Shown piece by piece: positions 1-40,241 of a stretch of 40,241 nucleotides of DNA (position 1 is its first letter; every line of letters begins with the position of its first letter). The position numbers were made by a program, and so were the translations under genes. The DNA lies in assembly GCA_937124585.1 (NCBI GenBank), contig CAKZKT010000112.1:1-40241 (forward strand). The letters are read 5' to 3'. The stretch is from an uncultured Anaerolineae bacterium. GTDB lineage: Bacteria > Chloroflexota > Anaerolineae > CG2-30-64-16. A model generated the notes under the pieces. That model worked only from the letters and a program-made list of their open reading frames with translations. It was not told the origin of the DNA and searched no databases.

Positions 1-1
1 C

Positions 2-1450
2 TATCGTGCGGCGGACGGCGGCGCGCAGGTCATCAACCTGAGCCTGGGCGGCTTCGACGACGACACGATGTTGCGAGAGGCCGTCAATTACGCGCTCGGC
101 AAGCAGGTGTTCGTCGCCGCGGCCGCCGGCAATTGCGCGCAGGGCGGCGCCGGCTGTCCGGTCCTGCCCAATCCCATGTATTACCCGGCGGCGTATCCGG
201 GGGTTTTCGCCGTCGCCGCTTCGGATCGTTTCGACAATTGGGCCAGCTACTCCGGTTACAAGTATTACATCGCGCTGGCCGCGCCGGGCGGTGTCAGCAC
301 AGATCAGGTGTTGAGCACATGGCCGGCCGGCTATGGCTGGCGATTCGGCACTTCGATGGCGACGGCGCAGGTATCGGCGGCCGCGGCGCTGGTGCGGACG
401 TTCCGGCCGACCGCAACCCCTGCCCAGGTGGGCGACATCCTCAAGCAGACGGCCGATCAGATCGGCCCCTACACCTACATTGGCGGCCGCAACGATTGGT
501 TCGGCGCGGGTCGGTTGAACGTGGGTCGGGCCGTGCGCCAGGCGTATCCGCCGGCGCTGCGCTCCTCGGCAAACGCCCAGCGCTTTCTCCTGGGTGGGCC
601 GGTCACCCGTGTCGGCGCGACGCTGGCCATCCACAACGACAGCGAGCAGCCGGTCACCTGGCAGGCCACCGAGCTGACCGGCGCTACGTGGCTCCGGCTG
701 ACGCCTGGTCGCGGCCAGACCACCTACAGTCAGCCCGATTTCCTCACGCTGGAGGTTGGCCCGACGACGCTGGGGTCGGGCTACTACGATGCGATCGTTC
801 AGGTTGCCTCGCTTACGCCTGCGGTCGGCAGTATTCAGGTTTTCGTCACCCTCCAGGTCGCCGACGAGGTGCACCGGCTCTTTCTGCCGACCATTGCCCG
901 CGAGCACCAGGCCGCAGCCTGGGTTGACCCGGCCAACGGCGGCGTCGCCATCTTCCCGACCGATGAGATCCCCTACTGGATCGGGCTGCCCTTCCCGGTA
1001 TCGTTCTACGGGCAGGAGCAGACGGTTGTCTCGATTTCCTTCCAGGGGTATGTGTCGTTCGCCCAGCCGGGCACCAGCGCGAGCGTGGCCCAAAGCAGCT
1101 GCCTGCCCACGGCCGCGCTGCCAAACGATGCAATTTACGTGTTGTGGCAGGACTGGAAGCCCGCGCTGGGCGGGCAGGTCTTCGTGCAGCAGCCCGACAG
1201 CGATCGTTTCGTGATCACATGGATGGACATGCGGCGTTTTGACGGCGACCTGCCGCACGCTTTTCAGCTGATCCTGGCGCGCAATGGCACGTTCACCCTG
1301 CAGTATCGCGCTGTGCAGACGCCGGTGCAGGGCACGATCGGCAGCGAGAATTGGGATGGCACCGTGGCCACGCAGCTCGCCTGCAACGGCGTCGGCATGT
1401 TGCCCCGCAGCGGCGATGCCTTTTCGCTGGTCGCTCGCCTGCCGTGGTGA
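2..1450 (+). CDS. subtilisin-like serine protease (S8), 5' truncated by window edge
   Basis: The reading frame is open from base 2 and ends at TGA 1448-1450, so 482 residues are visible and the start lies outside the window. The first ~170 residues are the second half of an S8 catalytic domain. INLSLGG precedes the oxyanion-hole Asn in AAAAGN (codon 131-133), and the catalytic Ser is in GTSMATA (codon 353-355). The Asp and His of the triad must lie upstream. After the protease comes a beta-rich stretch (~180-300) and then a C-terminal beta-sandwich (~310-480) with the 'IGLPFPVSFYG' pattern common as an accessory module in secreted Chloroflexota proteases. There is no C-terminal membrane anchor. 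It is followed by hairpin repeats and another secreted protein on the same strand. The family is clear; the substrate is unknown. Confidence 0.9.
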   Translation, partial: YRAADGGAQVINLSLGGFDDDTMLREAVNYALGKQVFVAAAAGNCAQGGAGCPVLPNPMYYPAAYPGVFAVAASDRFDNWASYSGYKYYIALAAPGGVSTDQVLSTWPAGYGWRFGTSMATAQVSAAAALVRTFRPTATPAQVGDILKQTADQIGPYTYIGGRNDWFGAGRLNVGRAVRQAYPPALRSSANAQRFLLGGPVTRVGATLAIHNDSEQPVTWQATELTGATWLRLTPGRGQTTYSQPDFLTLEVGPTTLGSGYYDAIVQVASLTPAVGSIQVFVTLQVADEVHRLFLPTIAREHQAAAWVDPANGGVAIFPTDEIPYWIGLPFPVSFYGQEQTVVSISFQGYVSFAQPGTSASVAQSSCLPTAALPNDAIYVLWQDWKPALGGQVFVQQPDSDRFVITWMDMRRFDGDLPHAFQLILARNGTFTLQYRAVQTPVQGTIGSENWDGTVATQLACNGVGMLPRSGDAFSLVARLPW

Positions 1451-1469
1451 GGGCGTGAAATCGTGCCCT

Positions 1470-1555
1470 ACGTGCCAGGCACTCTGCAAGATGCCTGGCA
1501 CGTGATGGAATCGCGCCACGTGCCAGGCACTCTGCAAGATGCCTGGCACGTGATG
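1470..1555. repeat. two tandem 38-bp hairpin repeats (GTGCCAGGCAC type)
   Basis: Two identical 38-base units (1470-1507 and 1518-1555) are separated by 10 bases. Each is a perfect inverted repeat with 12-bp arms, ACGTGCCAGGCA and TGCCTGGCACGT, around a 10-base loop CTCTGCAAGA. They lie 19 bases after the protease stop codon. GTGCCAGGCAC palindromes of this kind are, from memory, frequent between genes in Chloroflexota. In RNA they would form stable stems and could end or protect the protease transcript, but no T-run follows, so a classical intrinsic terminator is not supported. Confidence 0.85.
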
Positions 1556-1713
1556 ACCCTCACGGCGAGATGTCTTCTCTGCGCCGCGACGTTTGCTCCT
1601 CGCCAACGTCATCATTTTTGCATGAAGCTCGCCCGACGATAGAGAAGTATGTACGCGCCCGGATTTCGCGCGACATAGTGGCCTGCAGACAGCTTTATGC
1701 GAAAGGGTGTGCA

Positions 1714-4700
1714 ATGGTGACTCGTCAAGCGTCAATCTGGATTATCGCGGCGGCTGTATTCACCGTGATCGCCGTAATCGGAGTGGCGCTGCCAGGCACA
1801 TCGGTGCAGGCAGTGATGCAGAGGTCACATTCGTCGCCGACGAGTGTGACGGACGGGGCAGCGTGGCGTTCCGGCGGGCCGTATGGCGGCCTGGCGCAGG
1901 CGCTGGCGCTTTCGCCCGATTTCGCGAGCGACGGCCTGGCGCTCGCCGGCGGTTGGCGTCTGGGCGCCGGCGGCGTGACGGGCGGCTACGGGATCGTCCG
2001 CACCACAGATGGCGCCGCGACGTGGACGCCGGTCTTCGCCAGCCCGCCCTGGACACAGCTCGCGGTGATGGATCTGGCGATCTCGCCGGGATTTGCCGAC
2101 GATGGCAAGGCCTTTGCGGCTACGGATTCGGGCCTCCTGCGCACACGCAATCGCGGTGTCACGTGGGAGCGCCTCGGCGGCGGGCTGCCGACCGGCGACA
2201 AAGAGCCGGCCGCAGACGATGTGCGTCGCGTTTATCTTTCACCGGCATTCGCGGAGGATGGGGTGGCGCTGGCGCAAATGGCCGACGGCGCGCTGTTCAT
2301 CTCGTCCGATCGCGGCGCCAGCTGGACCCGGTTGACTGTAGCCTCGACGCTGGCTGCGGCTTTTTCCCGGCGCTTTGCCGATAACGGCGTGCTCTATGCT
2401 GTGGTGCTGACGGGCGATCCGGCCCGGCCGGCGCTGGCGCGTTCGACCGATCGCGGGGCAACCTGGCCGATCGTCCATCTGCTGGACGATGCGCAGGCCA
2501 CCGATCTGGTCGAGATGGTAGACGGCGCGCTACTGATCGCCGGCGGAAACGGTGTGCTGCGGCTGGCGGTCGCCGGTGCCGGCTATGTGCCAGAGCCTGC
2601 CGAACCGGCCATCGTCGGGGCCGTGCATCGGCTGACCGTGGCCGGCGATCACCTGTACGCGGCGGCGCAGAGCGGCCTCTTCATCACGCTCTCGGAGGGC
2701 CGCAGCTGGCAACGGTACGCCGATACGCCGGAGACCGCGTTCGTGTCGGTGGCGGCCTGTCCGCTGTGGGGCCGTTGTCACGCGCTGCTGGCGAGCAGCT
2801 ACCTGGGCCTCCTCGGCACGCGCGACGACAATCTGGAGCCGTGGGCCTGGCTGGGAGGGGTGCGCCGACTGGCGACGAAGGCTGTGGCCGCGTCGCCGGC
2901 CTATGCCGCGGATGGGACGCTGTTCGCGGCCACTGAACAGGGCCTCTTCCGAAGCACCGACCGTGGATTCACCTGGCAACTGGTCACGCCGGGCGAGCGG
3001 CCCGACCACGACGCGATCTTCTCGCAGGTGCGCCTGTCTGCTTCCTACGCGACGGACGGTGCGGTCTTCGCCACCTACGAAGACCGACTGACCGGCCGGC
3101 GCGGCCTGTACATGTCGGCCGATCGCGGGGCCACCTGGTCGGCGCTGTTCGAGCCTTTCGCGCCGAACCTCTCGATGTTGCTGGCCGTTTCTCCGGCCTA
3201 TCGCACTGATCGCACCGTTTTCGTCGTCCAGGGCGATACCCTCTACAAAACCACGGATGGCGGCACCAGCTGGCGCACCTTCGCCATCGCGCCCCCCGGA
3301 GAATTCTTCCCGCCGTTGCGGCTGGAGGTCTCCAGTGCCTACGCAGCCGACCGCACCTTGTTTGTCACCGGCTTGGGCGGCGTTCGGCGCTCGACCGATG
3401 GCGGCGAGACCTGGAGCAACACGGGAGCGGCGGCGCCGGCCTACGGTCTGGCTCTCTCGCCGGCCTACGCCACCGATCGCACCGTCTGGCATACCTTCCG
3501 GGCCATAGAAGGCGCGGGCGACGGCTCGCCCGATGCAGGCGTGAGGCGCTCGACCAACGCGGGCGCCTCCTGGGAGTGGGCCACAGCCGGGCTGCCCGGC
3601 GTGTATGAGCCGTTTCCGGTGCCGCTGGCCGCTTCGCCGTCTTTTGCGACCGATCGCACCCTCTTCACGGCCCTGCGCGGTCCGTTGACGGCGGCGCCCT
3701 ACCGCAGCCTCTACCGCAGCCTCAACGCGGCGACCTGGTGGCAAGATCTGGGCCATGCGCCCGGCAATCCGGATCCGGCCGATCTGGCAGTTTCGGCCGA
3801 TGCGCTGGGCCGGCTGACCGCGCATGTCGCCACCGACGTCGGCGTCTGGCACTACGACGCGCGCTGCGAAGACCGGATCATCAACGGCAGCTTCGAGGCC
3901 GATCTGGCCTGGGAGTTCCCGCTCACCAACTATCCGGCCGGCTATAGTACCGATCGCTTCCACAGCGGCAGCCGCAGCCTGCGCACCGGCATCGTCGCGG
4001 CCGCGGATGTCTTCAGTTACTCGACCGGCCGCCAGGTCGTGACCATCCCCGCCAATGTGGAGAGCGCCAGGCTGGATTTCTGGTGGTATCCGATCTCGGA
4101 AGAGCCGACGGTCGCCACGGCGAGCCACGGGCCTGCAGATGAGGTGGCTCGCGGCCTGCTCGACGATCAGCTGCCGCAGGGCGTGCTCGCCGGTGACTGG
4201 CAGTACGTCCTCATCTACGACGCCAACGGTGCCCTTCTGCCGCCCAGGCTGTGGACGCGCAGCAATGCCCGGGTCTGGCAGTCTGGCCAGCTCGACCTGA
4301 CGTCGTATCGCGGCCGCACCCTGACGATCATCTTCGGCACATATAACGACGGCGATGGCCGCAGGACCGCGATGTACGTGGACGACGCGGCGCTCACAGC
4401 CTGCTGGCCTGCAATCTCCACCCCGACGCCGACCGCAACGCGCCATCCTTCGGTCACGCCCAGCGTCACGCCGACCGGATTGTGGCGCTATCATTTCTAC
4501 ATTCCCTTTGCCATAGCCGAGGATGTGGAGCCGACCCCGACCTTCACGCCGACGCCGACGGCGACGATAACCGTCATGCCGACTGAGACGGCGACGCCGA
4601 CCGTCACGCCGACCGTCACGCCGACCGCCACCCGCACGCCGACGCCGACGGCGACGACAACCGTCACACCGAGCCCGACGCCGACCGCCACCCGCACGCC

Positions 4701-7700
4701 GACGCCGACGGCGACGCCGACCGTCACGCCGACCGCCACCCGCACGGCGACGCCGACTGCGACCGTCACGCCGCCGACGCCGGGCCCGGCCTGCTACGAG
4801 GCAGTGGTCAACGGCGGCTTCGAGAGCGACGCCGGTTGGGAGATCCGCACGAATCCGGTGCTGGCGGCCTACGTGACGGCGCCCGTGCACAGCGGCAGCC
4901 GCAGCATGCGCACCGGCATCGCGGCCGGCGGCGCCAACACGCTGTCCTATTCGCCCATCCAGCAAAACCTGACTTTCCCGGCTCTGCCGTTCCCTGGCCT
5001 TTCCTCGACGATCCGGCTGAGCTTCTGGCGCTACAACGTCTACGAGGAGGGGGCGGCGGTGCAAGGGGCAGCGCTTCCCGATCTGCGCACGCTGCCGCGG
5101 ACAGAGGCGGAGCTGCTGAGTGCGCCGCTGGCGGGCGACTTCTTCTATGTCATTGCGATTCGGAGCGACAACTCGATTGACTGGCTGTGGGTCGAGCGGG
5201 TGCATGCGCCGAGCTGGCGCCAGGTGACGGCGCTTGACCTCAGCGGCTACGCCGGGCAGAGCATTCGTTTGCAGTTCGGCACCTACAACGACGGTGGCGG
5301 CGGCATCAGCCGCACCTTCGTGGACGACGTCTCCATCCAGGTCTGCCCGCCGGCGACGTTCACGCCGACCGCCACGCCGTCGCCGACGCGCACCCTCACG
5401 CCATCGCCGACGCGCACCCTCACGCGCACCCTCACGCCCACGGCCACGCGGACGCCGTTTGCGCTGGAGCCGCGCTGGTTGCGTTCGCTGGTCGCCGCGC
5501 CGGGCAGTCCGGGCCGTCTGCTCGGGCTCACCAACCAGGGCTACCTGATGAGCAGCACGGATCGCGGCGAGACGTGGACGACCGTGTCGCTGCCGGCTGA
5601 GCTCAGTGGGACGCCGCTCAGCTATCGCGGCTTCGTGGGGCTGGACTATCTCAATCCCGACACCGTCTACCTGGGCGCGGTGTCGCAGGGCCTGTGGCGC
5701 AGCCTGGACGCTGGTCTTAGCTGGACGAAACGCCATCCGTTCCCGATCGGCCCGGTCGCGGTCAGCTTCGACAATCCAGACCATCTGATCGCCGGCCTCA
5801 TCGGGTCCAACGAGCTGAACACCAACATCGCCCGCAGCACCGACGGCGGCCTGACGTGGGTGAACCACGGGGGCGGCAGCAGCGGCGAAGTCGTCAGCCC
5901 GATCTTGATTGATCCGCAGGTGCACAACCTGAACTTCGTGATCACGCAGGGGCTGCGCGGGGGCGCCACCCTCTATCGCACGTTCAACGGCAATTGGGAA
6001 CCGATCGCCAATGCGCCGCTCGGGCTACCGCCAAGCGGCGGCCCCGGCCTGGGCCTGATGCTGGACGGTGGGCTGCGCGGTCTGTACGTGGGCAGCGCCG
6101 ATGGTATCCTCTACCTCTCCACGAATGCGCACGCCCTGAACCTGGCCGACATTGCCTGGACGCCGGTTTACACCTTCACCTACGGTTACCTGCCGATCCC
6201 GCTGGCGGTGGGCGGCGGGCCTGCCGGCAGCGCGCTGTACGTCACGCTCTATGATTGGGTTACTGCCTACGGTCGGACGCTGCGCAGCGACGACGGCGGC
6301 CGCACCTGGCATGCCTTGACACTCCCTGGCCCGGCCGTCACACCGACGCCGACCGCCACGGCCACGCGCACGGCGACGCCGACCGCCACCCGCACGCCGA
6401 CGCCGACGGCGACGCCGACCGTCACGCCGACCGCCACCCGCACGGCGACGCCGACTGCGACCGTCACGCCGCCGACGCCGGGCCCGGCCTGCTACGAGGC
6501 AGTGGTCAACGGCGGCTTCGAGAGCGACGCCGGTTGGGAGATCCGCACGAATCCGGTGCTGGCGGCCTACGTGACGGCGCCCGTGCACAGCGGCAGCCGC
6601 AGCATGCGCACCGGCATCGCGGCCGGCGGCGCCAACACGCTGTCCTATTCGCCCATCCAGCAAAACCTGACTTTCCCGGCTCTGCCGTTCCCTGGCCTTT
6701 CCTCGACGATCCGGCTGAGCTTCTGGCGCTACAACGTCTACGAGGAGGGGGCGGCGGTGCAAGGGGCAGCGCTTCCCGATCTGCGCACGCTGCCGCGGAC
6801 AGAGGCGGAGCTGCTGAGTGCGCCGCTGGCGGGCGACTTCTTCTATGTCATTGCGATTCGGAGCGACAACTCGATTGACTGGCTGTGGGTCGAGCGGGTG
6901 CATGCGCCGAGCTGGCGCCAGGTGACGGCGCTTGACCTCAGCGGCTACGCCGGGCAGAGCATTCGTTTGCAGTTCGGCACCTACAACGACGGTGACGGCG
7001 GCATCAGCCGCACCTTCGTGGACGACGTCTCCATCCAGGTCTGCCCGCCGGCAGGTGCATTCGTTCTGCCCGCCGGCTGGCCGCGGCGGGTGATCGGCCG
7101 GCCCGAGTCCAACACGATCTACGCCGATGTGGGCGGCCAGCTCTTCCGCTCGTCGGATGCCGGCCGCACCTGGTCGCCGGCCGGGGTGGCCCGACCCGAA
7201 CACGCGATCCTCAGCGCAGATCCGCACATGCTCTATGCCGGCGACGGCTATCCGTGCTACATGGGCGGCGACCCGACGCCGATGTGGCGCACGGTTGACG
7301 GCGGCGCCACCTGGCATCTGTTGCCGGCCGGCCAGAACTTGAAGCCGCTGGCCGCACATGGCACCGACCAGCGGCTGTACGCGGCCGGCTGTGACGGCCC
7401 ATATCTGAGCACCGATGCCGGCCTCAGCTTTACGCGGCAGCCCGACCCGCTCTTCGACCTCTACGACGTGAAGTCCATCGCGCCGGTCGCGCCTGCATGG
7501 AGCGAGGTCTGGATCGGCGGCGTGAGCGAGGGCGGCGGTGGCGGCGTGCTGGTCAGCCGCAACGGCGGCGCGAGCTGGTCGCTCAGCTATCCCGGCCCCG
7601 GCATCGAGGACATCGGCTGGTTGGGCGAGGTGACGCTGGATCGCTATCGGTCCGGCACCGTCTACGTGCCCGCCTACCACGGCTTTTTCTACACGCCCGA

Positions 7701-9885
7701 TGGCGGCGCGACGTGGGTCAACAACTCGCAGGGGCTGGAGGAGGTGATCGGCGGCGTGCGGCCTTCTGGCCTGTACGCTGTGGCGCAAGATCCGGTTGAC
7801 CCGATGCACCGGCTCTACCTCGGCACGCGGCGCGGTCTCTATGCCCGCGATAGTGCCACCCTCTTCTGGTACAAGCTGGCCGGCCAGCCGTTCGATGCGT
7901 TGGAGGTCAACGACCTGCTGGTGCTCGACGGTCTGCCAGCACGCCTTTACGTAACGACTCAGTTTGGCGTCTTCCTGTACGACCTGGGGAGCGTGTCGCC
8001 GGCGCCGGCGCCGCCTACACCGACCGCTACGCCGACCGTCACCCGCACCCCTGGCCTGCCGACGGCCACGCCGACGCCGACCGCTACGCCGACGGCCAGC
8101 CCGACACCGACCGCCACGTCCACCGTGGCGGCCGTGCCGACCGCCAGGGCCGAGACCTGGCCGACCCCACGCGTGATCGGGACGCTGGCATTGCCCGCCG
8201 GCAGCCATCCGCACGGCATCGCGCTCAACGCGACGGGCAGCGTCGCCTACGTCGCGTTCCACGGGATAGATCACAGCGGTCGGATGCTGGGGATCATCAG
8301 CACCACGTCTCTCACCCTCACCGCGCAGGTGACGCTCACCACGGCGGCTGCCGGCCCGAACGCGGTGGCGCTGCTGGGCATCGGCGGGCCGGCGGTGGTG
8401 ACGAACCGTCAGCTGGCGAATGCCTCGGTGGTGGCGCTGGCGCCGACACCGGCCGTGATCGGGCAGATCGCAGCCGGCGCCATGCCCGACGGTGTGATCG
8501 TGCAGGGCGGCCTGGGCTACATCGCCAACTTCGCCGACAACACGGTCACGGTGTTCGATGCGAGGACGTGGGCACCGGTGCGTACCCTCAGCGTGGGGCG
8601 AGAGCCCTCGCTGTTCGCTGCCGATCCGACGAGCGGCGATGTCTATCTATCGCTGCACGGCGCGAACGAGGTGCTGCGTCTGCGCAATGGCGTGGCCACC
8701 GGTGTCTATACCGGCATCCCTGAGCCGTATGGCCTGGCGTTCGATCCGACCAGCCGGCGACTGTATGTGGCAAATCGCGGCACTGCCCACACGGTGACCG
8801 TGATTGACACAGCCACCGGGACGCTTGTCGGCACCATCGGCCTCGACCGCGAGCCGTTCGTGCTGGCGGTCAACCCGCGTACCGGTCACCTGCACATCGC
8901 GTGCGGCGATCAGGTGAAGGTTTATCGCACGTTCGACTGGGCGCCAGTGACGACGATCGCGACGCCGCCGGGCGCCGAAGAGGGGATCGCGGTAGACGAG
9001 GCGCGCAACATCGTCTATGTGACCAGCCGCGAGGGAGACGCGTTAACGGTCATCCAGGATGCCGCGGCGCCATTGGTGCTTTTCGGCAGCAATCGGGACC
9101 GTAACGGCGAGCTCTATCGCATGTTGCCCGATGGCCGTGAACAGCGCCGTTTGACCTTCACGACGGATGCCAGCGAAGTATCGCCGGTCGGTTCGCCGGA
9201 TGGTCGCTGGATCGCCTACATTCGCACCGGCGCCGATGGCTGGCCACATCTCTGGCTCATGAATCGAGACGGCCACAATGCGCGTCAGCTCACCTTCGGC
9301 GACTGGGAGGATGCGGCACCGACCTGGTCGAGCGATGGCTCGCGGCTGGCGTTCGCCTCGAATCGGGATGGCAACTGGGAGATCTATACGCTGCGCCTGG
9401 CCGACGGCGCCATCACGCGCCTGACCTTCGATCTGGCCGAAGATCGCAATCCGGACTGGTCGTGGGTCACCGGTCGGATCGTTTTCCAGTCGAATCGGAT
9501 CGGCCCGAACCCGGAGATCTTCAGCATGGCCGCGAACGGCAGCGATGTGCGTCGCCTGACCATCAACCCTAACGGCGACCGCAGCCCGATATGGTCGCCG
9601 GATGCGAATCACATCATCTTCTGGGGCAGCCGGGCCGAGCAGACGATCTATCGGATGCGCAGCGACGGCACGGAGATCGTGCCGCTGGTGTCTCGGCTGT
9701 ATCGGCCGGAGCCGGGAGTGTGGGGCTCGGGTCAAGCCGCCGGCTGGATCGTCTTCACGGGGTATCGGCCGGGCAGCGGCTACAGCGAGATCTTCCGGAT
9801 GACGCCGACCGGTGCCGACCTGGTGCTGCTCACTTTCAACGAGCTGGATTTTGATTATTCGCCGGGGTGGCTGCCGGGGCAGTAG
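1714..9885 (+). CDS. giant secreted multi-propeller protein with Thr-Pro stalks
   Basis: 2,723 residues. ATG 1714 is preferred over the upstream in-frame ATG 1570 because a GAAAGG lies 7 bases before it and it opens directly with a signal peptide (hydrophobic [17 protein letters not shown], cleavage near VQA). Approximate order of parts: BNR/Asp-box propeller 50-715 (many S-T-D-x-G-x-T-W copies); beta-sandwich module A 723-899 (NGSFE start); Thr-Pro stalk 903-1025; sandwich B 1029-1212; stalk; BNR block 1250-1540; stalk; sandwich C 1595-1779; BNR block 1781-2090; stalk; YVTN-type propeller 2150-2449; TolB/PD40 propeller 2453-2723. No catalytic motif, sortase signal or C-terminal membrane helix is visible, so it is probably released or held non-covalently. 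Asp boxes here resemble photosystem-assembly/VPS10-like repeats rather than proven sialidases. The role is unknown; binding or adhesion at the cell surface is an inference. Confidence 0.85.
4676..5354 (+). repeat. 679-bp intragenic repeat, copy 1
   Basis: Encodes the end of a Thr-Pro stalk plus beta-sandwich module B. It matches 6374-7052 at an offset of 1,698 bases (566 codons, in frame) with one difference seen on reading: G at 5297 here, A at 6995, giving Gly versus Asp. Confidence 0.95.
6374..7052 (+). repeat. 679-bp intragenic repeat, copy 2
   Basis: Second copy of 4676-5354, encoding the stalk end and beta-sandwich module C of the giant secreted protein. Homology stops abruptly after the codons for CPPAG/CPPAT. 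The flanking BNR blocks are not near-identical, so only the stalk-sandwich unit was copied recently. Confidence 0.95.
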
Positions 9886-9913
9886 ATCATCGAATTGCCC
9901 TGGCCTGATCGTC

Positions 9914-9957
9914 AAACGACATCCCCGCCTCCGAATCAGCAGGCGGGGATGTCGTTT
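9914..9957 (+). terminator. 17-bp perfect hairpin after the giant surface protein gene
   Basis: AAACGACATCCCCGCCT (9914-9930) pairs perfectly with 9941-9957 across a 10-base loop, starting 29 bases after the stop codon. The A-rich left foot and T-rich right foot (GTTTGTAAA) make it a plausible intrinsic terminator on either strand, although the T-tract is short. It separates the surface-protein block from the biosynthetic cluster. Confidence 0.7.
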
Positions 9958-10056
9958 GTAAAGGCATAGCGCGGTAAGGCGTTTGTTTTGTTGGCGCACC
10001 ACCGGTAGTCCGGCTGTAGATCACATGCCTCGCAATGGCGACAGAACAGCGCCCTC

Positions 10057-10085
10057 TTGACAGTCCGTCTTTTGTGGTGCATAAT
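10057..10085 (+). promoter_or_regulatory. sigma-70-type promoter for the PqqD-like gene
   Basis: TTGACA (10057-10062) and CATAAT (10080-10085) are separated by exactly 17 bases. Transcription would begin near 10092, 24 bases before the GTG start at 10116, leaving room for the AGGAG ribosome-binding site at 10104. It lies inside the longer open frame beginning at ATG 10035, which argues that 10035 is not the start. This is probably the entry promoter of the accessory cluster. Confidence 0.75.
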
Positions 10086-10115
10086 TGTTGCGATTTTCCA
10101 TGCAGGAGATGCCGA

Positions 10116-10571
10116 GTGGTTGACGACATTTTTTGTCGTATTAACAGCCCGATCGTCATCGGCGAAGTGCTGGATGGCGAAGCCATCATCGTCAATTTGG
10201 ATACTGGTGCCTACTATAGTCTGGACGGCGCTGGCAGTGAAGTGTGGATGGCTGCTCAGGCCGGCACGACATTGTCCCATATGATTGGGCGGGTTGCCAG
10301 CCGATTCAGCGGTTCGGAGGCTGAGATCGCGGCAGGCGTGCAGGCTTTGGTCGAAGCGCTGATGGCTGAAGTGCTGTTGGTGGCCGATCGCGTGCCTTCT
10401 GCGCTGCAAACGGAGGGGCCATCCGAATATGATGCGGCTCCGGCTGATCGTCCGCCCTTCGTCAAGCCGGTCTTGCAAAAATACACCGACATGGCCGACC
10501 TGCTGCTGCTGGACCCGATCCATGAGGTGGACGAGGGGCAGGGCTGGCCGCACCCCGCGCCGCGCCGCTAG
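10116..10571 (+). CDS. PqqD-family peptide chaperone (RRE) with conserved C-terminal tail
   Basis: 151 residues from GTG 10116, chosen because AGGAG lies 7 bases upstream and a 17-spaced promoter lies just before it. Residues ~4-95 fit the PqqD/RiPP recognition element fold: an N-terminal beta-hairpin around GEVLDGEAIIVNLDTGAYY, a Leu/Trp helix SEVWM, then helices containing VQALVEALMAEVLL. PqqD-type proteins bind leader peptides and hand them to modifying enzymes. The C-terminal part (~117-151) carries KYTDMADLLLLDPIHEVD followed by GWPHP. From memory, tails of this kind recur in PqqD-like proteins of 'HPr-rel-A' loci and are not part of classical PqqD. The HprK-like and nucleotidyltransferase-like partners of that system lie 14-18 kb downstream on the same strand. 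The family is well supported; the client peptide is unknown. Confidence 0.85.
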   Translation: MVDDIFCRINSPIVIGEVLDGEAIIVNLDTGAYYSLDGAGSEVWMAAQAGTTLSHMIGRVASRFSGSEAEIAAGVQALVEALMAEVLLVADRVPSALQTEGPSEYDAAPADRPPFVKPVLQKYTDMADLLLLDPIHEVDEGQGWPHPAPRR

Positions 10572-10684
10572 GGGCGCGACAAATGGTTCGTGTCCGTGGG
10601 GTAGGCGCTTTACAGGACACCAGGGCGCGCCGGCTGGCCTCGTCGCGTGCGCAATTGGCGCAGACCGTTCCGTGCCGCGCGCTT

Positions 10685-10852
10685 AAGATCGTTTTCATCA
10701 TCGCTATGCCGGCGGATGTGATCCACGGAATGAACGAGGGGCGTGTGGCTGAGTCAGGCACGCACGCCGAGCTGGTGGCGCTGGGCGGCCGCTACGCCGC
10801 GTCCTGGCGGGCGCAGATGCGGGAGGCGGAGGGCGGCGCGGGTGTGGTATAA
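10685..10852 (+). pseudogene. C-terminal remnant of an ABC exporter
   Basis: An open frame here (from about 10583) ends in ADVIHGMNEGRVAESGTHAE and continues LVALGGRYAASWRAQMREAE. That is the same ending as the intact exporter at 28717-30603 (IIHVMHDGRIVESGTHAE, then an identical stretch LVALGGRYAASWRAQMREAE). Walker A, signature and Walker B parts are missing, and the H-loop region is shortened to an unrelated IVFIIAM. This is what remains of an exporter gene that once followed the PqqD-like gene. Bases 10572-10684 show nothing I can recognise. Confidence 0.8.
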
Positions 10853-10891
10853 TTTGGCCGTGTTGAACCCTCGTTCAACCAGGAGGCGACC
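10845..10891 (+). promoter_or_regulatory. extended -10 promoter and leader hairpin of first AAA-like ATPase
   Basis: TGGTATAAT (10845-10853) is an extended -10 element with no recognisable -35. It is followed by a perfect 6-bp hairpin GTTGAA/TTCAAC (10862-10867 and 10874-10879, loop CCCTCG) and an AGGAGG ribosome-binding site before ATG 10892. The same arrangement (extended -10, G-A-A/T-T-C hairpin, CAGGAG) precedes the paralogue at 22.9 kb. That suggests a conserved leader, possibly controlling translation. Confidence 0.6.
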
Positions 10892-12523
10892 ATGCGATTT
10901 TTCAACACCGAGGGGCCGGTCAACTGCGCGGATCACTACTGCTTGCCGCCGCTTTCGCGGCTGGACATGGCCGACGTGATGATGCTGATTGCGCAGAAGA
11001 AATACTTTCTGCTCCACGCCCCGCGCCAGACGGGCAAGACCACCTGTCTGCTGGCGCTGGCCGACACCCTGAACCGGGAAAGGCGCTACCGGGCGGTCTA
11101 CACCAATATCGAAGTGGCCCAGGCGGCGCGAGAAAACGTCGCGCTGGGTATGGCAGCGGTTGTCGAGCAGATCTCACGCAGTGCGCGCGATCAGATCGGT
11201 GATAAAGAAGCCGTCGGGTTGGCGCAAAGCATCATTACTGTTTCGACCGGGACAACCGTGGTCGAGGAGTTCTTGACGCGCTGGTGCCAGGACGCGCCCC
11301 GCCCGACCGTGCTGCTCCTGGACGAGGTGGATGCGCTGGTCGGTGACACGTTGATCGCGCTGCTGCGCCAGTTGCGCGCTGGCTACCCCAAACGGCCGGA
11401 CGCTTTCCCCCAGTCGGTGCTCCTGTGCGGCGTGCGCGATTTACAGGATTATCGCATCCAGTCGAGCAACGAGAAGGCGGTGATCACCGGCGGCAGTGCG
11501 TTCAATATCAAGGCTAAATCGCTGCGTTTGGGCGACTTCGACCGCCGCGAGACGGAGGCGCTACTGCTGGAGCACACGCGCGAGACGGGGCAGATCTTCA
11601 CGCCGGAGGCGCTGGCGTTGGTTTGGGAGCTGTCGGCGGGGCAGCCTTGGCTGGTCAACGCGTTAGCCTACGCGGCCTGTTTCGACCTGAAAAGTGGGCG
11701 CGATCGCACGCAGCCCATCACGGCCGAGCAAATTCTCGCCGCCAAAGAGAAATTGATTCTCGATCGCGTGACCCATCTGGACCAGTTGGCGGATAAGCTG
11801 AAGGAGCCGCGCGTCCGACGGGTGGTCGAACCGATTCTGCGCGGCGATGAGCTGGATGAAGACGCCACCCGCGATGACATCACCTACGTGACAGACCTGG
11901 GGCTGGTGCGCCGGGGAGATCATGGCCCGCAGATCGCCAATCCGATCTATCGCGAAGTCATCCCGCGTGAGTTGACGCTGATCGCTCAGATGAATCTTGA
12001 GGCGCAGCAGCGCCCTGGCTGGTATATCGACGCCGACGGGCGGCTCGATCTGCCCAGACTGCTGGCTGCCTTCCAGCAGTTCTTCCGCGAAAATGCGGAG
12101 ATCTGGCTGGAACGTTTCGACTACAAGGAGGCCGGGCCGCAGTTGTTGATGCAGGTGTTCTTGCAGCGCATCGTCAATGGCGGAGGCCGCGTAGAGCGGG
12201 AGTATGGCCTGGGCCGCCGACGCACGGACTTACTGGTGATCTGGCCGATTTCAGGGGTCAGGGATCAGGAGGCAAGAGTCAGCTTCCAATTTCCAGCATC
12301 CGGCATCCAGCGCGTCGTGATCGAACTCAAGGTGCTGCACAAGTCGTTGGAAGCCACCGTAGCCGAAGGACTGGCGCAGACGTGGGAATACGCCGACCGC
12401 TGCGCCACGGACGAGGCGCACCTGGTCATCTTCGACCGCCGGCCAGGGCGCACGTGGGAGGAGAAGATTTGGACGCGGGCCGAGCAGTACAACGGACTGG
12501 CGATCATGGTGTGGGGGATGTGA
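10892..12523 (+). CDS. AAA-like ATPase fused to PD-(D/E)XK nuclease domain
   Basis: 543 residues; ATG follows AGGAGG with 7-base spacing. The N-terminal half is an AAA_35-type STAND/AAA ATPase: Walker A APRQTGKTT at ~44-52 and Walker B VLLLDEVDAL at ~138-147, then a conserved region around LLLCGVRDLQDYR and a winged-helix-like segment (~300-370). The C-terminal ~150 residues have PD-(D/E)XK signs: Glu-Tyr-Gly-Leu-Gly-Arg-Arg-Arg-Thr-Asp-Leu-Leu, then VVIELKV (Glu-x-Lys), then a helix with a Trp-Glu-Tyr. Such ATPase-nuclease proteins are multicopy in Chloroflexota, Bacteroidota and cyanobacteria; their role is unproven, and mobile or defence-like behaviour is possible. A 57-bp hydrophilic insert (12248-12304) separates the Asp from the ELK motif. 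The gene sits between the PqqD-like gene and a transporter operon without obvious functional link. Confidence 0.85.
   Translation: MRFFNTEGPVNCADHYCLPPLSRLDMADVMMLIAQKKYFLLHAPRQTGKTTCLLALADTLNRERRYRAVYTNIEVAQAARENVALGMAAVVEQISRSARDQIGDKEAVGLAQSIITVSTGTTVVEEFLTRWCQDAPRPTVLLLDEVDALVGDTLIALLRQLRAGYPKRPDAFPQSVLLCGVRDLQDYRIQSSNEKAVITGGSAFNIKAKSLRLGDFDRRETEALLLEHTRETGQIFTPEALALVWELSAGQPWLVNALAYAACFDLKSGRDRTQPITAEQILAAKEKLILDRVTHLDQLADKLKEPRVRRVVEPILRGDELDEDATRDDITYVTDLGLVRRGDHGPQIANPIYREVIPRELTLIAQMNLEAQQRPGWYIDADGRLDLPRLLAAFQQFFRENAEIWLERFDYKEAGPQLLMQVFLQRIVNGGGRVEREYGLGRRRTDLLVIWPISGVRDQEARVSFQFPASGIQRVVIELKVLHKSLEATVAEGLAQTWEYADRCATDEAHLVIFDRRPGRTWEEKIWTRAEQYNGLAIMVWGM
12248..12304 (+). repeat. 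in-frame intergenic-type insert in the nuclease domain
   Basis: A 57-bp stretch containing GGGGTCAGGGATCAGG and AGCTTCCAATTTCCAGCATC encodes about 19 residues (453-471) between VIWP and IQRVVIELK. Family members, from memory, join these two segments by only a few residues. Word usage (CAGGGATCAGG, CATCCGGCATCC) is that of intergenic filler, unlike the surrounding GC-rich codons. The frame is kept. Confidence 0.55.
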
Positions 12524-12562
12524 GGTGGCATGGAATTATTGTGAGCTATCCTGGAAAGATCT

Positions 12563-13360
12563 ATGGCTCGCCTTGACGTCCAAAATTTGACCGTCGGCTA
12601 CGTGATGAAGCGTAACCAGCGCGACCTGACGGCGGTGCAGGAGCTCAGCTTCACGGCGCGGGCGGGCGAGTTCGTGGCAATCGTCGGGCCGAGCGGCTGC
12701 GGTAAGACGACGTTGCTTCACACCATCGCCGGCCTGGTCGCGCCGCAACAGGGCCAGATCGCCCTGGACGGCCGACCGATTGACGGGCCGGGCCGGGAGC
12801 GGGCCATGGTGTTCCAGTCGCCGGCGCTGTTGCCCTGGCGATCGGTGCTGCGCAACGTGGCCTATGGGCTGGAGCTGCAGGGCGTGGCCCGCCGCCAGGC
12901 TGAGGGGATCGCGCGCGAGTGCCTGGCGCTGGTCGGCCTGGCCGATTTCGCCGAGAGCTACCCCGGCGAACTCTCTGGCGGGATGCAACAACGGGCGAAT
13001 CTGGCGCGGGCGCTGGCGGTGCAGCCCACGGTGTTGCTCTGTGACGAACCGCTCTCGGCCCTGGATGCGCAGACGCGCGAGTACATGCAGGCCGAGCTGC
13101 AGCGCATCTGGCTGGAGCGGCCGACGACCACCGTGTATGTGACCCATCACATCGCCGAGGCGATCTTCCTGGCCGACCGGGTGCTCGTGCTCTCCGCGTC
13201 GCCGGGGCGGATCAAGGCCGACCTGGCCGTGGATCTGCCCCGCCCGCGCAGCCTGAGCGTCCAGCGCACACCGGCCTTTCTGGCGCTGGAAGAGCGCATC
13301 TGGTCGCTGCTGGAGCGTCCCGCCTGGCTGGGCGCGAACGATGGATCGGCGGCGCGATGA
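12563..13360 (+). CDS. ABC importer ATPase, nitrate/sulfonate/taurine type
   Basis: 265 residues. Walker A GPSGCGKTTLL (~42-52), signature LSGGMQQR (~136-143), Walker B VLLCDEPLSALD (~155-166) and H-loop His in VTHHIAEA (~194) are all intact. The short length and the MVFQSPALLPWRSVLRNV Q-loop region match SsuB/TauB/NrtD-type ATPases, which energise uptake of alkanesulfonates, taurine, nitrate or thiamine precursors. GGAAAG precedes ATG 12563. Its last four bases overlap the permease start (ATGA), so the two are translationally coupled. The substrate cannot be read from sequence; the sulfotransferases downstream make a sulfur source attractive, by inference only. Confidence 0.93.
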   Translation: MARLDVQNLTVGYVMKRNQRDLTAVQELSFTARAGEFVAIVGPSGCGKTTLLHTIAGLVAPQQGQIALDGRPIDGPGRERAMVFQSPALLPWRSVLRNVAYGLELQGVARRQAEGIARECLALVGLADFAESYPGELSGGMQQRANLARALAVQPTVLLCDEPLSALDAQTREYMQAELQRIWLERPTTTVYVTHHIAEAIFLADRVLVLSASPGRIKADLAVDLPRPRSLSVQRTPAFLALEERIWSLLERPAWLGANDGSAAR

Positions 13361-14121
13361 GTGCATCCCGCCGCCGCCGCACGTTGCTTTCCCTGGCCTC
13401 GGTCGCCATCTTCCTGGCGCTGTGGGAGCTGCTGCCGGCCCTGGGGCTGGTCAAGCCGCTCTTCACCTCCTCGCCCAGCCGGATCTGGACGGCGGCGCAG
13501 TGGCTCTTTGCCAACGGTTTCTGGTACGATATCTGGGTCAGCTTCAGCGAGTTTGCCCTGGGCTTCGGCCTGGCGGTGGTGATAGGCATCGTGTTTGGCG
13601 TGGTGCTGGGCTGGTTCCCCACGCCGCGCGCCATGTTCGAGCCGTTCGTGATCAGTCTCTATTCTGTGCCGCGAGTGGCGCTGCTGCCGCTGATCATCCT
13701 GTGGCTGGGCATCGGCATTGAATCGAAAGTGGCGCTGGTTTTTCTCGGCGCCGTTTTCCCCATCATCGTCAACAGTATGTCCGGCGTGCGCGCTGCCGAT
13801 GAGACGCTCGTCCGCTGTGCGCGGTCCTTTGGCGCCAGCGAACGCCAGGTATTGTTGACAGTGGCGTTGCCGGGCAGCGTCCCGTTCATCATCACCGGTA
13901 TGCGCCTGGGCGCCGGGCGTGGGCTGGTGGGCATTGTCGTCGGCGAGCTGGTAGCCGCGCAGGCTGGCATCGGCCACATGATGGCGCGCGCCGGCGCAAC
14001 GTTTCAGACGGACAAGGTGTTTGTGGGCGTGATTGTGCTGGCGATCTTTGGGCTGATGCTGTCGAAGGGTTTGAGCACACTGGAAGCCAGAGTAGATGCC
14101 TGGCGGCCAGCACGAAAATGA
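13357..14121 (+). CDS. ABC importer permease, SsuC/TauC type
   Basis: 254 residues, ATG overlapping the ATPase stop by four bases. It has an N-terminal helix (LLSLASVAIFLALWELLPAL), further hydrophobic segments, and the EAA-type cytoplasmic loop (~150-175) around ARSFGASERQVLLTVALPGS, which couples to the ATPase. This is the normal length and topology of the BPD_transp_1 permeases of sulfonate/taurine/nitrate importers. The substrate-binding lipoprotein follows directly. Confidence 0.93.
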   Translation: MSASRRRRTLLSLASVAIFLALWELLPALGLVKPLFTSSPSRIWTAAQWLFANGFWYDIWVSFSEFALGFGLAVVIGIVFGVVLGWFPTPRAMFEPFVISLYSVPRVALLPLIILWLGIGIESKVALVFLGAVFPIIVNSMSGVRAADETLVRCARSFGASERQVLLTVALPGSVPFIITGMRLGAGRGLVGIVVGELVAAQAGIGHMMARAGATFQTDKVFVGVIVLAIFGLMLSKGLSTLEARVDAWRPARK

Positions 14122-14134
14122 GGAGACTTTTCCG

Positions 14135-15187
14135 ATGCTTCACAAGGTTTACCATCTCTCCTGGCGGCTTTTTCTCATGCTGCTCTTTCTGCTTGGTCTA
14201 GCCGCTTGCGCTACGCTGCCGCCGGTGATAACTGTTCAGCCAGCTTCGCCTGCCTTGCGCTCGCTGAAGGTTTGCACCAGCTCGGCCAGTCCCTCCCAGA
14301 TGAACGTACAGCACGCGCTCACTCAAAACTTGTTCTCCAGATACGGTATAGATGTGCAGGTGGTTGAGATTAGCGGCGGTTCGACCGCGATTACGGCGCT
14401 GATCGCCGGAAACGTTGACCTTTGCCAGATCGCCGGGGCCTCTATCGTTAACGCCGGAGTTGCTGGCGCCGAAGTTGTACTCGTCGGCGGCGTCATCAAC
14501 CAACAACCCTATTACCTTGTGACTCGGCCGGAGGTGCGTACATCTGCCGATCTGCAAGGGCGCGCGCTGGCCGTAAGCGGGTACGGCACCAGTTCCTATG
14601 CTGCTGCGGTGGCTGTGGTAGAACGGTTTGGCCTGACCCCTGACCGCGACGTGGCAGTGTTGTCCATTGGCGGACAGAGTGAACGGATGGCGGCCATGGC
14701 AGGTGGCAACGTTGCTGGCACTGTGCTGTCGCCGCCCCAGGCGATGCTGGCGGTGGCTGAAGGCTACAACCTGCTTTTCGATTTCGCCGACATGGAGCAA
14801 CCTTACCAGCACACAGCCATCGTCACCACGCGCAAATTCCTGAAAGAGCAGCCAGAACTGGTCAAAGCCTACATCCAGGCCACTTCAGAGGCGGTGTCAG
14901 CTATGCACGGCAACCGCGAGAGCGCCATTGCGGACATGGCGGCCTATCTGCAACTCGACCCAACGGAGCAGGCTGAGGCGCTGGAACTGACCTACGACCT
15001 GCTCATCCGCCGCCTGATGCAGGTGCGGCCTATGCCATCATTGCCCGGCATTCAGGCGCTGCTGGACGAATTGATACAGGAAAACCCGCAGGCAGCAAAG
15101 GTGGCGCCAATTGACCTTGTGGATACGACCATCCTAGCTGAGTTGGACGCAACTGGTTTCTTCACTGACTTGGGTGTGAACCCGTGA
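14135..15187 (+). CDS. ABC importer substrate-binding lipoprotein (SsuA/THI5-like)
   Basis: 350 residues from ATG 14135, preferred over ATG 14096 because AGGAG lies 9 bases upstream, the earlier start would overlap the permease, and 14135 opens with a lipoprotein signal (hydrophobic LFLMLLFLLG, lipobox LAAC, Cys25). The mature part has the type-II periplasmic binding fold of the NMT1/THI5/SsuA family: SLKVCTSSASPSQ, GIDVQVVEISGGSTAI, LIAGNVDLCQIAG. The protein captures substrate outside the membrane and delivers it to the permease. It overlaps the methyltransferase start by four bases (GTGA). Ligand unknown. Confidence 0.9.
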   Translation: MLHKVYHLSWRLFLMLLFLLGLAACATLPPVITVQPASPALRSLKVCTSSASPSQMNVQHALTQNLFSRYGIDVQVVEISGGSTAITALIAGNVDLCQIAGASIVNAGVAGAEVVLVGGVINQQPYYLVTRPEVRTSADLQGRALAVSGYGTSSYAAAVAVVERFGLTPDRDVAVLSIGGQSERMAAMAGGNVAGTVLSPPQAMLAVAEGYNLLFDFADMEQPYQHTAIVTTRKFLKEQPELVKAYIQATSEAVSAMHGNRESAIADMAAYLQLDPTEQAEALELTYDLLIRRLMQVRPMPSLPGIQALLDELIQENPQAAKVAPIDLVDTTILAELDATGFFTDLGVNP

Positions 15188-15981
15188 GTGAGATCGTATC
15201 GTGTTACGCAGGCAAGGCAGAACGCTATGCTCGCTTCCGCTGGGGATATGCGCCCGCAGCAATCTCCCAAATCATAGAGATAGCCGGGCTGAAGCCGGGT
15301 GATGCTGTGGCTGACATCGGTGCAGGGCCGGGTACGCTGAGCCAATGGCTATTAGCGCATGGGTTGCAAGTGTGGGCAGTTGAACCAGATGGCGGGATGC
15401 GGCGTCTAGCAGAGGCGGTATTGGGTGACAATATCAATTTTCGCAGTGTGGACGCCGCCGCCGAAGCCACTACACTTCCCTCGGCTTCCCAGCGCCTGAT
15501 CACAATTGGCCGCGCGCTGCATTGGTTCGCGCCCGAACCGGCGCTGTGCGAATTCAACCGCATCCTGCAACCGGACGGATGGTTGGCTGTGCTGGCGGTG
15601 CGTTGTACGGACGCTGCCCTGGAGGCGGCAGTGAAAGGGCTGGCAACCGAAAGCAACGGTTGTGATCTCTCCCACGGCAAACGAAGTCGCCCCACAGTGG
15701 CACGAGATTTCTATCTTCGGCGGGCAGGGCAGGTCGAGTTCCGTGTCCCAGCCCTGCAACAGGAACGCTGGCCTGACTTCATTGGCCGGCTTTCTACCTT
15801 TTCAGGCGCGCCCGATCCAGATGGGCCAGGGTTTACCCTGCTTGAACAGGCCGCGCGCCCGGTATTCGAGCGTTTTGCCATAGATGGAATGCTAACGATT
15901 CCTGTGGAGACGCAGGTATGGATGGGGCATTTGGTTGACGGCGGATACAGAGCATCTTGTCTTGGAGGATCTGACCAATGA
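15184..15981 (+). CDS. class I SAM-dependent methyltransferase
   Basis: 265 residues, GTG start overlapping the upstream TGA (GTGA). Motif I is ADIGAGPGTLSQWL (~43-56) and the acidic post-I residue is in VWAVEPDGGM (~67). RALHWFAPEPALCEFNRIL resembles the motif II/III region of Methyltransf_11/UbiE-like enzymes. The acceptor cannot be told from sequence. Tight coupling with the importer lipoprotein before it and the membrane protein after it implies one transcript. Confidence 0.88.
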   Translation: MSEIVSCYAGKAERYARFRWGYAPAAISQIIEIAGLKPGDAVADIGAGPGTLSQWLLAHGLQVWAVEPDGGMRRLAEAVLGDNINFRSVDAAAEATTLPSASQRLITIGRALHWFAPEPALCEFNRILQPDGWLAVLAVRCTDAALEAAVKGLATESNGCDLSHGKRSRPTVARDFYLRRAGQVEFRVPALQQERWPDFIGRLSTFSGAPDPDGPGFTLLEQAARPVFERFAIDGMLTIPVETQVWMGHLVDGGYRASCLGGSDQ

Positions 15982-16490
15982 ACGAGGGCGCTTCTCACGG
16001 CACGTCCGACGAACGGCCCATCGAGCCGATCTACGTCAGGATGTATTACGAGCATCAATACGAGGCGTTGGCGCGTGTCTCCAACTACGGCATTTGGGTG
16101 ACGCTCACCGTGATGTCGCTCAGCATACTGGTAGCGCTGTTCGCCTTCGACAAAGATGGTAGTAACAGCCTCGTCGTCTGGCTGGGGGCGCCTCTGTTGA
16201 TGGCGGCCGCTAACTGCTTCGCCATCATCTTCCTGAAGCAGGTGCGGACGGGGGGAGGTAATATGCACATTCGACGCGCCAAAGCTGTGCTGGCACGCTA
16301 TGCGCCTGAACTCCTGGACATAGAGCAGGAAGCCGACCACCGGCCGCATCCACAGCCACGGTCACGGCTACGGCGGTGGGTGCGTATCATCCCTAGTGCG
16401 CCGAAGGTCCAGTTGCTATTGCATTATGGTCTGGTCGTGTTTTTTTCTGCTGGCGCCGCTGATCTATTATTTCTCCTGATCCATGATTGA
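15978..16490 (+). CDS. small membrane protein of unknown function, three predicted helices
   Basis: 170 residues; the start overlaps the methyltransferase stop by four bases (ATGA). Hydrophobic segments lie at ~38-57 (IWVTLTVMSLSILVALFAF), ~67-86 (VVWLGAPLLMAAANCFAIIF) and ~148-168 (LLLHYGLVVFFSAGAADLLF). An Arg/Pro/His-rich loop (~118-140) lies between helices 2 and 3. I do not recognise the family. The arrangement in the biosynthetic operon suggests a membrane accessory of the neighbouring enzymes, but nothing more specific is supported. Confidence 0.75.
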   Translation: MNEGASHGTSDERPIEPIYVRMYYEHQYEALARVSNYGIWVTLTVMSLSILVALFAFDKDGSNSLVVWLGAPLLMAAANCFAIIFLKQVRTGGGNMHIRRAKAVLARYAPELLDIEQEADHRPHPQPRSRLRRWVRIIPSAPKVQLLLHYGLVVFFSAGAADLLFLLIHD

Positions 16491-19206
16491 GACATCTGCT
16501 ATGAGTTCCATGACATCGCATCTGCCACCCCTGTCACTTGATCTTTCGGTGACCACGCGTTTTCACCACGTGGCTACCGCTGTGCCCGATCAACCAGCGG
16601 TGGTGGATGGCGACCATTGCATCACCCATGCTGCCCTGGATGCCTGGTCGGATCTGATCGCCAGCGCTGTGGCCGCGCAGGCCGGCGCCCGTGCCAGGCC
16701 GGTGGCATTGCTCTGCTCTCAAGGCCCCAGTACATTGGCGGCTATGCTTGGTGTGTTGAAGGCAGGGGGTATTTATTGTGTGGTAGACCCGGCCATGCCC
16801 GCAGCGCGTCTCGCCCACATTCTGGCCGATCTGGCCGCCGAGCCTATCCTGACTGATCGCAACCATCTGGCGCTGGCCCAGAGCCTAGATCGAGTCGCGG
16901 GCCGCGTGCTGGAGATCGAAGGATTGGCCGCGGTGCCCTCCCCGACCAATCCTCTGCCATCGCCTGGGCTTGACGACCTTGCCGCGGTCTACTATTCCTC
17001 CGGCACAACTGGCCGCCCCAAAGGCATTCTGCGCGACCACGCAGCCCTGGTTCACCGGGCCTGGGTGGATACCGAGGTCGTCTCCCTGCGTCCTGGAGAC
17101 GCTGTGGCCTGGCTCTATTCCGCGGCTTACTCCGCCTCTGTCTCCGACATTTTTGGCGCGCTGCTCAATGGCGCTGCCCTGCACGTCTATCGCCTGCACG
17201 AACGGGGCATGGGCGATTTGGCCCACTGGCTGGACAGCCAGCAGATCGCCTCTCTGCATTTGCACGCGGATGTCCTGCGCCAACTCCTGGACGCCCTGCC
17301 CAGCGACCACATTTTCCGACACCTGCGCTATGTGCGGCCCTCTGATCGCGTCGCCATGGACGACCTGCGCCGATTGCGTCGCCATCTGCCGCCTGATTCT
17401 GTGATTGCGCACTCCCTCGGCTCAGGTGAAACTGGCCCGGTGGCCCGCTTTGTCCGCCGGGATGATACGCCGCTGGAAGGGGAGATAGCGCCCGTCGGTT
17501 TCCCGCTCGAAACAGTCGAGATCACCCTGCTCGATGCGGCAGGTCAGCCGGTGATAGGCGAAGGCATTGGTGAGATCAGGGTGCGCAGCCGCTACCTGGC
17601 GCGCGGCTACTGGAACCAGCCGGAACTGACCGCGCAGCGCTTCCAGACGGATCCTGCCGACTCGCGCTACCGCATTTACCGCATGGGCGACCTGGCGCGG
17701 CGGCGGCCTGATGGTATGTTGGAATGGCTGGGGCGCAACGACCGCCGCGTGAAGATTCGCGGCTACACGGTGGATCTAGAGGCTATCGAGAACGCGCTGA
17801 TCCGTCTGCCAGGCGTGCGAGAGGCCATCGTCGCCACCAAGCCAGCCGCCCGCGACACGGCCCTCGTCGCTTACGTGTGTCTGGGCCCGGCGGCAGTTGA
17901 GCGCTCGGTCAGCGCCCTGCGCGCAGCCCTGGCGCAAGAACTGTCCGCCTACATGTTGCCGGCGCGCTTCGTCCTCCTGGATGCGCTGCCCCGCCAGCCC
18001 AACGGCAAGGTGGATGTCAGCGCCTTGCCTGTGGCCGGCCAGACGCGTCCCGATCTGGCCGCGCCCTTCGTCGCTCCGCGCGGTGAGCTGGAGCAGCAGA
18101 TCGCCGACCTCTGGGCCGAACTGCTGGAATTGGACCAAGTCGGCGTGGAGGACAACTTTTTCGATCTGGGCGGGGATTCGCTCCTGGCGATGCGCATGGT
18201 GTTGGCGGTGGAGCAGGCGACGGGCGGTCATGTGCCGCCGGAGTTCTTCCGCACGCCAACGGTGGCGCATCTGGCAAGGGTGATCCCCCATGCGCGCCCC
18301 CCTGAGAATCTTGCGCTGCACCCGGTTGCAGGCCGCACGTTTGGCAAGAAGCGCGGGAGTTCGCCCCACGTCACACCTCGCCGCATAGTTAGCCATATAA
18401 CGTCTGCCGGCCCGGTCTGGCGCGGGCATGGTTTGCCTTATGGACTGGGGGTGCGGGTGCAGCGGATGTGGATCCGTTTACCGTTGATCCGCCAACAGTT
18501 GTTACGGCGCGCGGCGTCGTTCCAGGAATGGCTGACGATCCTGGGCCGCGCCGACTCGGGCGGAGGAGAACTTGAACTGAGCCTGTTGGCGAACACCTGG
18601 CGTTATTGGCGGGAAGCCTGTGTCCAACAGCCCGCTATCTTTACCCGGTGGGTCACCGTCCAGGGCATGGAGCACCTGGACGCCGCGTTGGCGAGTGAGC
18701 AGCCTATCGTGCTCGTGGGCACGCATACCGCCATTCGCGGCGGGGCCATGCGGATGGCTATCCGACAACGAACGGGGCGGAAGGCTTGGACCCTGGGGCG
18801 CACAGTAACGGGCGCACCGGATGCCGCAGCCAAGATCGTTTATGCGCGAGAGCTGCTGGCTCAAGGGGGGATTGTCCATGTTACAGGCGATGGCGCCCAG
18901 GGCACGCACGGGGTGGAACTGCCAGTGCATGGCCGACCCTGGCTCTTTCGCAGCGGCGGCGCCGAGTTGGCCGTGGACACGGGCGCAGTGATGCTGCCGG
19001 TCTTTAATACACTGGCTCGCAGCGGCCACATCACGGTGGAGTTTTTGTCGCCCTTGATCAGCATCCAGACGGCCAGGCAAGCGCAGATCGAGGATTTGAC
19101 CCGGCAATATGCTGCGCTGCTGGTCGCGCGTTGGCCGAGCCTGTTGAGTAATGTGAAGTGGGATAAGTTACAGCAGATCCTTGATTACGCGAGAGGTCTT
19201 GGGTAA
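16483..19206 (+). CDS. adenylation-carrier-acyltransferase fusion (NRPS-like)
   Basis: 907 residues. Adenylation domain (~20-510): A3 YYSSGTTGRPKGI (~169), A5 SGETG (~313), A7 YRMGDLAR (~400), A8 KIRGYTVDLEAIEN (~424) and A10 PNGKVD (Lys ~508) are all present. The carrier domain (~525-605) has the phosphopantetheine Ser in LGGDSLLAM (Ser566). A LpxL-like lysophospholipid/acyl acyltransferase domain (~690-905) is recognised by LVGTHTAIRGG, VELPVHGRPWLFRSGGAELA and AVMLPVFN. Such an enzyme would activate an acid, load it on the carrier and pass it to an alcohol or amine acceptor. The usual HX4(D/E) pair appears as His748 with Gly753, so the acid is missing or displaced. The start at 16483 overlaps the upstream gene by 8 bases; ATG 16501 is an alternative, and neither has a strong ribosome-binding site. 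The specificity code was not derived. Confidence 0.85.
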   Translation: MIETSAMSSMTSHLPPLSLDLSVTTRFHHVATAVPDQPAVVDGDHCITHAALDAWSDLIASAVAAQAGARARPVALLCSQGPSTLAAMLGVLKAGGIYCVVDPAMPAARLAHILADLAAEPILTDRNHLALAQSLDRVAGRVLEIEGLAAVPSPTNPLPSPGLDDLAAVYYSSGTTGRPKGILRDHAALVHRAWVDTEVVSLRPGDAVAWLYSAAYSASVSDIFGALLNGAALHVYRLHERGMGDLAHWLDSQQIASLHLHADVLRQLLDALPSDHIFRHLRYVRPSDRVAMDDLRRLRRHLPPDSVIAHSLGSGETGPVARFVRRDDTPLEGEIAPVGFPLETVEITLLDAAGQPVIGEGIGEIRVRSRYLARGYWNQPELTAQRFQTDPADSRYRIYRMGDLARRRPDGMLEWLGRNDRRVKIRGYTVDLEAIENALIRLPGVREAIVATKPAARDTALVAYVCLGPAAVERSVSALRAALAQELSAYMLPARFVLLDALPRQPNGKVDVSALPVAGQTRPDLAAPFVAPRGELEQQIADLWAELLELDQVGVEDNFFDLGGDSLLAMRMVLAVEQATGGHVPPEFFRTPTVAHLARVIPHARPPENLALHPVAGRTFGKKRGSSPHVTPRRIVSHITSAGPVWRGHGLPYGLGVRVQRMWIRLPLIRQQLLRRAASFQEWLTILGRADSGGGELELSLLANTWRYWREACVQQPAIFTRWVTVQGMEHLDAALASEQPIVLVGTHTAIRGGAMRMAIRQRTGRKAWTLGRTVTGAPDAAAKIVYARELLAQGGIVHVTGDGAQGTHGVELPVHGRPWLFRSGGAELAVDTGAVMLPVFNTLARSGHITVEFLSPLISIQTARQAQIEDLTRQYAALLVARWPSLLSNVKWDKLQQILDYARGLG

Positions 19207-19208
19207 AT

Positions 19209-20096
19209 ATGGTGCATCAAACGCGGGTCTATTTTGGGCATCACAAGTGTGCCAGCCAGTATATCAAGCATATCTTGACTCAAAGTGTGCGTTTGATGGG
19301 CTGGTCTGCTCGCTCAATGCCAACCCCATTCGTGTTGCCGATGGACTATCATCTGCGTGAGCCATTTACGACACAGTTAGAGCAACAACGCACCATGCTT
19401 GCAGGCGGCGAATACGACTTCATATCTATCGAGAATGCCGATAACGAAGCACTGTCTATCTTGGACGCCAATCGCAACTATCGAGGGTTTCATGTCATTC
19501 GTGATCCGCGCGACATCGTGGTGTCCGGCTATTTCTCACACAGATATTCACATCCTGTCAGCGCCGATCGTTTGCCCTGGCAGTGGGCGCATCGGTTACG
19601 CCTCGAGTCGCTTCCCGATATCGAAGATGGCCTGTTGGCAGAAATCGAGTATTGTGCGACCTACTTCGAGCGCTTACGGGCATGGAACTATCATCATCCA
19701 CGGATATTAGAATGCCGCTATGAGGAGATGATTCGCGATCCATTACAGGCTTTCGGCCAGATATTTGCCTTCCTGGAGATTCCACTCGCACATCCCGGTG
19801 CTGTGCTTGCGGTTGGGATGGCCGGCGGGTGGCTCAGGCACAAACTGTGGGGAGTATGCATCCAACGATTTTCACGCTTCCCTGAACCACTGCTTCGTGT
19901 TATTTTGTGGCGTAACTCATTTCGCCGACGTTCGGGGGGACGGCGCGCTGGGAGTGAAGACACCAAACATCATTACCGCAAGGGTATAGCCGGCGACTGG
20001 CGGAATTACTTCAGCCCGTGCGTCAAGGACGCCTTCAAGGCCTGCTACCCGGATTTACTGATCACACTCGGCTATGAAGAGAACAATCTTTGGTGA
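19209..20096 (+). CDS. sulfotransferase
   Basis: 295 residues, starting two bases after the previous stop. The 5'-phosphosulfate-binding loop appears as FGHHKCASQYIKHIL (~9-23; Lys13 would hold the sulfate), and the 3'-phosphate motif as HVIRDPRDIVVSGYFS (~95-110) with Arg and Ser. These are the two PAPS-binding signatures of Sulfotransfer_1-type enzymes, which move sulfate from PAPS to hydroxyl or amino groups of sugars or small molecules. The family is clear despite low overall resemblance to characterised members. It is in line with the acyl-activating enzyme and a second, different sulfotransferase. Confidence 0.83.
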   Translation: MVHQTRVYFGHHKCASQYIKHILTQSVRLMGWSARSMPTPFVLPMDYHLREPFTTQLEQQRTMLAGGEYDFISIENADNEALSILDANRNYRGFHVIRDPRDIVVSGYFSHRYSHPVSADRLPWQWAHRLRLESLPDIEDGLLAEIEYCATYFERLRAWNYHHPRILECRYEEMIRDPLQAFGQIFAFLEIPLAHPGAVLAVGMAGGWLRHKLWGVCIQRFSRFPEPLLRVILWRNSFRRRSGGRRAGSEDTKHHYRKGIAGDWRNYFSPCVKDAFKACYPDLLITLGYEENNLW

Positions 20097-21003
20097 GGCG
20101 AAAAACCAACAACCCACGTATGCCATGAATAGACCTTACGTGCGCGCCTATCATTGGATGCAAAATCGTCTGGTGCAAAACCTGGGCGATTATCTTGGCG
20201 CGATCGTGCTAGAGGCATTGGGCTTTCGTGTGATTAGCTGTCATTCGCGGTCGGGCCTCGGCATCAATCCAGGACGTTGTTTGCTGCCCATTGGGTCTGT
20301 TTTGTGGGATCGCACATTCGAACGCATCTCGGTTCCGGTTGACGTCTGGGGATGTGGCTGGCGCGGTGAGCCGCTGCGCGCTGACCTGAAAGAGCGAATT
20401 TCTTTTCACGCAGTCCGCGGGCCAGAGACTGTGCACGGGCTGGGGCTGCCGCCGGACATACCGCAGGGCGATCCAGCATTGTTGCTGCCGCGCCTCATGC
20501 CCCAGAAACCCAGGTCCCATGGCAAAGCCATGGTCATCCCCCATTATTACAGGGTAAACTGCATGTCAGCCGCCCGACGATGTCGCGATACCGGCTGTGA
20601 TATGCTATTGTCCAGCAGAATCATCAGCAAACCCGTGCCTGGCGTACGACCGTCGCCCTGGGGGATGTGGGCTATGGCGAAAGCACGGCTTAAACTTGGA
20701 GTGCCGATCGTCACTGGCAGGCAAGCCATCAACGCCATTGCTGGCGCCGGTTTTGTGTTGACCGGGAGTCTACACGGCGCTATCCTGGCGCAGGCTTACA
20801 GTATTCCTTGGGCAGCTTACAATGATGGATATGTGGATCTGCCGGCAAAATGGCATGACTGGGCAGCCTACCTGCGAGTTCGTATTGATTTCGTCTCTGA
20901 TCTGGAGGCAGGGCTGGATTGGTGGCGTGCTCAAGGATCCAGTGGAAGGATCCAAGATTTGGATCCTCTATTGACTGCGTTTCCGTACCATGGAATGCAG
21001 TAG
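20074..21003 (+). CDS. polysaccharide pyruvyl transferase family protein
   Basis: 309 residues from ATG 20074 (23-base overlap with the sulfotransferase). The in-frame ATG 20125 may be the true start because similarity begins at MNRPYVRAYHW; neither has a clear ribosome-binding site. Family marks: QNLGDYLGAIVLEALGF near the start, HAVRGPETVHGLGLP in the middle, and the conserved FVLTGSLHGAILAQAYSIPW near residues 226-245. Proteins of this family (CsaB/WcaK type) add pyruvate ketals to sugars, though many members have other nucleotide-dependent roles. Near the 3' end a 9-bp perfect hairpin, AGGATCCAA/TTGGATCCT (20947-20967), lies 37 bases before the stop. Confidence 0.82.
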   Translation: MKRTIFGEAKNQQPTYAMNRPYVRAYHWMQNRLVQNLGDYLGAIVLEALGFRVISCHSRSGLGINPGRCLLPIGSVLWDRTFERISVPVDVWGCGWRGEPLRADLKERISFHAVRGPETVHGLGLPPDIPQGDPALLLPRLMPQKPRSHGKAMVIPHYYRVNCMSAARRCRDTGCDMLLSSRIISKPVPGVRPSPWGMWAMAKARLKLGVPIVTGRQAINAIAGAGFVLTGSLHGAILAQAYSIPWAAYNDGYVDLPAKWHDWAAYLRVRIDFVSDLEAGLDWWRAQGSSGRIQDLDPLLTAFPYHGMQ

Positions 21004-21035
21004 ATGATGAACAACCACGTAAAGAGGATGACACG

Positions 21036-21752
21036 ATGAGGTCCTTCGTTATCTTTGGCATGGAGCGCACCGGCAGTTCTCTGCTGCAATCATTGCTGAA
21101 TTCTCATCCGCAGATCTGCTGCGAAGGGGAGTTGTTTCGTGTAGGACGTTGGCGTCGCTATATGCACCCAATCGCACGCATCTGGCAGCATCATCCGCTG
21201 CCCTACCTTGCGTACCGCCAACTGCGCGCTCGATTGCTGACGCGCAAAATTGTGTACGGCTTCAAGCTGCACACCAAACTGCATTCCGAACAGGTAATGG
21301 ATCCAACCGGCTTTCTACACGCTGTTCAGCGTAAAGATTGGAAAATCATCCACTTGGAACGGGCTTCCCTTTTTGACCAGGTAATTTCCGCGATGGCCGC
21401 TGCGGAAACCCAGCGATATTTCGGCCACAATCGTGGGCCAGAACCGACACCGCAACTCACTCTTCCTGTTGATGAATTGCTTGCACACTTGGTTTCAGCC
21501 TCTAGCATTCGTCAGCGCCATCGTCAAATCCTGGCTGGCATTCCCCACATGCTGGTTGTCTACGAAGATGATCTGGCTGATAGTCATAACTGGCCTGCAA
21601 CTGTCGCCCGAATCAGTGAGTATCTCAACATTCCCGCACCCTCGACTGTAGAAACCCGTGTCACCAAACCGTGGGGACGTCCTTACAGTGAGTTGATCAT
21701 CAACTATAGCGAACTCGTTGAGTTGGCGCGGCAAAATGGATATGATGTTTAG
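21036..21752 (+). CDS. second sulfotransferase (Stf0-like)
   Basis: 238 residues from ATG 21036, chosen because GAGGA lies 7 bases upstream and the protein opens at once with the PAPS-binding segment FGMERTGSSLLQSLLNSHP (~7-25). EGELF follows (~31-35), as in Stf0/trehalose-sulfotransferase-like enzymes, and the 3'-phosphate-binding region is HLERASLFDQVISAM (~106-120). It differs from the sulfotransferase at 19209, so two separate positions or two substrates are probably sulfated. It overlaps the next gene by several bases. Confidence 0.8.
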   Translation: MRSFVIFGMERTGSSLLQSLLNSHPQICCEGELFRVGRWRRYMHPIARIWQHHPLPYLAYRQLRARLLTRKIVYGFKLHTKLHSEQVMDPTGFLHAVQRKDWKIIHLERASLFDQVISAMAAAETQRYFGHNRGPEPTPQLTLPVDELLAHLVSASSIRQRHRQILAGIPHMLVVYEDDLADSHNWPATVARISEYLNIPAPSTVETRVTKPWGRPYSELIINYSELVELARQNGYDV

Positions 21753-22755
21753 GGCAACTGAGCTAGACTGCCAGGTGTTGGTTCCTGCTGTCTGGCAACG
21801 TTCCGGTGAGTTGGACTATCTGCGTGTCTACAACCCAGCTATCGTCCGCTTCCGCAACCGGTTGCTCATGGCCTATCGGGTAGACTCGGGCCGCCGCACG
21901 ACCATGCAGCGGCGCATCGGCCTATGCGCGCTGGACGACCGGCTTAACGTGGTCTCAGGTTCGGTCGTGTCCCTTTCCGACACCATCCGGGGCGGCGACC
22001 CGCGCCACTACGACCCGCGCTTCCTGGTCTACCGCGACCAGCTCTTTGTTCACTACAATAACAACTTCATGACCCGGCCCAACCAGATTTACCTGGTCGA
22101 ACTCGACCCGGACACGCTGGAAGCCAGATCGCCGGCACGACCACTCCATCTGGACGGCCCGCGCCAGGAGATCGAAAAGAATTGGATGCTGTTTGATCAC
22201 GAAGGCGACCTGCTCGCCGTCTACCAGATCGCGCCGCACACGATCCTGCGCGTAGACCTGACGGGGCAGGGCGCGATTGCGTGCCGGCCGCTCCATGTGA
22301 CAGATTGGGATGTGTCCGCCTATGCCGACCGTTTCGGAGCGCCCTGTGGCGGCGCGCCGCCCGTGCGCCAGGGAGACGCGTATGTATCGTTCTTTCACTC
22401 GCGCTACCCCGTCAGCCCGCTGCATTGGGCGTTGCGTTTCTGGCCGGTGAAACCAGGCACAGTGCTGCCGCGTTACGTGGCGGCGGTCGAACGACGGCTG
22501 CGTCGCCCCTTCGCCCAGGTGCGCTACGTGGCGGGCGCGTATGCCTTCGAGGCTGCGCCGCCCTTCCGCCCGCGCTGGATCACGCCGGAGCCGGTGCTGC
22601 GCCCGGAAGATGAGCCGCCTTACCGCCACCGCCACCGGGCCAACCCTTCCGCCGACGGCATCGTCTACCCGTGCGGGGCCATCCTGGAAGACGACGGACG
22701 CTGGCTGGTCTCCTACGGCGTGAACGACGAACACTGCTGTTTGCGCCACGTGTGA
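21736..22755 (+). CDS. glycosidase-like five-bladed propeller protein (GH43/GH130-like)
   Basis: About 339 residues from ATG 21736; TTG 21718 and ATG 21742/21745 are also possible, all overlapping the upstream stop. Repeated blade patterns are visible: NPAIVRFRNRLLMAYRVD (~26-43), DPRFLVYRDQLFVHYNN (~88-104) and EKNWMLFDHEGDLLAVYQI (~143-161), then a CGGAPPVRQGDAYVSFFHSR segment. This is the pattern of the GH32/43/130 propeller superfamily, where acidic residues at blade starts serve hydrolysis or phosphorolysis of beta-mannosides; I cannot assign catalytic residues safely. Its place after sulfotransferase and pyruvyl transferase genes suggests work on the same carbohydrate. Confidence 0.6.
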   Translation: MDMMFRATELDCQVLVPAVWQRSGELDYLRVYNPAIVRFRNRLLMAYRVDSGRRTTMQRRIGLCALDDRLNVVSGSVVSLSDTIRGGDPRHYDPRFLVYRDQLFVHYNNNFMTRPNQIYLVELDPDTLEARSPARPLHLDGPRQEIEKNWMLFDHEGDLLAVYQIAPHTILRVDLTGQGAIACRPLHVTDWDVSAYADRFGAPCGGAPPVRQGDAYVSFFHSRYPVSPLHWALRFWPVKPGTVLPRYVAAVERRLRRPFAQVRYVAGAYAFEAAPPFRPRWITPEPVLRPEDEPPYRHRHRANPSADGIVYPCGAILEDDGRWLVSYGVNDEHCCLRHV

Positions 22756-22820
22756 CTGGGCGGGGTTGACGGCGCGTACCTGGCGCATCCGGGCGAAAAT
22801 CCGCCAGAAACGACTGCCTG

Positions 22821-22870
22821 TGTTATAATCCCCTCACACTGAAGCGGCGTTCAGCCCAGGAGAGGCAACC
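22821..22870 (+). promoter_or_regulatory. extended -10 promoter and leader hairpin before second AAA-like ATPase
   Basis: TGTTATAAT (22821-22829) is an extended -10 element. A 5-bp hairpin CTGAA/TTCAG (22839-22843, 22850-22854) and CAGGAG follow before ATG 22871. Element order and spacing copy those before 10892 (44 versus 47 bases from the -10 to the ATG). The leader now drives a truncated 23-codon frame plus the ATPase gene starting at 22946. Confidence 0.6.
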
Positions 22871-22942
22871 ATGCGCTTCTTCACCACCGACGGGCCGGCC
22901 AACGGTGCGGGTCACTGGGGGACTAACAGGAGCAGGAGGTAG
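22871..22942 (+). pseudogene. 23-codon remnant of an AAA-like ATPase start, possible leader ORF
   Basis: ATG 22871 opens MRFFTTDGPANGAGHWGTNR and stops at TAG 22940-22942. Its beginning matches the start of the ATPase at 10892 (MRFFNTEGPVNCADHY) at protein and DNA level, including the CAGGAG site and the leader. The real ATPase start (GTG 22946) follows three bases after its stop, and that gene's ribosome-binding site AGGAGG (22934-22939) lies inside it. It is either debris of an earlier copy or a short upstream frame that couples translation. Confidence 0.6.
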
Positions 22943-22945
22943 ACC

Positions 22946-24151
22946 GTGCGCGAGTTCAATACCTTCGGCCCGGTCAATCCGACCGAGCATTACCATGTCA
23001 ACCGCGTGGCGGTGAAGGCCGATCTGCGCGCCCGCATTGACAAAGGGCGCTATCTCACCCTGAACGCGGCGCGGCAGACGGGCAAGACGACCCTTTTTCG
23101 AGAGGTGGTGGCGGAGCTGGAGGCCGGCGGCGCCTATTTCGCGATCCTGCTCGATTTCAGCGCGCTGCGGGGCTTCAGCGGTGCGCGGCTGTATGAACGC
23201 CTGGCGGTGGATCTGGCCGTGCAGGCCGGCAGGCTGGGCGTGCCCGCGCCCGCGCCCCTGCGCGACCACGGCGATTTCCTCGATTGGCTGCGCCTGTGCG
23301 TGCGTCAGCGCGGCCAGCGCGGGGTGTTAATCATTGACGAGTTCGACGCGGTGCAAGAGGAGGCGCTGACCAACCTGCTCTCGCTGCTGCGCGCCATGTA
23401 CCTCGCCCGTTACGACCCCCTCTATCCGGCGCTCCACAGCGTGATCCTGGTGGGGGTGCGCGACATCCCCTCCCTGTTGCACGGCACGCAGTCCCCCTTC
23501 AACATCGCTGACAGCTTCGTCGTGCCCTACTTCACCGCTGCCGAGGTTGCTGATCTGCTCGGCCAACATACGGTCGAGACCGGCCAGCCCTTTGCCGCCG
23601 ATGTCGTTGCGGCGATCACCCGCGAAACCGAGGGGCAGCTCTTCCTGGTCAACCGCCTGGGCCAACTGTTGACCACTGAGATTGTACCGGGGCGCGACCG
23701 GGCGATCACCAACCGCGATCTCGCCTATGCCCTTTCGCTGCTGCTTTCGGAGAACAACACCCATTTCGCCTCGATCCTTTCCAAGGCGACGCCGCACCGC
23801 TCAGTGTTGTTGCCGATGCTGCTTTATGGCGAGCAAACGAGCGATTTTTTGGCGCCGACGACCCAGGATTTGTTGATGTATGGCGTGCTGCGCGCCGTGG
23901 AAGACGCCCAGCACCTCCGCTTTGCGCGCATCGCCTGCCCCATCTACCGCAAACTTCTGTTGATGCGGCTGGCCCGGCCCGAGCTGGACCCGCCGGTGAA
24001 CGGCAGCGTCGCCAACCGCTACCTGACGGGCGGCGTGCTCGACTTCGATGAGCATCTCGCCGCCAATCCGCTGTTGGCCGAGCACGGGCCGGTCTTCGAG
24101 CAGACCGTCGCGGGAAAAGCGGTGCGCACTTATCTGGTGGCGGCGGCGTAG
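22946..24151 (+). CDS. AAA-like ATPase, nuclease domain absent
   Basis: 401 residues; GTG start with AGGAGG 6 bases upstream. Similar to the protein at 10892 through the ATPase part: MREFNTFGPVNPTEHYHVNR at the start, Walker A AARQTGKTT (~46-54), Walker B VLIIDEFDAV (~127-136), SVILVGVRDIPSL (~168), then a winged-helix-like region. It ends about 40 residues after that and lacks the PD-(D/E)XK domain, so it is a short form or a natural truncation. It abuts the HprK-like gene with no gap. Function unknown; it may have been inserted into the biosynthetic cluster, as suggested by its own promoter and leader. Confidence 0.85.
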   Translation: MREFNTFGPVNPTEHYHVNRVAVKADLRARIDKGRYLTLNAARQTGKTTLFREVVAELEAGGAYFAILLDFSALRGFSGARLYERLAVDLAVQAGRLGVPAPAPLRDHGDFLDWLRLCVRQRGQRGVLIIDEFDAVQEEALTNLLSLLRAMYLARYDPLYPALHSVILVGVRDIPSLLHGTQSPFNIADSFVVPYFTAAEVADLLGQHTVETGQPFAADVVAAITRETEGQLFLVNRLGQLLTTEIVPGRDRAITNRDLAYALSLLLSENNTHFASILSKATPHRSVLLPMLLYGEQTSDFLAPTTQDLLMYGVLRAVEDAQHLRFARIACPIYRKLLLMRLARPELDPPVNGSVANRYLTGGVLDFDEHLAANPLLAEHGPVFEQTVAGKAVRTYLVAAA

Positions 24152-25267
24152 ATGCGCCAGGAACACGACCTTGCTGTCTACCTCGATGGCTGCGCCGGCG
24201 CTTTTGCCCAGGCGGAGCGTGCGCAAGAGCCGATGCACGAACACCTGCTTCAGATCGCCGGCATGACCATCCGCCTGCGCATCGCCGGCGCGGCCCTGGC
24301 TGAGGCCGCCCTGCCCGCGCTGGCGCACCTGCTGGACGGACGGGGGGACGGGCGAGGGGACGGGCGAGGGGACCTCGCCCCTACGGCGGCCGCCATCACC
24401 CTGCACCTGTGGGACGCCGCGGCGACCGGCGTTTGGCCGCCGCGGCCGCCCTTCACAGCGGACGACTACCGCCGCTACGGCCAGCGGGCGGTTGCGCATG
24501 ACGGCGTCCGCTCGCTGATGCACGCGCCCACCTCCGGCCAGCTCTTCGCCTATGACCGAGCCAGCCGCCAGGGCTATTTCTGGGTTGAGGACGCGGGCCA
24601 GCTCTCCATCTACGAGCGGGCCGCGCCCGCGCAAACGCTGTTTCACTGGGCGCTGGGCGAGTTCGGCTGGCAGATCGTCCACGCCGCGGCGGTGGGGAAC
24701 GAGAGCGGCGGCGTGCTGCTGATCGGCTCGACCGGCGCGGGCAAGTCCACCACCGCGCTGAGCTGCCTGGCCCAGGACGGACTGCGCTTCCTCAGCGACG
24801 ACAAGTGCCTGGTGCGGCTGGAACCGCAGCCCCAAGCCTTCGCCCTCTTCAGCTCGGCCAAGATCAAGGGGGACATGCTGCCCCGGCTGCCCCATTTCCG
24901 GCCGCTGCTGGCCGGGTGGGACGACAACTACAAGGCGGCGAAGGGGCTGGTCTTCCTGCATCCCACCTACGCCGAGCACATGGTGACGAGCTTCCCGGTC
25001 AAGGCGCTGCTGCTGCCCAAGGTGACGCATCAAACGCAGGCGGCGATTTATCCCGCCCCGTCCGCCGAGGTCTTCTGCCACTTGGGGCCGAGCACCGTCA
25101 TCTGGCTGCCCGGCGCAGAGGCGGACAACTATCGTTTCGTCGCGGAGATGGCCCGGCGGCTGCCCTGCTACCGCATCGAGCTGGCGGGCGATCTCCAGGC
25201 CAATATGGATGCCATCCGCCACTGGTTGGAGGAGACATGGGGAGCGAAAAGTCAACCATTAGCGTGA
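24152..25267 (+). CDS. HPr-kinase-like protein (HprK-related kinase A type)
   Basis: 371 residues from ATG 24152, which directly follows the previous stop; ATG 24233 is an alternative start. The P-loop GSTGAGKST (~192-200) preceded by IVHAAAVGNESGGVLLIG, then LSDDKCLVRLEP (~212-223), match the HprK C-terminal kinase fold as found in HprK-related proteins that accompany PqqD-like proteins. No phosphotransferase-system genes are near, so the target is unlikely to be HPr. Related kinases phosphorylate lasso peptides in some clusters. A 16-residue Gly-Arg-Asp repeat (24338-24385) interrupts the N-terminal part. The 3' end overlaps the next gene by 31 bases. Confidence 0.82.
   Translation: MRQEHDLAVYLDGCAGAFAQAERAQEPMHEHLLQIAGMTIRLRIAGAALAEAALPALAHLLDGRGDGRGDGRGDLAPTAAAITLHLWDAAATGVWPPRPPFTADDYRRYGQRAVAHDGVRSLMHAPTSGQLFAYDRASRQGYFWVEDAGQLSIYERAAPAQTLFHWALGEFGWQIVHAAAVGNESGGVLLIGSTGAGKSTTALSCLAQDGLRFLSDDKCLVRLEPQPQAFALFSSAKIKGDMLPRLPHFRPLLAGWDDNYKAAKGLVFLHPTYAEHMVTSFPVKALLLPKVTHQTQAAIYPAPSAEVFCHLGPSTVIWLPGAEADNYRFVAEMARRLPCYRIELAGDLQANMDAIRHWLEETWGAKSQPLA
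24338..24385 (+). repeat. in-frame GC-rich repeat with hairpin in the HprK-like gene
   Basis: Three GACGGGCGAGGG-like units end in a perfect 8-bp hairpin GGGCGAGG/CCTCGCCC (24362-24369 and 24373-24380, loop GGA). It encodes GRGDGRGDGRGDLAPT in the N-terminal domain. The hairpin core matches the intergenic hairpin at 36421-36453. Confidence 0.7.
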
Positions 25268-25935
25268 TCATCCCGGTCTACAACGGCGAGCGCTTCCTGG
25301 CCGAGGCGATCCAGAGCGTGCTGGCGCAGACCTTGCCGCCGGATGAGATCATCGTGGTGGATGACGGCTCGACCGATAGCACGGCACAGGTTGTGGCCGG
25401 GCTGTCGAGGACGGCGCTCGCGCCGATTCGTTATGTTTACCAGGCAAATCGGGGGCCTTCCGCGGCGCGAAATCAGGGTCTGCGGCTGGCGCAGGGCGAT
25501 GTGATCGCCTTTCTCGACGCCGATGACTGCTGGCCCGAACACAAATTGGCCGTGCAAATGGCTCATCTGGCCGCTTCGCCCGCAGCCGGGATGGCCTGGG
25601 GCATGGTGCAAATGTGCGAGATCGCCGACGGACATATGAAGCCAATTGCAGTACCACCGTGTTATGGGCCGAACGTGGGCAGCCTCCTGTTGCGCCGATC
25701 GGCATTTGAGATCGTTGGCCTGTACGACGAATCTTTACGCCTTGGCGAGGATCTCGAATGGCTCGCGCGTGCCCAGGAGCGTCAGCTGCCGTATGTGAGG
25801 CATTCCGATGTGGTTTTGTGGTATCGCTATCACGGAGGCAATGTATGGTTGGGGCAACCCAATCCTGAGCGCTCGGTCCTTCTCGTCGCCAGGAAACTGG
25901 TGGAGCGCCGACGTCAATCGGCGGCTGCGCGTTGA
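25237..25935 (+). CDS. GT2 family glycosyltransferase (first of two)
   Basis: 232 residues from ATG 25237, inside the end of the HprK-like gene, with GGAGGAGA just upstream. The N-terminal GT-A fold reads ISVIIPVYNGERFLAEAIQS, IIVVDDGSTDST (~36-47) and the metal-binding FLDADDCW (~92-99), as in inverting family-2 transferases using nucleotide-sugars. No C-terminal membrane helices, so it acts in the cytosol or at the inner membrane face. It pairs with a second GT2 gene 25 bases downstream. The sugar and acceptor are unknown. Confidence 0.92.
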   Translation: MGSEKSTISVIIPVYNGERFLAEAIQSVLAQTLPPDEIIVVDDGSTDSTAQVVAGLSRTALAPIRYVYQANRGPSAARNQGLRLAQGDVIAFLDADDCWPEHKLAVQMAHLAASPAAGMAWGMVQMCEIADGHMKPIAVPPCYGPNVGSLLLRRSAFEIVGLYDESLRLGEDLEWLARAQERQLPYVRHSDVVLWYRYHGGNVWLGQPNPERSVLLVARKLVERRRQSAAAR

Positions 25936-25960
25936 CCAGGTGCGGAATTCGTGAGGTGGC

Positions 25961-26662
25961 ATGGAGGAGAGCCAGCTTCATAGGTGTTCAGACGTCAGCG
26001 TCATTGTCGTGGTCAGGAACGGCGCGCGCTTTCTGGCGCAGGCGCTGGACAGCATCTTCCGACAAACCTGTCCTCCCGCCCAGGTGATCGTAGTAGATGG
26101 CCAATCCGACGACGGCACAGATTGCATCGCGCGATCCTGGCCAGACGTGCTGTATGTGGAACAGGAGATGCTCGGCCTGGCCCGGGCGCGCAATCTGGGG
26201 CTCCAGCACGCGCACGGGGAATTCATCGCGTTCCTCGATCACGATGATCTGTGGATGCCGGACAAATTATGCATTCAAATCGGCTTCATGCGCGGCCATC
26301 CAGAGATCGCCTACACCACCACCTGTTTCGAGTGGTTCGTAGACTTGGAGCACAAGACCACCATTGACCCTCAAGATCATCGTCTTTCGACGCCGCAGAC
26401 TGCCCCTACCCCCAGCGCCCTAGTCGCCCGCCGCACGGCGTTTGCGCAGAACGGTCTGTTTGACCAGGAACTGACGATCGCTTGCGATTCGGAGTGGTTT
26501 GCCCGCGCGCGACGACGCGGGATCGCCAATAAAACGATCCCCCATATCCTGCTCCGCAAGCGCCTGCACGATGCGAATCTCTCGGCGCATGCGGCGCGAT
26601 ACCGGAGCGAATGGTTGCGCGTTTTGCATGCGTTGCCCAAAGGCGAGGCCATGCAGCCATGA
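25961..26662 (+). CDS. GT2 family glycosyltransferase (second)
   Basis: 233 residues. VSVIVVVRNGARFLAQALDS (~10-29), VIVVDGQSDDGT (~43-54) and FLDHDDLW (~90-97, in place of DXD) define the GT-A fold. Probably a paralogue of the preceding gene by ancient duplication. The 3' end overlaps the epimerase start by four bases (ATGA), so the two are coupled. Confidence 0.92.
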   Translation: MEESQLHRCSDVSVIVVVRNGARFLAQALDSIFRQTCPPAQVIVVDGQSDDGTDCIARSWPDVLYVEQEMLGLARARNLGLQHAHGEFIAFLDHDDLWMPDKLCIQIGFMRGHPEIAYTTTCFEWFVDLEHKTTIDPQDHRLSTPQTAPTPSALVARRTAFAQNGLFDQELTIACDSEWFARARRRGIANKTIPHILLRKRLHDANLSAHAARYRSEWLRVLHALPKGEAMQP

Positions 26663-27486
26663 GCGGAACTCCGGCACGGCATGTGCTCATCACCGGCGCG
26701 CTCGGTGAATTAGGAACCATCTTGATCCGGGCGCTGACAGATCATCCCCGCTATCAGCTGATCTTAACGGACCGGCGCACACCGGTCGGGCTACTTCCGC
26801 AGCCGTTTGTCCGCGCCGAGATCACGGATTTGGCCGCTATCCGCCCGCTGTTTGCCGGCGTGGATACGGTGGTGCATCTTGCGGCAGAGATGGGCGATGT
26901 GCCATGGGAGGCGCTCTGCGCCAGCAATATCACCGGCACATACAACGTGCTGCTGGCCGCCAGCGAAGCCGGTTGCCGTCGGGTTGTGTTCGCCAGCAGC
27001 AGCCATGTGATCCTGGGCGGTTGGGCCGGCGCGCCCCTCGACAGCCATGCGCCGGTGTGTCCCAGTACTCTGTACGGCGCCAGCAAGGCTGGCGGCGAGG
27101 CCCTGGCCGGCTATTTTGCCCAGCGGCGTGGCCTTTCGGTCATCTGCCTGCGACTCGGCTGGGTGACGCCATATGATCACCCACGGCTGACGCCGGCCAG
27201 CTCCGCCCTCGATCTGGTGATTACGCCGGGAGATTTCGTGCGTCTGATCGTCGCCAGCATCGAAGCGCGCGATGAGCTGCGTTTCGGCATCTTCGCCGGC
27301 CTCTCCGATAACAAGCGGAAACGGCTTGCCATTGATGAAACCCGCGACGTGCTGGGCTATGTGCCGCAGGACGACGCGTTTGCACTGGCATGGCGCAACT
27401 ACAGGGGCATGCTGCGGCGTTTCCTGGGCAAAGTGCGTCGCGTTGTGAGCCGGAGATGGGGAAGTAGAAACACCGATGTCGGATAG
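26659..27486 (+). CDS. NAD-dependent epimerase/dehydratase (extended SDR)
   Basis: 275 residues from ATG 26659 (ATGA overlap). The cofactor loop is ITGALGELG (GxxGxxG, ~11-19). The active site has Ser in FASSSHVILGG (~112-122) and Tyr139/Lys143 in YGASK. The AEITDLAAI segment is the usual place for the second NAD contact. Members of this family epimerise or dehydrate nucleotide-sugars, or oxidise uronates (the short length and the STLYGASKAGGE pattern resemble uronate dehydrogenase-like members). It probably provides a sugar for the two GT2 enzymes; the substrate is inferred. Confidence 0.87.
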   Translation: MSGTPARHVLITGALGELGTILIRALTDHPRYQLILTDRRTPVGLLPQPFVRAEITDLAAIRPLFAGVDTVVHLAAEMGDVPWEALCASNITGTYNVLLAASEAGCRRVVFASSSHVILGGWAGAPLDSHAPVCPSTLYGASKAGGEALAGYFAQRRGLSVICLRLGWVTPYDHPRLTPASSALDLVITPGDFVRLIVASIEARDELRFGIFAGLSDNKRKRLAIDETRDVLGYVPQDDAFALAWRNYRGMLRRFLGKVRRVVSRRWGSRNTDVG

Positions 27487-28654
27487 CTGGATGTCGGCCC
27501 TGACGGCCGGGGATGCCGTGGATCGTATCGTGCTTGCCGAGAGCGACAAGGCCCTCTTGACTGCGGCGCTGTCGCTCGACGCTGAGGTGGTGGCATGCGC
27601 CTGGCGGGCCTGGCGCGCGGCCACCGACCTGGATGTGCTGTCCGCCACCCAGTTCCCTCTGCTGCCCAGGCTTTATGCCCATCTGTCCCGCTTCGGCCTG
27701 GCTGACGCGGCCGACCCGCGCATCAAAGGGGTCTATCGTCGCACCTGGTATGCCAACCAATGGTGCACCAGGCTGGCCGCGGTCGCGTTCTCGGCCCTGG
27801 GCGGGGCGGGCATCCCGGCCGCGCTGGGCGGCGCAGCGGCCGTGCAAGACCTGTACGCCGGTCCCGGTGAGCGGCCTATCGGGCAGATCGAGCTGCTGGT
27901 TGCGCCGGCCGATGTGACACGCACCGCCGAGGCGCTCGGCCGCATCGGCTGGCAGCCGGTGCGTGCGCCTGTGCTGCTGACCGATCCGGGATATCGGCAG
28001 TGGGTGAGCCAGGCACGGTTTCACCTCACCTCTCCGCCCCCTCTCCTGCCAGGAGAGGGAGAGTTTATCGCCTGCACTCGCTCAGAGTTCATCCTGAACC
28101 AATCGCAGGAGAAGAGGGCAAGGATCCGGCCTCCCCTCGTGCTGGTCTGGCGTCTGCTCCCGGCTGCGCCGGCGCCCGGTGAGGCGGCCCGCTTCACCGC
28201 GTTGGCGCTGGACGCCGGCGCGGCGCCGCCCCGCCTGCGCCGCGAAGCCCAGTTGATCGTTGCTTGCGCCCGCGCGGCCGAGGGCGGCCCCGGCCGCCTG
28301 ATCGCGCTGGCCGACGCCTGCATGATCCTGCGTTCGCCGACGTCGCTCGATTGGGAGCGTGTTTTGGATCTGGCTGGCCTGCTGGCCACAGCACGACCGC
28401 TGGCAGCCGCCTTGCCCCTGGTCGCAGAGTTGTCAGGGCAGCCGTTCAACGAGCGGCTGCTGCCACAGCTGGCGCAAATGGGCCGAGACGAGCCGCCCTA
28501 CGAATGCCTGGATGATGCCAGAGCGCTGATGGGGCGCGTTCGCTTCCATTGGCGGCGCTGGCGAAGGATCGCGTACGTCAACGGTGAGCTGCCGACACCG
28601 CTAAGCCTGCTGCGCTATTTGCGGGCGGCAGCCGGCGTCACCCGGCTGCGCTGA
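27476..28654 (+). CDS. NTP_transf_5-type nucleotidyltransferase-like protein, catalytic Asp pair lost
   Basis: 392 residues, overlapping the epimerase by 11 bases. Family marks include WRAWRAATDLDVLSA, FPLLPRLYAHLSRFG, GVYRRTWYANQW (~84-95), GAGIPAALGGAA (~106-117) and RPIGQIELLV (~133-142). In the family, as I remember it, the last two read LKGAAL and RPMGDIDLLV; here the two Asp of DID are Gln137 and Glu139 and the Lys of LKG is Gly. The metal site is therefore altered and activity is doubtful. Such proteins accompany PqqD-like and HprK-like proteins, and in some lasso clusters act on phosphorylated peptide. A 37-residue intergenic-type insert lies at ~183-219. Confidence 0.72.
   Translation: MSDSWMSALTAGDAVDRIVLAESDKALLTAALSLDAEVVACAWRAWRAATDLDVLSATQFPLLPRLYAHLSRFGLADAADPRIKGVYRRTWYANQWCTRLAAVAFSALGGAGIPAALGGAAAVQDLYAGPGERPIGQIELLVAPADVTRTAEALGRIGWQPVRAPVLLTDPGYRQWVSQARFHLTSPPPLLPGEGEFIACTRSEFILNQSQEKRARIRPPLVLVWRLLPAAPAPGEAARFTALALDAGAAPPRLRREAQLIVACARAAEGGPGRLIALADACMILRSPTSLDWERVLDLAGLLATARPLAAALPLVAELSGQPFNERLLPQLAQMGRDEPPYECLDDARALMGRVRFHWRRWRRIAYVNGELPTPLSLLRYLRAAAGVTRLR
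28022..28132 (+). repeat. in-frame intergenic-type insert in the nucleotidyltransferase-like gene
   Basis: A 111-bp stretch starts with pyrimidine-rich TCACCTCTCCGCCCCCTCTC and holds a perfect hairpin CCCTCTCCTG/CAGGAGAGGG (28039-28048, 28050-28059). It then contains CAGAGTTCATCCTGAACCAA, a phrase typical of Chloroflexota intergenic DNA. It encodes residues 183-219 (HLTSPPPLLPGEGEF and onward) between SQARF and PLVLVWRL, and keeps the frame. Confidence 0.65.
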
Positions 28655-28716
28655 CTGCCCCAACGGCTTTTCTCGCGCTGGCCGGAGGGAATCTCGAACC
28701 GACATAGGGCAAACAC

Positions 28717-30603
28717 ATGAGAACAGACCGTCGCGGCCGCCGTCTGCACCGCGTTGACCAACACGCCGAGCAACTTCTCTCCATCCGCGGCCAGTTGGCG
28801 CAACTGCGCCATGTTCCTCGCGCGCTCAGGCTGGTTTGGCAGGCAGCCGCGAACTGGACGAGCGCCACCATCGCGCTGCTGGTGATCCAGGGGTTGTTGC
28901 CCATCGCTACCGTCTATCTGACCCGCGACGTGATCAACGGCCTGGTGCGCATCATCGGCAGCCACGGCGACCTGACCGTCCTGGCCGGCGCGCTGCCGTC
29001 TATGGCGCTGTTGGCCGGCGTGATCCTGCTGACCACCGTGCTGGGCAGTGTGCAGAGCTTCGTGCGCACGCTGCTGGCCGAGCGCGTGCAAGATCACATG
29101 AACGCCCAGATCCACGCCAAGGCGCTGGCCCTCGACCTGCAATTCTATCAGTCGCCGGTTTACTATGACCAGCTCCAACGTGCCAGCGTGGACGCGATCA
29201 ACCGGCCTCTGGAGCTGCTGGACAGCCTGGGTGGATTGCTCCAGAACCTGATCACATTGATCGCCATGGCCGGTGTGCTGTTTACCTTCGCCTGGTGGGT
29301 GCCGCTGGCATTGTTGGCCGGCACGCTGCCTGCGCTGTGGGCCGCGCTGCGCGCTACCTGGGCGTATCACCGCTGGCGCTTGCGCACCACCATGCAACAG
29401 CGTCGGCTTTTCTATTTCAACCGTATCCTGACGACCGATATCGCGGCAGCCGAGCTGCGCCTGTTCGACCTGGGCGGTCATTTCCGCTCGGCCTATCAGC
29501 AGTTGCGCCGCCGCCTGCACCGCGAGCGTAGACGTCTGTTGCAGAGTCAATTACTCGGTGAGTTGTTTGCCGGCCTGGCCGGCCTGGCGACGGTGGCGCT
29601 GATCCTGGGCTGGATGATCTGGCAGGCGCTGGCCGGCCGGTTCAATTTGGGCGACATGGCGCTGTTGTGGGCCGCGTTGGATCAGGGCCAGCGCCTGATG
29701 CGCAGCCTGCTGACCGGGATGGGGAACATCTATCGGAGTCTGCTCTTCCTGGAAGATCTGTTCGTCTTTCTGGATCTGGAACCACGGCTGCGCGACCCCG
29801 ACCGGCCCGTGGCCGTGGCGCCCGGCCTGCGCCAGGGCCTGCGCCTCCGCGATGTGACCTTCCGCTACCCCGAAAGCGCCACAGACGCGCTGCACCACTT
29901 CAACCTGGAGATCCCGGCCGGCCAGATCGTTGCCATCGTGGGCGAGAACGGCGCGGGCAAAAGCACGTTGCTCAAGTTGCTGTGTCGCTTCTATGATCCC
30001 CAGGAAGGCAGCATCACATGGGATGGCGTTGATCTGCGCGCCATGGCGCAGGCTGACCTGCGTCGGCGCATCACGGTGCTGTTCCAGGATCCGTTCCCCT
30101 ACCACGACTCGGCCGCCGACAACATCCGCTTCGGCGACCTGGCCAGCCGGCCCACGCAGGCTCAAATCGAAGCGGCCGCTCGTGCCGGCGGCGCGGCCGC
30201 GATCATCGCCCGGCTGCCGGAAGGCTATGAGACAATCCTGGGCAAGTGGTTCGGCTACACCGAGCTGAGCATCGGCGAGTGGCAGCGGCTGGCGCTGGCG
30301 CGGGCCTTCGTGCGCCAGGCCGACCTGATCATTCTGGACGAACCGACCAGCGCTATGGACAGTTGGGCTGAAGCGGAATGGATGGGACGTTTTCGTGAGT
30401 TGGCCGCAGGCCGCACTGCAGTGATCGTCACCCACCGCTTCACCACCGCCATGCAGGCCGATATAATCCACGTGATGCACGACGGCCGCATTGTGGAATC
30501 GGGCACGCACGCTGAACTGGTGGCGCTTGGAGGCCGTTATGCTGCGTCGTGGCGCGCACAAATGCGAGAGGCCGAGGCGCCGTCGGGCAGAACGTCGTCG
30601 TGA
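28717..30603 (+). CDS. ABC exporter, fused permease-ATPase (ABCB type)
   Basis: 628 residues. The N-terminal membrane domain (~50-330, six hydrophobic segments including TIALLVIQGLLPIATVYL) is followed by a nucleotide-binding domain: Walker A GENGAGKSTLLKLL (~409-422), signature LSIGEWQRLALARA (~518-531; LSIGE in place of LSGGE), Walker B LIILDEPTSAMD (~538-549) and H-loop VTHRF (~571-575). It works as a homodimer exporting peptide, lipid or glycolipid. There is no peptidase C39 domain. Its last 40 residues match the remnant at 10685. It is the last gene of the + strand cluster and converges with the DUF47 gene; no clear terminator lies in the 38-base gap. Confidence 0.93.
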   Translation: MRTDRRGRRLHRVDQHAEQLLSIRGQLAQLRHVPRALRLVWQAAANWTSATIALLVIQGLLPIATVYLTRDVINGLVRIIGSHGDLTVLAGALPSMALLAGVILLTTVLGSVQSFVRTLLAERVQDHMNAQIHAKALALDLQFYQSPVYYDQLQRASVDAINRPLELLDSLGGLLQNLITLIAMAGVLFTFAWWVPLALLAGTLPALWAALRATWAYHRWRLRTTMQQRRLFYFNRILTTDIAAAELRLFDLGGHFRSAYQQLRRRLHRERRRLLQSQLLGELFAGLAGLATVALILGWMIWQALAGRFNLGDMALLWAALDQGQRLMRSLLTGMGNIYRSLLFLEDLFVFLDLEPRLRDPDRPVAVAPGLRQGLRLRDVTFRYPESATDALHHFNLEIPAGQIVAIVGENGAGKSTLLKLLCRFYDPQEGSITWDGVDLRAMAQADLRRRITVLFQDPFPYHDSAADNIRFGDLASRPTQAQIEAAARAGGAAAIIARLPEGYETILGKWFGYTELSIGEWQRLALARAFVRQADLIILDEPTSAMDSWAEAEWMGRFRELAAGRTAVIVTHRFTTAMQADIIHVMHDGRIVESGTHAELVALGGRYAASWRAQMREAEAPSGRTSS

Positions 30604-30641
30604 TGCCGGCCTCTTCGCCTCAGCTTCACGTTATCACGCCA

Positions 30642-31406
30642 TCACGTCATTTTGACCACGATGTCGGTGATGATGTTGGCCGCCGCATCCCCCCGGTCGG
30701 CCGCGTTGGACAGATGGCGATAGACCTCGCGCAGCTTCAGGATCGTGATGACGCGTTTGGGGCCGGCCGGCCCGTTGAACAGGTCTGCCAGCGCTTCGCG
30801 ATAGACGTGTTCCACGCGGTTCTCCAGTGCTTTGGCGCGCTGCGCGTGTTCGGAGGCGACCTCGGGATGATCCTTGAGCCGCAACATGGCCAGATGCACC
30901 TCGCGCGCGGCTTCGTGCAGCAGCGAGACCATGCGCTGCAGGTACGGCGTGGGGGTCACGTGCAGCAGCTCCATCTCCTGCACGGTCGTCCAGGCGTAGT
31001 CCAGGATATCATCAATCGCGCGTGACAGCGCGAAGATATCCTCGCGATCCATCGGCGTGACGAAGGTCCGATTCAGCTCGCTGATCAGGATGCGGCGCAC
31101 CTCGTCGGCGTCTTCTTCGTACTGGCGGACGGCTTCCATGGCTTTCTGGCGGCCGGCGCGCAGATCGGCCGCTTTGGTGCCGGCCGACTTTCCCCCCGCC
31201 GATTTGCCACTGCTTCCCTTCGTGTCGGCGGGCTTGACCTCGGCGAGCCTCGCGTCGTCGTCTTTGTCCTCGTCATCCTGGTCGCCGGTCACGGCGACAT
31301 AGGCGCTCAACGCCTCCAGGCCTCTGACCACGCACTCGGCCTCCTCGATGAGCAATTTGGTGAAGATATCCTGCCGAGGCTTGAACAGATCTTTGAACCA
31401 GCTCAT
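30642..31406 (-). CDS. DUF47/PhoU-like phosphate transport accessory protein
   Basis: 254 residues from ATG 31404-31406, with AGGAGA 7 bases upstream on the minus strand. WFKDLFKPRQDIFTKLLIEEAE at the start and the helical TPMDREDIFALSRAIDDILDY are signatures of the TIGR00153/DUF47 family, the cytosolic partner of PiT phosphate transporters. The common length is ~205-220; the extra ~45 residues are an Asp/Lys/Ser/Gly-rich insert (~43-88: DQDDEDKDDDA, KGSSGKSAGGKSAG) between the first two helices. Its start overlaps the transporter's stop by three bases (ATGA), so the two are coupled. Confidence 0.9.
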   Translation of the reverse strand: MSWFKDLFKPRQDIFTKLLIEEAECVVRGLEALSAYVAVTGDQDDEDKDDDARLAEVKPADTKGSSGKSAGGKSAGTKAADLRAGRQKAMEAVRQYEEDADEVRRILISELNRTFVTPMDREDIFALSRAIDDILDYAWTTVQEMELLHVTPTPYLQRMVSLLHEAAREVHLAMLRLKDHPEVASEHAQRAKALENRVEHVYREALADLFNGPAGPKRVITILKLREVYRHLSNAADRGDAAANIITDIVVKMT

Positions 31407-32395
31407 AGCAATCTCCTGAGAATGGCCGATAGCAGCGCAGCCAACAGTGCTGTGGCCGGAATCGTGGTCAGCCACGCGATGGCGATCTGGCCGGCAGTGC
31501 CCCAGCGCACCTTGGACAGACGTTCGGCCGAGCCGACGCCCATGATGGCCGAACTGACGACCTGCGTCGTACTCACCGGCCCGCCGAGCAGTGCCGCCGT
31601 GATGATCACCGATGCCGACGTCACCTGGGTGGCAAAGCCGTGCAGGGGGCGGATCTTGTAAAATTTGCCGCCCAGCGTCCGGATCAGCCGCCAGCCGCCG
31701 GTGGCAGTGCCGGCAGCAATCATCGCCGCGCAGATCGCCACCACCCACAGCGGCACCGCAAATGTCGGAATCAGGCCGGCCGTCACCAATCCCAACGTGA
31801 TGATGCCCATTGTCTTCTGAGCGTCGTTCGTGCCATGCGAGAGCGCCAGCGCGATGGCCGTGACGATCTGGCCGCGTTTGAAGAACCAGTTGATCCGTGG
31901 ACTGGCCCCTCGCGCCAGGAACAGGATGAGTTTGGTGACCAGGTAGCCGGTCAGCAGGCCGAGGAGCGGCGAAATGGCGAGCGCCAGCAGCACTTTGGTC
32001 AGCCCTGTGAGCTTCACGACGGCGAAGCCGCTTTCGACGACCGCTGCGCCGATCAACCCGCCCACCAGCGCATGCGACGAGCTGGAAGGCATGCCCAGCC
32101 ACCAGGTGAAGATGTTCCAGGCGATGGCCGCGATGAGCGCTGCAATCACCACGGCCAGCCGGATCTCTTTTCCGTGCAGCACCTCGTGGCCGATGGTTGT
32201 CGCCACTGCCACGCCGAAGAGGAATGGCCCGATGAACTCCGCAATGGCGGTGATCGTCAACGCCTGTCGGCCCGACAGCGCGCGCGAGGCGATCATGGTC
32301 GCCACGATGTTGGAGCTGTCGTGGAAGCCGTTCAGGAAGTCAAAGGCCAACGCCAGACCGATCAGCAAGATGATTGTCCAGGGTAGATCCGGCAT
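31403..32395 (-). CDS. pit: inorganic phosphate transporter, PiT family
   Basis: 330 residues from ATG 32393-32395, preferred over GTG 32485 because CGAGGAG lies just upstream and the first helix starts at once. Both PiT signatures are present: DFLNGFHDSSNIVAT (~17-31) and ALSHGTNDAQKTMGII in the second half, each with the Asn-Asp or His-Asp substrate region. About ten hydrophobic helices are visible. It imports phosphate with a cation across the inner membrane. It forms an operon with the DUF47 gene and diverges from psuG; an AT-rich stretch at 32490-32502 may hold its promoter, but I cannot place -35/-10 boxes with confidence. Confidence 0.93.
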   Translation of the reverse strand: MPDLPWTIILLIGLALAFDFLNGFHDSSNIVATMIASRALSGRQALTITAIAEFIGPFLFGVAVATTIGHEVLHGKEIRLAVVIAALIAAIAWNIFTWWLGMPSSSSHALVGGLIGAAVVESGFAVVKLTGLTKVLLALAISPLLGLLTGYLVTKLILFLARGASPRINWFFKRGQIVTAIALALSHGTNDAQKTMGIITLGLVTAGLIPTFAVPLWVVAICAAMIAAGTATGGWRLIRTLGGKFYKIRPLHGFATQVTSASVIITAALLGGPVSTTQVVSSAIMGVGSAERLSKVRWGTAGQIAIAWLTTIPATALLAALLSAILRRLL

Positions 32396-32555
32396 CACGC
32401 TCCTCGGCATACCGCTCCGGCCGCGCCGGTCGCCGTCTGCGTGGAGCGCGACGTCGCTGGCGCATGGAGGGGATTTTACTGACACGCAAAATATAATTTT
32501 ACCTCAACTTCGCTGTGACCGGAAATAGCAGCAGTGGGCTTTGCGAATGCGCTGT

Positions 32556-32584
32556 TTGACTCCCGTCCTGCCTCGGCCTATAAT
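32556..32584 (+). promoter_or_regulatory. sigma-70-type promoter for psuG
   Basis: TTGACT (32556-32561) and TATAAT (32579-32584) with exactly 17 bases between. Initiation near 32591 would give a ~100-base leader before ATG 32690. I see nothing else certain in the 294-base gap between pit and psuG. Confidence 0.8.
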
Positions 32585-32689
32585 GGAGATGCCGGGCATT
32601 CCTGGCACGTCCGACGATGTTCTCGGGTTGGTCCCTGGGGCCGAGCGCAGTCGGACTGCTGTCGCTTCTCGCCGTTCTGGGGGTTAATC

Positions 32690-33646
32690 ATGAGTCTCGC
32701 CACCGTCGCCCTTGAGTCCACCGTCATTTCGCACGGCCTGCCCTATCCGCACAACCTGCGATTGGCGCTGCGGCTGGAGGAGATCGTCCGTGCGCATGGT
32801 GCCGTTCCTGCGACCGTCGGCATCATCGCCGGCGAGATCATCGTCGGACTGAGCCGCGATCAGATCGCGCATCTGGCCACCGCGCCGGACGTGCGCAAAG
32901 TCAGCCGGCGCGATCTCCCTATCGTCGTGGCGCGGCGGCTGGATGGCGCGACGACGGTCGCCACGACGGCCTGGGCCGCCCATCGCGCCGGCATCCAGGT
33001 GTTTGCCACCGGCGGCATCGGCGGCGTGCATCGGGCGGGAAACTGGGAGGTGGAAATCGGAAGCCAGAAGCCGGAAACCGGGCAGGATCGGCTCCCGGCC
33101 TTCGGCCGTCAGTTTGCAGCTTCCGGCTTCCTGTCGTCCGATATCTCCGCAGATCTGCCGGAGCTGGCGCAGACCCCGATCATCGTGGTGTGCGCCGGCG
33201 CGAAGGCAATCCTCGATCTGCCGGCGACGCTGGAATGGCTGGAAACCCACGGCGTGCCGGTGATCGGTTACGGCGCCGACGAGTTTCCGGCGTTCTACAA
33301 CCGGTCGAGCGGGCTGCCGGTGGACATGCGCGTCGATACGCCAGAAGAGGTCGCCGCGTTTTTTCGAGCGCAGCGGGCGTTGGGATTGCCGGCCGGCATG
33401 CTGGTGACTGTGCCCGTGCCGGCCGAATTCGAATTGCCGGCCGACCAGATGGAAGCCGCAATCGGCCGGGCGTTGAATGAGGCTGAGGCTCAGGGGATCC
33501 GAGGCAGGGCGCTGACGCCGTTCTTGCTGGCGCGCATCAGCGAGCTGACGGGCGAAGCATCGCTGCGCGCCAACCTGGCGCTGCTGGAGAACAACGCGCG
33601 CGTCGGCGCCGAGATCGCCCTGGCACTTGCCCGGGCGACTGCATGA
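32690..33646 (+). CDS. psuG: pseudouridine-5'-phosphate glycosidase
   Basis: 318 residues from ATG 32690 (GGGGG run upstream); earlier in-frame codons would overlap the promoter. The enzyme reversibly splits pseudouridine 5'-phosphate into uracil and ribose 5-phosphate. Family marks: ALESTVISHGLPYPHN (catalytic-type Glu9), ATVGIIAGEIIVGLS, FATGGIGGVHR (~106-116), DISADLPELAQTPIIVVCAG followed by the Lys-containing AKAILDLPATLEWLE, and FPAFYNRSSGLPVD. A 33-residue insert (118-150) sits between GGVHRAG and DISADL, which are joined directly in ordinary members. The partner kinase PsuK is not in the window. It converges with clpC. Confidence 0.93.
   Translation: MSLATVALESTVISHGLPYPHNLRLALRLEEIVRAHGAVPATVGIIAGEIIVGLSRDQIAHLATAPDVRKVSRRDLPIVVARRLDGATTVATTAWAAHRAGIQVFATGGIGGVHRAGNWEVEIGSQKPETGQDRLPAFGRQFAASGFLSSDISADLPELAQTPIIVVCAGAKAILDLPATLEWLETHGVPVIGYGADEFPAFYNRSSGLPVDMRVDTPEEVAAFFRAQRALGLPAGMLVTVPVPAEFELPADQMEAAIGRALNEAEAQGIRGRALTPFLLARISELTGEASLRANLALLENNARVGAEIALALARATA
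33041..33139 (+). repeat. in-frame palindromic insert in psuG
   Basis: 99 bp encoding residues 118-150 of the glycosidase. Its ends form an imperfect inverted repeat of ~20 bases: GGAAGCCAGAAGCCGGAAAC (33059-33078) pairs with 33112-33131, with only a few mismatches. The inserted residues (NWEVEIGSQKPETG and onward) have no counterpart in the family. Confidence 0.75.
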
Positions 33647-33685
33647 TTCGGTGCCGTTGTCGGCCTGTGTGATCTGGGCGCGCGG

Positions 33686-33746
33686 GCCCTGCGGGTTTGT
33701 CGCCGCCGCTACGACTCGTTGTTGGCGGCGAAAAGACTCGCAGGGC
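33686..33746. terminator. compound hairpin between convergent psuG and clpC
   Basis: Outer arms GCCCTGCG/CGCAGGGC (33686-33693, 33739-33746) and inner arms TCGCCGCC/GGCGGCGA (33700-33707, 33724-33731) nest into one long stem between the two stop codons. A bidirectional terminator is the natural reading; no long T-run is present on either side. Confidence 0.65.
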
Positions 33747-33756
33747 CTCAAAGTGG

Positions 33757-36258
<2,502 letters not shown>

Positions 36259-36301
36259 CGTCGGTTATGCCTCAATTGAACGTTTTCTCACACGACATGC
36301 T

Positions 36302-36330
36302 ATCATACGATGCTTTTGTCTTTATGTGAA
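36302..36330 (-). promoter_or_regulatory. sigma-70-type promoter for clpC
   Basis: Read on the minus strand: TTCACA (36330-36325), 17 bases, TATGAT (36307-36302), in an AT-rich island upstream of the clpC start at 36258. No CIRCE, CtsR-type or complete HAIR operator is visible beside it. Confidence 0.7.
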
Positions 36331-36420
36331 GTCTCCTACAAAACCCTTCGTTTCTAACACAACGCTAATTCGGTTGTCGGCATCCTCTCGCCCATGGGCA
36401 CTGCGGCGCCGAGAGCGGTT

Positions 36421-36453
36421 CCCTCGCCCCGGCACGTGAGGTCGGGGCGAGGG
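36421..36453. terminator. 11-bp GC-rich hairpin after the eRF1-like gene
   Basis: CCCTCGCCCCG (36421-36431) pairs perfectly with CGGGGCGAGGG (36443-36453) across an 11-base loop. It lies 20 bases beyond the stop of the minus-strand eRF1-like gene and upstream of the clpC promoter. It lacks a T-run, so it could instead be a dispersed repeat; its core recurs inside the HprK-like gene at 24362-24380. Confidence 0.6.
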
Positions 36454-36473
36454 CAGGCTTCGGCGCGCGTTGC

Positions 36474-37565
36474 TCAATACCGCAATACGGCAGCGATCCC
36501 GCCGATCTCGTTGAGCAACGGGCTCGGATCCAGCACGGAGACTTTGACGTTTGTCTCCACGGCCTGGTGCAGGGCCAGGTTCACGATATCGCCGGTGGCG
36601 ATGAGTTCACCCGTGCAGTACGGGCAGGCAGGCAGGGTCTCGACGACCAGCGCGCCGCAGTGAACACAGTGATGGCCCGGCGTGTGGAGGTTGCGATCGA
36701 GGAGCAGATGGTGCACGCGGCCAGATTGCATGGCGACGAGTGTATCGGAGAGCCCGGTCGTTGCTGCGCCACCTTTGCGCGCCACGGTGACGACCTCTTG
36801 CAACAGGTCGGCTTCCGCTTGCCGTTGCGCGGCCTGCGCCACCGCATAGGCGTGTTCCCACACCTCCGCGGCCGAGGCGTTCATGTCCAGCTTCATCTCG
36901 CCCACGACTTTGTCGAGGAGGCCGCGCGGGGCCACGTCGCGAAAGAGGGCCAGGTTGCCGTCGCTGCCGGAGATGACCACGCGGTCCACATTGCGTTCGC
37001 GCAGGTATTCGTCTGCCCAGGTCGCAGCCTCCTTCAGATTGTGGGCCGCCGCCTGATCCTCGTAACGCTGAAGTTTCTGGGCGGCCCAGCCGCCTTGCTT
37101 GTGCCGTCGCACCTCCTCGCCCAGGGTGCCGGCCGTGTCTTCCAGGGCCCCCAGATGATAGACCAGCGCCCGCGCGCCCTCGCGATCCACGATGACGACG
37201 CCGAAGCGACCATAGTTGTCGAGCAGGTCGCTCAGTGGTTTGATGTAGGCGCGCTGGCCGAGGAAGACGAAGTCTTCGACCGGAACCAGCAGTTCGTACT
37301 TGCGCCAGAAATCACGCTGCGCCAGGCTGAAGCAGGCCACACCCCGGCCCTGCCGTCCGTATTCGTGATCGAAGAAGCGCTCGATGCGCTCGATATCGGC
37401 CGGCGTCGCCCCCTGATCGGCAGCCGCGGTCAGCAATCGGCGCAGCGAGAGCTTATGCTCTTCACTGGAGCGACGATGCGGGTCCACATTGAGATACAGG
37501 CTCACGATGGGAGCATCCGTGCTCACCAGCTCTGCCAGTTCCTGCAGATCACGTTCTTGCATCAT
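36474..37565 (-). CDS. bacterial eRF1-like protein (baeRF/VLRF1-type)
   Basis: 363 residues; ATG 37563-37565 with AGGAG 8 bases upstream on the minus strand. The N-terminal domain (~1-130) begins with PIVSLYLNVDPHRR, followed by FGVVIVDREGARALVYHLG, the RNase-H-like eRF1 domain-2 pattern with a KQGGWAAQKLQRYEDQAAAHN segment in the place of the GGQ-type loop (Gly-Gly present). The L7Ae-like third part contains GRVHHLLLDRNL and a zinc-ribbon-like CVHCG...CPYC cluster (~304-322). Such bacterial homologues of archaeo-eukaryotic release factor 1 are linked to ribosome rescue or peptidyl-tRNA release, mostly by inference. It is placed behind dnaJ-hspR, so heat-stress co-expression is likely. Confidence 0.8.
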   Translation of the reverse strand: MMQERDLQELAELVSTDAPIVSLYLNVDPHRRSSEEHKLSLRRLLTAAADQGATPADIERIERFFDHEYGRQGRGVACFSLAQRDFWRKYELLVPVEDFVFLGQRAYIKPLSDLLDNYGRFGVVIVDREGARALVYHLGALEDTAGTLGEEVRRHKQGGWAAQKLQRYEDQAAAHNLKEAATWADEYLRERNVDRVVISGSDGNLALFRDVAPRGLLDKVVGEMKLDMNASAAEVWEHAYAVAQAAQRQAEADLLQEVVTVARKGGAATTGLSDTLVAMQSGRVHHLLLDRNLHTPGHHCVHCGALVVETLPACPYCTGELIATGDIVNLALHQAVETNVKVSVLDPSPLLNEIGGIAAVLRY

Positions 37566-37664
37566 GAGTCACGCTCCTGTTCGGTATGATATAGGGTGTC
37601 AGATGACGCCCTGGTTGCTGCCGCCTTCCCCGAGCTTCAGAGAGGTGCGGCAGGGCTTCGGCTT

Positions 37665-38021
37665 TTAGCATTTGCCCAGGCGGGCCAGTTGCTCCTGCAG
37701 GGCGCTGAGCTGCGCCTCCAGGTCGGCCCGCAGCCGATGCAGACGCTCCACCTCGGCCTGGAGCTCGAAGATGCGGCGATTGAGACGCAAAATCACCTCG
37801 ATGCCTGCCATGTTCAGGCCTAGCTCGGTACTGAGACGGGAGATGGAACGCAGCAGTTCCACATCGCGCGGGGAATAGAGACGCCGCCCCCCTTTGCGGG
37901 CCGGCGCCAACAGGCCGAGCTCCTCGTAGCGACGCAGGGTCTGCGGGTGGAGCTCGACCATTTCGGCGACGACGCCGATGGCATATCGAGGCTCATCCCA
38001 GGCGTCAGACGAAGGCGTCAT
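37665..38021 (-). CDS. hspR: MerR-family heat-shock regulator, HspR-like
   Basis: 118 residues, ATG 38019-38021 with GGAGG 7 bases upstream on the minus strand. The winged-helix MerR region (~12-80) reads YAIGVVAEMVELHPQTLRRY, EELGLLAP and GGRRLYSPRDVELLRSI. The HPQTLRRYE pattern and the dnaJ neighbour are characteristic of HspR, the repressor of dnaK/clpB regulons that binds HAIR operators. The C-terminal ~35 residues form a coiled coil (heptads of Leu in LQAEVERLHRLRADLEAQLS) and end in a Cys. Probably autoregulates the operon. dnaK and grpE are not in the window. Confidence 0.88.
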   Translation of the reverse strand: MTPSSDAWDEPRYAIGVVAEMVELHPQTLRRYEELGLLAPARKGGRRLYSPRDVELLRSISRLSTELGLNMAGIEVILRLNRRIFELQAEVERLHRLRADLEAQLSALQEQLARLGKC

Positions 38022-38063
38022 GGCATACCTCCGTGTCAGGTAAACGTCGGCTGACGGCCGGGA

Positions 38064-38987
38064 TCACATGCTGCGCAGGGCGGCCCATTCGCGCACGAGT
38101 TTTTGTTCCCGTTCGCTCAGCCGTTCCGGCAGCATCACGCGCGTTTTCACGTACAGGTCGCCGTGCTCCTGGGGCGCGCGGAGCTTGGGCATGCCCTGGC
38201 CGGCCAGGCGGAAAGTACGACCAGACTGGGTGCCTGGAGGAATGCGCAACGCGATCGAGCCACCCAGGGTTGGCACGCGTGCTTCGCCGCCCAGCAACGC
38301 GACGAATAGATCCACCGGGACCTCGCAATACAGGTCGTCATCGCGGCGTTCGAAGGTCGGATGCGGCAGCACTTTGATGCGCAGATAAAGGTCGCCGCGC
38401 GGCCCGCCTTTGATGCCGCTGGCAGGCGCTTCGCCGGCTACCCGCACGCGCGAGCCGGTCTTAACCCCCGGCGGGATCTTCACTTCGAGCCGACGGCCAT
38501 CCACTTCGATGATGCGCTGTGCGCCGCGATACGCTTCTTCCAGGGTGATTTCGACCTCGTGTTCCAGATCGCGGCCGCGCGCGGCAGCCTGTGTCCCGGC
38601 CATCCCCATGCCGCCGAAGATCGCCTCGAAGAAGTCGGAGAAGCCGCCCCGACCGAAGAGGTCGTTGAGGTCGCCGTACTCAACTCGCGTGCCGCCTGGC
38701 CCGGCAGTCGTCGTCCACTGCGCCCAGTTAAACCCGCCTGGCCCGCCGCCGGTCTGCTGCCAGCGCTGATAGCTCTGGCCCAGATCGTCATATTTGCGGC
38801 GTTTTTCCGGATCGCTTAAGACTTCGTAGGCTTCGTTGATCTCCTTAAAACGAGCTTCGGCAGCCTTATCACCAGGGTTGACATCCGGGTGATACTGGCG
38901 TGCCAGCCGCCGATAGGCTTTCTTTATTTCTTTCTCATCCGCGCCCTTCGCCACACCCAAAATCTTGTAGTAATCTTTATACTCCAT
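38064..38987 (-). CDS. dnaJ: DnaJ/CbpA-type co-chaperone without zinc finger
   Basis: 307 residues from ATG 38985-38987 (GGGAG upstream). The nine extra codons of the longer frame are unlikely because the family begins [12 protein letters not shown]. The J domain (~1-68) has the HPD motif in RQYHPDVN. A Gly/Phe-rich linker (~75-130) follows, then the two C-terminal beta domains ([35 protein letters not shown]-like, [15 protein letters not shown]). The Cys-rich zinc domain of full DnaJ is missing, as in CbpA. It stimulates DnaK ATPase. It leads an operon with hspR and the eRF1-like gene. Confidence 0.93.
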
Positions 38988-39015
38988 GCGTTGCTCCCGA
39001 GTCCCTCTTCGCACC

Positions 39016-39060
39016 TCGTGTGCACGACTCGAGTATAGTACTTTAGCAGGTCATTGTCAA
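39016..39060 (-). promoter_or_regulatory. promoter and possible operator of the dnaJ-hspR operon
   Basis: On the minus strand TTGACA (39060-39055), 17 bases, TATACT (39037-39032): near-consensus sigma-70. A palindrome ACTCGAGT (39027-39034) overlaps the -10, and TCGTG/CACGA arms (39016-39027) cover the start site. These may bind HspR, although they do not reproduce the HAIR consensus CTTGAGT-N7-ACTCAAG. Confidence 0.75.
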
Positions 39061-39088
39061 GAGTCTTTTCGGACCTGTCGGGGTGCGC

Positions 39089-40138
39089 TTATCGGGTGGC
39101 GGGTTTGAACAGGTCGCCGGGCAGGATTACGTTGCTGCTGCCCAGGACCGTCGGGTAGTTGCCGCTCCATTGCTGAACGGCCTGCCAGCTGATCACCTTT
39201 TCGTCGAGGCTTTGCGCGATGAGGCGGTTGGCCTCGGCCTGCGCCTGTGCCCGGATGCGGATCGCTTCGGCTTCGGCCACGGCCTTCACGCGCGTTGCCT
39301 CGGCCTCGCCCTGTGCCTGGCCGATGCGCTGCAGCCGCTCTCGCTCGGCCTCGCCCTGCGCCTGCGTGATCATTCGCTGTTTCTCGAACTCGGCCTGCCG
39401 CGCCAGGTTTTCTTTGGTGGCGATGTTCTCTTTTTCGATTTGCTTCTGTTCCACTGCTTTGATGTATTCCGGCTCGAAGTGGATCGAGCGCAGGCCGAAG
39501 AAGATCAGCTGGAGGCCCGCCCGGCTGAATTCGGCGTCCAGGCGCTGACGGATTTCTTCCTGGGCGCGCTCGACATTGCCCGAGTACAGATCTGTGGCCG
39601 GATGCTGCTTCAGGAGATTGCGGACGTGGACGCGGCTGGTTGCTTTCACTACCTTTTCCACGACTTCCGGCTCGGTGCCCAGATTGTTGACGATGTCGAC
39701 CAGCCGGGTCGGGTCAATGCGGAAGCGGACGGTGTAGCGCGCCCGGATCTGCTGGCCGTCCGACGTGGCCGTATCTACTTCGAGATCGCGATAGTCGGCC
39801 TGGCTCAGCTTCGGGTCCTCGCTGGTCTCATAGAGGATCTCCTGTGTGCGATAGACCACGGTTTCCTGGATGAAGGGCGCTTTGATGTTCAGGCCGGGAT
39901 AGAAGACCCCCACGACGCGGCCGAACTGCTTGACGACGGCCACCGAACCCGCTTCGACCTCGATGAAGGCGTCTGTCAACGCGGCGAAAACCAGCGCGAT
40001 CAGCATGACGATCAGGCCGACCCGCGCGGCGGTCGTGTAGTTTGGCCGGCCCCGCCGGCCGGTGGCCGCGCCGATCAAAAACGCCACGAAGACGCCCAGG
40101 GCCAATGCAACGACAAATGCTCCGAACAACATGTTCAT
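39089..40138 (-). CDS. SPFH/prohibitin-type membrane protein
   Basis: 349 residues from ATG 40136-40138 with GGAGG 7 bases upstream on the minus strand. Two N-terminal helices (~4-24 and ~37-57) precede the SPFH domain: VEAGSVAVVKQFGRVVGVFY, PGLNIKAPFIQETVVYRTQE, DPTRLVDIVNNLG. A long Ala/Glu/Arg-rich coiled coil (~230-310, NIATKENLARQAEFEKQRM onward, with AEAEAIRIRAQAQAEANRL) resembles prohibitin and HflK. Proteins of this kind form rings that organise membrane domains and regulate FtsH-type proteolysis. The 5' leader carries a GCCCGG/CCGGGC hairpin (40162-40178). The gene stands alone at the window edge. Confidence 0.9.
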   Translation of the reverse strand: MNMLFGAFVVALALGVFVAFLIGAATGRRGRPNYTTAARVGLIVMLIALVFAALTDAFIEVEAGSVAVVKQFGRVVGVFYPGLNIKAPFIQETVVYRTQEILYETSEDPKLSQADYRDLEVDTATSDGQQIRARYTVRFRIDPTRLVDIVNNLGTEPEVVEKVVKATSRVHVRNLLKQHPATDLYSGNVERAQEEIRQRLDAEFSRAGLQLIFFGLRSIHFEPEYIKAVEQKQIEKENIATKENLARQAEFEKQRMITQAQGEAERERLQRIGQAQGEAEATRVKAVAEAEAIRIRAQAQAEANRLIAQSLDEKVISWQAVQQWSGNYPTVLGSSNVILPGDLFKPATR

Positions 40139-40241
40139 GCGAGACCTCCGTACAATGCGATGCCCGGCATATCCGGGCGACATGCCTGGTAAAGGATATC
40201 ACGGCGCTACGAGGAGACGCCGAAACTGGAATGACAACTGT

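Follow-up and report, generated by a model that had tools for sequence, protein, structure and literature searches.

A rare family of adenylation-carrier-acyltransferase fusions with a predicted His-Asp dyad and without the second acid-arginine pair

The window analysed here, a stretch of 40,241 nucleotides from an uncultured Anaerolineae bacterium (the whole of contig CAKZKT010000112.1, in a 4.8-Mb assembly), carries an open reading frame of 907 amino acids with an ATG start at 16483..19206 of the + strand, which confirms the coordinates of an earlier sequence-only reading. That reading had described an adenylation domain, a carrier and an acyltransferase in a single chain, an architecture borne out by the reading frame, by Pfam and by homologues in other genomes. 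All four Pfam domains of the protein score above their cut-offs: AMP-binding (residues 27-377, E 3e-52), AMP-binding_C (residues 435-509), PP-binding (residues 538-601, E 1e-14) and Lip_A_acyltrans (PF03279, residues 712-868, E 3e-7, 30.2 bits against a cut-off of 22.3 bits). The condensation domain PF00668 found no match in the 907 residues. The core motifs A3, A7 and A10 Lys of the adenylation domain are intact, and the GGxS serine of the carrier is present as LGGDS566. His748 lies within GTHTAIRG and Gly753 occupies the position five residues further on (H+5), so that Ser566, His748 and the glycine at the acid position are as the sequence-only reading had them. The features of the gene are as follows.

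16483..19206, +, A-PCP-acyltransferase fusion protein, 907 aa (open reading frame, Pfam)
16561..18009, +, adenylation domain (AMP-binding and C-terminal parts), residues 27-509 (Pfam; intact SSGTTGRPKG, YRMGDLA and PNGK509)
17131..17133, +, Ser217, aligned with the α-amino-binding Asp (PheA Asp235) (alignment to LgrA)
18094..18285, +, carrier domain (PP-binding), residues 538-601 (Pfam)
18178..18180, +, Ser566, predicted phosphopantetheine site in LGGDS (Pfam, motif)
18400..19203, +, LpxL/PatA-fold acyltransferase domain, residues 640-907 (Pfam; AlphaFold2; structural matches to PatA and LpxM)
18724..18726, +, His748, predicted general base (PatA H126), invariant in 71/71
18736..18741, +, Arg752 (H+4) and Gly753 (H+5); Arg at H+4 in 7/8 fusions, H+5 being Glu in LpxL/LpxM and Asp in PatA
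18889..18891, +, Asp803, predicted charge-relay acid (PatA E200, LpxM D192) (alignments)

Counterparts of many neighbouring genes were found in two genomes that also encode the fusion, G004, of the same family, and G315, of the Chloroflexota.

12563-13360, +, ABC uptake ATPase, conserved in G004 and G315
13357-14121, +, ABC uptake permease, conserved in G004 and G315
14096-15187, +, NMT1/THI5-type binding protein of the ABC uptake system, weakly similar to its G004 and G315 counterparts
15184..15981, +, SAM-dependent methyltransferase; an A-PCP-acyltransferase of G315 carries a domain of this kind at its N terminus
15978..16490, +, 170-aa protein without a family match, its last 8 bases shared with the beginning of the fusion gene
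19209..20096, +, sulfotransferase, directly downstream of the fusion, 43% identical in G004
20074..21003, +, polysaccharide pyruvyl transferase-like protein, 59% identical in G315
20919..21752, +, second sulfotransferase family protein, 43% identical in G315
21718..22755, +, weak GH130-like protein, 52% identical in G315
24152..25267, +, HprK-related kinase, 62% identical in G004
24805..27486, +, an NAD-dependent epimerase together with two glycosyltransferases of family 2, recurring in G004
28717..30603, +, MsbA-like ABC exporter, 71.5% identical in G004

Thus G004 shares with the window the permease and ATPase of the uptake system, a sulfotransferase, the HprK-related kinase, the glycosyltransferases, the epimerase and the exporter, and G315 shares the uptake genes together with those for the pyruvyl transferase-like, sulfotransferase and GH130-like proteins. 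Methyltransferases and substrate-binding proteins occupy the same positions in these relatives but are only weakly similar to those of the window. A PqqD-like gene also lies nearby.

Direct comparison of the acyltransferase sequence with solved structures gave nothing meaningful; the link was made through relatives and through the fold. The domain is only ∼ 20-25% identical to its non-fused relatives, a point against the reading favoured below. The AlphaFold2 model of the domain, computed from a 14-row alignment, has a mean pLDDT of 87.3 and a pTM of 0.86, and its best Foldseek matches were PatA and LpxM. VIA-align superposed the model on PatA with Z = 20.1 (219 aligned residues, rmsd 3.1 Å) and on LpxM with Z = 19.4, whereas the next family, PlsC, reached only 9.5. 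On the strength of this difference we regard the PatA/LpxM fold of the modelled C-terminal domain as secure.

The sequence-only reading had taken the glycine after the histidine motif to mean that the catalytic acid is missing, so that the acceptor chemistry may differ or the domain may only bind. In the solved structures of PatA and LpxM the histidine is bonded to a later, block-3 acid. In PatA, H126 is paired for charge relay with E200 and not with D131 of the HX4D motif; the E200A mutant is dead while D131A retains 37% of the activity, and the authors propose a block-3 acid for HtrB and MsbB too (PMC4792965). In LpxM of Acinetobacter baumannii, H122 is hydrogen-bonded to D192, whereas E127 (H+5), 7.6 Å from H122, has R159 as its partner; two dyads were proposed on this basis (PMC6286764). 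The balance is different in Escherichia coli LpxL, where E137A causes a 3000-fold loss and D200A only a 15-fold loss (PMC6286764). The relative weight of the two acids varies between enzymes.

PatA E200 aligns with Asp803 of the window protein, both via a stand-alone relative and via the family profile (HMMER alignment). A full realignment of 71 acyltransferases plus PatA, comprising eight fusions and 63 non-fusion sequences, showed the histidine and the block-3 acid to be kept in all 71, the eight fusions included. The predicted His-Asp dyad is thus intact in the fusions, and the acid that seemed to be missing is present as Asp803; an alternative predicted pair, His748-Asp803, of the kind that the sequence-only reading itself had named as a refutation, accounts for the residue that the motif lacks, and the idea of altered or binding-only chemistry loses most of its support. 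The absence of the H+5 acid itself is real and is a trait of the subfamily (0/8 fusions against 51/63 other sequences). Its arginine partner (PatA R164, LpxM R159) is likewise found in none of the eight fusions, compared with 59 of the 63 others, and we conclude that the second pair was lost as a unit. Seven of the eight fusions, the window protein with Arg752 among them, carry an arginine at H+4. Ten non-fused relatives keep Arg164 yet have no acid at H+5, and neither does the stand-alone acyltransferase of the source genome (G000:C135). Taken together, the loss of the H+5 acid and of its partner and the new arginine at H+4 mean that the fusions probably handle their acceptor differently, and we read these changes as remodelled acceptor binding and not as a dead site. 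However, since the H+5 acid outweighs the block-3 acid in LpxL, the site of the fusions could be weak or altered.

The same fusion was sought elsewhere, as the sequence-only reading had proposed, and was found in G004, G315, G308, G477, G473, G658 and G1699. The homologue of G004 (locus L083) is full-length, 49% identical and of identical architecture. G315 has two fusions, one of them with a methyltransferase domain at its N terminus (methyltransferase-A-PCP-AT), and there is one each in G308 (from the Chloroflexota sample, like G315) and in G477, the genome of the Caldilineaceae MAG L006, which also provides the closest named adenylation domain to that of the window (56%). Judging by this match, the source genome is probably Caldilineaceae-like within the Chloroflexota. 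The domain order of the window protein recurs in G473 and G658 (Planctomycetota) and in G1699 (Acidobacteriota), phyla that were taken from the named records used as search centres (L054, L059). In a further planctomycete, G736, the acyltransferase is fused to a sulfotransferase instead. Misassembly or chance was ruled out as the source of the fusion, since homologues occur in several genomes. The fusion is a family, and a rare one. The window's own order is represented in the sample by ten genomes, all of one family; a stand-alone acyltransferase relative was found in the Myxococcota, and the plasmid collection gave no match. Searches with the fusion-domain profile (E 1e-20) found nothing in the 273 cyanobacterial and 398 pseudomonadotal genomes sampled, which is weak evidence of absence because they had no positive control. 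In the tree, the fusions, the G736 protein and the myxobacterial stand-alone enzyme split from 51 other sequences with support of 100/99, and a single origin for the fusions alone is weakly supported (48/14).

The adenylation domain of the window is closest to LgrA and thus of the NRPS type, so that a fatty-acyl-AMP ligase (FAAL) is not its nearest relative; lower-scoring matches include DltA and β-aminoacyl-ACP synthetases. We aligned 227 adenylation-domain cores from fetched loci, six from fusions and 221 controls, the latter retrieved for their similarity to the window and mostly from amino-acid NRPS modules. The equivalent of Asp235 is present in 220 of the 221 controls and in none of the six fusions, which have Ser (Ser217, window), Gly (G004), Thr and Gly (G315), Ser (G473) or Ala (G658) instead. 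A seventh domain, that of G1699, has Ser at this position when read by eye. The fusions of G477 and G308 have an activation domain of the FAAL type, unlike the NRPS-type domain of the window. The further pocket positions, read by eye, named no substrate. Since the Asp235 equivalent is lost and FAAL domains substitute in two relatives, we infer that the substrate class is a carboxylic acid without a conventionally bound α-amino group. Between the window and G004 the adenylation domains are 38% identical, compared with 74% for the carrier and 65% for the acyltransferase, which argues for selection on the acyltransferase beside a variable activation domain. These values fit a conserved carrier-acyltransferase core with an exchangeable loading domain.

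The fusions of Chloroflexota adjoin sulfotransferases and glycosyltransferases, with sulfotransferases accompanying those of G004 and G315; none was seen in the stretches read around the planctomycete A-PCP-AT and acidobacterial fusions. The conserved neighbours, the sulfotransferases of G004 and G315 and the sulfotransferase fusion of G736 suggest that the cluster makes an exported, sulfated glycan or glycolipid.

We consider it fairly probable that the protein is a self-loading acyltransferase, in which the adenylation domain loads Ser566 and the PatA/LpxM-fold domain acylates an acceptor hydroxyl in cis. The adenylation domain would use ATP to activate an acid without a conventionally bound α-amino group, such as a fatty acid, a hydroxy acid or an aryl acid, which would then be loaded onto the phosphopantetheine arm of Ser566, as the intact LGGDS motif predicts. 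The C-terminal domain would receive the acyl group from the carrier of its own chain, in much the way that LpxL uses acyl-ACP, and His748, oriented by Asp803 as the alignment with PatA and LpxM predicts, would deprotonate the acceptor hydroxyl. Judging by the neighbouring genes, acylation probably falls on a hydroxyl, of a sugar or of a lipid, in an exported glycan or glycolipid that would also carry sulfate. The proposal of the sequence-only reading, that the protein activates an acid, holds it as a thioester and delivers it through an LpxL/PatA-type fold, agrees with the domain content, the modelled fold and the conservation, and the best reading is a donor and acyltransferase in cis that would attach an acid other than an amino acid to a glycan or glycolipid of the cell surface.

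Loss of the second pair would also suit a domain that is inactive and merely binds the acceptor or the carrier while another enzyme does the chemistry, given that all eight fusions lack both the H+5 acid, which is worth 3000-fold in LpxL, and the equivalent of PatA Arg164. However, histidine and block-3 acid are kept across highly diverged fusions from several phyla, the acyltransferase is, with the carrier, the most conserved part of the protein, and the ten non-fused Arg164-bearing relatives and G000:C135 likewise do without the H+5 acid; we therefore find this very unlikely. Hydrolytic discharge of the carrier, as by an editing thioesterase and with no acyl transfer, would be consistent with the hydrolysis of palmitoyl-CoA by PatA (PMC4792965). 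A partnerless A-PCP unit would moreover need some discharge step. The surroundings, however, provide acceptor-type chemistry. To our knowledge no PF03279 member is a dedicated thioesterase, which also counts against this reading, and we regard it as highly improbable.

Other alternatives accept acyl transfer and change the product. The domain may acylate an amine or peptide, forming an amide in place of an NRPS-like condensation domain and not a sugar ester. The adenylation-carrier architecture is NRPS-like, and the presence of PqqD-like and HprK-related genes in the neighbourhood is a hint of peptide chemistry, but the characterised PF03279 relatives (LpxL, LpxM and PatA) make esters and the neighbours are glycosyltransferases, a pyruvyl transferase-like protein and sulfotransferases, so that we think amide formation unlikely. 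It is quite unlikely that the adenylation domain still takes an amino acid, for example a β-amino acid, and holds its amino group by another anchor, which would make the protein a one-chain analogue of the Dlt D-alanylation system. The DltA and β-aminoacyl-ACP synthetase matches point in this direction, as does a pocket Asp at the 278-equivalent predicted from the LgrA alignment; however, Asp235 is lost in every fusion adenylation domain compared, and two relatives use FAAL-type domains.

The self-loading acyltransferase that we favour would share features with several known systems. PatA, the phosphatidylinositol mannoside acyltransferase of Mycobacterium smegmatis, has the same fold, its His126 and E200 align with His748 and Asp803, and it esterifies a sugar hydroxyl as proposed here; unlike the fusion it is a stand-alone enzyme with an acyl-CoA donor that keeps D131 and R164 and lacks both an adenylation domain and a carrier. 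LpxM and LpxL (HtrB/MsbB) share the fold (LpxM), the acyl-ACP donor logic and the His-Asp pair (H122-D192), whereas the fusion lacks the H+5 Glu and its Arg partner and has its carrier in cis, and the lipid A acceptor is that of LpxM and LpxL. NRPS A-PCP modules such as those of LgrA and gramicidin S synthetase 1 have the same adenylation and carrier domains and core motifs; the fusion differs from them in having neither Asp235 nor a condensation domain and in ending in a PatA/LpxL-fold domain. The G308 and G477 relatives resemble FAAL-ACP didomains, in that a FAAL-type domain is followed by a carrier, but known FAAL-ACPs deliver to PKS or NRPS modules (PMC11837247) and here an acyltransferase comes next. 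The individual domains are all already known. No description of the fusion, its dyad pattern or its distribution was found in the literature searched, which covered few subscription journals, and it is this combination that appears new. In E. coli Aas (acyl-ACP synthetase / 2-acyl-glycerophosphoethanolamine acyltransferase), too, one chain both charges a carrier with an acid and passes the acyl group on; it has a PlsC-type acyltransferase, the opposite domain order and a separate ACP.

Tentatively, and at somewhat less than even chances, the fusions may form a rare, undescribed class in Chloroflexota, Planctomycetota and Acidobacteriota. Its members would combine a swappable activation domain (NRPS-type without Asp235, or FAAL) with a carrier and an acyltransferase of a PatA/LpxL subfamily that keeps the His-Asp dyad and has lost the second Asp/Glu-Arg pair, and they would transfer acyl groups of the non-amino kind to sulfated glycans or glycolipids of the cell surface. 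Lipid-A-type acyltransferases normally depend on acyl-ACP or acyl-CoA made elsewhere; if our reading is true, a donor of their own in cis and a swappable activation domain would make the fusions a compact module for placing chosen acids on surface molecules. A natural loss of the H+5 acid and the arginine with the dyad kept makes the disputed residue roles (PatA versus LpxL/LpxM) testable, and the class, if real, would be a natural test of the two separate dyads proposed for LpxM. The sulfotransferase and methyltransferase fusions of the relatives point to an unexplored acylated and sulfated surface chemistry in Chloroflexota and Planctomycetota.

Proteins related to the fusion, or to parts of it, were found in other genomes and elsewhere in the window's own:
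L156 7786-9861 (-), sulfotransferase-acyltransferase fusion, 692 aa (G736, Planctomycetota)
L118 8182-11682, methyltransferase-A-PCP-acyltransferase in a single chain, 1166 aa (G315, Chloroflexota)
L119 9427-12216, FAAL-PCP-acyltransferase gene, as two ORFs on one strand (G308, Chloroflexota)
L006 3199-5055, A-PCP protein (Caldilineaceae RH38)
L004 1390-2364, stand-alone LpxL-type protein (contig G000:C135, window's own genome)

The presence of sulfotransferase and acyltransferase in one L156 chain ties sulfation to this predicted acylation. The acyltransferase part of L156 belongs to the same subfamily as that of the window fusion. The two-ORF state of the L119 gene may reflect a frameshift, an assembly error or a real split. 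The A domain of the Caldilineaceae protein is 56% identical to that of the window and has an apparent internal deletion that removes its A4 region; the protein stops after the PCP, without an acyltransferase. A FAAL-type fusion lies on a different contig of the same genome. In the stand-alone LpxL-type protein the H+5 position is Asn (HMSNFN) and the block-3 Asp is retained.

The window holds further features of interest:
1570-9885, Sortilin/BNR- and PD40-repeat protein, 2771 aa
2530-5925, 1131-aa open frame, antisense to the preceding gene
10035-10571, PqqD-like protein
10583-10852, 89-aa ORF
10892-12523, AAA_22/AAA_35-type ATPase
22946-24151, AAA_22/AAA_35-type ATPase
24152-25267, HprK-related kinase
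27476-28654, NTP_transf_5 nucleotidyltransferase
28717-30603, MsbA-like ABC exporter

One ATPase flanks the fusion gene on each side, and a single G308 protein matches both (41% for 10892-12523, 31% for 22946-24151). The PqqD-like protein, HprK-related kinase, nucleotidyltransferase and intact exporter are together reminiscent of lasso-peptide or HPr-rel clusters. When the 89-aa ORF was compared with the MsbA-like exporter of G004 (a genome of the window's family), its N-terminal part matched the start (54%) and its C-terminal part the end (75%); by sequence, it looks like an exporter remnant with an internal deletion. The antisense 1131-aa frame is probably a high-GC shadow.
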